Source: Costertonia aggregata
GTDB lineage: Bacteria > Bacteroidota > Bacteroidia > Flavobacteriales > Flavobacteriaceae
DNA length: 64,000 bases
NCBI RefSeq assembly: GCF_013402795.1
Contig: NZ_CP058595.1
Span: forward strand, 1,709,501 to 1,773,500
Reading direction: 5' to 3'
The first letter of the stretch is position 1; every line of letters begins with the position of its first letter. Of the stretch, positions 1 through 64,000 are shown piece after piece. The notes beneath the pieces were generated by a model, which searched no databases, was not told the DNA's origin, and saw only the letters and a list, made by a program, of their open reading frames with translations. The position numbers and the translations under genes were made by a program.

Positions 1-3000
1 GCTTGGTAAGTATCGGGTTTTGAAATGATTCTGTGTTTGTATTGCTCTCCCGTTCCGATTTTTTACCCTGCTTCATAGCGGCGTTTTCCAACTTCAACAA
101 CTCATATTGAATCGTATTGATTTTATTCAGGTTGCGCTGAGTTACACCATTCTCCAACAAATCATTCTCGAAATCCTCCATTTGGCGCAGTAATTTATGA
201 CCAAGCTTTTTATCCTTTTGATTTATCATGTCCTCTAGCTGCTTTTCTAACTGTTGCCTAATGTTCTGCTGCTCTTTATATATTTCATAAAGTTCTTTCA
301 ATTCTTCTTCACTAGGCTGCTGGCCTACTCCTTCTCCGTTTTCTTTACCTTGTCCCTTACCATTGGCTTTGCCACTTTCCCCGTTCTTCCCGTTTTCGTT
401 TTCACTACCGTTCCCGTCTTTTTGCCCTTGTGCATTTTTGCCCGCTTTAGCTTGACCGGGTTTCTCACCGCCGCTTTTCTTGCCCTCGTCTGCTTGTGGC
501 TTTCCCTGCCCTTGCTTTCCCATTCCTCCCATTTTTTGCTTTAACTGCCCTTGGCCCTTGATGATATCCGGTAATTGAAAATCTTCGCCTTTTCCTTGGC
601 CTTTACCCGAATTCATGCTCTGTTGCATATTGTCCAGTAATTTTGCCAAGAAATCAGCCAAACCATTTGAGGCGTTCAAAACGTATTTTTGATATGATAC
701 TCCTTGGTATATTTGATTTTCGGCCATACGGTCTAGCGACTTGTCAATGTTGTAATATACCTCGGTTATTTGTTCGTTTACGAATTCGGAAAGTTCCGGT
801 TGCCGGAGCGATAATGCAAAAAGGCTATCATCTACATGTTCAAAAAGCTCACGTAAATGTTGCTGTTGCCTTACCGTGTTGGAGAATTGAGAGACATCGA
901 CATCCATCTCTTCCATGCTTTCGTATAGGCTTTCCTGCTTGAAGGAAAACGTAATCAGGTTATCCAAAATCTGTCGCAACATTTCTGCGTCCTCAGAAAC
1001 CGATGAACCACCACCTGAAACCGACTGTTGGGCCGCTTCGCTCATTTCTCTCATTTTTTGGGCGGCGGCCTTTTGTTTTTGTTTTGCTTTATTGGCGCTG
1101 TTCCGCTTTTGTGGGGAATCCGAGGATTCATCAGAACCTTGGTGCTTTTTTATTTCTTCTAGAGCGTCTTTTTGATCATTCTTGACACTTTCGGCCTTTT
1201 TTTTGTCGAATTGTATATCGATTGGTTTTTTAAGAGCCTGGTTATCCTTCTTCAACTCATCGAATTCCTTTTCCAACTCATTAAACTGTTGGTTCATTTT
1301 CTCTTGTTCGGCATTCGTTGACTTCTCGCCGATATCTATTTTAGATAAAACCTCTTGTTTTTCCGCCAGTTTTTCCAAATCCTTGGCGAGTTGATTGGCC
1401 TTCTCGGTTACATAATACCGCTTGGTCAGTTCAAGTAGTTGCTCTAACCCCCTTTCGCTATTTTTCTGCTTTTTACCCAGTTCTTCCAAACGTTTGGCCA
1501 GTTCTTCCTTATTTATTTTTTCAGCTACTTTATTAAGTTCTTCCAACAATTTCTGATTTTTTTTAGCCTCTTGCTCCTGTCGTTCCAAACGCTCCTTCAA
1601 AAGTTGGTTAAGTTTGCTGTCCGTTTCGGTTTTGTCTAAATTTTCCTTCAGCTGTTTGCTGAACTTTTCCATAAGCTGTTCTTGCTGTTCCTGCTTTTGG
1701 AGAAAATTCTTTATTTGGTTTTTATCGTTAAAATTAAGTTGGTTCTTCTCTTTTTGCTCCTTATTGATTTCTTTTAAGGTCTCTTTTTGTTCCTTGTATT
1801 TTTCCAATGATTTATCCAGATTACCTATTATGGCTTGCTGGCTCTCCAGCTCTTTGTTCCGCAATTCATCATCGTTCAACAATTGTAGGCTAAAAACTTT
1901 GCTCTTGGCCGATTTCCCATTATGTATCGCATCATTATCAATAGCCTCAAAGTAAAAGCTGTAGGGCACGCCAGCTTCCAACTGCAGGCCCGATGGGTAG
2001 GTATAGTAAAATTGTTCGAAGTTTTTATTGGGCTTTCCCAATTCTATAATTTGTTTGGTGCCTGGTTCATTTTCGGGATAACAGATGAGCCGCAACCTAC
2101 TTAATTTGTAGTCATCGGAGGCTTCCCCGGTAAAATAGGCAATGTTGGGGTTTAATGAGTCCAAAATCCGTTTCACCTCAATCTTGGGGTAGGCATCCTT
2201 AATAACGGTAAAATTATAGTTCAGCTTTTCGTATTCTCGCACATTGGCATTTGACGTTGATATTTGATACCGAAGATTGCGGTATATACTTTTTTTCAGT
2301 TCAAATACGTTTTTGGATTTTATGAACAAAAGCATGGTGTCTTTCGTCAACAGGTTGACGTTATCAGTGTGTTTGCCCCTAATTTTCCAAGTTACGACCG
2401 TACCTTCGGGAAAGATAGCATTTCCTGTGCTTTTGATGGTTTCCGATGGTTTACTGGTATAGTTTGGATATGTCAGATGCAGGTCAAAGTTTTGGATAGA
2501 TGGTGTTTTTAGGGCATTCAAACTATATTCCCTTGATTGTATACCGTTCGCTATAAAATAGAAGGTGGATGATCGTAGCGGTGGTGTAAACGTATATTGA
2601 TACAGACCGTTTTGCTCCTGCAAAAGCATTTTTCTACCGTTTAACATGATAAAGACCTCCTCGGGCTTTACAGTTCCCTCGGTCATCACCTGTATCGTAA
2701 AGGCTTCGCTTTCAAGAACATCCAAATTGGAAGAAAGTAATTTAAACACAAAGGGGGCTGGCGGCTCATAGGCCAAGTCATAGTTTACCACCCTATCTGC
2801 AGAGCCAAAAAAAGAGCTTAGATTTCCGGATAGCCCCAAGACACCCAAAATTAATATGGGCACTGTCAAATATTTGACATATTTGAGGTTTTCCTTGAAA
2901 TTCACGGCCTTTACGAACGGTATGGGGTTCAGATTCCGCGAACGCTGTTCAATACTGGCCAGCAAAAGCTCGGACCTGTCAGTATCTTCAGCTAAATCCA

Positions 3001-3334
3001 AAAGGTTCAGCAACCGGTCGCCAACATCGGGGAAGTGCTTACCAATAAGTTGGGACGCCTCTTTATTGGTGATACCCTGTTTTAAGCGAAAGAGATAAAA
3101 AAGTGGGGTCAGTATATATTTGAACAGTAAGAGAGACTCTACACCAATACAAAATAACAAGAGCAAAAAACGCCAAGTAGAGTTAAGCCAAAGCAGATAT
3201 TCTATGCTCAAAACCAATATGAGGAACAAGGCGCCCAAGGCCATAAAAAGAAGTATTCCCTTGACCAACATTTTGGAATAGTACTTTCTGGTAAACTGTC
3301 GTAGCTTCTTGAGGATGGAATTATAACTGTTCAA
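1..3334 (-). CDS. DUF4175 family protein, C-terminus cut by window edge
   Basis: A single open frame runs on the - strand from about 3334 off the left edge (over 1,100 residues). The N-terminus has two hydrophobic segments (about residues 22-45 and 53-72), then a beta-rich extracytoplasmic region, then a very long Glu/Lys/Gln coiled coil and a Gly/Asn/Lys/Gln low-complexity tail. This is the layout of the large flavobacterial DUF4175 membrane proteins, whose function is unknown. No ATG fits the family N-terminus: the best start is TTG at 3334 (MNSYNSILKK...), because an in-frame stop lies at 3362-3364; ATG 3271 would remove part of the first conserved segment. It is divergent from gltX, with about 150 bp between them. 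Confidence 0.8.
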   Translation of the reverse strand, partial: MNSYNSILKKLRQFTRKYYSKMLVKGILLFMALGALFLILVLSIEYLLWLNSTWRFLLLLFCIGVESLLLFKYILTPLFYLFRLKQGITNKEASQLIGKHFPDVGDRLLNLLDLAEDTDRSELLLASIEQRSRNLNPIPFVKAVNFKENLKYVKYLTVPILILGVLGLSGNLSSFFGSADRVVNYDLAYEPPAPFVFKLLSSNLDVLESEAFTIQVMTEGTVKPEEVFIMLNGRKMLLQEQNGLYQYTFTPPLRSSTFYFIANGIQSREYSLNALKTPSIQNFDLHLTYPNYTSKPSETIKSTGNAIFPEGTVVTWKIRGKHTDNVNLLTKDTMLLFIKSKNVFELKKSIYRNLRYQISTSNANVREYEKLNYNFTVIKDAYPKIEVKRILDSLNPNIAYFTGEASDDYKLSRLRLICYPENEPGTKQIIELGKPNKNFEQFYYTYPSGLQLEAGVPYSFYFEAIDNDAIHNGKSAKSKVFSLQLLNDDELRNKELESQQAIIGNLDKSLEKYKEQKETLKEINKEQKEKNQLNFNDKNQIKNFLQKQEQQEQLMEKFSKQLKENLDKTETDSKLNQLLKERLERQEQEAKKNQKLLEELNKVAEKINKEELAKRLEELGKKQKNSERGLEQLLELTKRYYVTEKANQLAKDLEKLAEKQEVLSKIDIGEKSTNAEQEKMNQQFNELEKEFDELKKDNQALKKPIDIQFDKKKAESVKNDQKDALEEIKKHQGSDESSDSPQKRNSANKAKQKQKAAAQKMREMSEAAQQSVSGGGSSVSEDAEMLRQILDNLITFSFKQESLYESMEEMDVDVSQFSNTVRQQQHLRELFEHVDDSLFALSLRQPELSEFVNEQITEVYYNIDKSLDRMAENQIYQGVSYQKYVLNASNGLADFLAKLLDNMQQSMNSGKGQGKGEDFQLPDIIKGQGQLKQKMGGMGKQGQGKPQADEGKKSGGEKPGQAKAGKNAQGQKDGNGSENENGKNGESGKANGKGQGKENGEGVGQQPSEEELKELYEIYKEQQNIRQQLEKQLEDMINQKDKKLGHKLLRQMEDFENDLLENGVTQRNLNKINTIQYELLKLENAAMKQGKKSERESNTNTESFQNPILTK

Positions 3335-3482
3335 TTTCAGGAATTTTATTACCAAGATACTTTATGTTGGTAATTTAAATATCATAAATCCTGTTAAAAG
3401 GCACGTAAATAGATGTTGAAGACGGTTGCGCCTGTTCGTTTTTTCTTTCTACAATCCTATCTTTGCATATCAAAATAGATTT

Positions 3483-4994
3483 ATGAGTCAGAAAGTACGT
3501 GTTCGTTTTGCACCGAGTCCCACGGGGCCTTTACATATTGGCGGGGTTCGTACCGCCTTGTTCAATTATCTTTTCGCCAAAAAACATGATGGCGATTTTA
3601 TTCTACGCATTGAAGATACCGATCAAAACAGATATGTTGAGGGGGCCGAAAAGTATATTGTTGATGCCCTCAACTGGTGCAATATCCCATTTGATGAGGG
3701 TCCCGATAAGAACGGAGGCCATGGCCCATACCGTCAGAGCGAGCGCAAGCACTTGTATAAACAGTATACCGAGGCATTGGTTTCTATGGGAAAAGCCTAC
3801 TATGCCTTTGACACGGCCGAAAAATTGGATTTTCACAGGAAAGACCACGAAGCCAAGGGAAAAACCTTCATTTATAACTGGCACAATAGGCTCAAACTGG
3901 ATAATTCACTTTCGTTGACCCCCAAAGAATTAAAGACCAGATTGGATACAGGTGAGGATTACGTAATTCGGTTTTTGACCCCACCGGACGAAAAATTATA
4001 TCTGAAGGATGTCATACGCGGCGATATTGAAATAGATACTAACACCTTGGATGATAAGGTGCTTTTTAAAAGCGATGGTATGCCTACCTATCATTTGGCC
4101 AATATCGTTGATGATCATTTAATGCAGATTACGCATGTTATCCGGGGAGAAGAGTGGTTGCCTTCGCTGGCTTTGCACAAACAATTGTATGATGCCTTTG
4201 AGTGGAAAGCTCCGGTATTTGCCCATTTACCCTTGATCATGAAACCTGTGGGCAAAGGCAAGTTGAGCAAGCGCGATGGTGAAAAATTGGGTTTCCCTGT
4301 TTTTCCGTTATCCTGGAGCGAGTCCGAGGGGTATAAAGAAGCGGGGTTTTTTCCTGAAGCGGTAATCAACTTTTTAGCCATGCTGGGCTGGAATCCCGGT
4401 ACGGAACAAGAGATCTTTGACCTGGAAGAGCTTGTTCAAACCTTTAGTTTGGAACGTGTGAATAGATCTGGGGCCCGTTTTGACCCTGATAAGACCAAAT
4501 GGTATAATCAGCAATACTTACAGAAAAAAAACGATGCCGAACTTACCGGATTATTTATCCCTGTTTTGGGAAGGCATATTGATTTAAGTCTGGACATCGC
4601 CCAACCGGAAAGGGTTCAAAAGATTGTTGCATTGGTTAAAGAACGGGCGACTTTTGTGTCTGACTTTTGGGAGCTTTCCGATTATTTCTTTGTTTGCCCT
4701 AAGGAATACAATGAGAAAGCAGTGAAGAAACAATGGAAAGAAGACACCCCAAAACTTATGAACCAACTGGTATCTATTTTAGAAAATATAGAGGATTTCT
4801 CTTTTGAACATGTGGAAACCAAAGTAAAATCATGGATTAAAGCGCAAGACCTCTCTTTTGGAAAAGTGATGCCTCCTTTACGATTGTTGCTGGTCGGTGA
4901 CATGAAAGGACCCCATATCTTTGATATCATGGGCATGATAGGTAAACGGGAAAGCATCCATAGAATTAAAAATGCAATTAATGTGTTGGGTTAG
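3483..4994 (+). CDS. gltX: Glutamate--tRNA ligase
   Basis: Class I aminoacyl-tRNA synthetase (503 aa) that charges tRNA-Glu with glutamate in the cytoplasm. The protein opens with VRVRFAPSPTGPLHIGG, containing the HIGH-type nucleotide-binding motif, and carries the KMSKS-type loop as GKLSKRDGEK near residue 260. Length and order of blocks match bacterial GltX. The start at 3483 is chosen over an upstream in-frame ATG (3426) because the conserved family N-terminus begins at MSQKVRVRF. Transcribed away from the DUF4175 gene; followed by a 190-bp gap before the SPFH gene. Confidence 0.97.
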   Translation: MSQKVRVRFAPSPTGPLHIGGVRTALFNYLFAKKHDGDFILRIEDTDQNRYVEGAEKYIVDALNWCNIPFDEGPDKNGGHGPYRQSERKHLYKQYTEALVSMGKAYYAFDTAEKLDFHRKDHEAKGKTFIYNWHNRLKLDNSLSLTPKELKTRLDTGEDYVIRFLTPPDEKLYLKDVIRGDIEIDTNTLDDKVLFKSDGMPTYHLANIVDDHLMQITHVIRGEEWLPSLALHKQLYDAFEWKAPVFAHLPLIMKPVGKGKLSKRDGEKLGFPVFPLSWSESEGYKEAGFFPEAVINFLAMLGWNPGTEQEIFDLEELVQTFSLERVNRSGARFDPDKTKWYNQQYLQKKNDAELTGLFIPVLGRHIDLSLDIAQPERVQKIVALVKERATFVSDFWELSDYFFVCPKEYNEKAVKKQWKEDTPKLMNQLVSILENIEDFSFEHVETKVKSWIKAQDLSFGKVMPPLRLLLVGDMKGPHIFDIMGMIGKRESIHRIKNAINVLG

Positions 4995-5181
4995 GCAGGC
5001 TCTCAGATCTTAATCCGCAATTGCAGATTCATCTCTTTTCTACGGTTTCGTTCTACAGAAAAGAATTGTTCCTATGACTATCACTATTGCTTAAAATAGG
5101 CTTGTGTAACAAATTTCAAAAAAAAGATACAGATATAGTAAAGTCTTGTTATCTTCAATTTTAAACTTAAAACACTAAATT

Positions 5182-6117
5182 ATGGGAAGTCTCAGTTACA
5201 TTATTCCAATTGGTATTGTTCTCCTATTGGTCTTTTTTTCAACGGTTTTCATCGTAAAGCAACAAACTGCGGTCATTATTGAAACCTTCGGGAAATTTAC
5301 AAGCATCCGCCATGCGGGCATTCAATTTAAAATACCGTTCATTCAGCGAATCGCGGCGAGAGTTGGGCTAAAAATTCAACAGTTGGATGTTATTATAGAG
5401 ACCAAGACCTTGGACGATGTTTTCGTAAAGCTAAAGGTTTCGGTACAGTATGTGGTCATTAAAGAGAAAGTCTATGATGCCTTTTACAAGTTGGAATATC
5501 CCCACGACCAAATAACCTCTTTTGTTTTTGATGTGGTGCGCGCCGAGGTGCCCAAAATGAAACTGGACGATGTTTTCGTAAAAAAAGACGATATCGCCAT
5601 TGCCGTAAAGCGCGAACTACAGGAATATATGTCCGATTATGGGTATGACATAATAAAGACCTTGGTTACCGATATTGATCCTGATGCCCAGGTAAAGCAG
5701 GCGATGAATCGTATCAACGCATCGGAACGTGAAAAGATTGCCGCCCAGTTTGAAGGGGATGCGGCCCGTATACTTATCGTAGAAAAAGCAAAGGCGGAAG
5801 CAGAGAGCAAGCGCTTACAAGGGCAGGGTATCGCCGATCAAAGACGTGAAATTGCCCGAGGTTTGGAAGAATCCGTAGAGGTTTTGAACAAAGTGGGCAT
5901 CAATTCACAGGAAGCATCTGCGCTTATCGTAGTTACCCAACATTATGATACATTACAATCCATCGGGGAGGAAACCAATACCAACCTGATTTTGCTGCCC
6001 AATTCGCCACAGGCCGGCAGCGATATGTTGAACAACATGGTGGCTTCGTTTACCGCTAGCAACATGATCGGGGAATCTATGAAGAAAACCAATGTTAAGA
6101 CAAAAGACAAAGAATAG
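5182..6117 (+). CDS. SPFH/band-7 domain (stomatin-like) membrane protein
   Basis: 311 aa. An N-terminal hydrophobic segment (about residues 5-27) is followed by an SPFH/prohibitin-homology domain (FSTVFIVKQQTAVIIETFGKF onward is split here by the membrane anchor) and a charged Ala/Glu/Lys coiled coil (about 175-235) of the kind that drives oligomerisation. Similar to QmcA/stomatin-type scaffold proteins that form membrane microdomains; no enzymatic role is implied. The usual partner NfeD protease gene is not adjacent. A hairpin terminator follows at 6137-6170, so it is probably monocistronic. Confidence 0.88.
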   Translation: MGSLSYIIPIGIVLLLVFFSTVFIVKQQTAVIIETFGKFTSIRHAGIQFKIPFIQRIAARVGLKIQQLDVIIETKTLDDVFVKLKVSVQYVVIKEKVYDAFYKLEYPHDQITSFVFDVVRAEVPKMKLDDVFVKKDDIAIAVKRELQEYMSDYGYDIIKTLVTDIDPDAQVKQAMNRINASEREKIAAQFEGDAARILIVEKAKAEAESKRLQGQGIADQRREIARGLEESVEVLNKVGINSQEASALIVVTQHYDTLQSIGEETNTNLILLPNSPQAGSDMLNNMVASFTASNMIGESMKKTNVKTKDKE

Positions 6118-6136
6118 TGCTTTTTACATTTTAAGC

Positions 6137-6172
6137 AAAGAACCCCGCCTTAGCATGGTGGAGTTCTTTCGT
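6137..6172 (+). terminator. Rho-independent-like terminator after the SPFH gene
   Basis: Inverted repeat: AAAGAACCCCGCC pairs with GGTGGAGTTCTTT across a short loop, 20 bp after the stop codon. The T-tract after it is short (TTTCGTT), so efficiency is uncertain. Confidence 0.6.
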
Positions 6173-6518
6173 TAATGGCATTTTGCTATTGGTCTTGATA
6201 AATTTTTGAGTTTGAACGAATTTTAGGCAAATCCTATATTTAATTTACAAATCAATGTCGCATCTCTTTACATTGAAAAACTGATTCAATTGGTATTCTT
6301 TGTTTTCAATACAGATAAGGCAACAAAAAAAATAACTAGGTCTAAAATTTAGCTTTGATGTGCAAAAATGGATTTTGAGGCATGTTATTGTGTTTTTTCA
6401 TAACTAAATGAACCTATTTGCCGCTGAAAGCGCAAAAGTTACTGAAACGGCTTAAAAAAAGACCGAATTCAATAAGAAATACCGATTGATATATTATTAT
6501 GGATAGACGAAAACTATG
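6173..6518. other. Gene-free interval between SPFH gene and glnS
   Basis: About 350 bp of AT-rich sequence with no credible open frame, tRNA fold or repeat shared with the rest of the window. It lies between two genes that converge (SPFH on +, glnS on -). I see nothing functional beyond the terminator listed separately. Confidence 0.5.
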
Positions 6519-8204
6519 TCAGTCTTTCTGTTGAATCTTGGCCCAAGAATCCCGTAGGCCAACAGTTCTATTGAACACTAATTTTTTAGAGGTTGAATCC
6601 GGGTCAACACAAAAATAACCCAAACGTTGAAACTGGACCCTATCGCCAATCGCTGTGTCTTGTAAACTGGGTTCCAGATATCCTGTAATTACTTCAAGGG
6701 AATTGGGATTAATAAAATCCATAAAATCTTTATCCTTGTGGGTGTCCGGACTCTCATCGATAAACAAGCGGTCATATAACCTTACCTCAGCTTCCAAGGC
6801 GTGTTCAATCGAGACCCAATGCAGCGTTCCCTTTACCTTGCGCAAGCTCTCATTAGTGCCGCTACCGCTTTTGCTTTTTGAATCATAGGTACATTGAACT
6901 TCAGTTATATTCCCATCGGTATCTTTTGTACAGCTTTCCGCTTTTATGATATAGCCGTTCTTTAAACGGACTTCCCCACCTAGTTTAAGGCGAAAGAATT
7001 TTTTATTCGCCTCTTCCTTAAAATCAGCCTTTTCGATATACAGCGTTTGAGAAAAAGGAACTTTTCGAGAGCCGGCAGAAACATCTTCGGGATTGTTTTC
7101 AGCGTCCAGCCATTCCGTTTCTCCTTCGGGGTAGTTGATAATCACAACTTTTAAAGGATCCAAGACCGCCATGGCCCTTGGGGCGATTTTGTTCAGATGT
7201 TCACGCACATGAAACTCCAGCAAAGAGACATCAATCAAGTTATCTCTTTTTGCTATGCCTATGGTGTCGGCGAAATTTCGAATGGATTCTGGTGTGTAGC
7301 CTCTTCTTCGCAGTCCCGAGATAGTGGGCATACGTGGGTCGTCCCAACCGGTGACAATGCCTTCTTCCACCAACTTTAATAACTTTCTTTTACTTACAAC
7401 GGTGTGGCTTAAATTTCTTCGGGCGAATTCCCGTTGTTTGGGCCTAATCTTGCCCTCTTCCACAACCTGATCCAAACACCAATCGTACAGTTCCCTATGC
7501 ATGGCAAACTCGAGAGTACACAATGAATGTGATACTTGCTCAATATAGTCGCTCTCGCCGTGTGTCCAATCGTACATTGGGTAAATACACCAATCGGTAT
7601 TTGTTCTATGGTGTGCTTTGTGCAAAACCCGATATAAAATAGGGTCCCGCATAAGCATATTGGACGAGGCCATATCTATTTTTGCCCGCAGCACATGGGT
7701 GCCTTCCTCAAAATCGCCGCATTTCATGCTCTCGAACAAATCCAAATTCTCTTCAACCGTTCTATTTCTGTATGGGCTTTCCGTTCCCGGTGCATTGGGT
7801 GTGCCCTTTTGGGTTGCCATTTCCTCGGAAGATTGGCTGTCCACATAGGCTTTTCCATCTTTTATCAACTGAACGGCCCAATCATACAATTGCTGAAAAT
7901 AATCGGATGCATAGCACTTCTTGTCCCATTCAAAGCCCAACCAAGCGACGTCCCGTTTGATAGCGTCTACATATTCCTGTTCTTCCTTGGCGGGATTGGT
8001 GTCGTCAAACCTAAGGTTTACCGGAGCATTATACCGCAGGCCCAAGCCAAAATTTAGGCAAATTGAGCTCGCATGGCCAATGTGCAGATAGCCGTTGGGT
8101 TCCGGTGGAAATCGAAAACGCAAATCAGCTCTTGAAAAGCCGTTTTTCAAGTCTTCCTCAACAATGTGCTCTATAAAATTCAAGGGTTTTGAAGCCTCTT
8201 CCAT
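6519..8204 (-). CDS. glnS: Glutamine--tRNA ligase
   Basis: 561-aa class I synthetase charging tRNA-Gln directly. FPPEPNGYLHIGHASS holds the HIGH motif (about residue 35) and VVSKRKLLKLV the KMSKS-like loop (about residue 270); the C-terminal half forms the two anticodon-binding beta-barrels typical of GlnS. Having both gltX and glnS in one window fits organisms that charge Gln directly; the two genes are not in one operon. The start at 8204 is the only ATG giving the family N-terminus. The 8205-8480 gap upstream separates it divergently from the type B sorted protein. Confidence 0.96.
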   Translation of the reverse strand: MEEASKPLNFIEHIVEEDLKNGFSRADLRFRFPPEPNGYLHIGHASSICLNFGLGLRYNAPVNLRFDDTNPAKEEQEYVDAIKRDVAWLGFEWDKKCYASDYFQQLYDWAVQLIKDGKAYVDSQSSEEMATQKGTPNAPGTESPYRNRTVEENLDLFESMKCGDFEEGTHVLRAKIDMASSNMLMRDPILYRVLHKAHHRTNTDWCIYPMYDWTHGESDYIEQVSHSLCTLEFAMHRELYDWCLDQVVEEGKIRPKQREFARRNLSHTVVSKRKLLKLVEEGIVTGWDDPRMPTISGLRRRGYTPESIRNFADTIGIAKRDNLIDVSLLEFHVREHLNKIAPRAMAVLDPLKVVIINYPEGETEWLDAENNPEDVSAGSRKVPFSQTLYIEKADFKEEANKKFFRLKLGGEVRLKNGYIIKAESCTKDTDGNITEVQCTYDSKSKSGSGTNESLRKVKGTLHWVSIEHALEAEVRLYDRLFIDESPDTHKDKDFMDFINPNSLEVITGYLEPSLQDTAIGDRVQFQRLGYFCVDPDSTSKKLVFNRTVGLRDSWAKIQQKD

Positions 8205-8480
8205 ACCATCAAAATTTGAAGCACAAAAGTAGGAAAAATGGCCGGATAAAGGCTCATGGGAAACGGCATACCATGCAAAAAATGGATTTCACAACGATTT
8301 TAAAGAACACTACAACATAAAATTTCTTGAAGTCCCGTTATATGCCATATTTGTTGTTGAGTCGTATGGTAGCTTGTCGATCAGTCGTAAAAAAGAACAA
8401 TTAACCAAGAAATTGTACGTTATGTCGGTACCCATATCCCGTTCATACTCAAATTTTTAGTTTCCCAAAACTACCTACTT

Positions 8481-10742
8481 ATGAAAACAAAATTACTCGA
8501 CAAAGTATTCTTTCCCTTGGCAATCCTTCTGCTTATGGGAACTTCACAAACGTATTCACAAACACTTAATGCCCCTACTGCTGCACCGAATCAAACACCT
8601 CCAATCGGGTCAACGCCATGGAGCTCTGCGTGTGCTTCAAGCACATTCAACGATTATTGGGTGAATTTCAAATGGACGCCACCAGTCGTAAATTCGGGCA
8701 ACGAGTTTATTCTTGAACTTTCCGATGCTTCCGGTGATTTTAGCAACCCTATTGAATTGGCCAAAGACGGTACAAAAAACACGAGTTTTGATTTCTTCTT
8801 TCAATTTACATTGCCTACCGATACCAGAGGAGAAGGCTATAAAATGAGGGTTCGGAGTACCGATCCTGCTATAATAGGGGCGGAATCCGAAGCCTTTGCC
8901 ATGTATTATAAAGACTTTGACTCACCTTCGCTTATTAGCGAAGATGGTAACGGCACAATACCCCCGGGCGGGGCAATACAAATATGCGACGGGGCTTCCA
9001 TTGTGCTTGCGCCACACAATATACCTGCTGCCAATACCTATCAGTATAATTGGTACAGGAGCGGAACTTTATTGGCCGAAAAATCATTCGAATTGACCGT
9101 AAATCAAGTAGGCATGTACCAAGTAGAGGTAGATTACGGTACGTGTTCTATTTCTGGTGGTGGCACGCTATCCAATATAATTGATGTTACCTTGGGCTCT
9201 AGTCTTGGTCTTGCTATCAACCCACCTAGTAAAACAGATTTATGTAGTGGTGAAACTGCTTCGTTGCAGGCCAACATTACAGGACAAGGATTGACCTATA
9301 CATGGTTCAAAGATGGTGCTGCCATAACTTCCCCTACAGTAGATGCTGACACATATATTGTAGATGCCTCTGTAGCGGGGTTTGAAGGCGATTACACTGT
9401 TGAAATAAGTGGCCCCGACACGTGTTTGGAACTTTCTTCCGCAATAACCATTACCAATGCGGGTATTTTTACCGTAACCCGGTCAAACCCCGAAAATATG
9501 GTGCTGTTGCCAAGCCAGCCCTTAAATTTGAGCGTAACTACCACGGCAGGTACGCCCGTATATCAATGGTATAGGAACGGATCCGCAATTTCTGGAGCGA
9601 ATGCTGCTTCATTGGAGGTTTCACAAGAGGGGACGTATTATGCTGAAGTGTCCCAAAGTGGTGGTGCCTGTGCTTCGACTGCCATTAACTCGGAAACGAC
9701 TACGGTAGTCTCACCAGCTTCCTTTGTATTGGTAGCCGATTACGCATCAACCTATGCTGCATGTGAAAACCCTAGTATTGTATTGGAAGTAGAAACCATT
9801 AACGCCGTTGCTACCGATGGCACGGTGACCGATGTGACATCAGATTTGATTTCAAGCTTTACCTACCAATGGAAAAAGGATGGTGTTGCCATTCCGGGTG
9901 CAACATCCTCGAATATCAGCCTTACAGATATTACTGAAAACGGAAATTATGAAGTTGATGGTGAGATAACCACCTATACCGCTACATCAAACCCACTTCC
10001 GGTACAACTTATCGTAAATGAAACCTTAACCATTACCAGTACAGGTGTCGTAAGCTGCGGGCCTTCAGAAATCATAACCATGACCACAACAACCGATTTG
10101 ACCGGACAAAGTTTTGATTGGTTCCGTAACGGTACAAATCTCAACAATGGCGATGCTGTTTTGAATATCACCGAGCCTGGAACATACCAATTGGTTTTAG
10201 ACAGAAATGGATGCCCCTTGCGTTCCAATGAAATCATAGTCTCACCCCTAGATCCGGCTTTGATCAGTTTGGATTCCGATACCGATGTCATATTCCCGGA
10301 AGGTACTACAAGGACCGTAACAGCTTCTGGTGGAACTGCATACCAATGGTTTGATGCCAATAACGTAGCCATTTCAAATTCCAGTTCGGTAACCTTAACG
10401 GAAGAAGGTGAATATACACTTTTAGCCAACATAGATAACTGCCAAATAACGAGACAATTAACTGTTACATATCAAGACACCTTTAGGGTGCCCAATGTAA
10501 TCACTGTAAACGGTGATGGCATTAATGACCAATGGGTGATACCCAACACATACTCCAACGACCCAGAAGTAAATGTTATCATTTATAATGGTAATGGGGA
10601 AGAAGTTTTTAATGAATTTGATTATCAAAATAACTGGCCTGCTTCATCGGTAACGTTCCAAAAACAAAATATGGTTTTTTATTATACCATTAGGAACGCC
10701 AACGAAACCTTGAAGCAAGGCACAATAACCGTTATACGCTAG
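8481..10742 (+). CDS. Type IX-secreted protein with Ig-like repeats and type B sorting domain
   Basis: 753 aa. Signal peptide at residues 1-26 (cleavage after TYSQ). The middle consists of several Ig-like/PKD-like repeats, each with a YxWYRNG or TWFKDG strand and paired cysteines. The last ~90 residues (VPNVITVNGDGINDQW ... GTITVIR) match the gliding-motility-associated C-terminal domain (CHU_C, type B), which directs export by the type IX secretion system. The next gene begins 4 bp downstream, so the two form an operon; that partner is a PorP/SprF-like protein, as usual for type B substrates. Function probably cell-surface adhesion; ligand unknown. Confidence 0.88.
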   Translation: MKTKLLDKVFFPLAILLLMGTSQTYSQTLNAPTAAPNQTPPIGSTPWSSACASSTFNDYWVNFKWTPPVVNSGNEFILELSDASGDFSNPIELAKDGTKNTSFDFFFQFTLPTDTRGEGYKMRVRSTDPAIIGAESEAFAMYYKDFDSPSLISEDGNGTIPPGGAIQICDGASIVLAPHNIPAANTYQYNWYRSGTLLAEKSFELTVNQVGMYQVEVDYGTCSISGGGTLSNIIDVTLGSSLGLAINPPSKTDLCSGETASLQANITGQGLTYTWFKDGAAITSPTVDADTYIVDASVAGFEGDYTVEISGPDTCLELSSAITITNAGIFTVTRSNPENMVLLPSQPLNLSVTTTAGTPVYQWYRNGSAISGANAASLEVSQEGTYYAEVSQSGGACASTAINSETTTVVSPASFVLVADYASTYAACENPSIVLEVETINAVATDGTVTDVTSDLISSFTYQWKKDGVAIPGATSSNISLTDITENGNYEVDGEITTYTATSNPLPVQLIVNETLTITSTGVVSCGPSEIITMTTTTDLTGQSFDWFRNGTNLNNGDAVLNITEPGTYQLVLDRNGCPLRSNEIIVSPLDPALISLDSDTDVIFPEGTTRTVTASGGTAYQWFDANNVAISNSSSVTLTEEGEYTLLANIDNCQITRQLTVTYQDTFRVPNVITVNGDGINDQWVIPNTYSNDPEVNVIIYNGNGEEVFNEFDYQNNWPASSVTFQKQNMVFYYTIRNANETLKQGTITVIR

Positions 10743-10746
10743 ACCA

Positions 10747-12849
10747 ATGCTTACCAAAAGATTAATATACTTATCGTTATTTTTTCTTGCGCTAACCCAT
10801 ATCAATGCCCAAGAAGAAGACCCTTTCGTAACTTATGACGTTCCTTCACAGAACTTATTGAAGTACAATCGGTTTCTTATCAACCCGACCTTTTCCACGG
10901 TCAGAGAAGACAAGTCCTATGTTAATCTTTTGCATCGAAACCAATCCGCTTCGTTTGATAACAACAATCAAGCTTATTTTTTAAGTTACAGCGGTAGAAT
11001 AAACGATAGAACCGGTCTGGGATTAAGCCTTTATACACAGAGGGAAGGCACCATAAGCAATTTTGGTGTTCTGGCCAACTATGCTTACGGCATTAAGCTA
11101 AGTGATAAAAGTAATTTTACTTTTGGCGCTAACGTATCCTACTACAACAGTGGTTTTGATGAAAATAGAGCCACTCCGGTTGACCAAGACCCCACTTTAC
11201 TGGGGCTACAAGATAGTAATCTGTTATCGTTTCAGCCTGGTTTTAACCTTTCTTATAATAAATTTGATTTTGGTGTATTTGCTGAAAACCTGTTTGATTA
11301 TAATTTGAAGACGAATGAGTCTATCACAGAATTCAAGGACAAGACTTTTTCAACGCATCTACAGTATACCCACGATTTTAAAAATGCCCAAGGTGTTTTG
11401 GAGGGTGGTAGGCTAATGCCGTTGGCAAGAGCCCGCAAGGTTGGCGAGGAAGATTTGGTACTGGGAGGAAACCTGATTTTGGACCTGCCGAAAATTGGTT
11501 GGCTACAAGGGGGTTATGATAGCTTCTATGGAGCATCGGCCGGTGTAGGATTTAACCTCAACCGTAGGCTTTCTTTGGGATATACAATGGAAAAGGGGCT
11601 TTCCAACAACTTTGATAATTTTGGGGTCACCCATGAGATTTCGTTCGCATATTCGTTTACGCCCAACTTGACAGAAGACAGGGTAATGTTGGAAGAGGAT
11701 TTTGAAGATGACCTGGTTGCTAATGATGTGGAGCCTCAAACCGAAGACTTGACCACTAAAGACGAAGAAATCGAAGAACTAAAAAGGCGTCTCGCCGAAA
11801 ACGACGCCATTCTTGCAGAGCTTATGTACCGTCAAGATTCTATTGAGTCTGGCAGGGAAAGTGACTTGGAACGAAGGTTTGAAATGGTTATGCGAATGGT
11901 ACGTAACGAAACCAATGGCAATAGACCCGATTTAGAGGAAAAAGCCAAAAAAGTATATTTCTTGAATAATGATAAGAGTGCTGAAAGCACCGCCGTGGCC
12001 TCTATCGATACCAGTGAAAAAATCGATAAAAAACCAATTGGTACAAATAGTGGAAATGTAGCAGAAGATGTTATAGCCGTTACCAAAAATACCAAAACCA
12101 AAAATATAACGACCCCAATAAGAACAGCAAAAAAGGACGCTGTAGCCGTTTCTTCCAACTCTTCAAAAAAAGTAGGTGTCAAAAGCAGAAAGTTTAAAAA
12201 TTTAGAAGGTGTTGATGATGGCTACTATATAGTGGCCAATGTGTACGAAGGAGGGTATTACCTAAATAAATTTGTGAACGATTTAAATGAGCAAGGGGTT
12301 CCAGCGGATTATTTTGAAAACAGGAACAACGGCTTAAAATATGTGTATCTGGAGCGTCATGATACCTGGGAAGAAGCTGTTGAGGCCTACAAGAGCGATG
12401 TCGGCGGAAACTACCGTGGCGATATGTGGATTATGAACGTGGATAACAAGTACACCAATGAGGCCTATGCGAGCAACGTGGATAAAATCAAGGAAAAATC
12501 GTCTAAGTACGGGACAGATGTTTTACAGAAAAATGTAGTCGTGAAAGACAAAATGGCCTCTGCCGATATAACACCAAAAAATCTTAAGCTCAACGGTGTA
12601 GGTTCCGGATATTACATCATAGCCAACGTTTTCGCCAGTGCAAAAAATGCCAACAGGTTTGTAAAGTTGTTGAACTCTCAAGGGCTCAGTGCCGGGTATT
12701 TTATCAATCCGGAAAACAATTATCGCTATGTTTACTTAAAAAAACATGAATCTTGGAACAATGCGCTTATCTCTTATTATTCCAAACTAAACAGTGCCTA
12801 TGATGAAAAAATGTGGATTATGCGGGTAACTCCGAATTTAGTTACATAA
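10747..12849 (+). CDS. PorP/SprF-like outer-membrane protein with coiled coil and two SPOR-like repeats
   Basis: 700 aa. Signal peptide 1-21, then a PorP/SprF-type beta-barrel (about 25-310), a Glu-rich coiled coil (about 330-380), a low-complexity linker, and two homologous modules at about 487-565 and 616-697. Each module has a GYYI(V/I)ANV strand, an (N)xFVxxLN helix and ends in W-I-M-x-V, resembling SPOR-type domains. Family members with only the barrel help secrete or anchor the neighbouring type B protein. The extended periplasmic tail suggests an additional peptidoglycan- or partner-binding role (inference). Ends at a strong terminator. Confidence 0.82.
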   Translation: MLTKRLIYLSLFFLALTHINAQEEDPFVTYDVPSQNLLKYNRFLINPTFSTVREDKSYVNLLHRNQSASFDNNNQAYFLSYSGRINDRTGLGLSLYTQREGTISNFGVLANYAYGIKLSDKSNFTFGANVSYYNSGFDENRATPVDQDPTLLGLQDSNLLSFQPGFNLSYNKFDFGVFAENLFDYNLKTNESITEFKDKTFSTHLQYTHDFKNAQGVLEGGRLMPLARARKVGEEDLVLGGNLILDLPKIGWLQGGYDSFYGASAGVGFNLNRRLSLGYTMEKGLSNNFDNFGVTHEISFAYSFTPNLTEDRVMLEEDFEDDLVANDVEPQTEDLTTKDEEIEELKRRLAENDAILAELMYRQDSIESGRESDLERRFEMVMRMVRNETNGNRPDLEEKAKKVYFLNNDKSAESTAVASIDTSEKIDKKPIGTNSGNVAEDVIAVTKNTKTKNITTPIRTAKKDAVAVSSNSSKKVGVKSRKFKNLEGVDDGYYIVANVYEGGYYLNKFVNDLNEQGVPADYFENRNNGLKYVYLERHDTWEEAVEAYKSDVGGNYRGDMWIMNVDNKYTNEAYASNVDKIKEKSSKYGTDVLQKNVVVKDKMASADITPKNLKLNGVGSGYYIIANVFASAKNANRFVKLLNSQGLSAGYFINPENNYRYVYLKKHESWNNALISYYSKLNSAYDEKMWIMRVTPNLVT

Positions 12850-12873
12850 CCCATATTCAGTATAAAAAATCAG

Positions 12874-12908
12874 ACCCCGACGAATTAATCCGTCGGGGTT
12901 TTCTTTTA
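12874..12908 (+). terminator. Strong rho-independent terminator
   Basis: Perfect 9-bp stem ACCCCGACG / CGTCGGGGT with an 8-base loop, followed by TTTTCTTTT, 25 bp after the stop codon of the PorP/SprF-like gene. It separates the first two-gene operon from the SprB-like operon. Confidence 0.9.
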
Positions 12909-13259
12909 GTGTACGTTGTATGATTTCGGCTTATGAAATTTATGGCCACGCTCGAACGTAGTTCTTAAACACCATGATTTGACCGGTGAAAACCTTGGTG
13001 CAATAACCCTTTGAATATACAAGAACAAATCAAGGGCGAGCTTGTTATTAAAGAGGTGTTTTTTTCGAAAACAACGGTGGTTACGAGGAATCAAACCTTG
13101 TTTTACATGGTTTTCACAACATAAATTTACGGGGCTACAACATTAAATTCTATGGGTCATGATTTAGGTTAATATTTGTTATTGGTTATTCTCGAATTGT
13201 ACCGTTTTTGAATAGCGGTACGCAGAACAAACCAACCAAGAACAAAATCTACTGACCGG
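12909..13259 (+). promoter_or_regulatory. Leader/promoter region of the SprB-like gene
   Basis: About 350 bp without a credible gene (a 62-codon frame on the - strand lacks any recognisable features). The giant adhesin gene starts at 13260, so its promoter must lie here. A loose Bacteroidota-type signal may be the TTG near 13179 and TACCGTTTTTG at 13200, but the match to TAnnTTTG is imperfect and is only a suggestion. Confidence 0.35.
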
Positions 13260-16200
13260 ATGAAACCATTTTTTTCGAAAAAAACCCTATTTCTTCTTTT
13301 TGCGGCTTTTTGCGGCTTTGCCCTAACCCAAGCTCAAGATATTCCCTTTACCCCAAGGCTAAACGAAGGGGGCAATACCTACGTCAACATAAAGGGGGAC
13401 TACACCTTTTTGTCCAACACGGTCATGAACCGCAGAGACAATAACAATACTGCAAATGACCCGTACAACGGTAACCGAAGCAATAACAACCTTCATATAG
13501 AGTATATTGATATTGATGGGGACAATACCACATTCAGTTCTACAAGCTCAACGCTGTCCGTGCCTGCCTGTTCGCAAATTTATTGGGCGGGGTTATACTG
13601 GGCAGGGAATTATGATAGAGATGTGGTCAACAGTCGCTACCGAGGTTCTTTGCCCAATGATAACAATCATTACGACTTCAGGAATATAAAGTTCAAGGTG
13701 CCCGGTGGCAACTATATTGATATTTCGGCCGACACCTCAGCTGATCCGGTGGGCGATGAAGACGATGTAATTATAGATGGTTTTCCAAATAACGTTCCCA
13801 ACGACCCTTATGTTTGTTACAAAAACGTTACGAGCCAACTACAAGCGTTAGCCGATCCAAATGGGGAATATACGGTGGCCAATGTACGGGGTACCCGTGG
13901 TCGTACTTCCTATGGTTCGGCAGGTTGGACACTCGTCGTCATATACGAAAACCCAACATTGCCCGGTAAATACATCTCCGTTTTTGACGGTTATGAAGGC
14001 ATTACCACACGAAGCGGGGACAGAACGGCAGACGTACTGTTTAGTGGGTTTAACACTATTCCAACAGGCCCTGTTCAGGCAAGACTGGGGGTTAGTGCAC
14101 TTGAAGGAGAATCTAGGCTAGACGGTGATGTTTTTCAAATACAGTCCAATAGTAATTCCAACTTTACCGATATTACCAATGCAGCAAATCCAGATGATAA
14201 TTTCTTTAACTCTACGATTTCCAGAGACGGGGTAAATGTAACCACTAGAAATATAAACGGTAGAAATGCGATCGGATATGACTCCGATGTTTTTGATTTG
14301 ACCAACCCCGGAAACAGTATTATAGACAATGGCGATACAAGTGCAACATTGCGATTGGGAACAGACGGGGATTGGTTTGCCGCCTTTCTAGTGGCTTTTG
14401 GTATAGAAATCATTGAGCCAGATATTGTCCTCGAGAAAAAAGTTGAAGATATCGCAGGCAACGATATCACAGGGGCAGGGGTTAATCTTGGACAGACCTT
14501 GGATTATGTATTATCGTTCAAAAATATCGGTAATGATGATGGTACAAATTATACGATACGTGATATCTTACCCTTGAACGTTACTTTAGATGAACTCAAT
14601 ATTACATTACCGGCGGGTGTAACGTATGTTTATGATGAGCCTACACGTACAATTACTTTTACCGTACCGGATAATTTAATACAAGAAGGCGACCCGGTTT
14701 CCTCAATTCGGATGCGGGTAAGGGTTGCCGAGAATTGTTTTGATTTTGTAAACGCCTGTACCGATATTATTCAGAATTTGGCCTATTCTACTTATGAGGG
14801 GGTTATTAACGATAATCAAATAAGTGATGACCCTAGTGTTACCGATTTTGATGATTGCGGTTTTGTAACCCCTGGTGCCACAAACTTTTTATTGGATGAC
14901 CTTTCGGCTTGTAATTTTACCAGAACAGTGCTGCTTTGTGGTAATGATGTAACGTTGGATGCAGGAAACAACTTTGATTCCTATGTTTGGTATAGGGATG
15001 AAAACGGAAACAACCTCATTGATGGTTCCGACACTGTTCTTTTGAACGGGGGGCCTGGGGACGACACATTTGTTGTAGATGAAATCGGCACCTATATTGT
15101 AGACAAGATTGTTGCTGACCCTTGTAAGGGCTTTCAAGAAATTATTGTAGTAGAGCGCTTTGGGGCTACCCAGACCAACCCTATTTCTACTTTGATAAAC
15201 GACACGTCAAATACCGTTGAAGGTGAAATATTGATTTGCCCGAACGATGGCGAGGAACTGCCCGAGATATTCCTGTGCGGACTTAACGATTCCGAGCCTA
15301 TTCAAATAAATATTCCTGATGCCGATAGCATTGTTTGGCAGCAATTGGATGAGGGTAGCTGTACCGCTTCGGCGCCTGAATGTGCCAACAAAAATGCGAC
15401 CTGTACTTGGAACAATGTGGAAACGGGAAGCAATTTCTTGGCTTCCAATGCGGGTCAATACAGGTTGGTCATCAACTATGAAGATGGTTGTAGCAGTATT
15501 TTCTACTTCAACATTTTTAAAAACAACTTGGACCCCCAAGCGGACACAAGGGACATTATTTGTACCAGCAATGGTAACATTACCGTAACCAATATGCCTG
15601 CGGACTATGAGTTTCAGCTTATTGACAATGGCACTGGAAACCCTGTTGCCAATTATGATTACGCCACCAATGGAACCAATAGAAGTTTTGATATCGCAAA
15701 CAATGGTGACTACACCGTAGAAATGCGTCAGCAAGGCGTAACCGATGGTTGTGTTTTCCGTATCGAGGACATAGGTATCCGTAGAAGGAATTTTACAGTA
15801 GATATTACCACAAAAGATACCGATTGTAACGGACTTGGAGAGATATCAATCTCAGCATTGGACGTAGAACCACAATATTACTATGAAATTTCAGGGGTGT
15901 CCTCGGACACTTTTGGGCCTACCGATGATACGAATTATAGGTTTACCGGACTTAGTGACGGCACATATACCGTTACCGTTACTACCGATGACGGCTGTAC
16001 ATATACCGAGGATGTCACCATTAACGATGTCACCGATTTGGCGGTATCGGCCATTACCACTAAAAACATTGATTGCACCGATGGCCAGATTACGGTCACT
16101 GGGTCTGGGGGTAATCCTACTCCGGATTATAGTTATGCCATTTGGAGCTACAATGGCGTTGATCTGTATTCCGGTGCGGATGTTGCGGCACAAATCGCCA

Positions 16201-19200
16201 ACATCCCCGGTTCTGCCTACCAAGTTGGTACGGACAACGTGTTCACGTTTACCAACGGGGAAGAAGGCGATTACGAATTCATCATTATAGATGGTAACAA
16301 TTGTCCGGCCTTTTCCAATTCAACCACTATTGAAGTATCCGCTTCGATAGAATACACTATGTCCTTTACAGATGAAACCTGTTTTGGGCTTGAAGATGGG
16401 ACAATATCCTTTAACGTTACCAACACCAATGGATATTCTTTGGAGTATACCCTTCTTGATGATTTGGGTGCCGAGATCACTACCAATAGCTCTGGTAATT
16501 TTACAGGATTGGCACAAGCCGACTATCGCGTAAGAATACGACAGCAAAGTGGGGGTGTTGAATGCTTTTTCTTTGAAGATTTTACCATTGGCGGACCTGT
16601 TGACGGGGTAAGTGCAGATGCTGTTTTAATACAGGATTATACCTGTACCGGCAACGGAATCATAGAAGCACAAAATGTCACAGGAGGAACGGCTCCTTAT
16701 TCATACAGTATTGACGGTATTACGTTTATACCGGACACAACGCCCAACGCCAACAGGTTTGAAAACCTAACGAACGGCACATATGAAATTACGGTTAGGG
16801 ATGCAACGGGATGCCCTGTTGCAACCAATCGGATAACCTTGGATCCTTTGAACCCACCAACGGATTTGAGCTTTTCTGCAACCCCTCCCAACTGTCCTAC
16901 ACAAACTTCTGACGTTACCGTAACCGTTACTGATGGGAACGCTCCTTTTGTTTTTGAAATTACGGCTCCTTCCCTAATAGCGGCCACTAGCATAACAGGA
17001 AATACGGCGGCTTTTGACGGCCTTGCGCCAAACACTTACTCCTTTAGGGTAACAGATGATAAGGGTTGTGTCTATAACGAGACATTCACTATAAATCCAG
17101 TAACACCCATAGATGTAACAGGACAATTGGTCAATAATATTACCTGTTTTTCCGATACCGACGGGGCGGCAAGATTTACCGTTTCCGGGTTTGGAACAAA
17201 CTACGATTATAGTGTTACAGGACCTTCAAGTTTTAGTGGAACGAACGAGACCAACACAACTATTGACTTAACAGGCTTGGATGACGGAACGTACACGATC
17301 ACCGTAACGGACAACACAACTAATTGTACCGATACGGCTAGTGTAACCGTACAAGCCCCTGCTGCAGCGTTGACATTAAGTGCAAGTGAAACCCAACCTA
17401 CCTGTACATCTACGGCTAGCGTTGCCTTAACGGCTGCCAATGGATGGGGCGGGTATACCTATACCTTGCTGAACCCCGACACAAGCACTTTTGGAACCAA
17501 CACCTCGGGGAACTTTTCAGGTTTTACACAAACAGGCACATTTACCGCAAGAGTTACCGATGCCAATGGATGTGTATTTGATACAACATTCAATATAGAT
17601 GCCGCAGTGGCACCTGTTTTGGAAATAGTCCCCAATGCAAGCTGTTATATTGCAGCAAACGGCCTGACCCTCACTGCCAATGTGACCTCGGGCGGAGACG
17701 GAAACTTTGAATACAGCCTTAACGGTGGTGTTTTTGGCACGACCAACACGTTTGCGGGTCTAGCCCCGGGAACACATAGAATAGACGTAAGAGACGGTAA
17801 AAATTGTACGGCTTTTGAAACCATAACCATAAATCCTGAATTGACCGTTACGGCATCAGCAGACAACATTACCGCTTGTGGAACAGCGACCAATGTAACG
17901 GTAACCGCAGCGGGCGGAGATGGAAACTTTGTGTACTCCATCGTTGCCGACGGGTCTGCTCCGGGCACTTTCAGTACAACCAACCCTGTTTCAATTACAG
18001 GCACGGGGGATTATGACGTGTATGTAAGGGACAATGCAGGGGCAACAGGGTACTGTGAAGCCGTATTCGATTTGAATGTTGCTCAAGATGCGCCTTTGGC
18101 CCTGAACATAACCAATACGGACATAACCTGCAGTGGTTCGTCAACCTCGACCATGACCATAGTGGCCTCTGGCGGGGAGGCCCCATACAGATACAGTATC
18201 GATAATGGGACTACTTTTGAAACGTCTGGCGTTTTTGTTAATCAGACCGCAGGAACCTATAATATTGAAGTAAGGGATACCAACAATTGTCGTATAACCC
18301 AAACCTATACCATTACTGAGCCATTTACGCTTTCTGCATCTGCCGCTGTAACGGCATTGGTAGAATGTAACCCAACCGATGGTGCCGAGGTGCGTATTAC
18401 CAATGCACAGGGCGGAACAGCTCCGTACACTTATAGTTTTGATGGCGGAAGCACCTATGTTAGCAACCCTATTGGCTTTTTACAGCCGGGAAACCATACC
18501 GTTTACATTCAGGATGTTAGAAATTGTACCTTTCCAATGAACGTAACGGTCGACCCTCAACCTACTGCGCCGACCCTGTCTGCTTCTGTAGATTATGAGT
18601 GTGACGGCGAGGGAACAGTGACCATTACACCGAGCAGTACCGATTTTAATTATACCTATTCCATAGATGGGAGTCCGAACTCACCGAACACCTCCAACGT
18701 TTTCAACAATGTTGTCGTAGGGAATCATACGGTTTCTGTTGATTATATCAGCAATACCCCTCCAGCTAGAAGCACGTTGTTATTGGAAAACTTTGGTGTT
18801 GGGCCTAATACAAGTATAACCGAAATAGATCCCGCCTATTGTTATGAACCCCAAGACGGTACTGTTTCAGCATGTAATCTAGGGTCGCCTACACGGATAA
18901 ATGATGGAGAATATTCTGTTACTCAAGTAATAAACAATCCTTTTGGTTCTTGGAGAAACCCCAATGACCATACCGGAAATACCGGTGGTAGGTTTTTGGC
19001 CATTAATGTTGGTGGTGCTGCAGGTGTTGGTGGAATAGTCTATGCCAAAAGAGGTGTTGAAATAATTCCAAATAGAGATATTACAGTTTCTGTATGGGCC
19101 TTTAACCTATTGAGAGTGGGTACAGGAGGGGGTGATCCTACCATTGAAATACAACTGGTAGATAGTGGTGGTTCCGTTATTGCTAGTACAGCAACAGGAA

Positions 19201-22200
19201 ATATTCCAAAAAACAACAATGCGGATGATTGGCAAAACTATACGGTAACCCTAAACCCAGGTGCTAATACAAACCTTGATATAGTAATCAGAACTAATTC
19301 TGCGGTTACAGGCGGGAACGATATCGCTATTGATGACATTGAAGCCTTTCAAACCCCTGAACAATGTGAAGGGACCGTTACCATCGACGTAAACGTTGAG
19401 GACGGTCGTGCATTTGGTGCCGAAATCACTTCATTTACCAACGAAACCTGTAACACGGCAGACAATGGCACAATTACCTTTTCAGTTGAAAACTTTGGTG
19501 CCACAGGGTTTCAATATTCGGTAAACGGCGGAGCTTTTTCAACAGCTCAAACTTCACCTTCGACAGTAACCCTTACTGGGCTTATTGCAGATGATTATGA
19601 CATCGTGGTACGGGATGCTTCCGATACTACGTGTTCAATAACCATCCCCACTCAAACCATAGGCGAACCAGCCGCTTTGAGCGTGAGCAATGTACTGACT
19701 CAGCCAACCTGTATCGCAGACGGTTCGGTAACTGTTGCGGCCAGTGGTGGCACTGCTGGCTATAGCTATCAAATTGAACAACCCAACGGTACTGTTTTAG
19801 GCCCACAAAACGGAAACAACGCTTTTGTTGGTTTAGATCAAATCGGTTTACACACCATTACCGTAACCGATGCCAATGGGTGTACCGCAACGGATACTTT
19901 CACAACGATTGCCCCCACAAGCCCAGTGGCCAGTATAGATGCTGCTTCAAATCTATGCTATTCCGCTACGGTTGCAGGTTCTGCCAGTGTTATTATTGAT
20001 GCCTCTGCGGGAACCGCTCCATATATGTACCGTATGAACGGAGGTGCTGACCAGGCAACCCCTACGTTTAATAATGTAACCCCTGGCAGTTACACCTTTA
20101 CGGTAACCGACGCCAATGGTTGTACCGACGATGTGAGCGTGACCATTGCGCAAGAATTAACGGCATCCGCCGTGTTGAACGCAGACCTAATCTGTACCGT
20201 AGACGCCTCTGCTACCATAAGCGCCAATGGTGGTTCGGGTAGCTATTCGTACGAATGGTCAAATACACCATCACCATCCGGCACGTGGAATGCCACCAAC
20301 TTTGCGGGTAACGTATTTAGCACAAATGCCCATGGAACCTATTATTTTAGGGTTACAGACGCTACGACGCCTGCCGTTTGTCGTGTAATCATAGGCCCAA
20401 TAACCGTAACCGAAGCGGTTCAGCCGGTAATCAATACTGTTACGCCGACCAATGTTACGTGTAACGGTGAAGACACGGGGTCTTTAACCGTTGATATCGA
20501 CACTTCTGTTGGAAGGCCGCCCTATACCATAGAGGTTATTGAAACCTCAGGCCCAACAAACTATGGAACACAAACGACAGGTCTTCCTGCCGGAGACTAC
20601 GAAGTACGTATAACTGATGACAAAGGGTGTGTTTCCAATCCTTTCCCTGTTACCATAACCGAGCCAAACGCCGTTAATCCAAATATATCGAGCACCAATC
20701 TAACGTGTACGGCATCGGCGACGGTGTTAGGAACCATCACAGTTGATGCTTCGGGAGGAACCGGTGATTATTTTTACAGAATAAACAATAACGATTTTAG
20801 CGTAAATCAAACCTATGATACCAACGGCAATCCAAACAGCCACACCTTTACCGGGTTAAACTTTGGTGATTATACCGTTAGTGTTACTGATGATAATAAT
20901 TGTGAAACCATAAGCACGGTAACCATCACGACTGGTCCAGACGTTTTGGTGACCACTCAGGGAGCTTCGGGCTGTACCGTAGGTAGTGGTGAGATGCTGG
21001 TAGAGGCTCAAGCGTCCAATGGTACTTTAGGTGTAGGAACGTTCTATTTTGCCATCTATCCTGCTCCGACTTTCAACGCAGCTGATCCGGCATGGTTTCC
21101 GGAGGACACCCCCTCATCGAACTCACATTTGTTTACGGGTCTCACACCTGGTGTAACCTATACGTTTGTAGTACACGATACCGATACCAATTGTGAATAT
21201 ATACAAGAAGCTACGGTTCCTGTTTCCACAACCTCTACATTGTCATCTGTAATTGATGCTACTTCGAATATTACATGTTTCGGCAGTACTGACGGCACAG
21301 TGGAGTTCACGATTTCAGGGTATGGCGGAAATAATGTGGGTTATGAGATTTTTACAAGCGATACTAATGTGTCTACCGGTATAACCGGAAGTATTTCCGG
21401 AGCGGTCGGAGGTCCTGAAACTGACACGGCGAACAGTATTGCGCCAGGTGATTTCTATATTTTGTTTACCGAAATCGACGGTCCCAATGCGGGTTGCGTA
21501 ATCGCTTCCGATGAATTTACAATACAACAAGCACCAACATTGTTGAGTGTTACCGCCACATCTCCCACAAACGACAATTGTAACGTAAACACAGGTATCG
21601 TTTCGGCAACGGCACAGTTTGGTGTAGCTCCGTATGAATTCCAGTATCTGTTGGCTAGCGCTACGGCTCCAACAGCAACATCTCCGGGTTGGACGAGCAG
21701 TACCACCGCAAGTGTGGAATCTGGCAACTATCGTGTTTATGTAAAGGATGCCAATAATTGTATACAATTTGATGATGTAACCGTAAACTTGGATTCAAGT
21801 CCGGCTATCTCGGTTGCCGTTATAGACGAATGTGTTACCGAGGGAGCGTTTGAGGTATTGGTAACGTTGGATACGGCCGGTAGCACTCCCTATTTATTGA
21901 GTGTAAATGGCGGTGCTTTCCAAAATATTACATTCACGGCCGGTGAGTATACTGTAACAGGATTAAGCTCAGGATTAGGACAAACCATAGAGATTCGTGA
22001 TTTGAATGGTTGTGGCGAGTCTGAAAACATCGATATTCATCCACCGTTGCGGTTCAATGCCGTTTTGACCACATTAGCGGATTGTGAGACTACTCCAGGT
22101 GATGATAATGCACAGATTACCCTTGATGCCTTTACTGGTTCGGGTAGTTATGAGTATCAGGTATTTAATGGGGCCACATCGGTTCAAACAAGAACAGCAC

Positions 22201-25200
22201 TTACGCTTACGGCTGGTGAGTTCGTATACAGTGCTCCCGTTAGCGCAACAGACGAAACCTACACGATAACTGTGTTTGACCTCAACAGAACCGATGCTTT
22301 AACGTCTAATTGCTCTTTTGCTGTTGACGTTTTTGTTCCAACGGCCGTTCAGCCTGTAATCAATACTATTTCTACTACCGAAGTGAGCTGTTTTGGCGCA
22401 AACGATGGGTCAATATCAATTTCAGTCGTAGATAACGGTGTAGGGCCTTATACCTTCCAAATTATTTCAGGAGGCGGTAGTTCTGTTGGCTCTCCAATAA
22501 CACCTACTTCATTTACGGCTACATCGGCAACTTTTACGGGCTTGGCGGGCGCAGTGAGTCCAGGTGAAACATATACCATACGAACAACGGGCGCAAACCT
22601 ATGTTTTGTCGATACGAATCAATCGGTTGTTCAAAACCCAGATATTACGGGCATAAATGCGATAGTCGACCCCTTTGGATGTACCTTAGGCAATACCCCG
22701 GATAATGCAACGATTACGGTATCTGGAATGGCAGGAGGTTCGGGTACCTTTGTACGCTATCGCTTCTTTAGAACCGATGATCCATTGACCGTAGCGGTAG
22801 AACCGGATGTTGAAGTGCAAAACAATGCCAATAATATTTATACTGAAACCGATTTTGCAGGAGGTTTTTATGGCATAGAGGTTTTTGATGATAAAGGTTG
22901 TGCGGGGAGCACTACCGCAAGGGTTCTTCCTTTTGATGTGCTACAATCCGCCTCAATTGCTATTGACGACCCTATTTCGTGTACCAATGCAGGGGAAGAT
23001 ATCAGTATAAATGCCATAAGTTCAATAACCGATTTTGGAACCAACCCGGCTAACTATGAATTTAGGCAGTTGCCTAGCGGTACTTTCTCCGGAACCAACA
23101 CATTTAACGATTTGGCGGTCGGCACGCACAATTTTGAAGTACGTAATGTTGCGACAGGATGTATCATTCCTGTTTCACATACCGTAGTCGAGCCCAATAC
23201 GTTCACCATTGATGTTGTTAAACTAAGTGATGTACAGTGTTTTGGCTCCGAGACTGGAGAAATAACTTTGGAGTTGCTTGATACCACATATACTGGCGGC
23301 TTTAACTGGACCATTTACAACACTAATGGAACAGCAGATAGAGCGGATGATACGGTTTATCCTGGTGCCGACGGCACAGGCAGTATAGGAACCACAGGTC
23401 CTACGGGAACTTTAAATTTAACAGCCGGAAGTTATATTGTTGAAATTTCTCAGGCGGCTTTCCCAGAATGTACCAATATTGAGGCGTTCAGTATCAATGG
23501 TCCTACAACGGGAATCACGGGAGATACCGAAGTTACCGACATTACATGTGCTCCAGGAAATAATGATGGTGTCATTCAGGTAACCAATGTAACTGGCGGA
23601 TGGGGTGATTATCAATATTATGTAAGCACAACCCCAAATACGGATGAGTTTAATGTTGCCAACTATGTTACCAATCCTAGGTTTTCAAACCTAGGGGCGG
23701 GTACTTATGAAGTGTGGGTAATCGATGTAAACGGATGCCCGGAAAGATTGGCTGATGTGGTGCTTGACAACCCAACGCCCATTGTGGCCCAATTACAAAT
23801 AAACCAAGAAAACTGTACCAATCTACAGGGCGAGATTGAAGTAGTTGGTATACCAGCAACCGACCCCGTAAGTGGCGGTCAGGGAAGCAACTATACCTAT
23901 CAGTTGGTAAAAGATGGTGCTGATTTTGGAGCGCCACAAAATACAACGGTATTCTCAGGCCTTGGCGCGGGGATATATGAGGTTCGCATCAGCGACCAGT
24001 GGTCTTGCGTTACTACGCCATTGATAGGGCCTGTTGAATTGTATGAAGAAATGAACCTTACCGCTACAATCGTTAAGCCGATTGACTGTACTCCAGACCC
24101 GGGCGGACAAATCACCATAACCGTTTCGGGCGGATCCAGTAATTTGGAATTTATGGTTACGCAACCAGATGCGACTACAATCACACAATCAAGTGGCATA
24201 TTTACGGGACTTACACAAATAGGCACCTATTCTTTCCGCGTACGGGACTTGGATACGAACAACCCAGTGTGCGAAAAAACGGTTACCGAAAGATTGGATG
24301 ATAAGGTAGACCCTGCACTTTTGGCGTCGACCATTGATAATGTAAGTTGTTTTGGTGGCAATGACGGTAGTATTCTGGCCAACCTTGACCCGGCAACCAA
24401 TACAAATCCGACGTATACCTATGAACTCTATCGCACATCTGACTTGGTAACTCCCATAGCGACACAGACCGATCCGTTGTTTGAAAACCTAAATGCAGAT
24501 GATTACAGGATTATCGTTATTTCAAGTAGAGGTTGTGAAGGGTTTAGGGATGAAACCATAACAGCACCAACAGAACTATTGATAAATGCAACAGCATCAC
24601 CTTTTACCTGTGCAGCCAACAATACGGTGAACACATCAACGGTTACTGTGGCTATTTTGGATGGTGTCACAACTCCAGGAACACCTTCCGGAACATCACC
24701 TTACCTGTATAGTATTGACAATGTAAACTTCCAAACCACAAATACGTTTGAAATCATTGATAACGGAATGGATCAAACCATAACCGTTTATGTAACTGAT
24801 GGTGAGGGTTGTCCGGCAACGGATACAGTGACCATCACTGCTTTAAATACATTTACAGCTTCCGTAGCGCAAAATCCCGGAGGTGCAATTTCTTGTGCCA
24901 ATCCTGAGGAAGTTACGATTACCGTTACAGAGGGTGGTGCGCCAGGAGATATATATTCCTTTGAATTATTACCTGTTCCGAACACAGATGGTGCTCAAGG
25001 AGCTACGACAAACACCTCGTCTATTTTTAGTCTATCGGAAGTGGGAACCTACACATTTCGGGTGACCAATACGACTACGGGTTGTTATGTAGACACAGCG
25101 CCTTATGAAGTTGCACCGTATGACTTGATTGATGTGGTTGCTACCGCTACCGCGCCGGTATCCTGTTTTGGTACTGCAACAGGGGCTATGGAAATCAATA

Positions 25201-27662
25201 TTACCGGTTACTCGGGCAATTATGACTATCAAGTGTTCGATAGTGCCAACAACCCTATTGGCAGTGTTGTAAGCACGGACACAAGCATAAACCCAAGAAG
25301 TATCACCGGATTGCCCGGCGGAAACCTTTACGTTAGGGTTACGGAAACCGATGTTCCCTTATGTACTGAAAACTCGAATACCGTAACTATCGTTTCCCCT
25401 ATTGAGGCGTTGATTGCCACGGCTAGTCCGCAGGCGCCAACGACCTGTACGAATGATCAAGGAGAAATATTGGTTACGCCGACTGGTGGTTATGCCCCTT
25501 ATGATATTGTGCTGACCAACACCACAACAAGCCAAACATATACTCAGTTGGATGTAATGTCCTACTCGTTCGAAGGCCTTGCCGCAGGTAGCTTTACAGT
25601 CCAAATTACGGATAGCGGCGTGGTTCCTTGTGTGTTCAATACAACAGCTACTTTGGCCGCTGCTGTACCGATTACGGCAGATATCATGGCAACGCCAACG
25701 ACACTGCTATGTTATGGCGACACCAACGCAACGGTTAGCGCAACCAATGTAACGAACGGGGAAGGTGTTTATCAATATCAAATAAACCATTATGACCCGA
25801 CCGGAACTATAATCGACTTTACAAGCGGTACTCAAACAAGCCCTATATTTAACAATTTGGGTGCGGGTATATACAGTATTACCGTAACCGATGGTTGGGA
25901 GTGTGGCGTTGAAACCGTTCAAGTAACCATTAGCGAACCTATTGAAGTTATGGCTTCCTTGACCCAGGTTTCCCAGCTTACCTGTACTACCGATGCCGAG
26001 CTATTGTTGACCGCCACTGGTGGAACGGCCCCATATACGTACAGTGAGGATAATGTGACTTTTGCCCCAATGTCAGGCGGCAACACACATCGTTTTGATG
26101 TGCGCGAAGGCAGTTATCAGTATTATATCGAAGATGCGTTTGGTTGTAAGGCCACTATTTCAAATAGGGTTTCAATTGAAGCTGTAGCTCCACTTGTAAT
26201 CGACATTGATGATAGTGCGGCTATCGTAAACTGTACCGATGAAACCACAGCGACCATTATTGCGAACGTTACGGGCGGCTTGGGCAACTACTCCTATGAA
26301 TTGTTCAGGGATGCTGCCTTGACCGATTTGGCCGCAGGTCCCCAGGTTGCCGATAACGTATTTGATAACCTCGGCGCGGGTAGCTACTATGTAAGGGTTA
26401 CTAGCGTAGATTGCATTGAGGTTTCCAGGGAAGTCGTAATCGAAAACCCAGATCCGTTGACCATAGTGAGGGAGGAGTTTACCAACGTTACTTGTAATGC
26501 GGCAAATGACGGAACCATTAGTGTAGAGGTTGCTGGTGGAACCGGGGAGATTCTATATGCCATTACACCTACTCTAAATCGATTTGATGCCGAAAACACG
26601 TTTACAGATCTTGAACCTGGTGATTATGAGGTTATCGCTCAAGATGAAAGAGGTTGTTTTGTGTTGTTCTCTTTTACTATAGATGAACCATCCCCAATTG
26701 ACGCTCAAGCGACAACCGTATTGCCTGAAGTGTGTGCGGGTAGTGAGGACGGCTCTATCGAATTGACCATTACCGGGGGAACCGCTCCTTACAGAACTAG
26801 TCTTAATTCAAATGCCGATGCCGATTTTGTTACAGATCAGGTGTTGTTTACAGATTTAGCGGCCGGCACGTATGTCATTTTCGTAAAGGATGCCAATGAT
26901 TGTGATGGCAACGTTATCGTGGAAATTGAACCCGGTGTCAACCTTAACGGTTCCGCTGTGCCTGTTTATGAATGTATGGGTGACACGCCAAATAATTTTG
27001 TCAACATAACCATGGATGATGACTCCGTTTTGGGCTCCATCATGTATGCCCTGGATTCAACTGATCCAAGCGACATGCAATTGAACCCGGATTTCAGGAA
27101 TATTGCGCCCGGAGACCATTATATTGCTGTTTCGCACGCCAACGGTTGTGTTGCCACGATGGATTTCAACATTATTGGCTTTGATCCGTTGCAATTGTCC
27201 CTGGAACAAAACAATATCAATGAAATTACGGCCTTGGCAACAGGTGGGCTAGAAGAATACACCTTTACTTTTGATGGTAGGGAAAACGGAAACACCAATA
27301 CTTTTATCATCAATAGGACCGATACATATACCGTTACGGTTACCGACCAAAACGGTTGTGAGAGCAGTGCCGAAATATTTATGGAGTTTATCGATATAGA
27401 AATCCCCAATTTCTTTACTCCTGATGGTGACGGCCAAAACGACCTTTGGATTCCAAGGAATTTGGAAGCCTTTCCCGAGATACTAACCATCATTTTTGAT
27501 CGTTATGGTAGGGAGGTCTATAGAATGGGTATCGATGATAACGGATGGGACGGTTTTTACCAAGAAACCGAATTGCCTACCGGAGATTACTGGTACATCA
27601 TAAAACTCCAAGGTGCAGAAGACGATCGGGAGTTTGTAGGACATTTTACCCTGTACAGATAA
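13260..27662 (+). CDS. Giant SprB-like cell-surface adhesin (type IX, type B sorted)
   Basis: 4,800 aa. Signal peptide 1-25 (ends in TQAQ). Residues 26-380 form an N-terminal domain with a YWAGLYWAG signature; about 382-490 is a DUF11-like surface repeat. Most of the rest is some 40 SprB-type repeats: GG(T/N)APYxYS, then xxFxxLxxGxYxxxVxDxxGC. Near residues 1840-2035 the repeats are interrupted by a jelly-roll-like domain (WAFNLLRVG, IEIQLVDSG, DIAIDDIEAF). The C-terminus (from about 4713, IPNFFTPDGDGQNDLW) is a CHU_C type B sorting domain. By analogy with SprB of Flavobacterium johnsoniae it would be moved along the surface by the gliding motor and bind polysaccharide. An SprF-like gene follows after 19 bp. 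Confidence 0.92.
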   Translation: MKPFFSKKTLFLLFAAFCGFALTQAQDIPFTPRLNEGGNTYVNIKGDYTFLSNTVMNRRDNNNTANDPYNGNRSNNNLHIEYIDIDGDNTTFSSTSSTLSVPACSQIYWAGLYWAGNYDRDVVNSRYRGSLPNDNNHYDFRNIKFKVPGGNYIDISADTSADPVGDEDDVIIDGFPNNVPNDPYVCYKNVTSQLQALADPNGEYTVANVRGTRGRTSYGSAGWTLVVIYENPTLPGKYISVFDGYEGITTRSGDRTADVLFSGFNTIPTGPVQARLGVSALEGESRLDGDVFQIQSNSNSNFTDITNAANPDDNFFNSTISRDGVNVTTRNINGRNAIGYDSDVFDLTNPGNSIIDNGDTSATLRLGTDGDWFAAFLVAFGIEIIEPDIVLEKKVEDIAGNDITGAGVNLGQTLDYVLSFKNIGNDDGTNYTIRDILPLNVTLDELNITLPAGVTYVYDEPTRTITFTVPDNLIQEGDPVSSIRMRVRVAENCFDFVNACTDIIQNLAYSTYEGVINDNQISDDPSVTDFDDCGFVTPGATNFLLDDLSACNFTRTVLLCGNDVTLDAGNNFDSYVWYRDENGNNLIDGSDTVLLNGGPGDDTFVVDEIGTYIVDKIVADPCKGFQEIIVVERFGATQTNPISTLINDTSNTVEGEILICPNDGEELPEIFLCGLNDSEPIQINIPDADSIVWQQLDEGSCTASAPECANKNATCTWNNVETGSNFLASNAGQYRLVINYEDGCSSIFYFNIFKNNLDPQADTRDIICTSNGNITVTNMPADYEFQLIDNGTGNPVANYDYATNGTNRSFDIANNGDYTVEMRQQGVTDGCVFRIEDIGIRRRNFTVDITTKDTDCNGLGEISISALDVEPQYYYEISGVSSDTFGPTDDTNYRFTGLSDGTYTVTVTTDDGCTYTEDVTINDVTDLAVSAITTKNIDCTDGQITVTGSGGNPTPDYSYAIWSYNGVDLYSGADVAAQIANIPGSAYQVGTDNVFTFTNGEEGDYEFIIIDGNNCPAFSNSTTIEVSASIEYTMSFTDETCFGLEDGTISFNVTNTNGYSLEYTLLDDLGAEITTNSSGNFTGLAQADYRVRIRQQSGGVECFFFEDFTIGGPVDGVSADAVLIQDYTCTGNGIIEAQNVTGGTAPYSYSIDGITFIPDTTPNANRFENLTNGTYEITVRDATGCPVATNRITLDPLNPPTDLSFSATPPNCPTQTSDVTVTVTDGNAPFVFEITAPSLIAATSITGNTAAFDGLAPNTYSFRVTDDKGCVYNETFTINPVTPIDVTGQLVNNITCFSDTDGAARFTVSGFGTNYDYSVTGPSSFSGTNETNTTIDLTGLDDGTYTITVTDNTTNCTDTASVTVQAPAAALTLSASETQPTCTSTASVALTAANGWGGYTYTLLNPDTSTFGTNTSGNFSGFTQTGTFTARVTDANGCVFDTTFNIDAAVAPVLEIVPNASCYIAANGLTLTANVTSGGDGNFEYSLNGGVFGTTNTFAGLAPGTHRIDVRDGKNCTAFETITINPELTVTASADNITACGTATNVTVTAAGGDGNFVYSIVADGSAPGTFSTTNPVSITGTGDYDVYVRDNAGATGYCEAVFDLNVAQDAPLALNITNTDITCSGSSTSTMTIVASGGEAPYRYSIDNGTTFETSGVFVNQTAGTYNIEVRDTNNCRITQTYTITEPFTLSASAAVTALVECNPTDGAEVRITNAQGGTAPYTYSFDGGSTYVSNPIGFLQPGNHTVYIQDVRNCTFPMNVTVDPQPTAPTLSASVDYECDGEGTVTITPSSTDFNYTYSIDGSPNSPNTSNVFNNVVVGNHTVSVDYISNTPPARSTLLLENFGVGPNTSITEIDPAYCYEPQDGTVSACNLGSPTRINDGEYSVTQVINNPFGSWRNPNDHTGNTGGRFLAINVGGAAGVGGIVYAKRGVEIIPNRDITVSVWAFNLLRVGTGGGDPTIEIQLVDSGGSVIASTATGNIPKNNNADDWQNYTVTLNPGANTNLDIVIRTNSAVTGGNDIAIDDIEAFQTPEQCEGTVTIDVNVEDGRAFGAEITSFTNETCNTADNGTITFSVENFGATGFQYSVNGGAFSTAQTSPSTVTLTGLIADDYDIVVRDASDTTCSITIPTQTIGEPAALSVSNVLTQPTCIADGSVTVAASGGTAGYSYQIEQPNGTVLGPQNGNNAFVGLDQIGLHTITVTDANGCTATDTFTTIAPTSPVASIDAASNLCYSATVAGSASVIIDASAGTAPYMYRMNGGADQATPTFNNVTPGSYTFTVTDANGCTDDVSVTIAQELTASAVLNADLICTVDASATISANGGSGSYSYEWSNTPSPSGTWNATNFAGNVFSTNAHGTYYFRVTDATTPAVCRVIIGPITVTEAVQPVINTVTPTNVTCNGEDTGSLTVDIDTSVGRPPYTIEVIETSGPTNYGTQTTGLPAGDYEVRITDDKGCVSNPFPVTITEPNAVNPNISSTNLTCTASATVLGTITVDASGGTGDYFYRINNNDFSVNQTYDTNGNPNSHTFTGLNFGDYTVSVTDDNNCETISTVTITTGPDVLVTTQGASGCTVGSGEMLVEAQASNGTLGVGTFYFAIYPAPTFNAADPAWFPEDTPSSNSHLFTGLTPGVTYTFVVHDTDTNCEYIQEATVPVSTTSTLSSVIDATSNITCFGSTDGTVEFTISGYGGNNVGYEIFTSDTNVSTGITGSISGAVGGPETDTANSIAPGDFYILFTEIDGPNAGCVIASDEFTIQQAPTLLSVTATSPTNDNCNVNTGIVSATAQFGVAPYEFQYLLASATAPTATSPGWTSSTTASVESGNYRVYVKDANNCIQFDDVTVNLDSSPAISVAVIDECVTEGAFEVLVTLDTAGSTPYLLSVNGGAFQNITFTAGEYTVTGLSSGLGQTIEIRDLNGCGESENIDIHPPLRFNAVLTTLADCETTPGDDNAQITLDAFTGSGSYEYQVFNGATSVQTRTALTLTAGEFVYSAPVSATDETYTITVFDLNRTDALTSNCSFAVDVFVPTAVQPVINTISTTEVSCFGANDGSISISVVDNGVGPYTFQIISGGGSSVGSPITPTSFTATSATFTGLAGAVSPGETYTIRTTGANLCFVDTNQSVVQNPDITGINAIVDPFGCTLGNTPDNATITVSGMAGGSGTFVRYRFFRTDDPLTVAVEPDVEVQNNANNIYTETDFAGGFYGIEVFDDKGCAGSTTARVLPFDVLQSASIAIDDPISCTNAGEDISINAISSITDFGTNPANYEFRQLPSGTFSGTNTFNDLAVGTHNFEVRNVATGCIIPVSHTVVEPNTFTIDVVKLSDVQCFGSETGEITLELLDTTYTGGFNWTIYNTNGTADRADDTVYPGADGTGSIGTTGPTGTLNLTAGSYIVEISQAAFPECTNIEAFSINGPTTGITGDTEVTDITCAPGNNDGVIQVTNVTGGWGDYQYYVSTTPNTDEFNVANYVTNPRFSNLGAGTYEVWVIDVNGCPERLADVVLDNPTPIVAQLQINQENCTNLQGEIEVVGIPATDPVSGGQGSNYTYQLVKDGADFGAPQNTTVFSGLGAGIYEVRISDQWSCVTTPLIGPVELYEEMNLTATIVKPIDCTPDPGGQITITVSGGSSNLEFMVTQPDATTITQSSGIFTGLTQIGTYSFRVRDLDTNNPVCEKTVTERLDDKVDPALLASTIDNVSCFGGNDGSILANLDPATNTNPTYTYELYRTSDLVTPIATQTDPLFENLNADDYRIIVISSRGCEGFRDETITAPTELLINATASPFTCAANNTVNTSTVTVAILDGVTTPGTPSGTSPYLYSIDNVNFQTTNTFEIIDNGMDQTITVYVTDGEGCPATDTVTITALNTFTASVAQNPGGAISCANPEEVTITVTEGGAPGDIYSFELLPVPNTDGAQGATTNTSSIFSLSEVGTYTFRVTNTTTGCYVDTAPYEVAPYDLIDVVATATAPVSCFGTATGAMEINITGYSGNYDYQVFDSANNPIGSVVSTDTSINPRSITGLPGGNLYVRVTETDVPLCTENSNTVTIVSPIEALIATASPQAPTTCTNDQGEILVTPTGGYAPYDIVLTNTTTSQTYTQLDVMSYSFEGLAAGSFTVQITDSGVVPCVFNTTATLAAAVPITADIMATPTTLLCYGDTNATVSATNVTNGEGVYQYQINHYDPTGTIIDFTSGTQTSPIFNNLGAGIYSITVTDGWECGVETVQVTISEPIEVMASLTQVSQLTCTTDAELLLTATGGTAPYTYSEDNVTFAPMSGGNTHRFDVREGSYQYYIEDAFGCKATISNRVSIEAVAPLVIDIDDSAAIVNCTDETTATIIANVTGGLGNYSYELFRDAALTDLAAGPQVADNVFDNLGAGSYYVRVTSVDCIEVSREVVIENPDPLTIVREEFTNVTCNAANDGTISVEVAGGTGEILYAITPTLNRFDAENTFTDLEPGDYEVIAQDERGCFVLFSFTIDEPSPIDAQATTVLPEVCAGSEDGSIELTITGGTAPYRTSLNSNADADFVTDQVLFTDLAAGTYVIFVKDANDCDGNVIVEIEPGVNLNGSAVPVYECMGDTPNNFVNITMDDDSVLGSIMYALDSTDPSDMQLNPDFRNIAPGDHYIAVSHANGCVATMDFNIIGFDPLQLSLEQNNINEITALATGGLEEYTFTFDGRENGNTNTFIINRTDTYTVTVTDQNGCESSAEIFMEFIDIEIPNFFTPDGDGQNDLWIPRNLEAFPEILTIIFDRYGREVYRMGIDDNGWDGFYQETELPTGDYWYIIKLQGAEDDREFVGHFTLYR

Positions 27663-27681
27663 AGAACTTAACCTAAAAATT

Positions 27682-28629
27682 ATGCGTAACAAATTAGTAG
27701 CTCTAGTACTGCTTTTAAGTGCTTTTGCCACCAATGCACAAGAACTTACACTGCCCCAACTGTCCCAATATTTGGCAGACAACCCTTTTGTGATGTCCCC
27801 GACCTATGCAGGTATAGGCGATCATATTAAGATACGTGTAAACGGCCTTACCCAATGGGTAGGTATCAAAGACGCTCCTGATACACAGTCATTGGCTGCT
27901 GATGCCCGGGTCGGGAACAAGTCGGGTTTGGGGATTCTTTTCTATAACGATAGTAACGGGGAAACCAAACAAAGGGGAGCAAGGGCTTCTTTTGCCCATC
28001 ATTTGACCTTGGACAGGTATGATGACGAGTTTTTATCTTTCGGTTTATCCTATAATTTCAATCAATTTCGTATCGATATCGAAAATTTTAGGGACAATAA
28101 CGATATGTCGGTAACCGATGACCGGGCTACCACCAATCACAATTTTGATGTTGGCGTTCTATATAGAAAAGATAAATTCTACTTTAGTTTGAACGCTTCC
28201 AATCTTTTGGACAAAGATCTTGAAAGGTTCAATCCTGTTTTTGAACCCAATAGATTGAGAAATTATTACGCCTATACAGGTTACAGGTATACCAAAAACA
28301 AAAACAGCAAATTAGAGATAGAGCCTTCTGTGTTTTTTCAACTATTTGAAAGTGATGGTCGGTCGGTAACAGATTTGAACGTAAAATTTAGATGGTACGA
28401 TTTTGAAGATTATTATTATGCCGGGGTTACCTATCGTTTTTTGAACGATCAAATTGGTAGTCCGTTATATATTGCACCAATAGTAGGCCTTAAAAAGAGC
28501 AATTTTTATTTTGGATACTCGTACCAAGTAATTCTGAACGAGATTTTGGGCTTTAGTTCGGGAACACATGTTGTGACCTTGGGGGTCGATATTTTCCAAG
28601 GGCTGAGTAATTGTAGGTGTATGTACTAA
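27682..28629 (+). CDS. sprF: SprF-like PorP/SprF family outer-membrane protein
   Basis: 315 aa with signal peptide (1-19, ending TNAQ) and the conserved opening QLSQYLADNPFVMSPTYAG, typical of PorP/SprF proteins in which LYxxNPFxxNPAYAG is the family signature. The rest is a predicted beta-barrel with alternating aromatic strands. In F. johnsoniae, SprF is needed for surface delivery of SprB; the same order and 19-bp spacing after the giant adhesin here imply the same pairing. The symbol rests on synteny as well as similarity. Confidence 0.88.
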   Translation: MRNKLVALVLLLSAFATNAQELTLPQLSQYLADNPFVMSPTYAGIGDHIKIRVNGLTQWVGIKDAPDTQSLAADARVGNKSGLGILFYNDSNGETKQRGARASFAHHLTLDRYDDEFLSFGLSYNFNQFRIDIENFRDNNDMSVTDDRATTNHNFDVGVLYRKDKFYFSLNASNLLDKDLERFNPVFEPNRLRNYYAYTGYRYTKNKNSKLEIEPSVFFQLFESDGRSVTDLNVKFRWYDFEDYYYAGVTYRFLNDQIGSPLYIAPIVGLKKSNFYFGYSYQVILNEILGFSSGTHVVTLGVDIFQGLSNCRCMY

Positions 28630-28675
28630 CTTCATTTTGTATTGTGTTAATTTTACAAAATAAAACGCAGTACAA

Positions 28676-29032
28676 ATGGGTATAGTTAAAGTTGAAAATA
28701 TTAGGGTATACGCTTACCACGGTTGTTTGCCGGAAGAGACCATAATCGGGAGCGATTATTTGGTTGATGTTGAAACTTCGGCAAATTTAGAAAAAGCATC
28801 CCATACTGATGCCTTGGAAGATACCGTTGATTACGTTCATATAAATCATATTGTTAAGGAAGAAATGAAGATTCCTTCCAAGCTTTTGGAACACGTGGCA
28901 AAACGTATAGCCGATCGTATTTTTAATGAAATACCCATGGTTGTGAATAGCGTTATTTCTGTTTCAAAAATAAATCCGCCAATTGGTGGCGATGTCGAGA
29001 AGGTTTCGATAAAACTTAGCTTTCATCGATGA
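28676..29032 (+). CDS. folB: Dihydroneopterin aldolase
   Basis: 118 aa, the usual size. IRVYAYHGCLPEE carries the FolB substrate-pocket signature near the N-terminus, with the catalytic Lys region (VSKINPPIGGDVEKVSI) near the end. It cleaves 7,8-dihydroneopterin in tetrahydrofolate synthesis. It starts 46 bp after the SprF-like gene but is functionally unrelated and may have its own promoter in that short gap. Confidence 0.92.
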   Translation: MGIVKVENIRVYAYHGCLPEETIIGSDYLVDVETSANLEKASHTDALEDTVDYVHINHIVKEEMKIPSKLLEHVAKRIADRIFNEIPMVVNSVISVSKINPPIGGDVEKVSIKLSFHR

Positions 29033-29091
29033 AATACATATCTAAGATTTCTGTAAATATGTAGTTTACAGTAATTTTACATTATTAAAAT

Positions 29092-29163
29092 GGCATTGTG
29101 GTCGAAATGGATAGACAAAACCCCGCAAAGGTTTTTATAGTGGTTCGAATCCACTCGATGCCT
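29092..29163 (+). tRNA. Divergent tRNA-Cys-like gene (GCA), probably non-functional
   Basis: Folds as a cloverleaf: acceptor GGCATTG/CGATGCC with one G-U pair, D stem GTC/GAC, anticodon stem AAACC/GGTTT around loop CCGCAAA, T arm AGTGG-TTCGAAT-CCACT. The anticodon reads GCA, as in the normal copy 135 bp downstream, but position 33 is C instead of the near-invariant U, the anticodon stem is unrelated to the other copy, and CCA is not encoded. It could be a decaying duplicate or a tRNA-like element. Confidence 0.6.
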
Positions 29164-29277
29164 CAAAAAAGTCCCTCGTGCTTTTCATAGCGAATTATGA
29201 ATATTTCGTAATTTGTTTTTAATGATACTTTTTTACAATGAAAGCACATTCTTAATATTCCAAAAGATTAATTTTTG

Positions 29278-29285
29278 TAGATTTG
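29278..29285 (+). promoter_or_regulatory. -7 promoter element for tRNA-Cys
   Basis: TAGATTTG matches the Bacteroidota -7 consensus TAnnTTTG exactly and lies 13 bp before the tRNA 5' end. No clear -33 TTG is visible at the usual distance. Confidence 0.55.
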
Positions 29286-29298
29286 CAACCATTAAAAA

Positions 29299-29372
29299 GG
29301 CATCGTGGCCGAGTGGCTAGGCAGAGCTCTGCAAAAGCTTGTACAGCGGTTCGAATCCGCTCGATGCCTCCA
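29299..29372 (+). tRNA. tRNA-Cys (GCA)
   Basis: Complete cloverleaf: acceptor GGCATCG/CGATGCC, anticodon loop CTGCAAA giving GCA with U33 intact, T arm AGCGG-TTCGAAT-CCGCT, U73 discriminator (typical of tRNA-Cys) and encoded CCA. A terminator begins 4 bp later. Confidence 0.95.
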
Positions 29373-29375
29373 AAG

Positions 29376-29406
29376 AAAACCTCAACATATGTTGAGGTTT
29401 TTTATT
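29376..29406 (+). terminator. Rho-independent terminator of tRNA-Cys
   Basis: Perfect inverted repeat AAAACCTCAACAT / ATGTTGAGGTTTT immediately followed by TTTATTTTA, directly after the tRNA 3' end. Confidence 0.9.
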
Positions 29407-29488
29407 TTATCGTTACTTGTAAATGATTACGGTTTTACCAACATTTACTACATATAACATTTCAAGAAATCTTATATGCTTTGGACTT

Positions 29489-30151
29489 TTATTGAATGAG
29501 TTCTATCCCTTTTTCAATATTCAACTGGTCTTTTGGTAGAAATCCTTTTACGATTAAAACAAGCCCGCAGATAATCAAAACAGCTCCCAGCCCTTTTTTT
29601 ATCAGAAAAATACGTCTGGACGTGAGTTTTCTTCTCAATTGCTTCGCCAAAAGTATCTTAAATAGATCTGTAACAAAATATGACCCTATCATTGCGGAGA
29701 AAAAAACCATGATACGATTGGGGTCGTTGTCCAAACTTGGGCCAACAACTATAATTACACCCAACCAAAACACCAAAACACCTATGTTGATAAAGTTCAA
29801 TAAAAAACCTTTGACGAATAGGCTGAAAAAATCGCCCCTACTGACTTTAAAATTAGGTTTGTTCTCTTTTGCTTCCTTCTTTATGAAAGTAATAATGCCG
29901 TAGACCAATAGTATCATACCTCCAAAAACGTAAAGGCCTGGCTGGTTGCTCAAGTTTTCCAGTAACTGAAAACTACTGAAATAGGCAACGGTTATAAATA
30001 AAATATCGGCAACGATAACACCTAAATCAAAACATAGTGCTGCCCTAAATCCCTTAATGGCGCTGGTTTCCAAAAGCACAAAAAAAACAGGCCCGATCAT
30101 AAAGCTTAAAAAGAAGCCCAATGGTATCGCTGCCTGTATATCATCTAACAT
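29489..30151 (-). CDS. LysE/RhtB family translocator
   Basis: 220 aa, very hydrophobic, with about six membrane segments. The N-terminal part AAIPLGFFLSFMIGPVFFVLLET matches the LysE/RhtB exporter signature with its G-P turn (split in this description after LSFMIGP). Such proteins export amino acids or derivatives with proton motive force; the substrate cannot be told from sequence. It lies 22 bp downstream of the DUF2807 gene and could be cotranscribed with it. Confidence 0.82.
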   Translation of the reverse strand: MLDDIQAAIPLGFFLSFMIGPVFFVLLETSAIKGFRAALCFDLGVIVADILFITVAYFSSFQLLENLSNQPGLYVFGGMILLVYGIITFIKKEAKENKPNFKVSRGDFFSLFVKGFLLNFINIGVLVFWLGVIIVVGPSLDNDPNRIMVFFSAMIGSYFVTDLFKILLAKQLRRKLTSRRIFLIKKGLGAVLIICGLVLIVKGFLPKDQLNIEKGIELIQ

Positions 30152-30173
30152 AAACCTACTCTACTAATTATAT

Positions 30174-30854
30174 TTACATTCTGGTTATTGTACCACCAAA
30201 AACTGTTTTTTCTTCCATTTTTTCTGGATCACCATATACTTTTACCTCTCCACCTGCCTTTACGGTTGCCTTTACATAATCTGTTGCATGTATGGTAGCA
30301 TTTGAACCGGCATTTACGCTGATCGTGCTAAATTTAGTTTTCAAGTCCTTGCCTTCGTAAACACCTCCCGTATTGATATTTACATCTTGGACATCTGCCA
30401 TACCTGTTGCTGTTATTGTGCCCCCGGTGACCGATTTAATCAGGAGCTGCTCAACATTGGTCTTTATGTTGAGTTCACCGCCTTCTTGTGATTTAAGTTC
30501 CAAAACATCTTGTTCAATTGTATCTTCCGAGGTTATACGTGCATCTTCGTTCACATCTATGATAACCAGAGGCTGTGCATAGTACAAATCTATAAAAGTT
30601 CGATAGCCACTAAAAATTTTAGTGATTTCCATACGTAACTTTAATACACCCTTATTATTTACAATAGCAACTTTATTGGTGTTGGCACCTGTAATGACCG
30701 CTTTGTTCACATCTGATTTAATAAGATTGATGGACAGGCCGTCAAAACCTTTTACTTCTGAAAACCTTTGTAAATCCTGAACTATTTTTTCTTCTTGGGA
30801 CTGTAAAGAATGGCTCTCTAAAAAAACGATTACAACTAAAAATAAATATTTCAT
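30174..30854 (-). CDS. DUF2807 (GIN-domain) exported protein
   Basis: 226 aa with a signal peptide (1-19). The body is a right-handed beta-helix-like head GIN/DUF2807 domain: a chain of short beta strands with repeated asparagine and glycine turns (VTGGTITATGMADVQDV, VNAGSNATIHAT), ending FGGTITRM. These proteins are common in Bacteroidota, are exported and have no established function. Between the LysE-type gene and rnr, all on the - strand. Confidence 0.82.
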   Translation of the reverse strand: MKYLFLVVIVFLESHSLQSQEEKIVQDLQRFSEVKGFDGLSINLIKSDVNKAVITGANTNKVAIVNNKGVLKLRMEITKIFSGYRTFIDLYYAQPLVIIDVNEDARITSEDTIEQDVLELKSQEGGELNIKTNVEQLLIKSVTGGTITATGMADVQDVNINTGGVYEGKDLKTKFSTISVNAGSNATIHATDYVKATVKAGGEVKVYGDPEKMEEKTVFGGTITRM

Positions 30855-30916
30855 AGTAAAGCTTTTATAAGTTAATTCTTACGTATACTTAACTGATTGT
30901 ATCTCAAAAAATTGTA

Positions 30917-33109
30917 TCAAGTGTGCTTGCCCAATAGAGCAAAATCCAAATGTCTTTTTACCAAATCTGTTTCTTTTACCATTACGACCACTTCGTCCCC
31001 CAATTGGTATGTTTTTTTTATTCTTTCCCCAACAATAGCATATTGGCTCTCATCAAAAGTATAATAATCATCTTTTATATCGCGAATGCGTACCATACCC
31101 TCACATTTATTCTCTATGATTTCAACATAAATGCCCCATTCGGTCACCCCAGAGATTACCCCAACAAATTCCTGGTCTTTATGGTCTTCCATAAACTTAA
31201 TCTGCATGTATTTAATAGAGTCCCGTTCGGCATTGGCGGCCAGACTCTCCATGTCCGAAGAATGCTTGCACTTTTGTTCATAGGGTTCGGCGTTGGGAGA
31301 TTTGCCACCGTCAATGTAGTGTTGTAATAGTCTATGTGCCATTACATCGGGATATCTTCTAATGGGCGAGGTAAAGTGGGAATAGTAATCAAAGGCCAAA
31401 CCGTAGTGCCCGATATTATCGGTAGTGTAAATAGCTTTGCTCATACTGCGAATGGCCAAAGTGTCCACCAAATTCTGTTCTTTTTGCCCTTTCACATCTT
31501 CTAAAAGTTTATTTAAGGAATCGCTGATGGATTTTTTATCCTTAAAGTTTAGCTTGTGTCCAAATCTAGAGACAATACCGTTAAGGGCTATTAGTTTTTC
31601 TTCATTTGGTTCGTCGTGAATACGATATACAAATGTTTTTTCGGGTTTCTGTTTTCCGATGAACTCGGCAACTTTTCTATTCGCCAGTAGCATAAATTCC
31701 TCAATGAGCTTATTGGCATCTTTGGATTCTTTAAAGTAGACCCCGACAGGCTCACTTTCTTCATTGAGATTGAAGCGTACCTCAACCTTATCAAAAGAAA
31801 TGGCACCCTGTTGCATGCGTTTTCCACGCATGATTTTGGCCAATCTATCCATAATCAGTGTAGCATCTACCACGTCACTGGACACGGTATATGCGTTTCC
31901 TCGAATTGAAATATCACTAGGTATACTACCGTTAGTATTTTCGATAATATATTGTGCCTCTTCGTAAGCAAAACGCTCGTTGGAATTTATGACCGTACGC
32001 CCGAACCATTGTTTTTTTATATTGGCTTTGTCATCAAGTTCAAAAATGGCGGAAAATGTATATTTCTCTTCGTTAGGCCGAAGGGAACAGGCATTGTTGG
32101 ATAATACTTCGGGCAACATGGGAACGACCCTATCTACCAAATACACCGAGGTTGCCCTATCGTAAGCTTCATCGTCCAAAATAGTATTAGGTATCAGATA
32201 ATGCGAAACATCGGCGATATGAATACCTATTTCATAATTACCGTTTTCCATTTTTTCAAAGGAAAGGGCATCATCAAAATCCTTGGCATCTTTGGGATCT
32301 ATTGTAAAGGTAAGAACGTCTCGCATATCCCTTCGCTTTGCAATTTCCTCGGGTTTTATAGCAGTATCCAAAGTTTGGGCGTATTGTTCAACTTCATGCG
32401 GAAACTCATAGGGAAGACCGTATTCGGCCAAAATGGAATGGATTTCAGTATCGTGGTCCCCCGGCATCCCTAAAATCTCTGTGATTTTACCGTAGGGAGA
32501 ATCTACATTATCGGGCCAATCCGTTAACTCTACAATTACTTTTTCGCCATTCTTTGCCTTGCCCATTTTTTCTTTTGGCACAAAAATATCAGTGTACATT
32601 CTCGTATCCGATGGTCGAATAAAAGCAAAGGTAGGTTGCATATCTACCACGCCCACAAATGTTGTTTTGTTGCGTTCCAAAATATTTACTACCTCGCCTT
32701 CCAATTTTTTCCCTTTTCGCCTTGGATATATGTATACTTCTACAACATCTCTATGAAAAGCCTTGTTTATTTTATTGAACGGTACAAATACATCATCTTC
32801 AATACCTTCGACCACTATATAAGCGTTCCCTCTACTAGTCATGTCTACCGTACCTTCATGCAAGGTTTTTACCTTACTGGCAATTGCTTTGTATTTTCCG
32901 CGCTCGGGTTCGGTGATTCGCTTTTTTTCCTTTAATTGCACCAGACGTTTAATGAGCAGGTTTCTATCATGAGCATCGGTCACTCCTATTTTAGCGGCAA
33001 TTTGCTTGTAGTTAAAACTATTTGAAGGTTCTTTTTCAAGTACTGTAAATATTCCTTTGGTTATTTCGTTCTTGCGCTGATGGCCAGCACCTTTTTTCTT
33101 TCTTGACAT
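30917..33109 (-). CDS. rnr: Ribonuclease R
   Basis: 730-aa RNB-family 3'-5' exoribonuclease. Order: N-terminal winged helix (about 1-75), two cold-shock-like OB folds, the RNB catalytic domain with FTIDPKDAKDFDDALS (Asp cluster that binds the two metal ions), and a C-terminal S1 domain (EFVGVISGVTEWGIYVEI). It degrades structured RNA and takes part in rRNA and tmRNA turnover. The start at 33109 gives the lysine-rich MSRKKKGAGHQRK terminus common in this family. A 670-bp gene-free gap lies upstream. Confidence 0.95.
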   Translation of the reverse strand: MSRKKKGAGHQRKNEITKGIFTVLEKEPSNSFNYKQIAAKIGVTDAHDRNLLIKRLVQLKEKKRITEPERGKYKAIASKVKTLHEGTVDMTSRGNAYIVVEGIEDDVFVPFNKINKAFHRDVVEVYIYPRRKGKKLEGEVVNILERNKTTFVGVVDMQPTFAFIRPSDTRMYTDIFVPKEKMGKAKNGEKVIVELTDWPDNVDSPYGKITEILGMPGDHDTEIHSILAEYGLPYEFPHEVEQYAQTLDTAIKPEEIAKRRDMRDVLTFTIDPKDAKDFDDALSFEKMENGNYEIGIHIADVSHYLIPNTILDDEAYDRATSVYLVDRVVPMLPEVLSNNACSLRPNEEKYTFSAIFELDDKANIKKQWFGRTVINSNERFAYEEAQYIIENTNGSIPSDISIRGNAYTVSSDVVDATLIMDRLAKIMRGKRMQQGAISFDKVEVRFNLNEESEPVGVYFKESKDANKLIEEFMLLANRKVAEFIGKQKPEKTFVYRIHDEPNEEKLIALNGIVSRFGHKLNFKDKKSISDSLNKLLEDVKGQKEQNLVDTLAIRSMSKAIYTTDNIGHYGLAFDYYSHFTSPIRRYPDVMAHRLLQHYIDGGKSPNAEPYEQKCKHSSDMESLAANAERDSIKYMQIKFMEDHKDQEFVGVISGVTEWGIYVEIIENKCEGMVRIRDIKDDYYTFDESQYAIVGERIKKTYQLGDEVVVMVKETDLVKRHLDFALLGKHT

Positions 33110-33779
33110 TAAAAATTTTATTTGTTGGAAAATTACGAATTATAATCTAGAGCATTTTTTAGGGAATGCATCTTCGTACAATTATCAACGTTATGAACAT
33201 ACTATATATCATTATTTTCTTTTTTTTAAATTTTAAATAAATATTGATTGTTATGATAGTGTGTTAATAGCAGGGATAAATAATTGAAGTTTAATTTGCT
33301 TTTGTTTGATGTAAATATTTATCGACATTCCATTCATTTAAAATAGAATTGAATATCAATGTTTTAAAAAAGTTATAGGAATAGGTTGATAACCTTTGTC
33401 AACATGTTTTTATTGATAACTAAATGTAAATTAATTGTTAGCTAACCGGAAAGTAAGCATGAATATCTTATGATTATTAAATATAATTTCTACACTAGAT
33501 ATTCCATGGACTTTTGTAATTGAAAATTACAATTATAAAAACAAATTTTGAGCGTGGTTTTTTTTATTGGTTTTCAACAGGAAAGTATAACCTTATAGTA
33601 CACAAATGAACAATCAATACCTGTAAGTTTTAAAAAATTGTTGTGAAAAGACCATTTTTTGTTGTGAAAGCTTGATTATAAGGTCTTACCAACCATGTGT
33701 AATGTAAGAATTTCGATAGATAAAGAAATTATTTATTGGTAAATTGCAGTATACTTTTTTCACAGCAAATATTTATAAG
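33110..33779. other. AT-rich gene-free interval between divergent rnr and rpiB
   Basis: About 670 bp with very low GC, no credible open frame on either strand and no RNA fold that I can recognise. It must hold the promoters of rnr (-) and of rpiB (+). Runs such as TTGTTGTGAAAAG/TTGTTGTGAAAGC near 33638 and 33660 form a short direct repeat of unknown meaning. Confidence 0.4.
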
Positions 33780-34211
33780 ATGAAAATAGCCATAGGGAAC
33801 GATCACGCAGGAACAGAATATAAATTAGCTATTGTAGGTCTGCTAAAATCCATGTCAATTGAATTCAATAACTATGGTACCGATGGTACCGATAGTGTAG
33901 ATTATCCCGATTTTGTACACCCGGTCGCCAGTGATGTAGAGGGTAACCATGTTGATTTGGGTATTATTATCTGCGGTAGTGGTAATGGAGCGTCCATGAC
34001 GGCCAACAAACACCAAAAAGTACGTGCGGCCCTTTGTTGGAACAAAGAAATCGTATCCTTGGCAAGGCAACATAACGATGCAAATATATTGAGTCTTCCC
34101 GCCCGTTTTATCTCCCTGCCACAAGCTCTAGAAATGGTGCGTACTTTTTTAGGGACCGATTTTGAAGGTGGTAGGCATGAGAGACGTGTAGAGAAAATAC
34201 CCTGTTCCTAA
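33780..34211 (+). CDS. rpiB: Ribose-5-phosphate isomerase B
   Basis: 143 aa, RpiB/LacAB family. Begins MKIAIGNDHAGTEYK, with the GNDHAG substrate motif; IICGSGNGASMTANK contains the catalytic-site CGSGxG segment where RpiB enzymes have Cys. Interconverts ribose 5-phosphate and ribulose 5-phosphate. Start 33780 chosen over an upstream in-frame ATG because the family begins with MKIAIG. The stop codon is followed at once by the ATG of the efflux gene, so the two are cotranscribed. Confidence 0.94.
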   Translation: MKIAIGNDHAGTEYKLAIVGLLKSMSIEFNNYGTDGTDSVDYPDFVHPVASDVEGNHVDLGIIICGSGNGASMTANKHQKVRAALCWNKEIVSLARQHNDANILSLPARFISLPQALEMVRTFLGTDFEGGRHERRVEKIPCS

Positions 34212-35135
34212 ATGGCACACCAACATCACAAGGGGCACGATCATTCCCATGCCCATCCCGATTTAAAAGGGAGGAATCTTGTGATTTCCATATGGCTCAA
34301 TATACTTATTACCATAGCACAGATCATTGGGGGGCTTATTTCGGGCAGTCTTTCCTTGTTGTCGGATGCCCTTCATAATCTTAGTGACGTTTTCTCGCTT
34401 GTCATTAGTTACATCGCTACAAAGCTTTCCCAAAAAAAGGCCTCGACCAATAAGACATTTGGATACAAAAGAGCAGAGATTATCGCTGCTTTCGTGAATG
34501 CCTCTACATTGATAATAGTAGCCATAATACTCATAAAGGAGGCTATTGAACGTTTTATACATCCACAGGAAATTGAATCTGACCTGGTTATATGGTTGTC
34601 CTTTTTAGGGATTTTGGCCAACGGTTTTAGCGTTTTACTATTAAAAAAAGATGCAGAAAACAATATGAACATGAAGTCGGCTTACTTACATTTATTGACC
34701 GATATGATGGCATCCGTGGCGGTTTTAATAGGCGGTATAGTTATGAAACTTTATAAAATTTATTGGGTAGATGCCGCTTTGACCTTGGCCATAGCATTAT
34801 ATTTGATTTATATGGGATATGACCTTTTAAAAGCATCTACAAGGGTATTGATGTTATTCACGCCCAATACGGTACCGGTACAAAAAATTGTTGAAGCTAT
34901 TGAAAAAATTGAACCCATAAAAAACGTTCACCATGTTCATATATGGCAATTAAATGAGAACGAAGTTCATTTGGAAGCACATATTGATTTTAAAAAAGAT
35001 ATTAAATTATCCGAATTTGATGGTATTTTAGAACGGATTGAAGCAGAAGTGTACCATAAATATGGTATCAACCATGTGAATATTCAACCAGAATTCGGTA
35101 AGTGTGACAGTAAACAAATAATAGTTCAGGATTGA
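34212..35135 (+). CDS. Cation diffusion facilitator (CzcD-type) metal efflux protein
   Basis: 307 aa. His-rich N-terminus (MAHQHHKGHDHSHAH), six membrane segments, and HNLSDVFSLVISY carrying the HxxxD metal site of transmembrane helix II; the second site HLLTDMMASV lies in helix V. The C-terminal cytoplasmic domain ends with HVNIQPEFGKCD. Exports Zn2+ or related divalent ions by proton antiport. Starts with no gap after rpiB and overlaps the next gene by one base (TGATG). Confidence 0.93.
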   Translation: MAHQHHKGHDHSHAHPDLKGRNLVISIWLNILITIAQIIGGLISGSLSLLSDALHNLSDVFSLVISYIATKLSQKKASTNKTFGYKRAEIIAAFVNASTLIIVAIILIKEAIERFIHPQEIESDLVIWLSFLGILANGFSVLLLKKDAENNMNMKSAYLHLLTDMMASVAVLIGGIVMKLYKIYWVDAALTLAIALYLIYMGYDLLKASTRVLMLFTPNTVPVQKIVEAIEKIEPIKNVHHVHIWQLNENEVHLEAHIDFKKDIKLSEFDGILERIEAEVYHKYGINHVNIQPEFGKCDSKQIIVQD

Positions 35136-35578
35136 TGATGAAAATTGTTATAAAAGATTTTCAGCAATTGAATATATATGAGTTGTACGCCATCCTACAA
35201 CTTCGCAGTGCCGTATTTGTGGTAGAGCAAGACTGCGTATACCAAGACTTGGACGGTAAAGATGAAAAAGCGTTGCACGTTATAGGTCTTAAAAACAAAA
35301 AAGTAGTGGCCTATACAAGAATATTTAAACCGGGGGATTATTTTGAAAGCACCAGTATAGGTAGGGTAGTGGTAGCGAAGAAAGAGAGAAAATTTGGTTA
35401 TGGAAAGGCAATTATGAAGGCATCTATAAAAGCAGTGCATGAAACATTGGGAAAAACGATCATAAAACTATCCGCTCAGACCTATTTGATAAAATTCTAC
35501 AACTCCCTTGGATTCATTGAAGAAGGGGAAACCTACTTGGAGGATGGTATACCACATGTCGCCATGGTAAAAAAATAA
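35135..35578 (+). CDS. ElaA-type GNAT N-acetyltransferase
   Basis: 147 aa. Matches the ElaA family: LQLRSAVFVVEQDCVYQDLDG near the N-terminus (written here only in part: RSAVFVVEQ...YQDLDG), VAYTRIF, then the acetyl-CoA loop IGRVVVAKKERKFGYGKAI, and the C-terminal FYNSLGFIEEGETYLEDG. The acceptor substrate is unknown. Start set at ATG 35135, coupled to the stop of the efflux gene. Confidence 0.88.
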   Translation: MMKIVIKDFQQLNIYELYAILQLRSAVFVVEQDCVYQDLDGKDEKALHVIGLKNKKVVAYTRIFKPGDYFESTSIGRVVVAKKERKFGYGKAIMKASIKAVHETLGKTIIKLSAQTYLIKFYNSLGFIEEGETYLEDGIPHVAMVKK

Positions 35579-35580
35579 AA

Positions 35581-35608
35581 AGAGCGGTTACGTACCGCTC
35601 TTCTTTTA
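35581..35608 (+). terminator. Rho-independent terminator, possibly bidirectional
   Basis: AGAGCGGT/ACCGCTCT stem with a 5-base loop, then TTCTTTTAATT, right after the acetyltransferase stop codon. The AAAATAAAA before the stem would supply a U-tract on the - strand for the converging gene. Confidence 0.88.
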
Positions 35609-35624
35609 ATTGATGTAGTGCAAT

Positions 35625-35999
35625 TTATATTCTAATAGGCTCTTTGTTGCTTAAATTGATATCCTCTAACATATTGTCGGTAAACTTATAGTGTCCTCTT
35701 GTGGTTATAATTTTAAAACGGTCGGAATTCATTCTGCTCAGCGTATCCAAGAACAACCATTTGGTTTTTAAAAGTCGTGGTTTTTGTGTCTTTAAACTAA
35801 TATCAAAAAAATACTTTCTACCATTTTTTACCGCAACGATATCTGGGGTAATCTTGGCCTCGGCCCCTTTTCTTATATAGGATTTTGGGGTTTCGTAGCC
35901 TTCTATATCCGCCTTTATGTTTTCAAAACCGGTAGCTTCTAAATGTTGGATTGATTTTTCTAAAAATTCTGTGTTTTCTGACTTTTCTATTTGTACCAT
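35625..35999 (-). CDS. Conserved hypothetical protein, possible nuclease-like fold
   Basis: 124 aa, no signal peptide or membrane segment. Contains ITPDIVAVKNGRKYFFDIS followed by LKTQK, an arrangement (D...DxSxK) that loosely resembles the core of PD-(D/E)XK enzymes, but there is no clear ExK, so this is speculative. It converges on the acetyltransferase and is the last gene before the cassette array. No attC-like site separates it from chromosomal neighbours, so I treat it as outside the array. Confidence 0.55.
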   Translation of the reverse strand: MVQIEKSENTEFLEKSIQHLEATGFENIKADIEGYETPKSYIRKGAEAKITPDIVAVKNGRKYFFDISLKTQKPRLLKTKWLFLDTLSRMNSDRFKIITTRGHYKFTDNMLEDINLSNKEPIRI

Positions 36000-36256
36000 A
36001 ATCGTAAAATACTATAAAAAATTAAAAAACCAAATTTTAAACACTGATTAACAATGCATTAAGAAAAATGTGTTGTAGCAACAGTGCCAAACGCAGTGGT
36101 GTTATTTTCATGGAGATATAGGAAAATCTGTCAATACCGCCGCGAAAATCGTACTTCCGCTGTTTCTTGTAGCATTGCTCGCCGGGGAGTCCGTAGTAGC
36201 GGACGTATCTTTTTGGATTTTTACGGTATTGTGCGATTCTGTTAGTAGCAGTCAAT
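36000..36256. other. Degenerate distal end of the cassette array
   Basis: Gene-free. CTTCCGCTGTTTCTTGTAGC at 36154-36173 followed by ATTGCTCGCC looks like the right arm and core of another attC site in which GTTAGCC has become GCTCGCC. It is followed by a small hairpin, GTCCGTAGTAGCGGAC. A matching left arm is not clear. A 72-codon frame here has no convincing features. I read this as the eroded last cassette boundary. Confidence 0.45.
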
Positions 36257-36425
36257 CCACCCTAACGGTCACGCATATGAAAAGAAGCGCTGAATTTTTG
36301 AATTTTACTATTTATCTTTTTTATTGGAAATCGTCAAATTTAAAAATTTGGCGACTTTCCAAAAACGCCCAAACCTTAGTGTTAGCAATGACTTCCGCTA
36401 TTTTTTATATATATTGTTAGCCACA
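36257..36425 (-). other. attC-like site 21
   Basis: Left core CCACCCTAAC, right core GTTAGCCACA. Inner arms GCATATGAAAAGAAGCGC and CCGCTATTTTTTATATAT are complementary apart from a few mismatches and extra bases on the left arm. The loop contains the palindrome AAATTTAAAAATTT found in several other sites. Confidence 0.8.
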
Positions 36426-36429
36426 GTAC

Positions 36430-37326
36430 TTATTCCGTTCCGAACTCGTTCCAGAATAAGGTTGTTGACTTTATTTCATCATCATATTGCTCAAACACTT
36501 TTGACGCAAAATCAAATTTATTTTTTAATCCTATGATTGCAATACAGTTTATCATTTTAACAACTCTCAATGAATTTAATATTGATAAGTCGTTTTCTTC
36601 TGAGCCTTTGTTTAGAGTTTTCGCTCCATTCATTTGGATTAGAGAAATAAATTCCGAATGAGCGTAATTTGAATATAATTTATATGATAATTCAAACATT
36701 GATGTCTTTAAAATACTTTGCTCAATCAACTTAGACCAACTTACTAATCTTGGAAGTCCAAAAGTGTCCAATTTCCATAAATTCTGCTTGTTTAAATCGT
36801 TGTAATAAGGTGATTTTTCTATAATGCCTTTTAATCTTTTTATCTCTGCTAATTCCGTTTGAAGTTTTTCATTTATGTTTTCCTTTAATAGACCTCTTTC
36901 ATTAAAAAATCCTTGTCTTGCTTTATAGCCAGAAATCTGCCAAATATAGAATCTGAAATTTCGCTCCTCAATGCCTAAGTCATTGAAAAACAAATATTCT
37001 AACGTTAAAAATGCCTCAATTATTGAACGTGTTAAAATGTTGATTGAAGGAAAATCTAATAATTTAACGTTACTATCTTTAGTCAATGCAGAAACTTTTG
37101 TTCCCTTTCCTAATTCAATAATACTTTTTGTAGTAAGTAAAATTTTTATTGACAAGGTTTCAATAAAAACTTCGACTTCGCCAAGTTCAGGTTTCGAATC
37201 GTATATCGATTGGATTAATTCAGTACTCGCTTTCGCAAGTAGTTCCAAACTCTCAAAAGTGGCTGGTACAGAATTGAGCAGATGCAATTCTTTAAGCGCA
37301 GTAAAAGTTTTTAAATTAATTTCCAA
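36430..37326 (-). CDS. Cassette 21: hypothetical protein, DUF5677-like
   Basis: 298 aa, soluble, alpha-helical. The segment SYKLYSNYAHSEFISLIQ and the surrounding helix pattern resemble DUF5677-type proteins, which have no known function. Single gene of a cassette bounded by cores GTTAGCCACA (36416) and TGTGGCTAAC (37352), which match over 10 bp. Stop codon lies 5 bp from the left core and the start 26 bp from the right core, so the cassette has little room for its own promoter. Confidence 0.6.
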   Translation of the reverse strand: MEINLKTFTALKELHLLNSVPATFESLELLAKASTELIQSIYDSKPELGEVEVFIETLSIKILLTTKSIIELGKGTKVSALTKDSNVKLLDFPSINILTRSIIEAFLTLEYLFFNDLGIEERNFRFYIWQISGYKARQGFFNERGLLKENINEKLQTELAEIKRLKGIIEKSPYYNDLNKQNLWKLDTFGLPRLVSWSKLIEQSILKTSMFELSYKLYSNYAHSEFISLIQMNGAKTLNKGSEENDLSILNSLRVVKMINCIAIIGLKNKFDFASKVFEQYDDEIKSTTLFWNEFGTE

Positions 37327-37351
37327 TTTTCAATCGTAAGTTTTTTCGTAT

Positions 37352-37457
37352 TGTGGCTAACGGCCAATCGGGTAAGGTGAGTAGCGTTGTCCGCGCTTGA
37401 GCGGACGGGGCTATGCCAGCCTTTGGTCGCTATTTGCTTTATCCGCCTGTTGTCGGA
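37352..37457 (-). other. attC-like site 20
   Basis: Left core TGTGGCTAAC, right core GTTGTCGGA. Arms GGGTAAGGTGAGTAGCG and CGCTATTTGCTTTATCC pair; the loop holds hairpin GTCCGC-GCTTGA-GCGGAC. Near-identical to sites 4, 7 and 18. Confidence 0.88.
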
Positions 37458-37623
37458 AGTGCAACTGCGTGTCTGCCGTATTGTTTGCGGTAAAAATAAT
37501 AAAAAGCCTTTGGTTCCTTTAAAGCAAATTGCAGCGTACTGCGTGGCCGTTGTCGGGAATAGTGTAAAGTGAGTTCGCTTTGGGCGAACGTATTTGCACG
37601 TGCCCGTAGGCATTTCCGACAAC
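37449..37623 (-). repeat. Non-coding cassette X, copy 1
   Basis: 175 bp, bounded by GTTGTCGGAA and TTCCGACAAC. No gene. Carries hairpin GTTCGC-TTTGG-GCGAAC and an internal GTTGTCGGGAA core copy. One of four near-identical units in the array, the most diverged being this one and copy 2. Confidence 0.85.
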
Positions 37624-37819
37624 GGCTCCGTAAATGAAAAGTAGCGCTGAAAATAAGCTGTTACCTTTCGGATTAAACACAAGCCGAATTTTTAAATTTT
37701 ACTATTTATCTTTTTTATTGGAAATCGTCAAATTTAAAAATTTGGCGACTTTCCAAAAATGCCCAAACCTTAGTGTTAGCAATTACTTGCGCTATTTTTT
37801 ATATACATTGTTGTAAAAC
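37614..37819 (-). other. attC-like site 19
   Basis: Left core TTCCGACAAC, right core GTTGTAAAAC. Arms GTAAATGAAAAGTAGCGC and GCGCTATTTTTTATATAC pair. Its loop shares about 100 bp with the loop of site 21, including AAATTTAAAAATTTGGCG. Confidence 0.85.
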
Positions 37820-37827
37820 GTTTTTAT

Positions 37828-38475
37828 TCAGTATTTAACTGTCAAGTTTAGTCCCGAAAATTCTTTTATTTTTCCTTGAGCATTATTGTCAAATTCAAGT
37901 ATTAAATTCAAACCATCACTTTCAGTGAATCTTACATTTTCAACGTTTTTGAAAGCATCTTTAAAACCTGCTTTCTCACTATCTTTTTGAGTTTCAAATT
38001 CTACTTTTGTCAGACTTTTTATCCCATTTAAGTGTTCAATCGGTTCGTTATTCTCTTTTTTTATGCCACGATATGGAAGCCTGAAAGTCCAAGGTAAATC
38101 TGGGTTTTGCTCATTCGTGATTATGTCAATTGACATATCTTTTGGAAAATAATCAGGTTCATAAATTTCACTTTTCTCGAAAAGTTTGTCAGTCAATTCT
38201 GAATTTACCAAACATAGTCCAAAGCGTGAATTTCCATTCTTCTTAAACTGAGAACGTTCCCAAAGTTTTGTTTTTGCAGTTAGCTCACTCCGAATTTCTT
38301 CCTCATTTACAACCCATAAAATTTCAAGGAAAAAATTGTCAAAATAGAATTTTCGATTTGTAGTTCCTTGACCTGGATGAAGTCGGCTACTTCCTTCTGT
38401 CAGTCCAAATTCAACCAAATCATTAGCTTCCTTTCCTTTGTTATTAGAAAAAATAAATATGTGGTCTACTTCCAT
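37828..38475 (-). CDS. Cassette 19: VOC/glyoxalase-like domain protein
   Basis: 215 aa, soluble. Starts MEVDHIFIFSNNKGKEA and continues FGLTEGSSRLHPGQGTTNRKF then FFLEILWVV, the strand-helix-strand pattern and E/H placement of a glyoxalase-like (VOC) fold (first segments quoted in part). Substrate unknown. Single-gene cassette with matched ends GTTGTAAAAC (37810) and GTTTTACAAC (38498). The start at 38475 is 22 bp from the right core. Confidence 0.65.
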   Translation of the reverse strand: MEVDHIFIFSNNKGKEANDLVEFGLTEGSSRLHPGQGTTNRKFYFDNFFLEILWVVNEEEIRSELTAKTKLWERSQFKKNGNSRFGLCLVNSELTDKLFEKSEIYEPDYFPKDMSIDIITNEQNPDLPWTFRLPYRGIKKENNEPIEHLNGIKSLTKVEFETQKDSEKAGFKDAFKNVENVRFTESDGLNLILEFDNNAQGKIKEFSGLNLTVKY

Positions 38476-38497
38476 ACTTTCTTGATTTGGTCAAAAT

Positions 38498-38603
38498 GTT
38501 TTACAACGGCCACGCGGGTAAGGCGAGTAGCGTTGTCCGCGCATGTGCGGACGGAGCTATGCCAGCCTTTAGTCGCTATTTGCTTTATCCGCCTGTTGTC
38601 GGA
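38498..38603 (-). other. attC-like site 18
   Basis: Left core GTTTTACAAC, right core GTTGTCGGA. Arms GGGTAAGGCGAGTAGCG / CGCTATTTGCTTTATCC, loop hairpin GTCCGC-GCATGT-GCGGAC. The left arm carries the extra CAC-type bases not paired on the right. Confidence 0.88.
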
Positions 38604-38769
38604 AGTGCAACTGCGTGTTTGCCGTATTGTTTGCGGTAAAAATAATAAAAAGCCTTTTGTTCCTTTAAAGCAAATTGCAGCGTACTGCGTAGCCGTTGTC
38701 GGGAATAGTGGAAAGGGAGTTCGCTTTGGGCGAACGTATTTGCACGCGCCCGTGGGCATTTCCGAAAAC
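38595..38769 (-). repeat. Non-coding cassette X, copy 2
   Basis: 175 bp copy of the unit. Its right core is mutated: TTCCGAAAAC instead of TTCCGACAAC. Otherwise nearly the same as copies 3 and 4. Confidence 0.85.
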
Positions 38770-38894
38770 GGTTTTGTGTATGAGCAGTAGCGGATTTATG
38801 CACTTACTTTCGGTTTGTTACTGTCGTTTGATTTATAAATTTTACTTTCGTTTTAGCGATTAAACCGCTATTATTTTTATACAATTTTGGGCAC
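38760..38894 (-). other. attC-like site 17 with altered cores
   Basis: Left core TTCCGAAAAC, right core TTTTGGGCAC where GTT is expected. Arms GTGTATGAGCAGTAGCGG and CCGCTATTATTTTTATAC still pair well. The loss of GTT suggests an inactive site. Confidence 0.7.
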
Positions 38895-38899
38895 TGGCA

Positions 38900-39313
38900 T
38901 TATTTCCGAGCTAAAAATTCTTTCGCAGTTAAAACAGGAATTTTAGAATTTTTAAAGTCCTTTTTATTCCGTGTTATAATTACATCTATTTGATTTTCGA
39001 TTGCTGAATAGTATTGCAGTCCATCCTCAAAATCTGGAAAACTATCATCGCTCAAAGCCAATTCTGTAATCTTGTCATCCAAACTTAATAACTCAACAAG
39101 TACTTTAAATTTCCTTAGGATTTCTCTGGCTTCTTTAGCTGATTTAAGTTTTGAAAGAATATAATTTGTATTTGCAAATGTTAAGGACGAAATTGTTAGT
39201 TCTAATTCTTTTTTGTCCGCACGAGAAAATAAATCGGCAGCTTCATCATAGAATTTATCTCTTTTTGCAAGTAAATCTATAACGATATTTGTGTCAATTA
39301 GTAATCTGCTCAT
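38900..39313 (-). CDS. Cassette 17: PIN-domain (VapC-like) toxin
   Basis: 137 aa. RLLIDTNIVIDLL gives the first PIN acidic residue (D7); DFEDGLQYYSA (D94-D97) and DVIITRNKKDF (D110) give the rest of the metal-binding site. PIN toxins cut tRNA or rRNA. Overlaps its antitoxin gene by 4 bp (ATGA), the usual antitoxin-first order. It lies 5 bp from site 17. Target RNA unknown. Confidence 0.88.
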   Translation of the reverse strand: MSRLLIDTNIVIDLLAKRDKFYDEAADLFSRADKKELELTISSLTFANTNYILSKLKSAKEAREILRKFKVLVELLSLDDKITELALSDDSFPDFEDGLQYYSAIENQIDVIITRNKKDFKNSKIPVLTAKEFLARK

Positions 39314-39555
39314 TTGTATTTCTCAATAAGGTAATCAGTATAAGCATCTTTTACGTCAAAATCCTCATCAAGATTAATTACTCCACTTAAACTTTCAACG
39401 AGAGGTGTGATTTCCGTTGAACTTCTTTTCCGTTTGGTGAGTGTTTTCAAATAAGATTCGATAAGTTTCGACAAGCTAATGTTATTCGATTTGGCATAAT
39501 TCTTTGCACTTTCGATAATTGATTTGTCTAAACTCAATGTCAATTTTTTGTCCAT
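39310..39555 (-). CDS. Cassette 17: antitoxin of the PIN toxin
   Basis: 81 aa. MDKKLTLSLDKSIIESAKNYA is the ribbon-helix-helix-like start of DUF6364-type antitoxins (quoted in part: LTLSLDKSIIESAK), followed by SLSKLIESYL; the acidic C-terminus would wrap the toxin. Presumably represses its own operon. The cassette's right core is TGTGGCTAAC (39624), but its left core is degenerate. Confidence 0.82.
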   Translation of the reverse strand: MDKKLTLSLDKSIIESAKNYAKSNNISLSKLIESYLKTLTKRKRSSTEITPLVESLSGVINLDEDFDVKDAYTDYLIEKYK

Positions 39556-39623
39556 AACCTTTGTTTTACGTACAAATTTAATGAATTATTACGTAATTTT
39601 AATTTTGTCACGGATTTTTTTCC

Positions 39624-39826
39624 TGTGGCTAACGGTTCAGTATAAGAACAGTAGGGCAGTAAGTATTGACATTCTGTTCGGTTATGCTGTAGCCGTTTTT
39701 TGTTTTTACGGTTTTACAACTTACATCTTTTAAAAGCTAAAACAAAAAATGGCGACCTCGTAAATATGCCTGAAACATTGGTTTGACAAACAATCGCCTT
39801 ATTGTTTTTATACATTGTTACCCTTA
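39624..39826 (-). other. attC-like site 16
   Basis: Left core TGTGGCTAAC, right core GTTACCCTTA. Arms GTATAAGAACAGTAGGGC and GCCTTATTGTTTTTATAC pair. Long loop (about 150 bp) of no obvious content. Confidence 0.85.
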
Positions 39827-39844
39827 GTGCTTTCCACTATGTTT

Positions 39845-40201
39845 TTAATAATCTTGGATAAGCACTTCTGTAGGAATTCTCAATTTGGCATTCAAGTTTC
39901 GTATCATTTCTAAAGTCAGTTTTCGTTTTTTGTTCATTATTTCGCTGACACGACTTTTGAAACCAATCATTTCGACCAAATCTTTTTGTTTCAGTCCCAT
40001 TTGTTCCATTCGGAAGCGAATTGCCGAAATCGGGTCTGGCATTTCAATAGGGAAGTGTTCGTTTTCATAGTTGTCAATTAAAATTGAAAGAATTTCCAAT
40101 TCATCGCCTTCTTTGGTTCCAAGCTTTGCATCAAAAATCACTTCGAGCCTTTCGAGTGCCTTTTGGTAGTCTTTTTCTGTTCTTATTGGTACTATATTCA
40201 T
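39845..40201 (-). CDS. higA: Cassette 16: HigA-type antitoxin
   Basis: 118 aa. N-terminal toxin-binding helices (DYQKALERLEVIFDAK), then a helix-turn-helix: RMEQMGLKQKDLVEMIG, RVSEIMNKKRKLT. Matches HigA antitoxins that follow their toxin gene. Start set at ATG 40201, two bases after the toxin stop; a longer reading overlaps the toxin and lacks family similarity. Probably binds the palindrome at 40525-40549. Confidence 0.88.
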   Translation of the reverse strand: MNIVPIRTEKDYQKALERLEVIFDAKLGTKEGDELEILSILIDNYENEHFPIEMPDPISAIRFRMEQMGLKQKDLVEMIGFKSRVSEIMNKKRKLTLEMIRNLNAKLRIPTEVLIQDY

Positions 40202-40202
40202 T

Positions 40203-40496
40203 TTAAATTTCGTTTGCGTCAATTTTGTCATATTCCGCGTGAGTTCCTATAAATCTTATCCACGCAAGTTGATACTCAATATTGAATTTTACAATCAGTC
40301 GATAATCATTTCCTTTGATGTTAAAAACAATTCGGTTGTTCTTTAAGATACTGGCATTAGGATAGTCGCTTTTTAATTCGTTCATCGAAGTCCAATTTGA
40401 CTTTTCGGTTTCACGATACCACGTTTTGAGTTGCAATTCGCAGTCGCCGTGCTTTTCCCAAAAATCCCTCAAAGTTCCTCTCGAAAATATTTTCAC
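40203..40496 (-). CDS. higB: Cassette 16: HigB-type mRNA interferase toxin
   Basis: 97 aa. GTLRDFWEKHGDCELQLKTWY and ASILKNNRIVFNIKGNDYRLI, ending RFIGTHAEYDKID, are the conserved blocks of HigB toxins (first block quoted is at the limit). They cleave mRNA at the ribosome. GTG at 40496 is chosen as start: the longer frame from TTG 40526 would put the promoter -7 box inside the gene. Toxin-first order, as usual for higBA. Cassette left core GTTACCCTTA; the right core is missing. Confidence 0.88.
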   Translation of the reverse strand: MKIFSRGTLRDFWEKHGDCELQLKTWYRETEKSNWTSMNELKSDYPNASILKNNRIVFNIKGNDYRLIVKFNIEYQLAWIRFIGTHAEYDKIDANEI

Positions 40497-40512
40497 ATCA
40501 ATTTGTTTGATG

Positions 40513-40549
40513 CAAATATAATTCAAAAGTTACCAATATGATAACTTTT
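40513..40549 (-). promoter_or_regulatory. higBA promoter and operator
   Basis: On the - strand TATATTTG (40520-40513) matches TAnnTTTG exactly. Just upstream, AAAAGTTA-9 bases-TAACTTTT (40525-40549) is a perfect 8-bp palindrome, placed to act as the HigA operator. It implies a very short leader before GTG 40496. Confidence 0.6.
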
Positions 40550-40565
40550 AATGATTTTTCTTGCC

Positions 40566-40641
40566 GTTAGGGTGTATTAGCACTTGTGGGTGTTTCGCCT
40601 GGGCGAAATGCAAGTGCGTGACGCAGTCAATCCACCACAAC
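40566..40641 (-). repeat. Mini-cassette 15 (76 bp, no gene)
   Basis: Bounded by GTTAGGGTG and CACCACAAC, whose inverted ends are similar (GTTAGGGTGTATT vs GTTGTGGTGGATT). Almost entirely a hairpin: CACTTG...TTTCGCC-TG-GGCGAAA...CAAGTG. It may be a collapsed cassette or the loop of a larger site. Confidence 0.5.
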
Positions 40642-40704
40642 GTTCTGTATAAGATGTCGTAGCCATCCCGCAGGGTGGCTATGCATTTTATACCTTGTTG
40701 TGCA
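40632..40704 (-). other. attC-like site 14 (shortest, about 73 bp)
   Basis: Left core CCACCACAAC, right core GTTGTGCA. Arms GTATAAGATGTCGTAGCCA and TGGCTATGCATTTTATAC pair almost end to end round a 5-base loop, with extra bases on the left arm. The most compact and clearest palindrome in the array. Confidence 0.88.
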
Positions 40705-40709
40705 TTGTT

Positions 40710-40871
40710 TTATTCTTTATTTAATTCAAGTCTCGTTCTAGCATTTTCCAAGAGTTCAGAATAAGTCAGGATTTTGATGTTTTTAAGTGAGTGTTGTAAT
40801 TCTTTATAAGCTTGGAGACAATCATTGTCATAATCTTCTTTAGTCACTTTTGCCTTAACTGTATCACTTAG
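40710..40871 (-). pseudogene. C-terminal remainder of the Shedu-like gene after an in-frame stop
   Basis: 53 sense codons in the same frame directly after the TAA at 40872-40874. The translation includes ELQHSLKNIKILTYSELLEN, which matches the conserved end of Shedu/DUF4263 proteins (ILTYxELL). The gene is therefore interrupted by one stop codon rather than naturally short. Confidence 0.75.
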
Positions 40872-41696
40872 TTAGCTATGGTCCTTAGAGAGTTTCTTCC
40901 ATGAGCCTATAACTATCAGTGCTTTTGGTCGAATACTTTCAACGAACATTGTGTTACCAATTTCATCATTAATAAACTCTCTTATTTTCTTTCCTCCAAT
41001 CTTATATTCATCATCATTATCCTTATGGATTGCTGTTATGTACCTTTCAGTTTGTGAAATAGCGATTGCTAAATCCTTGGAGGGGTAAAACTTCCCTCTT
41101 CCATTCCCATAATCAAAAAGGTATTGGTCAGGCCTTTTTAATTCAACAATCTCAATGTCTCCTAAATGATTTATTAGGATTAGGTCAAATTGGGAACGCG
41201 AACTTCCTTCATGAATTACATACTTATCGGTGTTGAGTAATGCAGGTACTCCAAAGATTGAATATTGTCCATAATCACTCAATATTTTCTCCATTAAGTG
41301 CTCAGGTCCTGTGATACTAACTTTAGTGTATTTAAACTTTTCTGAGCCAATATTTTTCGCTTTAGGTTTTGTCAGCTTATCTATGTCTAATATTTCCTCT
41401 ACTGTATCAATTAGCCACTCAGTTTGCTTATTGATATGTTTTTCAATTACAACTTTAGATGATTCTCCTGATTCCAAATTATCCGTAAATGCTACAATGT
41501 CTTCTTGGGTGAATTCACCACTCGCAAGAATTTCATCAAGAAGAAGTGAATAGTCTCGTTCAACTTCAATCTCAGAAGTATCAAGACCAAATTCAGAATT
41601 CATATATGGCACAACTCTATTAAAAACCCTTACTTTCTTGTCTTTTCCTTCTTCTCGATTGATTCGATTTATTGTTTCATAAAGAGTCTTGGTCAC
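40872..41696 (-). CDS. Cassette 14: Shedu-like (DUF4263) nuclease, truncated by a stop codon
   Basis: 274 aa to the first stop; 328 aa if the stop were read through. The C-terminal half has the PD-(D/E)XK-type site D171, E185, K187 (QFDLIL...IEIVELKRP) and the downstream AISQTERYI Gln helix typical of Shedu defence nucleases. The N-terminal half is unassigned, as is usual in that family, where it senses phage. GTG start at 41696, coupled by GTGA overlap to the small membrane gene before it. The premature TAA removes the last conserved block (ILTYSELL), so activity is doubtful. Confidence 0.78.
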   Translation of the reverse strand: MTKTLYETINRINREEGKDKKVRVFNRVVPYMNSEFGLDTSEIEVERDYSLLLDEILASGEFTQEDIVAFTDNLESGESSKVVIEKHINKQTEWLIDTVEEILDIDKLTKPKAKNIGSEKFKYTKVSITGPEHLMEKILSDYGQYSIFGVPALLNTDKYVIHEGSSRSQFDLILINHLGDIEIVELKRPDQYLFDYGNGRGKFYPSKDLAIAISQTERYITAIHKDNDDEYKIGGKKIREFINDEIGNTMFVESIRPKALIVIGSWKKLSKDHS

Positions 41697-41809
41697 ATTA
41701 ATTTCATTCCTCCGAATGATTCGTTTCTTCTTGCCACTTTCTTGGAATCTTCATTAAATTTCCAAATAACGTAACCAACAATAATTAAAATTAGGATGAA
41801 CCAAACCAT
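41693..41809 (-). CDS. Cassette 14: small membrane protein (38 aa)
   Basis: Too short for routine gene calls but well supported by context: its ATG overlaps the previous stop (TAATG at 41811-41807) and its own stop overlaps the next start (GTGA at 41696-41693). The peptide is one hydrophobic helix (MVWFILILIIVGYVIWKF) and a charged tail (EDSKKVARRNES). It could anchor or regulate the Shedu-like protein; this is inference. Confidence 0.65.
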   Translation of the reverse strand: MVWFILILIIVGYVIWKFNEDSKKVARRNESFGGMKLM

Positions 41810-42423
41810 TACTTAATTCTTTTTACGATTTTGTTCAAAATTCTATTTCTGATGAAACTGTTTATTTTTTCTTTGTTTTTCAGTTTTTCTGCGATTGGTG
41901 GCGAAATGAAATAATAAGTTTTTATGAAAAGTCTACCAAAAGTATTTTTTGCCAAAACATTATCTCTGAACAGTTTCAGATACAGAACTTCAGGTGCAAA
42001 TTCATTACCATAACAAGCAGTCGCAATATAACAGCCACTTTTTCCACTTGACGCACTTTTTTGGGGTTTCGGATGTCCCATTATTTTTTCATATTCCTCT
42101 GCATCTTCTTTTTGCATTATCTCATAACCTTCGTGAGAAACATAAACCCTGCGATTGTTCATAAAAGACCAACTTGGGAAAGTTTCATCAATTCTTTGTC
42201 CTGTGTATGGGCAACGACCTCTATTGACTAATCCTAAATTGTCCAAGTAGGTAAAAATGTCCAAAGACCTAACAATATGATTTTGCAAAAAATTTGTTAG
42301 CGTTTCAAAACTTTCTGGTTCAAATGGTTTTTGCTCGACTTTGTCTGCCAAAACTCCTTTTGATTTCAGTTCGTTGCAAATGTCATTTACATATTCTGTG
42401 GTAAATTCTGAATAATATTTCAT
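41809..42423 (-). CDS. Cassette 14: CFI-box C-terminal domain protein
   Basis: 204 aa, soluble. The C-terminal 60 residues, from CYIATACYGNEFAPEVL through LKLFRDNVL to YYFISPPIAEKL, match the CFI-box C-terminal region found at the end of many unrelated bacterial proteins. The middle has CPYTGQRID, a possible half of a metal site. Function unknown. First gene of a three-gene operon with the small membrane protein and the Shedu-like nuclease, all inside one cassette. Confidence 0.7.
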   Translation of the reverse strand: MKYYSEFTTEYVNDICNELKSKGVLADKVEQKPFEPESFETLTNFLQNHIVRSLDIFTYLDNLGLVNRGRCPYTGQRIDETFPSWSFMNNRRVYVSHEGYEIMQKEDAEEYEKIMGHPKPQKSASSGKSGCYIATACYGNEFAPEVLYLKLFRDNVLAKNTFGRLFIKTYYFISPPIAEKLKNKEKINSFIRNRILNKIVKRIK

Positions 42424-42445
42424 TGGCGATGGTTGGTTTTAAAAT

Positions 42446-42647
42446 GTTTTACAACGGTTCGGCTAAGCGTAGTGCGGAGATAAGGAAACCTTTCGTTTCC
42501 GTCTGCGCACGAAGCTAGAGCTTTTGGTTTTGCTTTTTCTTTTTTTGTCCAAAGCTAAATCCCAAAGATTTAGCGACCTTATAAATATACACAGACCTAT
42601 CGGTTTAACCCTAAAGCCCGCATTACGTTTAGGTATTGTTACCCAAC
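42446..42647 (-). other. attC-like site 13
   Basis: Left core GTTTTACAAC, right core GTTACCCAAC. Arms CTAAGCGTAGTGCGG and CCGCATTACGTTTAGG pair. Loop hairpin GGAAAC-CTTTC-GTTTCC. Confidence 0.85.
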
Positions 42648-42831
42648 GTTTTTTCCGTCCGAGTTAGCTTTTCCATAAGATTGGCAAGTCCATCAACACA
42701 ACAGTTGCGTTTGAGTGAATTGTTTATCCGTACAAAACTGCTAGAAGGCCATTTACCTATGTTAATTTTTATTTAAAGTTTTTTTGTCATAAATAATCGC
42801 CATACTATGGGATTTTTAAAGGTATTTACAA

Positions 42832-45564
42832 TCAGGGATCATCAACTTCATAAAATAGCTCTGAATACCCTACTTTTCCAGCAAAAGTAATTCCTTCACA
42901 GATAAGCACTATTTTTCCTGAAATGTCACTATTAAAAAAAGCTGTTTTTGCTTGACCGTTTTTACCAGTAATAATATTCGGTTTCCATGACAGTAATGTA
43001 CGCCGATCCGGAATACTCCAATCTATTTTTTCAGGATTATGATATTCGGGAACATAATATTCACGACTAGGAGAATATTGTGGAGCAATATCATTTATAA
43101 GATTGGTTCTTTTAGTTTTAGGAAAAGCACCTGATAGACCCTTTCCTGAATAGGTGTAGATGGCAAGTATTGCTGGAAACGAGGGAGGGGGGCATATTGG
43201 CGCACAATCGAAAACCTGATTGTGGTATTTATTGGCCGTACTTGTATTTCGAATGATTTCCGCACTTTTAACGGCACTTACTGGAATATTACCGATTAGT
43301 CCATAATCTCGTTCATGTACCGGAATACCATCGATAACCACATAGGTCCATTCCGCACCGTAAACATAGGCCAGTTCAAATCCTGTTCCATTACGAACCC
43401 TAGTGACCCGTATATCCTTGGGGTAATTAAAGAGTAACCATCTGTACAAGCCTCTGGTCCATTTCTTTTGTTTACTTATCAACTCATTATTTTCAATGAC
43501 TACATCAGGTATCCCATGCAGTTCTACCATTTCGGCACGCTCAGGAGTAACCCTATAATCACTTACTACCACTTCATTAAGTGCTATTGTATTTGGTAAT
43601 AAAAAAGGATCTAATCTAATATCCTCCTCTATCTTTTGGATCATTTTCTTTTCGACAATACTATCAACAGGGGCAATGACTTTTTCTATTTCATAGGAAA
43701 TTTCAGGAACTTCATACCCCTTTATATCAATCTTTAGTTTACCTCTTTTGTTACTAGCATTTGTGGGCTGTATCACAAACTTTCTGCCAAGTCCATAGCT
43801 GTCATCCAAGGCAAGCTTAAAATAGCCTGTATTGTCAGTATCTATGGCATAAGCTTCTGTAGTCTCTCCCATTAGGAGCATATTTAATTCGTGTTTCCTT
43901 TTACTTGGATTGTCAATATCATTTACTGTACCCTTAATTTCCAAACCTTTTTCAGCATTTATAAGTCTGGCTTTTTTCTTCTCTTTGTATTTATAATTGG
44001 TCCAACCTTGGGTCAGCATCAAGTAATCCAGTTCCGCTAAGTTTTCCTCGTCCTCAAAATAGTATGATGGATTTTCTACAGTTCCTTTTATATCGGATTG
44101 CAATAAAAAGTAAGAGACAATATTATTTCTTTTCAGATTAGTACCGTAAAAATAACTGGAGTCGACTGCCATAACAGAAATCGACGCTGGTACAGATTCG
44201 CCATTTTGCCTAGTCAAAATGGAAACTTGAACGCTATCACGAACCGCATAGTTATCTTTATTCGTTTCTAACCCTATATCAAGGTTTTCTTGTTTTAGAT
44301 GATTAAAGAAATGACGTTCCGCTACTGGTGAGAAGTTTTTATCAAAAACGGTAAGTCCAATAACGCCATGGGGCAGATTTTCAGGAACGATTTTAAATGA
44401 AAACATTCCATTGGTGAACCTTGCTTTCAGAAAGAAAAGATTTTTACCCCTGTGGAAAATCTTAATAAAGAGACTATCTCTATTCTTTTCTTTATTCCAA
44501 ATTCTTAATTCCCTTTCAGAACCTTTGTTGATTAAACTTATAACCTGCCCTAACTTTTTTACTTCAGGCAATTCGTACTTAAACGTATTCCCGCTATTGG
44601 TAGTCAAAACACCATAGTAGGTTTGTCCGGGTTCAGGTGTAAGGATTAGTTGGCCCATCCCCAAAGCATTGCTTTTAAATTCGGTAACTATAGTACTATT
44701 TTTATCTTCTATCCTTCCTTGTATTTCAGCACCCTTACCCCTATAATCTATATACTTGAACCCAACTACACTTTGTAAACCCTCTACCAACGAACCTCCT
44801 TCAGGAAAAAACTGTAAGGAACCATATTCATCGTCAAGGACTATCGACTTGGCAAATACCTCATTCTTGGTCTGTAAACGGTAATTTATTATTGGAACGC
44901 TCAATGGAACTTTATGCTGCAAATTAATCACAGGGTTCTTTTTTTTGTGCTTTATTACAATAGAGTCTTCACCACCTTTCCAATTGATATATAGTATAGC
45001 GTCATCATTATGAAGACTGTCCAACTCTTTAATGGCAATGGTAGACGCTAAAGAAAAAGTATTAGAATTTAGGTCTTTTGTAAAAACTATATTTTGAATG
45101 GGATTGGGCTTGGCATCAAAGTTTTCTAATCGATATAGATGAATGGGGATGGAGTTGATAAAATCCGGACCAAAATTTTTATTCCATTCTGTATATGCCC
45201 TAATAATGTATTTTCCTTCTCGGTAATTTGAATGCAACTGAAAAAATCCATTTGATACTCCACCATTTATCTTTAGAAGGTTTTCGTCAACTATCCGGTT
45301 GTCCAACGGGTCAATTAATTCTACATGAAGTACGCCGCTTCTTTTTGTAGGTGTATGATTAAGTACATCTGTTACTATGGCTTTGAACCAAATGGTTTCC
45401 GAAGTGTTAAAGGTGTATGCAGAAAGTTGTACATAAATTTTTTCAGCATCTGTGGCGTCTGCAAATATTTCTGTTTCCTTTTCCAAAGGAATTTGTGCAT
45501 GACCGATTTGTGCAAACGAAAATACATAAATGATAAAAACAGCATATATGAATATTTTGGTCAT
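42832..45564 (-). CDS. Cassette 13: large exported protein with MG2-like and TonB-plug-like regions
   Basis: 910 aa. Signal peptide 1-24 (ends GHAQ). Residues 30-150 form an alpha-2-macroglobulin-type MG2 domain (YVQLSAYTFNTSETIWFKAI quoted at the limit). About 700-800 resembles a TonB-receptor plug: TYVVIDGIPV, NIPVSAVKSAEII. Such proteins occur widely in Bacteroidota and probably act in the envelope, perhaps in macromolecule uptake. It is the sole gene of a 3.1-kb cassette whose ends match over 10 bp (GTTACCCAAC / GTTGGGTAAC), exceptionally large for a cassette. There are about 170 bp between gene and core on each side, room for a promoter. Confidence 0.75.
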   Translation of the reverse strand: MTKIFIYAVFIIYVFSFAQIGHAQIPLEKETEIFADATDAEKIYVQLSAYTFNTSETIWFKAIVTDVLNHTPTKRSGVLHVELIDPLDNRIVDENLLKINGGVSNGFFQLHSNYREGKYIIRAYTEWNKNFGPDFINSIPIHLYRLENFDAKPNPIQNIVFTKDLNSNTFSLASTIAIKELDSLHNDDAILYINWKGGEDSIVIKHKKKNPVINLQHKVPLSVPIINYRLQTKNEVFAKSIVLDDEYGSLQFFPEGGSLVEGLQSVVGFKYIDYRGKGAEIQGRIEDKNSTIVTEFKSNALGMGQLILTPEPGQTYYGVLTTNSGNTFKYELPEVKKLGQVISLINKGSERELRIWNKEKNRDSLFIKIFHRGKNLFFLKARFTNGMFSFKIVPENLPHGVIGLTVFDKNFSPVAERHFFNHLKQENLDIGLETNKDNYAVRDSVQVSILTRQNGESVPASISVMAVDSSYFYGTNLKRNNIVSYFLLQSDIKGTVENPSYYFEDEENLAELDYLMLTQGWTNYKYKEKKKARLINAEKGLEIKGTVNDIDNPSKRKHELNMLLMGETTEAYAIDTDNTGYFKLALDDSYGLGRKFVIQPTNASNKRGKLKIDIKGYEVPEISYEIEKVIAPVDSIVEKKMIQKIEEDIRLDPFLLPNTIALNEVVVSDYRVTPERAEMVELHGIPDVVIENNELISKQKKWTRGLYRWLLFNYPKDIRVTRVRNGTGFELAYVYGAEWTYVVIDGIPVHERDYGLIGNIPVSAVKSAEIIRNTSTANKYHNQVFDCAPICPPPSFPAILAIYTYSGKGLSGAFPKTKRTNLINDIAPQYSPSREYYVPEYHNPEKIDWSIPDRRTLLSWKPNIITGKNGQAKTAFFNSDISGKIVLICEGITFAGKVGYSELFYEVDDP

Positions 45565-45732
45565 CTAAAAAAGGCAAGTTTTATTTAAAAATAAGCACAA
45601 ATTCAATAAAACAAAATACACCTCCACTTTGGCTATAACTTTACCCTGACCATGTATCCTGTCCTGATGTTTTTCTTAGATAAATATTATCAAAAGTGAT
45701 TTTTCCAAAAACATTGTTTATTTTTTCAAAAT

Positions 45733-45873
45733 GTTGGGTAACGTGTTACGTGTATGAATAGTTGCGTGTTTGTGCGCGGCGATTTTCCGTAGGAAAATCG
45801 GACGCTAACAAACGGAGCAACGTCCAAAGTGCAAGCCACTGGCAGCAATTATTTATACGCGGTGTTATGCACA
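45733..45873 (-). other. attC-like site 12
   Basis: Left core GTTGGGTAAC, right core GTTATGCACA. Arms GTGTATGAATAGTTGCG and GCAATTATTTATACGC pair. Loop hairpin CGATTTTCC-GTA-GGAAAATCG. Confidence 0.9.
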
Positions 45874-46263
45874 GGTTTTTTTGTATTTTTTTTATCCGCA
45901 CGGGTCAAATTCCGGTGCTTTTTTAAAGCTCTCAATTTATCAAATTTTTCCTTAAAATCTCAAAAAAATTCCGATTTTAATTGTCCTTTTTTACGCACAG
46001 TTCGGTCACAGGTTTACTCCGTGGCTTAAATTCGGCCGTGGACTTTTGGAAGGCTGGACCTTTCGTTTCCAAAACTGCATTTGGCAGGTCCTTGATTCAG
46101 CGCAATTTTCCGCAATGTTTTTCAGTTCCGTTCCAGTGGATTTTTATGCGGGAAATCACGAGCGGTGTTCCGCTATCCATATTGTCATTTTTAGTGCGTT
46201 GGAAATAGGACTTACATTTCGTAAAGCACGGGTTTTTAAAAGATGCCCCAACTTGTGCATAAC
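45864..46263 (-). repeat. Non-coding cassette 12
   Basis: 400 bp with matched ends GTTATGCACA / TGTGCATAAC and no convincing gene on the - strand. It is a shorter relative of cassette 11 (47680-48179): both open with the same ~100 bp (CGCACGGGTCAAATTCCGG, AAAAAAATTCCGATTTTAA) and close with the same ~80 bp. Possibly a decayed gene or an RNA; short frames beginning M-x-IWIAEH appear in both copies. Confidence 0.7.
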
Positions 46264-46381
46264 GGTTGGGTGTATGAATAGTTGCGTGTTTGTGCGCGGC
46301 GATTTTCCGAAGGAAAATCGGACGCTAGCAAACAGAACAACGTCCCAAGTGCAAGCCACTGGCAGCAATTATTTATACACG

Positions 46382-47679
46382 TCTTAAGTTAGATTCTCTT
46401 TAAATTGATGTAATAACCAGAAAGAACAAAAGAGAGAATTAAGGTTAGTATACACGGTGAAGCTTCAGACTTCGACAACATTGATAATCCTCTCTCTTTT
46501 ACTACTTAAATCACGTTCAGTTCTGTGAGACCTTAGATCTCGTTTTCAAGTTGTTGTGAGCAGAAGTAGCCGGTTCTTTCATAAAATATTTGTTATGAAT
46601 AAATATAAAGAAACTTTTGGAGTCGACATTGGTAAAGATGTCTTTGATGTACATGGCAGTAACAAAGGTCACAACCGGTATAAGAACGATGAAACGGGAT
46701 TCAAGAAATACCTTAAAGAATTACCCCCTGGTTCATTGGTGGTTATGGAAGCTACAGGTTATTATCATTACAGACTGGCACAGTTTCTTTACAAAAATCA
46801 GGTACTGGTATCAGTTGTAAATCCTTTATCAATAAAGCGATTTATTCAAATGAGATTAGCAAAAGTAAAAACGGACAAAAGTGATGCAAAGGCTATTTGT
46901 GAATATGCTTTAATCAATGAAGTCCCTATTTACGATGCTTTGACAGATATCCAAAGTGAGTGTTTACAGTTGTTTCGGTTATTGGACACATATTTAAAAC
47001 AGCGTACCGCAACTAAGAACAAGATACATGGAGAAGTTGTTTTGGGTGTTCCGTCAAAGTTTGTTTATCGTTCATTGATCCGTAACAGGAAACAGCTGGA
47101 TAAAGAAATATCGGCTATCGAATTAAAGATTCTGTCATTGGTAAAAAAGGATCAACAAGAGCAATTGACCCTGTTAACTTCCATACCTGGAATAGGTCAA
47201 AAGACAGCCTTGTTCTTAATAGTTGTGACCGACGGTTTTTCCAAGTTTGAGACTGCGGCACAGCTTTGTAGTTACGTTGGCATAACTCCAACGATAAGAG
47301 AGTCAGGGAGCAGCGTTAGAGGTCGTTCACGAATAAGTAAGGTAGGTAATGGAAAACTGCGCAACCTATTATTTCTATGCTCTTTCAATGCCTGTAAGCA
47401 CAACAAGGCATGTACGGCGGTTTATGATCGGATAGTAAATAAAGGGAAAAGCAAGAAGCTTGCTTTGATAGCAGTAGCCAACAAACTGCTTAAACAGTGT
47501 TTTGCCATTGCAAAATCTGGCAGGCCATATGACGAAACTTACGTTTCGATATTGCCAAGATAAATCAGGAAAAAAATAGAATAAAAAAGCTCAAAGAACC
47601 AAGTTATTGAATCTATGAGCCTAGAATGATAATGTCTCAGATTAAGGAGTAATTTGTTTGTTTTTTATCTCAGTTCTTT
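46382..47679 (+). mobile_element. IS110-family insertion sequence A
   Basis: About 1.3 kb. Boundaries inferred by comparing the broken attC site with intact site 12: sequence departs at 46382 and resumes at 47680. No terminal inverted repeats or obvious target duplication, as usual in IS110. The 213-bp region before the transposase contains inverted repeats (AGAGAGAATTAAGG with CCTCTCTCTTTT; GAGACC...TCTC), the place where IS110-group elements encode their bridge RNA; the downstream end is short (116 bp). Confidence 0.8.
46595..47563 (+). CDS. IS110-family transposase (element A)
   Basis: 322 aa. N-terminal DEDD (RuvC-like) domain: FGVDIGKDVFDVHG with the first Asp, VVMEATGYYHYRL with the Glu, KTDKSDAKAI with the Asp pair. 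C-terminal transposase_20 domain: LLTSIPGIGQKTALFL with the helix-hairpin-helix, and the catalytic Ser region (RESGSSVRGRSRISK, GNGKLRNLLFL). ATG 46595 is preferred over an upstream in-frame ATG because the family begins just before the GVDIG motif. Appears intact. Confidence 0.93.
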   Translation: MNKYKETFGVDIGKDVFDVHGSNKGHNRYKNDETGFKKYLKELPPGSLVVMEATGYYHYRLAQFLYKNQVLVSVVNPLSIKRFIQMRLAKVKTDKSDAKAICEYALINEVPIYDALTDIQSECLQLFRLLDTYLKQRTATKNKIHGEVVLGVPSKFVYRSLIRNRKQLDKEISAIELKILSLVKKDQQEQLTLLTSIPGIGQKTALFLIVVTDGFSKFETAAQLCSYVGITPTIRESGSSVRGRSRISKVGNGKLRNLLFLCSFNACKHNKACTAVYDRIVNKGKSKKLALIAVANKLLKQCFAIAKSGRPYDETYVSILPR

Positions 47680-48179
47680 GTTATGCACAGGTTTTTTTAT
47701 TTTTTTCATCCGCACGGGTCAAATTCCGGTGCTTTTTTAAAGCTCTCAATTTATCGAATTTTTCCTTAAAATCTCAAAAAAATTCCGATTTTAATTGAGT
47801 TTTTTCCGTTAAGGTCAACCGTTTTTCAATTCAGCACGAACGCTGGGTGTTCCAGGATTCACTTTTCAGGAAACAAGCTGGGAAAATCCTTTTTCCGCAC
47901 AGTTCGGTCGTAGTTTCAGCTCGGTGCTCTCCGTGGCTGAAATTCTGTCGCGAACTTTTTGGGGGCTAAGTCTTTCGGTTTAAAAACTGCGTTTGTTAGG
48001 TCTTTTATTCAGCTCAATTTTCCGCAATGTTTTTCAGTTCCGTCCCGTTCAGATAGGTTCATTTTCGGATTGTCCCGAGTAATGTTCCGCTATCCATATT
48101 TTCATTTTTAGTCCGTTGTAAATAGGACTTGCATTTCGGAAAGCACGGGTTTTCAAAAGATGCCCAACTTGTGCATAAC
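47680..48179 (-). repeat. Non-coding cassette 11
   Basis: 500 bp with matched ends GTTATGCACA / TGTGCATAAC. Homologous to cassette 12 but with about 100 bp extra in the middle. No gene visible. AT-rich with many T-runs. Confidence 0.7.
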
Positions 48180-48370
48180 GGTTCGGCTATGAACAGTACG
48201 GGAGCAAATTAGCGTTTACTTTCCGTTTGGTACTTAGCCAAACCTTTTTGTTTTGCTTTTTCTTTTTTTATTTAATGCCAAATCCAAAAGATTTGGCGGT
48301 GCTCATTGATACTCCGGGTTTATAACTTAAGCAGCTAAACCCGTATTGTTTATAGGTTGTGTTGTACACC
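48170..48370 (-). other. attC-like site 10
   Basis: Left core TGTGCATAAC, right core GTTGTACACC. Arms GGCTATGAACAGTACGGG and CCCGTATTGTTTATAGG pair. The arms are nearly the same as those of site 8. Confidence 0.87.
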
Positions 48371-48371
48371 G

Positions 48372-49187
48372 TTATTTTTCAGGCGCTAAGAAATCCGAAA
48401 CATCCAGTTTTTCAGAGTCCATTGACTTTTTATCCAAAATTCGGTCAAATGGGATTTGTCCATTTTCAGTCAATTCATCCGTTACTTTCTTAGCATATGA
48501 GTGAGCAAAGTTTTCTTTTTCTCGTGATGGAATTTTGTCATAGTCGGCCCAGAAATCATAATCGGTATTTTTTCTTGAAGGTCTCTCTATTTTTTTCAAA
48601 TATTCAACGTAGTGACCAACTTCATGAATAAAAGTCCGATAAAGCATTGTATTCCTTAATCCTCTAATTGTTGGGTTAATTATAAAATCTCTTTTGCTTT
48701 CTGTCATTTCATGTCCGTCTTGAAGCAGTCTCTCAAATTCTTTTCTGTCTTCATTTTTTAGAGATTTTGACCATTTTATTGTTCTATTAAAATCAAAAGA
48801 TTCTAACATAATTGCAGCACCTTCGTGTTTGTCAATTTCTACAAAATAATTAAGTCGTCCCCACACCGGTTTTAGAGTTTCCTCTCGTCTTTTGGGTTGT
48901 CGAAAGACAATTAAATGTAGATTTTCTAAATCATATGGATTAAGTAATTCAATAATTTTCGCAACGTCATCTACTGTACAAGGGTGAACACTATCCTTTC
49001 TTGTTTTCTCAACAAGAAAAGTATATTCCTTTGAATTTATGATTCGCTTTACAACAGTGTATTCTTCAAGTTTTTCCCAGAAAATCCGTAAGTCATTCCA
49101 GCTATCAGAAATGACATTCCGATTATTTTGACCATAACCCTGTTTGGAAGTTCCTATATTTCTGTTTCTCTTCGTTGGATTGAACAT
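48372..49187 (-). CDS. Cassette 10: HEVGH zinc-metallopeptidase-like protein
   Basis: 271 aa, no signal peptide. TFIHEVGHYVEYL (HEVGH at 188-192) is a zincin HExxH motif; a third ligand may be E or D in the downstream DYDFWADYDKIPSREKENFA region (quoted in part), where E215-F216-A217-H218-S219 resembles the glutamate helix of minimal gluzincins. Substrate unknown; toxin-like or housekeeping roles are both possible. Single-gene cassette with ends GTTGTACACC and GGTTTACAAC (9 of 10 match). Its stop lies 2 bp from the left core. Confidence 0.65.
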   Translation of the reverse strand: MFNPTKRNRNIGTSKQGYGQNNRNVISDSWNDLRIFWEKLEEYTVVKRIINSKEYTFLVEKTRKDSVHPCTVDDVAKIIELLNPYDLENLHLIVFRQPKRREETLKPVWGRLNYFVEIDKHEGAAIMLESFDFNRTIKWSKSLKNEDRKEFERLLQDGHEMTESKRDFIINPTIRGLRNTMLYRTFIHEVGHYVEYLKKIERPSRKNTDYDFWADYDKIPSREKENFAHSYAKKVTDELTENGQIPFDRILDKKSMDSEKLDVSDFLAPEK

Positions 49188-49377
49188 TTCTTATAATGGT
49201 TTACAACGGTCTCGTATAACCGTCAGTTACGGGTTAATATGCATTAATTTTCGGTTTAGCACAAGCTTTAGCAATTCCGAGTGGATTCGGACGTAGTCGA
49301 ATCCGCCGTAATTGCGGTTAGCATCTATGAAAAAGCAGCCTGTCGAGTATCTTTAAGATCCGTTAAAATCAAAAGAT

Positions 49378-50433
49378 ATGGAAACACAACAAACTGCAAG
49401 ACCTAAGTTATTCATTGGTATCGACATACACAAACGTAGCTGGAAGGTCCACTGTGCTACCGACCTTAGTTCCGGCAGGACTTTTTCAATGTCGCCCGAG
49501 CCTGAACTGCTTCTAAACTATGTTGAGAAGTATTATCCCGATTACGATGTTACAACAGCTTATGAAGCTGGCTGTTGCGGTTACCATGCCCATCGTTGCT
49601 TCGAGGGTTATGGTTGGCGTTCTTTGGTGGTGAACCCTGCGGATATTTTCAGGAGAGGTAAGGAACGCCATACCAAGACCGATAGGATAGATGCACAGCT
49701 CATAGCCAGGGAGCTTAAAGATGGTCGTTTGGAGAGCATACAAGTGCCCGACCCCAAGCGGGAACAATTGCGAAGTCTCTTTAGAAGGCGTAACGATCTG
49801 GTCAAGGATATGCGCCAGGTCAAGAGTTATATCAAGATGCAGTTGTTGTATTACGGGATAACGGTACCGGAGGAGTTCGACAATGACCATTGGAGCCATA
49901 GGTTCCGTACTTGGTTGGACACGTTGGTCTTCGATTACGAACCGTGCAATATTGTACTTGCGAGCCGTATGCGCAGTTTCAGGTTTATCGACAAGGAGTT
50001 CAGGGATGTATCGACGAGCCTTCGCAAGTACACCAAGCAATATTATAAGAAGGACTTTGAGTTATTGAAGAGTATTCCCGGGATAGGGGGCATAGTCGCC
50101 AGTGGTATTTTAAGTGAGCTGGGCGACCTGCGCCGTTTCAAGAACATCAAGCACTTGGCAGGTTATGTGGGCATGGCCCCTGGGGTTTACCAGAGTGGCG
50201 ACACTTTCCGCAATACGGGTATCACCATGCGTGCTCACCGCTTGATGAGGAGTTACTTTATAGAAGCGTCTTGGCAAGCTATTCGAACCGATCCCGTGAT
50301 GCAGGGGTATTATAGAAAACACCGGGGCAAGAACGTTAAATCGATTATAGTGAAGGTAGCTAGAAAACTACTGAGCAGAACCCTTGCAGTAATAAAGACG
50401 GAGACTCCCTATCAAATAGGGGTCATAGAATAA
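49378..50433 (+). CDS. IS110-family (IS1111-like) transposase (element B)
   Basis: 351 aa. DEDD domain: LFIGIDIHKRSWKVH (D16), TAYEAGCCGYHAH (Glu), HTKTDRIDAQLIA (Asp pair). C-terminal transposase_20 domain: LLKSIPGIGGIVASGILSE and the Ser-bearing segment PGVYQSGDTFRNTGITMRA, then SYFIEASWQAI. Complete, no frameshift. Not closely similar to the element A enzyme, so the two arrived independently. Confidence 0.93.
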   Translation: METQQTARPKLFIGIDIHKRSWKVHCATDLSSGRTFSMSPEPELLLNYVEKYYPDYDVTTAYEAGCCGYHAHRCFEGYGWRSLVVNPADIFRRGKERHTKTDRIDAQLIARELKDGRLESIQVPDPKREQLRSLFRRRNDLVKDMRQVKSYIKMQLLYYGITVPEEFDNDHWSHRFRTWLDTLVFDYEPCNIVLASRMRSFRFIDKEFRDVSTSLRKYTKQYYKKDFELLKSIPGIGGIVASGILSELGDLRRFKNIKHLAGYVGMAPGVYQSGDTFRNTGITMRAHRLMRSYFIEASWQAIRTDPVMQGYYRKHRGKNVKSIIVKVARKLLSRTLAVIKTETPYQIGVIE

Positions 50434-50493
50434 ATATAAATTGATAACAAAGCTCAACAAGAAGTAACATAGTCCAGATCACAGAACAATGTG

Positions 50494-50596
50494 GGTGAAG
50501 ATCGGCTTTTAAGATCTATCACATCGGTTAGCAAGTGACCGGACTGATTAACTTATGATCATACAGATGCCGGTGAAGACCAAAAGGTCTATCACA
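50494..50596 (+). ncRNA. Candidate bridge-RNA region of IS element B
   Basis: Two hairpins of the same design lie 78 bp apart: GTGAAGATC...GATCTATCAC (from 50495) and GTGAAGACC-AAAA-GGTCTATCAC (from 50573). Each stem has one bulged base and each is followed by CAT. The pairing of two similar stem-loops in the 3' non-coding end suits a bridge RNA with a target loop and a donor loop. Exact ends cannot be read from sequence. Confidence 0.5.
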
Positions 50597-50716
50597 TATA
50601 GGATGCGGAGCAAGTTATATTAAAAGAAAAAAAGGGTGGTTTAAGATTAAACAACATATTAATTATCTTTGAGACACTGGACTATGGCTTTTCATAGGAG
50701 CCATTGTTGGGCACAG

Positions 50717-51484
50717 TTATTTATATTTTATTTCTCGGATTATTATTCTTTTCAGAATTCCGTTTTCAATTACCTTTTTTTCTGTCCAGTTGTCAAATTC
50801 GTCCAGTTTATACTTAAATTTCTGATTTGACAGTAAAGAGTCTCTTTCATTATATTCCTTAAGTCCGACAAAATTCTTTCCATCAAATTCGTATACTGCT
50901 TTTCGGTTTTGTCCTTTTCTGCGAAGATTGATTGATAAAATACTGTCAACTTTTTCGTCAGTATTGAAGTAAGTAGTAACAGTTGAATTTCTAATTGTGT
51001 CATTGGTTTCTTTGTCAAGAAATATTTGTCTCATTATTGACTTCTCTTTGGTATCGTCATTTCTGTAATAATGAGTTTCTATTTGCTCAAACCTTTCAGT
51101 TTCATTATCCATAATTCCGCTTGATTGAAAAAGTAAAGAGTTTTTATATGAATAGTTTACTTTGAGTGGTATACTGTCTGTTGACATTTTCACAATCTCT
51201 TGTTTTAATCTGTCGGAATAGTCATAGATATATTCAATTTCCATGTGTCCATTGTCAAATAATGTTTTTCGAGTTTGAATCGCTATTTGGTCATCATCTC
51301 TATATTTTTTTACCGCAATTAAAAGGGTATCACGAATTTCGTTTTTTAAAGAATCTTCTTGAATTCGAATCGTGTATTCAGTTATTTCTTCCACACTTTT
51401 AGTCAATCCGTTGTCCCAAATCTTCTTTTGTTTACTGCAACCAATTATGGATAAAGAAAAAAATAATACCAGTAGTCTGTTCAT
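50717..51484 (-). CDS. Cassette 9: lipoprotein of unknown function
   Basis: 255 aa. Lipoprotein signal MNRLLVLFFSLSIIGC with Cys16 as lipid anchor. The mature part is repetitive beta-strand-rich (YDYSDRLKQEIV, YSYKNSLLFQSSG, EFDGKNFVGLKEYNERDSL), like RHS/YD-type or MORN-like toxin-antidote folds seen in other Bacteroidota lipoproteins; no enzyme motif seen. Single-gene cassette with ends GTTGGGCACA / TGTGCCCAAC, a perfect 10-bp match. Confidence 0.65.
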   Translation of the reverse strand: MNRLLVLFFSLSIIGCSKQKKIWDNGLTKSVEEITEYTIRIQEDSLKNEIRDTLLIAVKKYRDDDQIAIQTRKTLFDNGHMEIEYIYDYSDRLKQEIVKMSTDSIPLKVNYSYKNSLLFQSSGIMDNETERFEQIETHYYRNDDTKEKSIMRQIFLDKETNDTIRNSTVTTYFNTDEKVDSILSINLRRKGQNRKAVYEFDGKNFVGLKEYNERDSLLSNQKFKYKLDEFDNWTEKKVIENGILKRIIIREIKYK

Positions 51485-51495
51485 TTGGTTTTAAT

Positions 51496-51698
51496 TGTGC
51501 CCAACGGTTTAGCTATGAACAGTACGGGAGCAAACTAGCGTTTGCTTTCCGCCACGCACATAGCGAAATCTTTTGGTTTTCTTTTTTTCTTTGTCCCGCT
51601 AAAAAGCAAAATCCCAAAGATTTTGCGGACTTCATAAAAATACACAGACCTTTGGTTTAAGCCCGAAGCCCGTATTGTTTATAGGTTTTGTTAGCCGC
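51496..51698 (-). other. attC-like site 8
   Basis: Left core TGTGCCCAAC, right core GTTAGCCGC. Arms AGCTATGAACAGTACGGG and CCCGTATTGTTTATAGG pair. Long loop containing AAATCTTTTGG / CCCAAAGATTTTG inverted segments. Confidence 0.88.
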
Positions 51699-51711
51699 TG
51701 GCTTTTTCTCA

Positions 51712-53034
51712 TTATCTCTTTAACGCCTCTGGATTGCTTATAATTTTCTTTATGAAATCCCATTCTGCCTGTTCTATATCGTCGCGAACATCTTTTTCTG
51801 CAATTTGAATGATTTTTAAATATAGTAATTCAGATAATTTGTCTAAACCACGTTGATATTCTGTGTCAATAGTTTTTAAATCAAAATCAGGGAAACTCAT
51901 ATCAAATCCATTCTCGGAGTCAAAATTTATGTTAAGAAGTATCTCTTCATTTAAAATTACCGAAGAATAATTTTTAGGAGTAATTTCTTTAATAAGTTGT
52001 TCAAATTCATAGGATTTAAGTTCCTCCGATATTATGGTTTGTTTAGATACTTTTCCTGAGCTAAGTTCTCTTCTATGAACTATTGAACTTTCAAGTCGTC
52101 CAATTTCATCTTTGTTAATTTCTACTATTGGTAGTAATTTTTTCTTTTGCTCTGTGGCAATTCTTGGTATGAAGATTTTGTTATAATTGTCAGTATCGTA
52201 ATAACCTATTTTATAGGCTGAGTTTTTAGCTTTTATTCTTGTAAGCGGTCTGAATATATCATTAATTTCTTTGTCACTAAATTCTTTCTTTAATATCTGA
52301 ATGCTCTCAGTATCAAGTGGATTTATAAAAATGTTTGTATGATATTTTTCAACAATGTTTGACTTGAGTTGTTTGATTTTATCATCTTCTCCTTCTCTAC
52401 TAAGAAAATCATTTGCTAACGAAAATTTGAAACTACCTATTGAAGAACCTGTGAGTAAAGGATTTGCTAGTTTTTCAAATTCTTTTGCGGCCTCTTCTGA
52501 ATAATCCCAATCTTTTGCGAATCTTGTAAACATACTAGATGCATAAGATTTTAAAGATTTCAAGAAATTATTACTAAAATCCTTAAGCATTTCTAAGCTA
52601 ACTGAATTGCCAAAAACTGAATGCGATGGCTCTAATATGTAATGAATACTTTTTTGCCTTAATTGTGTTAAATAATTATATTCATTACTTGCACCATAAG
52701 GAGACATGTTTTTTAGAGATACAGAAATCTCTAGCGCATCATTTAGTTGAGATTTAATTTCTTTATCTGTTACGTTTAATAGACCAAAAAAAATGAACTC
52801 CTGTGCTTTGTCAATCAATCCAGCTTTAAGATTAAGAAATGCTGCGCTTCTAATTAAAACACTTCTTGTCGGTTCTAACTCTGGTTTGTCAAAGTAGAAT
52901 TTGGCAACTTTGCTCTCTATTTCAGCTGCTTTACAAAACATTTCAAACGCATAGTCAGAATTATTCTCCGAAACAGCTTGTTTAGCTTTAAACGAATAAT
53001 CCATTGCTTGTTGATGAAGTAGTTTTGCTTTCAT
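51712..53034 (-). CDS. Cassette 8: unknown protein, second gene of a two-gene system
   Basis: 440 aa, soluble. The first ~125 residues look like a helical TPR-type repeat region (QAMDYSFKAKQAVSEN, AFEMFCKAAEIE, FLNLKAGLIDKAQEFIFFG). The rest is mixed with no motif that I recognise. ATG 53034 overlaps the stop of the 179-aa gene (TAATG), so the pair is translationally coupled and travels as one cassette. A two-component defence or stress system would fit, but no evidence is visible beyond the pairing. Confidence 0.6.
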   Translation of the reverse strand: MKAKLLHQQAMDYSFKAKQAVSENNSDYAFEMFCKAAEIESKVAKFYFDKPELEPTRSVLIRSAAFLNLKAGLIDKAQEFIFFGLLNVTDKEIKSQLNDALEISVSLKNMSPYGASNEYNYLTQLRQKSIHYILEPSHSVFGNSVSLEMLKDFSNNFLKSLKSYASSMFTRFAKDWDYSEEAAKEFEKLANPLLTGSSIGSFKFSLANDFLSREGEDDKIKQLKSNIVEKYHTNIFINPLDTESIQILKKEFSDKEINDIFRPLTRIKAKNSAYKIGYYDTDNYNKIFIPRIATEQKKKLLPIVEINKDEIGRLESSIVHRRELSSGKVSKQTIISEELKSYEFEQLIKEITPKNYSSVILNEEILLNINFDSENGFDMSFPDFDLKTIDTEYQRGLDKLSELLYLKIIQIAEKDVRDDIEQAEWDFIKKIISNPEALKR

Positions 53035-53573
53035 TAGTGAAGTTCTCTTATGGTTTTAGGTTCGCTAAACAAAGTAACAATTACTGATGAAGATTTATCT
53101 TTTTTTCTCCCTTTATTTATTTGTTCGTGTTTAATCTTTATTCTCCTTTTTAAAGTATTTGTCGCTGATTCCCTTAATATGCCAGATACCTCGACATAGT
53201 GATAATCGTCTAAGAAGTTTAAATCATCATCTTTAGGTTCATTTATTTTGAATCTGTAGTCAACCCCATCTCCAATTTCAGATTGTTCAACATACGTAAA
53301 ACCAGATAGCGTCGACATCACAAAAAAAGCAATAGCTACTCCACCGTGATTTGCCATATCAATATTTTCTTTCATTGCGGCAGAAGGAAAATCCGAATCC
53401 CATGACAACATTATTTCTTGGTCACTATTATCATTGGTAATCTTAATTGTAGCCTTTGAATTCGAGTGAAATTTGTCCAAAGCTACAGCCGCCCATTGGT
53501 TTCCAACTATTATTTGTTCTTTCGTCGGTCCCTTAAGTTTTTGTACGGTTTCTTTTAAATTATGAGATTTCAT
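53034..53573 (-). CDS. Cassette 8: unknown protein, first gene of a two-gene system
   Basis: 179 aa, soluble. Conserved-looking segment MANHGGVAIAFFVMSTLSGF then VEQSEIGDGVDYRF; this small helix-strand core is not a family that I can name. About 90 bp separate the start from the right core GCGGCTAAC, enough for a promoter. Cassette ends GTTAGCCGC / GCGGCTAAC match over 9 bp. Confidence 0.6.
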   Translation of the reverse strand: MKSHNLKETVQKLKGPTKEQIIVGNQWAAVALDKFHSNSKATIKITNDNSDQEIMLSWDSDFPSAAMKENIDMANHGGVAIAFFVMSTLSGFTYVEQSEIGDGVDYRFKINEPKDDDLNFLDDYHYVEVSGILRESATNTLKRRIKIKHEQINKGRKKDKSSSVIVTLFSEPKTIRELH

Positions 53574-53664
53574 TGACGGTAGTAGGATTGTTTGGAAAGT
53601 AAAAATAGAATTCTTTTATAGAATATTCCTACAAAATCAATAATATGAGCTTGTTTTTCAGCTT

Positions 53665-53769
53665 GCGGCTAACGGCCACGCGGGTAAGGCGAGTAGCGTT
53701 GTCCGCGCATGTGCGGACGGAGCTATGCCAGCCTTTAGTCGCTATTTGCTTTATCCGCCTGTTGTCGGA
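53665..53769 (-). other. attC-like site 7
   Basis: Left core GCGGCTAAC, right core GTTGTCGGA. Arms GGGTAAGGCGAGTAGCG / CGCTATTTGCTTTATCC; loop hairpin GTCCGC-GCATGT-GCGGAC. Same inner sequence as site 4 and 18 but a different left core. Confidence 0.9.
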
Positions 53770-53935
53770 AGTGCAACTGCGTGTCTGCCGTATTGTTTCC
53801 GGTAAAAATACTAAAAAGCCTTTGGTTCTTTTAAAGCAAATTGCAGCGTACTGCGTGGCCGTTGTCGGGAATAGTGGAAAGGGAGTTCGCTTTGGGCGAA
53901 CGTATTTGCACGTGCCCGTGGGCATTTCCGACAAC
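53761..53935 (-). repeat. Non-coding cassette X, copy 3
   Basis: 175 bp, ends GTTGTCGGAA / TTCCGACAAC. Practically identical to copy 4 (55742-55916), suggesting recent duplication or insertion. Confidence 0.88.
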
Positions 53936-54064
53936 GGTCTCGGCTAAGGTTCGTGGCGTTGATCTGTCCGCTGGACAGTCACGCCGAACCTAAAGATAGC
54001 TTTTTGCGCAGGATTTCCTGCAAGGAAATCCGCAAGCAATGAATTTTAGCCCTTGTTATAAACA
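53926..54064 (-). other. attC-like site 6
   Basis: Left core TTCCGACAAC, right core GTTATAAACA. Arms GGCTAAGGTTCGTGG / CAATGAATTTTAGCC. Loop contains two hairpins: CTGTCC-GCT-GGACAG and GGATTTCC-TGCAA-GGAAATCC. Confidence 0.87.
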
Positions 54065-54742
54065 GGTTTTTATTTCCGTCAAATTTTCCATCCACTCGTC
54101 CGTTTGCAATTGATTTAGTTTTAATCCGTTTTGGCTAATCGATAATATTTGAAGGATATTATTTGGCTCTGTTTGTCCAATTGTAAATATTAAAAAAGCA
54201 TTTCCTTTGATTTTTTTAACTGACCAATACCCATTGTCGTTCCAGTTCTTGTTTACAAATTGATTTTTTGGTTGAGGCGTGTTCAAAGTAATATCGCGGA
54301 AGAACTTATCTCCGCTAAACTCGCCTTTAATTCCTTGAATAGAATCGAATTGGTGGGTTATTAAGAAGTCCGAAATTTCATTTTTATCTAGGTCAATTTC
54401 ATGTGCTAAGTCCAGTTTTCGAAAAACATAAATAGTATTTTCCAACCCATTCATTTCGATGGAATCTTGTCCGAACTGTCGAAACTTTATTTTAGCTTTT
54501 AAAGCCCTACTTTTTATTTTTGATTTTCTAAAATTAACTTTGATTTTAACTACTGTGTCCGTTTTAATATGACCCATTGTAGAATTGTCGAAATCGATAA
54601 TTATTCCCTCATCTCCTGTCGTGTGGTATGTTGTTCCTTCTACAATCCGGTTGTTGTACGACATCCAAACTCCATTCAATTCCTGTCCATAAGAATTGGT
54701 GAGTCCAGTTAGAATAAATAAAATGATTATTGTTTTTTTCAA
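54056..54742 (-). CDS. Cassette 6: exported protein of unknown function
   Basis: 228 aa with signal peptide (1-19, ends SYGQ). Starts the mature part with ELNGVWMSYN and is beta-rich, with a lipocalin-like look (ELNGVW, TTGDEGIIIDF, ENTIYVFRKL), but no assignment is certain. The stop codon TAA lies inside the right core of attC-like site 6 (GTTATAAACA read on the other strand), and the ATG begins 3 bp from the other core, so the cassette is essentially all gene and must be transcribed from outside. Confidence 0.65.
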   Translation of the reverse strand: MKKTIIILFILTGLTNSYGQELNGVWMSYNNRIVEGTTYHTTGDEGIIIDFDNSTMGHIKTDTVVKIKVNFRKSKIKSRALKAKIKFRQFGQDSIEMNGLENTIYVFRKLDLAHEIDLDKNEISDFLITHQFDSIQGIKGEFSGDKFFRDITLNTPQPKNQFVNKNWNDNGYWSVKKIKGNAFLIFTIGQTEPNNILQILSISQNGLKLNQLQTDEWMENLTEIKTCL

Positions 54743-54745
54743 ACT

Positions 54746-54885
54746 TGTTTATAACGTTTGTGTATATGGTTTGTTGCGTGTTTCAAGCAACTAATTTAGT
54801 AAATAAAAACCGACCAAGAAAGTCCGCGAGGACTTTCGTAAGTAGGCAAGAAACCAGCAATAAATTATATACGGTGTTATGTGCA
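54746..54885 (-). other. attC-like site 5
   Basis: Left core TGTTTATAAC, right core GTTATGTGCA. Arms GTATATGGTTTGTTGC / GCAATAAATTATATAC. Loop hairpin GAAAGTCC-GCGA-GGACTTTC is perfect. Confidence 0.9.
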
Positions 54886-54896
54886 GGCATTTCTCG

Positions 54897-55592
54897 TTAT
54901 TTAAATCTGTCAAATACTGTAAGTCCAGAAAGTTTGCCTGATTCTAATAGATTATTCATTAATTCCATATCATCGTTATCATTATAATCTTTCATAAGTT
55001 CTTTTTGAAAATCTAACATATAAATTACAAAATCAAAAAATATTTGGATGTGATTATTCAAAGCAACAATAGTGTTTTTTGAGTCATATTCGGGCAAAAC
55101 ACTATATCCAATCGAGTCAATATTTGGTTTTTCTGCTAATAATGCAAATGGTTCCGTTTTTGATGAATGTGCTATTTCAGAGAACATTCCATACATACTT
55201 TTTAGATTATCGCTTACGTTTCCGTTTCCAATATTTGGTGTTTTGCCTTTTAACCTTTGGATACTTTCTTTATTACTTGTCTTTTTGTCAATTTCGGATA
55301 ATCTCGCAACTAATTCTATTTGTTTTCTTTCTAAAACTGTGACCTCAATTAATTCACTATTAAGAATATGTTCGCTAATAATCAATTGAGTTCTTATAAA
55401 AGATACAATCAATGCAAATTTATAATTATCAATTTCTCCCATTCCGCTAACATTTTCAAAACGATTTATTAATGATGCGAAATATTTGTCCATAAATCCT
55501 AATATTTCAAAAACTTTAGGATATTCTGTCTCAATTTTTTGTTTTGAAAACTCTCTTTCGTTCAGAACTTCTTTTGTATAATTTTCAATCAT
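54897..55592 (-). CDS. Cassette 5: helical hypothetical protein
   Basis: 231 aa, soluble, almost all alpha-helical. MYGMFSEIAHSSKTEPF resembles the (Y/F)xxxSxxxHS core of DUF5677/HEPN-like proteins, as in cassette 21, though the two are not close copies. Function unknown. Matched cassette ends GTTATGTGCA / TGCACATAAC (10 bp). Start 53 bp from the right core. Confidence 0.6.
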   Translation of the reverse strand: MIENYTKEVLNEREFSKQKIETEYPKVFEILGFMDKYFASLINRFENVSGMGEIDNYKFALIVSFIRTQLIISEHILNSELIEVTVLERKQIELVARLSEIDKKTSNKESIQRLKGKTPNIGNGNVSDNLKSMYGMFSEIAHSSKTEPFALLAEKPNIDSIGYSVLPEYDSKNTIVALNNHIQIFFDFVIYMLDFQKELMKDYNDNDDMELMNNLLESGKLSGLTVFDRFK

Positions 55593-55644
55593 TTTTTTGT
55601 TCTAAAAACGAACCTTATTTTCTTGTACTGTCGTTTTTTTTGCT

Positions 55645-55750
55645 TGCACATAACGGCCATGCGGGTAAGGCGAGTAGCGTTGTCCGCGCATGTGCGGACG
55701 GAGCTATGCCAGCCTTTAGTCGCTATTTGCTTTATCCGCCTGTTGTCGGA
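55645..55750 (-). other. attC-like site 4
   Basis: Left core TGCACATAAC, right core GTTGTCGGA. Arms GGGTAAGGCGAGTAGCG / CGCTATTTGCTTTATCC with the left arm carrying three extra bases (CAT). Loop hairpin GTCCGC-GCATGT-GCGGAC. A model example for the array. Confidence 0.9.
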
Positions 55751-55916
55751 AGTGCAACTGCGTGTCTGCCGTATTGTTTCCGGTAAAAATACTAAAAAGC
55801 CTTTGGTTCTTTTAAAGCAAATTGCAGCGTACTGCGTGGCCGTTGTCGGGAATAGTGGAAAGGGAGTTCGCTTTGGGCGAACGTATTTGCACGTGCCCGT
55901 GGGCATTTCCGACAAC
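55742..55916 (-). repeat. Non-coding cassette X, copy 4
   Basis: 175 bp, ends GTTGTCGGAA / TTCCGACAAC, hairpin GTTCGC-TTTGG-GCGAAC, internal core-like GTTGTCGGGAA at 55842. No gene; frames across it are interrupted or merely reflect the repeat. Confidence 0.88.
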
Positions 55917-56154
55917 GGTATGGTGTATGGCTCGTTGCGTGCAAATTAGCTATTAATTTTCGGTTATGCACAAGCCAGATTTTTAAATTTTACTATTTAT
56001 CTTACTTTTTGGAAATCGTCTACCGAAGGACTACTGCCACCTAAATATAAAATAAAAACGCCAGTAAATTTAAAAATTTGGCGACTTTACAAAAATACCT
56101 TTACGTTCGATTAAGCAATTGACCAGCAATGAGCTATACACGTTGTTACCTGTA
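55907..56154 (-). other. attC-like site 3
   Basis: Left core TTCCGACAAC, right core GTTACCTGTA. Arms GTGTATGGCTCGTTGC / GCAATGAGCTATACAC. Longest intact site (about 250 bp); its loop shares AAATTTAAAAATTTGGCG with sites 2, 19 and 21. Confidence 0.87.
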
Positions 56155-56161
56155 GTGCTTT

Positions 56162-56494
56162 CTACGCTACTTTAAATTCTGCTTCGTTCATTTCCACGCT
56201 AAATTTCACATTGGCTTTCAATGCTCGAAATACTTTTAAAATGGTTTCGATGGTCACGTTTTTTGTATTTCGTTCCAATTTGGAAATCTGAGATTTTTGT
56301 ACTCCAATTAATTCACCAAGTTGTTCTTGGGTTAAGTTTCGTTCTTTACGTACAGACTTAATCATTTCGCCCAATAGTTCCATTCGCAAGTCAAATTCGT
56401 ACTTATCTCGCTCTGGTGTTCCTATTTTTCCGATATCCCTATCTTTTAGTTCGTCAAGGGTCATCATTTTCATTTTTTTATTTTTCGTTGCCAT
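56162..56494 (-). CDS. Cassette 3: XRE-family antitoxin
   Basis: 110 aa. Helix-turn-helix ERNLTQEQLGELIGVQKSQIS followed by KLERN (the first quoted at its limit; HTH about residues 65-95), the standard DNA-binding half of toxin-first antitoxins. ATG 56494 starts 4 bp after the toxin stop and is preferred to an upstream overlapping ATG. The stop is 7 bp from the left core. Confidence 0.87.
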   Translation of the reverse strand: MATKNKKMKMMTLDELKDRDIGKIGTPERDKYEFDLRMELLGEMIKSVRKERNLTQEQLGELIGVQKSQISKLERNTKNVTIETILKVFRALKANVKFSVEMNEAEFKVA

Positions 56495-56498
56495 AATT

Positions 56499-56831
56499 TT
56501 ATTGTTCAAAGTATTTTTTTCTAATTCGTTCCGCTTTGTCAATATCGGCTTTCGGTACCTTACTTACTTTCTTGACAATTCCATGTGTTGAAATCACGAG
56601 CGTTTCAGATTTGTCTGTTCTGTCCCAAAATGCGAATAGTCTGTATTGCAATCCGCTATATTTTGTTCTGAATTCCCAAATGTCATCGGTCAGTTTTTTG
56701 AACAGCTTAGGGTCAAGTCCTAGTTTGGCTTTGTCAATATTGTAATAGATTTTCTCTTTTGTTTTCAAATCGAGACTATCTAAAAAATCAATCGCTTGTT
56801 CAAGAAAAACGACTTCAAATCTTCTGTTCAT
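56499..56831 (-). CDS. Cassette 3: RelE/HigB-like (Gp49-type) toxin
   Basis: 110 aa. Begins RRFEVVFLEQAIDFLDSL and contains IWEFRTKYSGLQYRLFAFWD, then THGIVKKVSKVPKADIDKA, the order of phage-derived Gp49-like/HigB toxins in the RelE superfamily (segments quoted within limits). Ribosome-dependent mRNA cleavage expected. Paired with the XRE antitoxin; cassette ends GTTACCTGTA / TACAGGTAAC match over 10 bp. About 80 bp upstream for a promoter. Confidence 0.87.
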   Translation of the reverse strand: MNRRFEVVFLEQAIDFLDSLDLKTKEKIYYNIDKAKLGLDPKLFKKLTDDIWEFRTKYSGLQYRLFAFWDRTDKSETLVISTHGIVKKVSKVPKADIDKAERIRKKYFEQ

Positions 56832-56913
56832 TCAGTTTCTTTGTTCTGATTTACAACACAAAGATAATTAAAAAGTTGAATTATATGGAAACTTTACGAA
56901 TTTTGGTTCGCAT

Positions 56914-57113
56914 TACAGGTAACGGTTTGGGTATGGCTCGTAGCGTGTTAAAAGGTACGGACTTTTAGAATTAGCACAAGCAAAAATTTTTACATTTTGT
57001 TTTTAATTTTTAAGTACAAAAGCCAAATTTAAAAATTTGGCGGATTTCCAAAAACGCCCGAAACCTTCGATTAAACCACGACCTAGCTATGAGTTATACC
57101 CGTTGTTGGCACC
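56914..57113 (-). other. attC-like site 2
   Basis: Left core TACAGGTAAC, right core GTTGGCACC. Arms GGGTATGGCTCGTAG / CTATGAGTTATACCC. Loop includes AAATTTAAAAATTTGGCG. Confidence 0.87.
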
Positions 57114-57115
57114 AG

Positions 57116-57523
57116 TTATTTTTTTGGATGTCGATTTTCTTTAATCACTTTTTTACAAAAATCGATTGTTTTAATGACAGCATTACCAATTTCATTAAAA
57201 TCCGAAGTGTTTTTGATAAATATGTTTGGCGCTTTTTCATAAGACCAATGCGGCGTGGTAACGTAGGTGTTATTTTCCATTTCAATTACTACAACCACAT
57301 ATTCCCAATCCTTATCTTTTATTTTATTGTATTTGTCTGGGGACTCCCAATTTATTCCATTATATTCTATCTCGTAAAGTCCCGAATGAACAACTTTTCC
57401 AATTTCATCAGAATTTGAAGATTTTGAAATCTGAGTATATTTTAAGTCGCTCCTTCTGAACACATCGATTTGTTCAGTCGATTTTGAAATATAAATATCT
57501 GTTGCTTTAATGTTCAAAGTCAA
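57116..57523 (-). CDS. Cassette 2: hypothetical protein, second gene
   Basis: 135 aa, soluble, no signal. WEYVVVVIEMENNTYVTTPH and VIKTIDFCKKVIKENRH are the main ordered segments; no family recognised. Overlaps the lipoprotein gene before it by 4 bp (ATGA), so the two are one operon in one cassette. The stop codon is 2 bp from the left core. Confidence 0.6.
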   Translation of the reverse strand: MTLNIKATDIYISKSTEQIDVFRRSDLKYTQISKSSNSDEIGKVVHSGLYEIEYNGINWESPDKYNKIKDKDWEYVVVVIEMENNTYVTTPHWSYEKAPNIFIKNTSDFNEIGNAVIKTIDFCKKVIKENRHPKK

Positions 57524-57966
57524 TTATTCCAATTAGCTTTTAAATCTGGATTTATTTCTTTTAATCTGTTTACCAAATCATTTGAATTCTCAAATTCCGT
57601 TTTCCAATTTTTATTCAGTTTACTTTTCGGGTATCCTTTTCCAGATTTTAAATCACAAACTGCATAAATTTCGCTTTCTTTTCCCCAAGTCAGATATACA
57701 ATACTGTCATAAGACTTAGCTTTAAAATTTTCCAAGTCCATAATTTGGTCGTTAGTTCCAATTAAATGATGCTTTTCCAAAATCAGATTTTCATCAGAGT
57801 CCAATATTTCATAATATAATGGTGTCACAAAGTCAAATTCGTCTTTTTGGTAGATATTCACAAAAGTATTTTCTATTCCGCTCACTTTCAGTTGTCCGAT
57901 TTTCCGTTCTTGAAAACAGGATGTAAATAGAATTAAGGTAAGAAGTGAAAACAATTTCGATTTCAT
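57520..57966 (-). CDS. Cassette 2: small lipoprotein
   Basis: 148 aa. Start at 57966 gives MKSKLFSLLTLILFTSC, a typical lipoprotein signal with Cys17; an in-frame ATG 18 bp upstream sits almost in the attC core and is less likely. The mature part has no recognised domain (IYAVCDLKSGKGYPKSKLN near the end). Cassette ends GTTGGCACC / GGTGCCAAC match over 9 bp. Confidence 0.65.
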   Translation of the reverse strand: MKSKLFSLLTLILFTSCFQERKIGQLKVSGIENTFVNIYQKDEFDFVTPLYYEILDSDENLILEKHHLIGTNDQIMDLENFKAKSYDSIVYLTWGKESEIYAVCDLKSGKGYPKSKLNKNWKTEFENSNDLVNRLKEINPDLKANWNN

Positions 57967-57976
57967 TTTTCTAATT

Positions 57977-58111
57977 GGTGCCAACGGTCTCGGCTATGAG
58001 TAGTTGGGTGGATTAGCACTTAACTTTGCAAGTACACACCAAACTGAAAATCTGCGAGGATTTTCAGAAGTAGGCGAGAACAAGCAATTACTTATAGCCA
58101 TTGTTGTACGC
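57977..58111 (-). other. attC-like site 1 (next to the first cassette)
   Basis: Left core GGTGCCAAC, right core GTTGTACGC. Arms GGCTATGAGTA / TACTTATAGCC; three unpaired bases (TCT) on the left side. Loop hairpin CTGAAAATC-TGCGAG-GATTTTCAG. Confidence 0.9.
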
Positions 58112-58118
58112 TGGCTTT

Positions 58119-58766
58119 TTATATTATTATGGTTAATTTCTTTTCGTTTATTTCTAATTCGATAATTTGCAAATTAGCACTCCGCTTAAAAACGAATTTA
58201 TTATTTCCTTTTTTCAATTCAGTTTTTGCAAATAGAGTTGTACTATGATTTTTTAATAAGTGATTTACTTCAAATTCAATTTCACTTTCTATTTCTGATT
58301 CCAATTTGATAATGATTTTTCCTTTCCTCCGTTTTAATCTGATATTTTTAAATTCAGATATTTCGTTCAGAACTGGTTTTTCAGGTTTTTGGAAAATAAC
58401 AAAACCAAGATTACATTTTTGGGGATAAACACCGTCAGATTCACAAAGAGAAGGTACAATTTGGATTTTATCAGATGGAAATAGTTTTAGAGTTTCTAAT
58501 TGTTCTTTCGAGAAGTCATTGACAATTGAAAAAGAGCCACCATCAATTACTGTAGTCAGCCAAAAGTCAAGTTCATCTTGTTTTGATTTTTGCTCACAAT
58601 TTATTCTTTCAAAAATTTTGTCTTTACGCTCGTCAGGATTTAGTTGTTTAATTTCTTTAATCCATTGTTGAGATTCCTCATAATTTTTAAAATCTCCGCA
58701 GTTATTTTGTCCAAATGAAACTTGGCTAAATAATATAAATAGAATGAAGATTTTAATGGCTCTCAT
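58119..58766 (-). CDS. Cassette 1: exported protein of unknown function
   Basis: 215 aa with signal peptide (1-19, ends SFGQ). Mature part begins NNCGDFKNYEESQQW; contains paired Cys (C23, C54, C113, C118 region) and a C-terminal beta-rich half (KGKIIIKLESEIESEIEF). No family recognised. This is the cassette nearest the recombinase, hence the most recent acquisition if the array works like an integron. Cassette ends GTTGTACGC / GCGTACAAC match over 9 bp. Confidence 0.62.
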   Translation of the reverse strand: MRAIKIFILFILFSQVSFGQNNCGDFKNYEESQQWIKEIKQLNPDERKDKIFERINCEQKSKQDELDFWLTTVIDGGSFSIVNDFSKEQLETLKLFPSDKIQIVPSLCESDGVYPQKCNLGFVIFQKPEKPVLNEISEFKNIRLKRRKGKIIIKLESEIESEIEFEVNHLLKNHSTTLFAKTELKKGNNKFVFKRSANLQIIELEINEKKLTIII

Positions 58767-58781
58767 AGGTTTTCACAGCTT

Positions 58782-58810
58782 GCGTACAACGTTAGTATAA
58801 AGATTATATC
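58782..58810 (-). other. attI-like primary insertion site
   Basis: Read on the - strand the junction is CTAAC-GTTGTACGC: the core of the first cassette abuts sequence that is not a cassette end. The + strand flank AACGTTAGTATAAAG resembles the left arm of the attC sites (compare AACGGTTCAGTATAAGA in site 16), but no complementary right arm follows. It lies 120 bp from the recombinase start, where attI is expected. Confidence 0.65.
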
Positions 58811-58910
58811 GTAAAACTACACTTTTTTATTGCTTAAAAATAGATAAACAGTTGGTTATGATTATATTCGTTAAAAAATTAACATAACCGCCCTTACGGC
58901 CAATAAAGCA

Positions 58911-59750
58911 ATGTTTGTTAAATTTAGAAAAATTCTTCAACTTAAAAGATATAGTGAAAGCACCATAAAAAATTACATGCATATGGTGGCAACATTTCAA
59001 GAACATGTAGGGAACACCCCTATCCATAAATTGGATACCGCCTTTATCATAAAGCACGCCGCAGATCTTGTGGCCGCAAAAAACTACGGGGCGTCGTCCC
59101 ACAAACAGCTCATAGGCGCATTATCGCTGTATTATAAAGAACTCTACAAACGCCCAATGGACTTTTCAATGATATACCCTACACGAAAAGAACATTCTCT
59201 ACCTGAAATTTTGGCGAAAGAAGAAGTTTTGGAACTTTTTTCACAAACAAAAAACCTAAAACACTTAACTATTTTAAAAACAATATATGCTTTGGGTTTG
59301 CGAAGAAGTGAAGCCTTAAACTTAAAAGTGGCCGATATTGACGGAAAACGAAAGCTGGTACACATCAAAAGCGCAAAGGGCAAAAAGGACCGGATCGTAC
59401 CCCTACCCGATAAATTACTCGTACAATTAAGGGAATACTACCGTAGCTATAAACCAAAAAACCACCTTTTTTATGGGGCGAACAGGAGCCAATATTCGGC
59501 GGCAAGCATAAGAAATGTTTTTAAGGCCGCTTGCAAAAGGGCCAAAATCACCAAGAACGTAACCCTGCACAGCCTTCGGCATGCTTATGCCACACACCTT
59601 ATGGATGCTGGTACCGATGTACGCATGATACAGCAACTGTTGGGGCACGAATCTATAAAGACGACCATGCGCTACACCCATGTAACCACCCGCTCCTTAT
59701 TGCACGTGCCCAGCCCTTTGGATTTTTTGGAACAGCCCCCTAAAACTTGA
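58911..59750 (+). CDS. Tyrosine recombinase of the cassette array (integron-integrase-like)
   Basis: 279 aa. N-terminal SAM-like core-binding domain (1-85), then the catalytic domain with R131 (ALGLRRSEAL), a beta-hairpin Lys (SAKGKKDR, about K156), H220-x-x-R223 (LHSLRHAYATHL), H246 (LLGHESIKTT) and nucleophile Y255 (MRYTHV). The C-terminal end, VPSPLDFL, resembles the SPLDAL tail of classical IntI. However, only 92 residues separate R131 and R223, against roughly 130 in IntI1, so the IntI-specific insertion appears absent. It diverges from the cassettes and its end overlaps the converging barrel gene by 11 bp, so it is embedded in the chromosome. It could be a XerC-type recombinase, but its position beside attC-like cassettes argues for a cassette role. 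Confidence 0.88.
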   Translation: MFVKFRKILQLKRYSESTIKNYMHMVATFQEHVGNTPIHKLDTAFIIKHAADLVAAKNYGASSHKQLIGALSLYYKELYKRPMDFSMIYPTRKEHSLPEILAKEEVLELFSQTKNLKHLTILKTIYALGLRRSEALNLKVADIDGKRKLVHIKSAKGKKDRIVPLPDKLLVQLREYYRSYKPKNHLFYGANRSQYSAASIRNVFKAACKRAKITKNVTLHSLRHAYATHLMDAGTDVRMIQQLLGHESIKTTMRYTHVTTRSLLHVPSPLDFLEQPPKT

Positions 59751-61293
59751 ACGTTAGACCACTGTACACCCCTACAGAAAAAGGCTGAAAAGTACCGTCG
59801 GTCTCAGAGAATGTGTTCAATTGGTATTTAAATACAGGCTCTAGATTTAGCTTTACTTTGGATGAAAACTTATAATCAACACCAATGCCCGCATTGGCAC
59901 TAAAGTTTATGCTATTGATGTTGTTCGCCTCGCCAAGCTCCATAACCTGGCCACCACCCTCTACGGATACCGAATTGTCTACCAAGAAAAGAGAACTGAA
60001 GCCGCCCACTAAGTTTACGCCCACTTTTTTGTTGACCAAGGCGTAGTTGAGCTCCAAGGGTACTTCCAAATACCCGAATTGCTGGGACATGATTCCGTTT
60101 CTTTCGGGTGATATGGCGTTGGTATCCAAGTCGGAAGGGTTTTGAAAACTCGCTTCGGGTGCGGCCCTACTGTTCAATACTAGGTTTTTTGAGGTGGCCC
60201 TGTAGCTGATGTTATCGATCTGGTCGTTAGTAGAACCGTCCAAGGACGACGAAAAAGAAACATCATTGGTATCGTACCCATAATCTACCTTGTGTATACC
60301 GGAACGCAGGCTCAACCTATCCGATATTTCATAGGCCACGGTAAGGCCGTAGCTAAGGTTTACATTACCTGATTTTCCGTTGGGCACGAAGATTGAATGT
60401 ACCGGGGAGCCTTCCCCTAGCGCATTAAAATATACGGGGGCCACACTGGGCCCTGCCGACCATTTGTCCTTCGTTGAATTTTCTACGACCGCCTCTTCCT
60501 CTTGTTGCTTCTTTTCTATTTCCTCAAAAATCGATTTTTTCTTTGGGTCTTCCTTTTCTTCTTTGGCGGTATGCGTTACCACAGCTTCTTTTTCATTGTT
60601 CTTACTGTCCAATATTGCAGAACGCTCTTTTTCCAGGTTTTGGGCAGGGTTGATTTTCCCGTTCGTTTTCACATCATCGGTAATGGCGATACCTTCCTTC
60701 TTTTTTTGAAGCATACCGTCAAGGTCTGTTTTTGCCCCATCCTTTTTGGGAACCTGCTGCTGCTTGTTATCGGTCTCGGTAATTTGCTCTTTTTTACCTG
60801 TTAGGTTTTTTTGTATTTCATTTGGATGGATGTTCTTTGGATGTTGCTTCTTGGTGCCCGCTTTCTCTTTTGCGTTGTCCTTATTGGCATAAGAATGCTG
60901 CTTTTGCGAACTACGGTCTTTAGCCGCATCTATTTTAGGGGCATTATCGTTCTTTTTGGAATCGGCAACGCCTTGATCGATGTCTTGTTGTTCTTGGTTC
61001 GCATCATCTTGGAGCGTATCAGTTTTTTGGATAGTATTTTCCGATGCATTTTCAACATCGGTGATTATAGGGGTCGTATTCCCAGAGGGATTTCCCCCGA
61101 AGGGGTTTATCACATAGAGCATTAGGGCCAAAAGTGCGGCTACACCGCCTATTTGCCACCAAAAGGGAATCATCCTGCGCGACTTCTTCTGGTTCAAGGA
61201 AGCCTCGATAGAGGCCCATACACGCTCGTCGGGTACCTCACCAAAGTCTCTGAACTTCTCTTGAAATAGGTTATCGATATTTTTTTTGTTCAT
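59740..61293 (-). CDS. Outer-membrane-barrel protein with anti-sigma-like N-terminus
   Basis: 517 aa. Cytoplasmic start VPDERVWASIEASLNQKK, one membrane segment (about 44-63, WQIGGVAALLALMLYVI), a long Lys/Glu/Asn-rich linker (70-280), and a C-terminal beta-barrel-like domain (about 295-517) ending in Phe. Follows the ECF sigma gene by 12 bp, where anti-sigma factors normally lie; the combination of inner-membrane segment and barrel is typical of a flavobacterial family of unknown role. Confidence 0.75.
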   Translation of the reverse strand: MNKKNIDNLFQEKFRDFGEVPDERVWASIEASLNQKKSRRMIPFWWQIGGVAALLALMLYVINPFGGNPSGNTTPIITDVENASENTIQKTDTLQDDANQEQQDIDQGVADSKKNDNAPKIDAAKDRSSQKQHSYANKDNAKEKAGTKKQHPKNIHPNEIQKNLTGKKEQITETDNKQQQVPKKDGAKTDLDGMLQKKKEGIAITDDVKTNGKINPAQNLEKERSAILDSKNNEKEAVVTHTAKEEKEDPKKKSIFEEIEKKQQEEEAVVENSTKDKWSAGPSVAPVYFNALGEGSPVHSIFVPNGKSGNVNLSYGLTVAYEISDRLSLRSGIHKVDYGYDTNDVSFSSSLDGSTNDQIDNISYRATSKNLVLNSRAAPEASFQNPSDLDTNAISPERNGIMSQQFGYLEVPLELNYALVNKKVGVNLVGGFSSLFLVDNSVSVEGGGQVMELGEANNINSINFSANAGIGVDYKFSSKVKLNLEPVFKYQLNTFSETDGTFQPFSVGVYSGLTFKF

Positions 61294-61305
61294 CTTGCGA
61301 TTTTC

Positions 61306-61836
61306 TTAGGCAATATGTATACTTTCTTTTTCAATTTTTTCTTTTAATATCAACCGGGCCCTGGCCAGGTTTGATTTTGATGTGCCGGCCGAGGTACCCA
61401 ACAGTTCGCTTATTTCTTTATGCGTATAACCGTCCATCACATAAAGATTAAAGGTGAGCCTGTACTTATTGGGTAGCTCTTGAATATACCCCAATAGGGT
61501 ATTAAGGTCAATGTCCTTATCGTTCACTTCCACATCGGTCTGGTCTTCTATCGCATCGGTCACTACATTTAAGAATTCTTCTTTTCTGTATTTTTGCAAT
61601 ACGGTATTAACGGTGATCCGTTTCATCCAACCTTCAAAAGAGCCCTTGTGCTTAAACTGTCCGATTTTACTAAAAATGGTCATAAAACTGTCGTGAAGGT
61701 TATCCTCGGCTTCGGTTTTGTTGCGCGAGTACTTTAGGCAAATGCCAAAAAGTATACGGGAATATTTCCTGTACAATTCTTCCTGGGCAGATCTGTTGCC
61801 TTTTTTACAATTGTCTATGAGGTCTTCCAGGCTCAA
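61306..61836 (-). CDS. ECF-type RNA polymerase sigma factor
   Basis: 176 aa. Sigma-70 region 2 (YRKYSRILFGICLKYSRNK, then DNLHDSFMTIFSKI and FKHKGSFEGWMKRI) and region 4 with helix-turn-helix (TFNLYVMDGYTHKEISELLG and TSAGTSKSNLARAR), no other domain. Would direct transcription of an envelope-related regulon with the downstream membrane protein as likely controller. Confidence 0.93.
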   Translation of the reverse strand: MSLEDLIDNCKKGNRSAQEELYRKYSRILFGICLKYSRNKTEAEDNLHDSFMTIFSKIGQFKHKGSFEGWMKRITVNTVLQKYRKEEFLNVVTDAIEDQTDVEVNDKDIDLNTLLGYIQELPNKYRLTFNLYVMDGYTHKEISELLGTSAGTSKSNLARARLILKEKIEKESIHIA

Positions 61837-61874
61837 GCTATACGTTGGATTTTTTTGTTCGTTACACCCGAAAT

Positions 61875-62294
61875 TTACGGATTTACCGGAACTTCTATCT
61901 CCAAATACCGTTCTTCGCCGTTTTCATCGGTTCCCGTCCAAAATCTAAAGAGGTACGTTTCTGGGTAAATCACTTGAAACCTAAAGCTGGCGGTTATCTC
62001 TTGGGACACCTCCGCACATTCGTCCTGATCGGTAAGCACAGAGCCGATCACGACCACGTTTCTAGTGGTGGTCTCGGTACGGTTCACATCAAAGCCCTCA
62101 AAAAAAGTACACTCGTCAGGCCTTAAATACGTTACCTCTATCTCGTAGGTTTCGTTTAAATCAAAGGAATCCGGAACATTGGCCGATACAGCTTGTAACG
62201 ATGTAAAATGAAAATTCACGGTGTCATCGTCCAAGTCACAAGACGATAGGAACAAGGCCAAAAAGATGGCACAGCATATGAATATCCTCTTCAT
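61875..62294 (-). CDS. Small lipoprotein
   Basis: 139 aa. MKRIFICCAIFLALFLSSC is a lipoprotein signal with Cys19. The mature part is beta-rich with VTYLRPDECTFFEGFDV and TYLFRFWTG segments seen in short flavobacterial lipoproteins of unknown function. Start 62294 preferred to an upstream in-frame ATG since the signal begins there. 38 bp upstream of the sigma gene, probably same operon. Confidence 0.78.
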   Translation of the reverse strand: MKRIFICCAIFLALFLSSCDLDDDTVNFHFTSLQAVSANVPDSFDLNETYEIEVTYLRPDECTFFEGFDVNRTETTTRNVVVIGSVLTDQDECAEVSQEITASFRFQVIYPETYLFRFWTGTDENGEERYLEIEVPVNP

Positions 62295-62397
62295 AATATC
62301 TATTTTATAAGGATAGATGTAAAAAAAGATAAAGGTTGCGTCAAAAGTATATGTAACGCCCTGAGCCATTCAAGCTCTAAAAAACCAAAATAGGCCG

Positions 62398-63405
62398 CTA
62401 TTCCTTAATGGCATGTATTGCCTCCCTGATTTTACCGTCCAGCTCTTCGAACAGCTCGGGATTATCCAGTAAAAGGGATTTTACGGCATCTCTACCCTGT
62501 CCCAATTTGGTATCGCCATAACTAAACCAAGAACCGCTTTTCTTTACGATTTCATATTCAACGCCTAGATCTATGATTTCACCCACTTTAGAGATACCTT
62601 CCCCGTACATAATATCGAACTCTGCGGTCCTAAAAGGTGGGGCCACCTTATTTTTTACGACTTTGACACGGGTCTTGTTCCCTTGCACCCCGCCGTCGGT
62701 ATCTTTTATTTGGGTAGAGCGTCTAATATCCAACCGCACCGAGGCGTAGAACTTTAATGCATTGCCCCCCGTTGTAGTCTCGGGATTACCGAACATGACC
62801 CCGATTTTTTCCCGCAATTGATTTATGAATATGACCGTACAGTGTGTTTTACTGATAGACCCGGTCAGCTTTCGAAGCGCTTGTGACATCAATCGGGCGT
62901 GGAGCCCCATTTTGGAGTCCCCCATTTCACCCTCTATCTCACTTTTTGGGGTCAATGCCGCTACCGAATCGATAATAACGATATCAATGGCCCCGGAGCG
63001 TATAAGGTTATCGGCAATTTCCAAGGCTTGTTCCCCGTTGTCTGGCTGGGAAATAATAAGATTATCGATATCTACCCCGAGTTTTTTGGCATAAAAACGG
63101 TCAAAGGCATGCTCCGCATCAATAAAAGCGGCGATACCTCCATTTTTTTGAGCTTCCGCAATGGCGTGCAAAGTCAATGTGGTCTTACCCGATGATTCCG
63201 GACCATAGATTTCAATGACCCTGCCCCTAGGGTAACCACCTACACCCAAAGCGATATCCAAGCCCAATGACCCAGAGGGTATTACCTCTACATCGGCCAC
63301 CACACTGTCGCCCATTTTCATTACGGCACCTTTGCCGTACGTCTTGTCCAACTTGTCCAAGGTTAACTTTAAGGCTTTTAATTTTGCATCTTTTTCGGAA
63401 CTCAT
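62398..63405 (-). CDS. recA: Recombinase RecA
   Basis: 335 aa, full length. Walker [11 protein letters not shown] (about residue 69), [17 protein letters not shown], the L2 loop [20 protein letters not shown] and C-terminal acidic tail. ATP-dependent strand exchange and SOS co-protease. Its presence next to the lipoprotein/sigma operon has no functional implication that I can see. Confidence 0.97.
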
Positions 63406-64000
63406 ACTCTTTTTAAATTAAAATTTTAATATTGCCATTCTTCTTGCGCCCAACAACCCAATAAGGCAGGTATACAAAAGGCTGAACGATTTTTAGGTCT
63501 TCCGGCGAGGAATTTTTTGCAAGACCATCCCCCATTAGTGCCAACGAAAAAAAACAAACGTTGTCCAAATATTGGTATGCCGGTCTTTGGCAAATTTTTA
63601 TGGTCAGCTAAATTACCATTTCTTTTTGCATACTACAAGACCTTGTACGCAACCTTTTGTAATTTATACGTCTTGTATACGACTAGTGTTTACATAATAT
63701 ACTGCACTACTTTACATGCAGGCAACGATGGCTATTTACCTTTTGGTGTTTTTTGAAAAGATGCTATGAAGAAGAATAAAAGGAATAGCCTTAAAGGGCT
63801 TTGGTATTTACCTAAGCCCTTTTTAATGTATAGCGACCCAATTTCAAAATGCATGGCACATTGGTGTTTGGTTATTAAGGTAAGCATGGCTTTTCTTATA
63901 TTTGCGCCAAATTTTAGAATAAGAATTTCTTTAACCTTCCTGCCAGCGGGCAGGCTTAAATTATTGGTATAGCATGCAACTGTACAATACATTAAGTGCG
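63406..64000. other. Gene-free interval upstream of recA
   Basis: About 595 bp with no convincing gene (short frames of 68-86 codons on both strands look fortuitous). It would contain the recA promoter; a + strand promoter-like element is listed separately. A perfect small inverted repeat CCTGCC-AGCG-GGCAGG lies at 63939-63954. Confidence 0.45.
63897..63904 (+). promoter_or_regulatory. -7 promoter element for a gene beyond the right edge
   Basis: TATATTTG matches TAnnTTTG exactly. A TTG sits further upstream (63861 or 63868) but slightly beyond the usual distance. Suggests a rightward gene starting after the window. Confidence 0.4.

Follow-up and report, generated by a model that had tools for sequence, protein, structure and literature searches.

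Classical attC sites carry extrahelical bases within the L stem, on the R''-L'' arm (PMC2727003), and these bases are docked by the I2 region of the integron integrase IntI (PMC7790495); the extra domain of IntI has been placed by patch III (PMC9668308). I2 is described as necessary for cassette capture and as conferring single-strand recombination (PMC7790495). In the published account, it was by gaining I2 that a Xer-like enzyme became an integron integrase and could use folded single strands. Within Bacteroidetes proper, IntegronFinder 2.0 reported one complete integron, that of Salinibacter ruber, along with some in Chlorobi and Ignavibacteriae (PMC9024848). Clusters for recombinase-associated acquired interbacterial defence (rAID), described in Bacteroidales, combine a tyrosine recombinase, co-oriented short genes and conserved intergenic motifs (PMC12247911). 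In Riemerella anatipestifer, a gene with 27 bp of 5' flank and 140 bp of 3' flank integrates free of homology in natural transformation; the 140-bp 3' flank folds like attC, and the available part of that report leaves the route of integration unexplained (PMC13148043).

Here, I describe a locus of Costertonia aggregata (Flavobacteriaceae) that probably belongs to a widespread integron-like system of Bacteroidota, related to rAID, devoid of I2 and recombining folded single strands. The window, i.e. the whole stretch of DNA analysed (64,000 nucleotides of a 3.91-Mb contig), contains about 20 attC-like sites, which span 36264-58105 and divide minus-strand genes, with a plus-strand tyrosine recombinase gene at the right end (Table 1). 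Elsewhere in the window, 13260-27662 encodes a protein of 4800 aa that has SprB repeats and a type IX secretion signal domain. A literature search, with most subscription journals outside its scope, returned among the matches listed no description of such a system.

Table 1. Recombinase, sites and cassettes of the array, in window coordinates
Feature	Coordinates	Strand	Remarks
Tyrosine recombinase, 279 aa	58911-59750	+	Integron-integrase kin without I2 region
Putative attI	58788-58910	+	AAC at 58788 adjoining first cassette's terminal repeat
First cassette gene	58119-58766	-	No Pfam match
attC-like site	57983-58105	+
Cassette with two short ORFs	57116-57984	-	57520-57984 no Pfam match; 57116-57523 outside Pfam scan
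attC-like site	56921-57107	+
Toxin-antitoxin-like pair cassette	56162-56831	-	HTH_3 56162-56542; Gp49 56499-56831
attC-like site	55914-56147	+
ORF-less cassette copy 4, 265 nt	55652-55916	-
attC-like hairpin under study, 93 nt	55652-55744	+	AAC at 55652, GTT ends 55744
Cassette gene	54897-55592	-	No Pfam match
attC-like site	54753-54878	+
Cassette gene	54056-54742	-	No Pfam match
attC-like site	53933-54057	+
attC-like site	53671-53763	+	ORF-less cassette copy 3
Two-gene cassette	51712-53573	-	51712-53034, 53034-53573; no Pfam match
attC-like site	51503-51692	+
Cassette gene	50717-51484	-	No Pfam match
attC-like site, split	49205-50708	+	IS110-family element, transposase 49378-50433
Cassette gene	48372-49187	-	No Pfam match
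attC-like site	48177-48363	+
attC-like site, split	46261-47682	+	IS110-family element, transposase 46556-47563
attC-like site	45740-45866	+
Cassette gene, 910 aa	42832-45564	-	No Pfam match
attC-like site	42453-42640	+
Two ORFs	40872-42423	-	SduA_C (Shedu-like) 40872-41696; matchless ORF 41809-42423; segment ends unpaired
Short attC-like site	40639-40699	+	Flanks unpaired with neighbours' flanks
HigB_toxin ORF and HTH_3 partner	39845-40526	-	Toxin-antitoxin-like; segment ends unpaired
attC-like site	39631-39819	+
PIN domain protein and DUF6364 partner, cassette	38900-39555	-	Toxin-antitoxin-like
Decayed attC-like site	38767-38888	+	Right GTT gone
attC-like site	38505-38597	+	ORF-less cassette copy 2
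Cassette gene	37828-38475	-	Glyoxalase_3
attC-like site	37621-37812	+
attC-like site	37359-37451	+	ORF-less cassette copy 1
Cassette gene	36430-37326	-	DUF5677
attC-like site	36264-36418	+	Last one recognised in array

On the plus strand, a site reads, in order, AACG, left spacer, stem, variable loop, stem partner, right spacer and GTT. In the 16 intact window sites the left spacer measures about 6 nt (4-8) and the right one mostly 2-3 nt (2-5), the former, from AAC to the stem, being the longer by 2-4 nt in every case; the hairpin under study, part of the fourth copy of an ORF-less cassette, has spacers of 6 and 2 nt. At a score of at least 12, 15 places were found in the array region and one in the remaining window (19785), against 0, 0 and 1 in three dinucleotide shuffles of the array region, so that the attC-like folds with variable terminal loops noticed by the initial annotation are real. 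The 2-4 partnerless bases that it had seen on the left arm correspond to the surplus of the left spacer; they are not the classical extrahelical bases to which it had likened them, but an asymmetric unpaired central spacer (UCS) on the R'-L' arm, and a bulge of the classical type on the R''-L'' arm occurs in just 3 of 96 classified sites. Arms are named after the nomenclature given in PMC2727003, by which the AACG arm is R'-L' and the plus strand of the window is the bottom strand. Also borne out is the separate hairpin within the loops, which at most 5 of 100 shuffles match in 11 of the 16 window loops (four of the 11 being copies of the ORF-less cassette). The further statement that sequence is not conserved between sites holds only in part: AACG opens 20/20 window sites and two G.T pairs occupy fixed stem positions in 30/32 and 32/32 sites. 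A scan for AAC/GTT palindromes with neither wobble nor spacer rules mixed chance and true sites, and was superseded; thresholds and spacer limits varied among the scans of the window, the first loci, the second set, attI and the genomes with both enzymes.

Folding as single-stranded DNA covered 16 window sites, two split by IS, one decayed and one short site being left out. In the circular-cassette form the plus strand is the more stable in 16/16 (means -33.7 vs -28.8 kcal/mol for the minus strand, z -5.3 vs -3.5; strand difference among shuffles -0.25 +/- 1.95), and in the integrated form in 13/16 (mean -26.5 vs -23.8, p 0.002), the minus strand folding better at three. The folding of both strands, which the initial annotation had proposed as a check, thus returned a strand bias together with consistent unpaired bases. 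In 20 stretches from nine other genomes, the same strand has the lower energy in 58 of 64 distinct sites selected with the wobble unscored; since the loops alone lean the same way in 48 of these 64, part of the strand bias sits in the loop. Covariation in the set of 32 sites is inflated by their selection for arm complementarity, in which wobble counted as pairing. To test the direction of the wobble, sites were instead collected with wobble left unscored: 91 such sites hold 168 G.T cells vs 2 A.C. The strand asymmetry goes with these G.T wobbles, which are A.C on the opposite strand.

The 7-8 nt that follow the GTT of a site are complementary to those that precede the AAC of the next site, the two stretches being the opposite ends of one cassette. 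Such own-cassette ends match at 6/8 or better in 29 of 41 pairs, 16 of the 19 window pairs among them (mean with shuffled partners 2.6/8), the two flanks of one site in 3/57 only. A second set (L140-L159), new sequence from nine other genomes whose stretches were selected by their match to a model of the first sites, gave 72/101 own-cassette pairs that match at 6/7 or better, comprising 48 distinct 7-mers, and 12/141 for flanks of the same site. At position 8, only 1% of the 72 pairs match, the bases there being right G/left T in 62, C/T in 9 and A/T in 1, and beyond it pairing resumes for about 3 more nt. The end match is missing in 29/101 segments of the second set and in 3/19 of the window, in one of these three owing to an attI position one base off; the only window segments with clearly unpaired ends (1 and 3 of 8), within 39820-42452, flank the short site, near which a site may have been missed or rearranged. 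With most cassettes complementary at their two ends over 7 nt, a fixed wobble and about 3 more nt, circularisation would restore a single long attC-like stem.

The longest ORF of at least 60 aa between sites lies on the minus strand in 86 of the 101 segments of the second set, on the plus strand in 5, and is absent from 10. Tandem, co-oriented cassettes with one hairpin site apiece, an arrangement by which an integron is recognised, are thus what was found. Three gene pairs in the window array resemble toxin-antitoxin systems, and one protein is Shedu-like. Of 10 cassette proteins scanned with PADLOC, one matched (SduA-like), and Pfam named no T6SS immunity gene among 19 cassette proteins, 10 of which had no match at all. 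Two window sites are interrupted by IS110-family elements; among IS110/IS1111 elements, some target classical attC. On a Flagellimonas marinaquae plasmid (NZ_CP092416.1, 9896-12804), two sites enclose a dihydrofolate-reductase-family gene, and erm(F), pointing to the recombinase, lies between the second site and the putative attI.

The recombinase matches the integron integrase model TIGR02249 in two pieces, at 192.6 bits, below the cut-off of 265, and its best NCBIfam model, of the XerA/integron class, at 196 bits, also under the cut-off (220). Against the IntI4 structure 2A3V the match again comes in two pieces, with about 42-43 residues missing where IntI has the I2 region, a stretch which I take to be the location of I2; the closest structural alignments are XerA-type. 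The same stretch counts 32-33 residues in 29/29 family relatives and in the window protein (32 in the latter), 32-33 in nine named plasmid relatives, 34-44 in the Xer rows, and 74 in 29/29 I2-bearing IntI of the phylum. A single-protein AlphaFold model (mean pLDDT 46) was not used.

In a tree with 24 Xer rows as outgroup, which replaced a first one with four outgroup rows and long branches, I2-bearing IntI and I2-less proteins form one group (SH-aLRT 100), and the window recombinase groups with neither XerC nor XerD. I2-bearing IntI make up a single clade inside that group in two trees; the family trees allow it a place either beside or within the I2-less grade. The final tree has fewer I2-bearing rows, with I2 columns, gappy rows and 16 near-copies left out. 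Three relatives (L135, L136, L137) form a branch of their own within the group of IntI and I2-less proteins; two of them (L135, L136), proteobacterial, lie directly before an IS91-family transposase gene. A recombinase adjoining tet(X3) on an Acinetobacter baylyi plasmid also falls in the I2-less group; the 4.2 kb scanned there held no site, and the setting hints that this tet(X3) module derived from such an array. A scan of the genome contigs gave two distant recombinases only. By most of the structural comparisons made, the locus behaves like an integron; it is not filed as an IntI-type integron, for two defining features, an I2-bearing integrase and extrahelical bases, were looked for and this locus has neither as its rule.

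Since published work ties single-strand recombination to I2, single-strand action is not a given here. An alternative, which I consider unlikely, is that recombination takes place on double strands at dif-like AAC/GTT cores, performed by this recombinase or by host XerC/XerD, with the palindrome just setting two binding sites head to head. An enzyme with no I2, closest to XerA-type structures and to a model of the XerA/integron class, would fit such a scheme; yet double-stranded sites give no reason for G.T wobbles confined to one strand (168 vs 2 cells), they leave unexplained that own-cassette pairing extends past the core through the wobble, and the family is set apart from XerC/XerD with an SH-aLRT of 100.

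The reading preferred here is recombination of folded strands. Sites were compared between 20 loci with I2-bearing IntI from the same phylum and 20 I2-less array stretches. Classification was limited to sites that start with AACG and continue with a perfect 5-8 bp up to a bulge, a wobble or an A.C mismatch. At the I2-bearing loci 17 sites in 8 loci were classifiable (12 of the 20 yielded none), and 17/17 have a right-arm (R''-L'') bulge of one base, located after stem pair 6 in 14, and no wobble; among the 96 classified sites of the I2-less stretches, a G.T wobble is present in 84 (in 80 it directly follows pair 6), a left bulge in 9 and a right bulge in 3, some of the sites being near-copies. 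The control, a single shuffle per strand, returned 0 and 2 sites for these two sets. Position 8 of the own-cassette pairs is G.T in 0 of the 8 matching pairs at I2-bearing loci. Strict classical attC (RYYYAAC..GTTRRRY, ungapped stems) were found at none of the 20 I2-bearing loci, and a gapped version gave four sites in three of them, each read on both strands; the bulge-aware finder superseded both scans.

One genome holds both enzymes, with bulges in 2/2 classified sites at the canonical locus and wobbles in 2/2 at the I2-less locus. Two genomes share a genus code: G323 has four bulge sites at its canonical locus and G334 three wobble sites at its I2-less locus, the other locus of each having no classified site. 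Of twelve other-family genomes with a window-type site, hand-picked from the phylum-wide site matches, 8 also carry a close recombinase, and all nine close recombinases of these genomes have 32-33 residues at the I2 stretch. Counter-cases exist: a locus of another family has a decayed window-type site (L108, 6649-6772) some 1 kb away from a canonical IntI, which may reflect the passage of a cassette from one system to the other; one canonical locus gave one scan match; and loci L204 and L206 have one right-bulge site each.

A covariance model built from 32 sites, with matches at E 1e-5 or better, found sites in the window's own family in 172 of 199 genomes and in the phylum in 78 of 296, the census scoring at most 17 and 11 candidates per genome, respectively. 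A close recombinase (E 1e-50) is present in 179/299 family genomes. At least 5 sites occur in 102 of the 116 genomes with a close recombinase vs 34 of the 82 without (p 4e-12); the latter 34 may be explained by the 1e-50 cut or by orphan arrays. I2-bearing IntI above cut-off occur in 84 of the 296 phylum genomes, and none of the 85 matching rows is from the window's family. Eight of the first 20 recombinase loci showed no site or chance-like ones only, several of the eight being cut by contig ends, and L198 and L202 had no site in the scan. At five loci the array is found at the 3' end of the recombinase gene and not upstream, its polarity unchanged.

A second alternative, an ordinary integron in decay whose IntI merely lost I2, would account for sites that retain AACG, the UCS and the bottom-strand bias. 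I regard it as improbable: the gap at I2 is common to the window protein and 29/29 aligned relatives, sites are numerous in most genomes that have a close recombinase, they follow a fixed wobble code of their own and not bulges, and I2-bearing IntI form one clade.

The ORF-less cassette bears on how units move. Besides copy 4, near-full copies start at 37359, 38505 and 53671 in the window and, outside it, at genome positions 2469214 and 2470053, together with weaker pieces. The six are 95-100% identical; identity is 0.96 inside them vs 0.43-0.44 in their flanks, and it breaks at AAC on both sides in all six, the flanks being different. The copied boundaries give the polarity: the site travels with the content on its right, just as, on the top strand, a gene is followed by the attC that moves with it. 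The two copies outside the window belong with a second cluster of the same site type (2448473-2471217 of the same genome), which shares the ORF-less cassette; it resembles an orphan (CALIN-like) array, since none of the eight recombinase matches in the genome lies inside it. Such near-identical copies, and two IS110 elements within the array, might suggest that homologous recombination or IS spread this cassette, but AAC breakpoints shared on both sides by six copies with different flanks make this very improbable. It is hardly credible that the array is a series of unrelated operons, with hairpins that serve as transcription terminators, REP-like repeats or RNA structures: strong hairpins do follow gene ends, but cassette transcripts carry the minus-strand sequence, where the wobbles become A.C mismatches, and the distant ends of one cassette pair and the units are sharply bounded.

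Between the nearest site and the recombinase gene, a partner for the end of the last cassette stands beside an AAC in 15/15 loci, two of which are copies of one locus. By eye, a simple TATA-rich half site follows this AAC in 11 of the 15, including the window, and in the other four the AAC opens an apparent further attC, not an attI; no partner half-site was seen in the putative attI of the window.

Taken as a whole, the likely explanation, judged from sequence, is a sedentary integron-like array whose recombinase uses the folded bottom strand and in which wobbles replace extrahelical bases. The recombinase would insert and excise cassettes at the AAC/GTT cores, a cassette unit presumably consisting of a minus-strand gene, or none, plus one site. 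Its substrate would be the cassette's bottom strand in folded, single-stranded form, as for IntI, in spite of its having no I2, with a double-stranded attI next to the recombinase gene as partner. The job of the extrahelical bases, i.e. distinguishing the bottom from the top strand, would fall to the fixed G.T wobbles (L stem pairs 7 and 12; position 8 beyond the core). The more general proposal, namely that an I2-less sister lineage of integron integrases, distributed across Bacteroidota, recombines folded single-stranded sites using strand-specific G.T wobbles where I2-bearing enzymes use extrahelical bases, is on balance favoured, with less assurance.

If true, folded-DNA cassette capture predates the I2 helix or is independent of it, and I2 and extrahelical bases are a later matched pair. 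A natural I2-less sister group with matching folded sites makes the account of I2 gain directly testable, and the exchange of wobble for bulge predicts the DNA feature read by each enzyme. Along the same line, a very common gene-capturing system of Bacteroidota would have been overlooked by tools based on IntI and classical attC, and a candidate mechanism would be at hand for rAID clusters and for the homology-free gene capture of Riemerella.

As to the known systems, the locus has several features of sedentary chromosomal integrons: its co-oriented cassettes extend away from the recombinase gene, each cassette has a single hairpin site, a G follows AAC in the AAC/GTT cores, and the sites have an unpaired central spacer and a variable terminal loop; the pairing of own-cassette ends, the predicted better folding of the bottom strand, and the presence of toxin-antitoxin-like and ORF-less cassettes are likewise common to both. 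It differs by a recombinase without the I2 region and by having few R''-L'' extrahelical bases, with G.T wobbles in their place. The R box consensus of integrons is RYYYAAC/GTTRRRY, from which the R boxes here depart: 1/20 and 1/19 fit it in the window, and 8 and 11 of 141 elsewhere.

From XerC/XerD and dif, which share the class of tyrosine recombinases and paired arms about a short core, the system is separated by its clade (SH-aLRT 100) and by many divergent cassette sites vs one dif. With the Riemerella integration, compared by description alone, the difference is that the available text of that report names no recombinase (PMC13148043).

With rAID, as far as described, it has in common a tyrosine recombinase, co-oriented short genes and intergenic motifs (PMC12247911), and it may differ in that rAID cassettes hold orphan immunity genes. 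The window recombinase is 39.7% identical to a protein, also I2-less, of a Parabacteroides plasmid. This plasmid carries at 4823-8554 a rAID-like cluster which, from its gene set, I infer to be a rAID system; by eye and at few sites, its intergenic hairpins show cassette-end pairing, and its sites, which end in ..ATTA and not ..GTTA, were missed by the site scanner. A Rufibacter plasmid has short sites (about 66 nt) that resemble these in spacer rule and in the position of the wobble, again by eye and at few sites.
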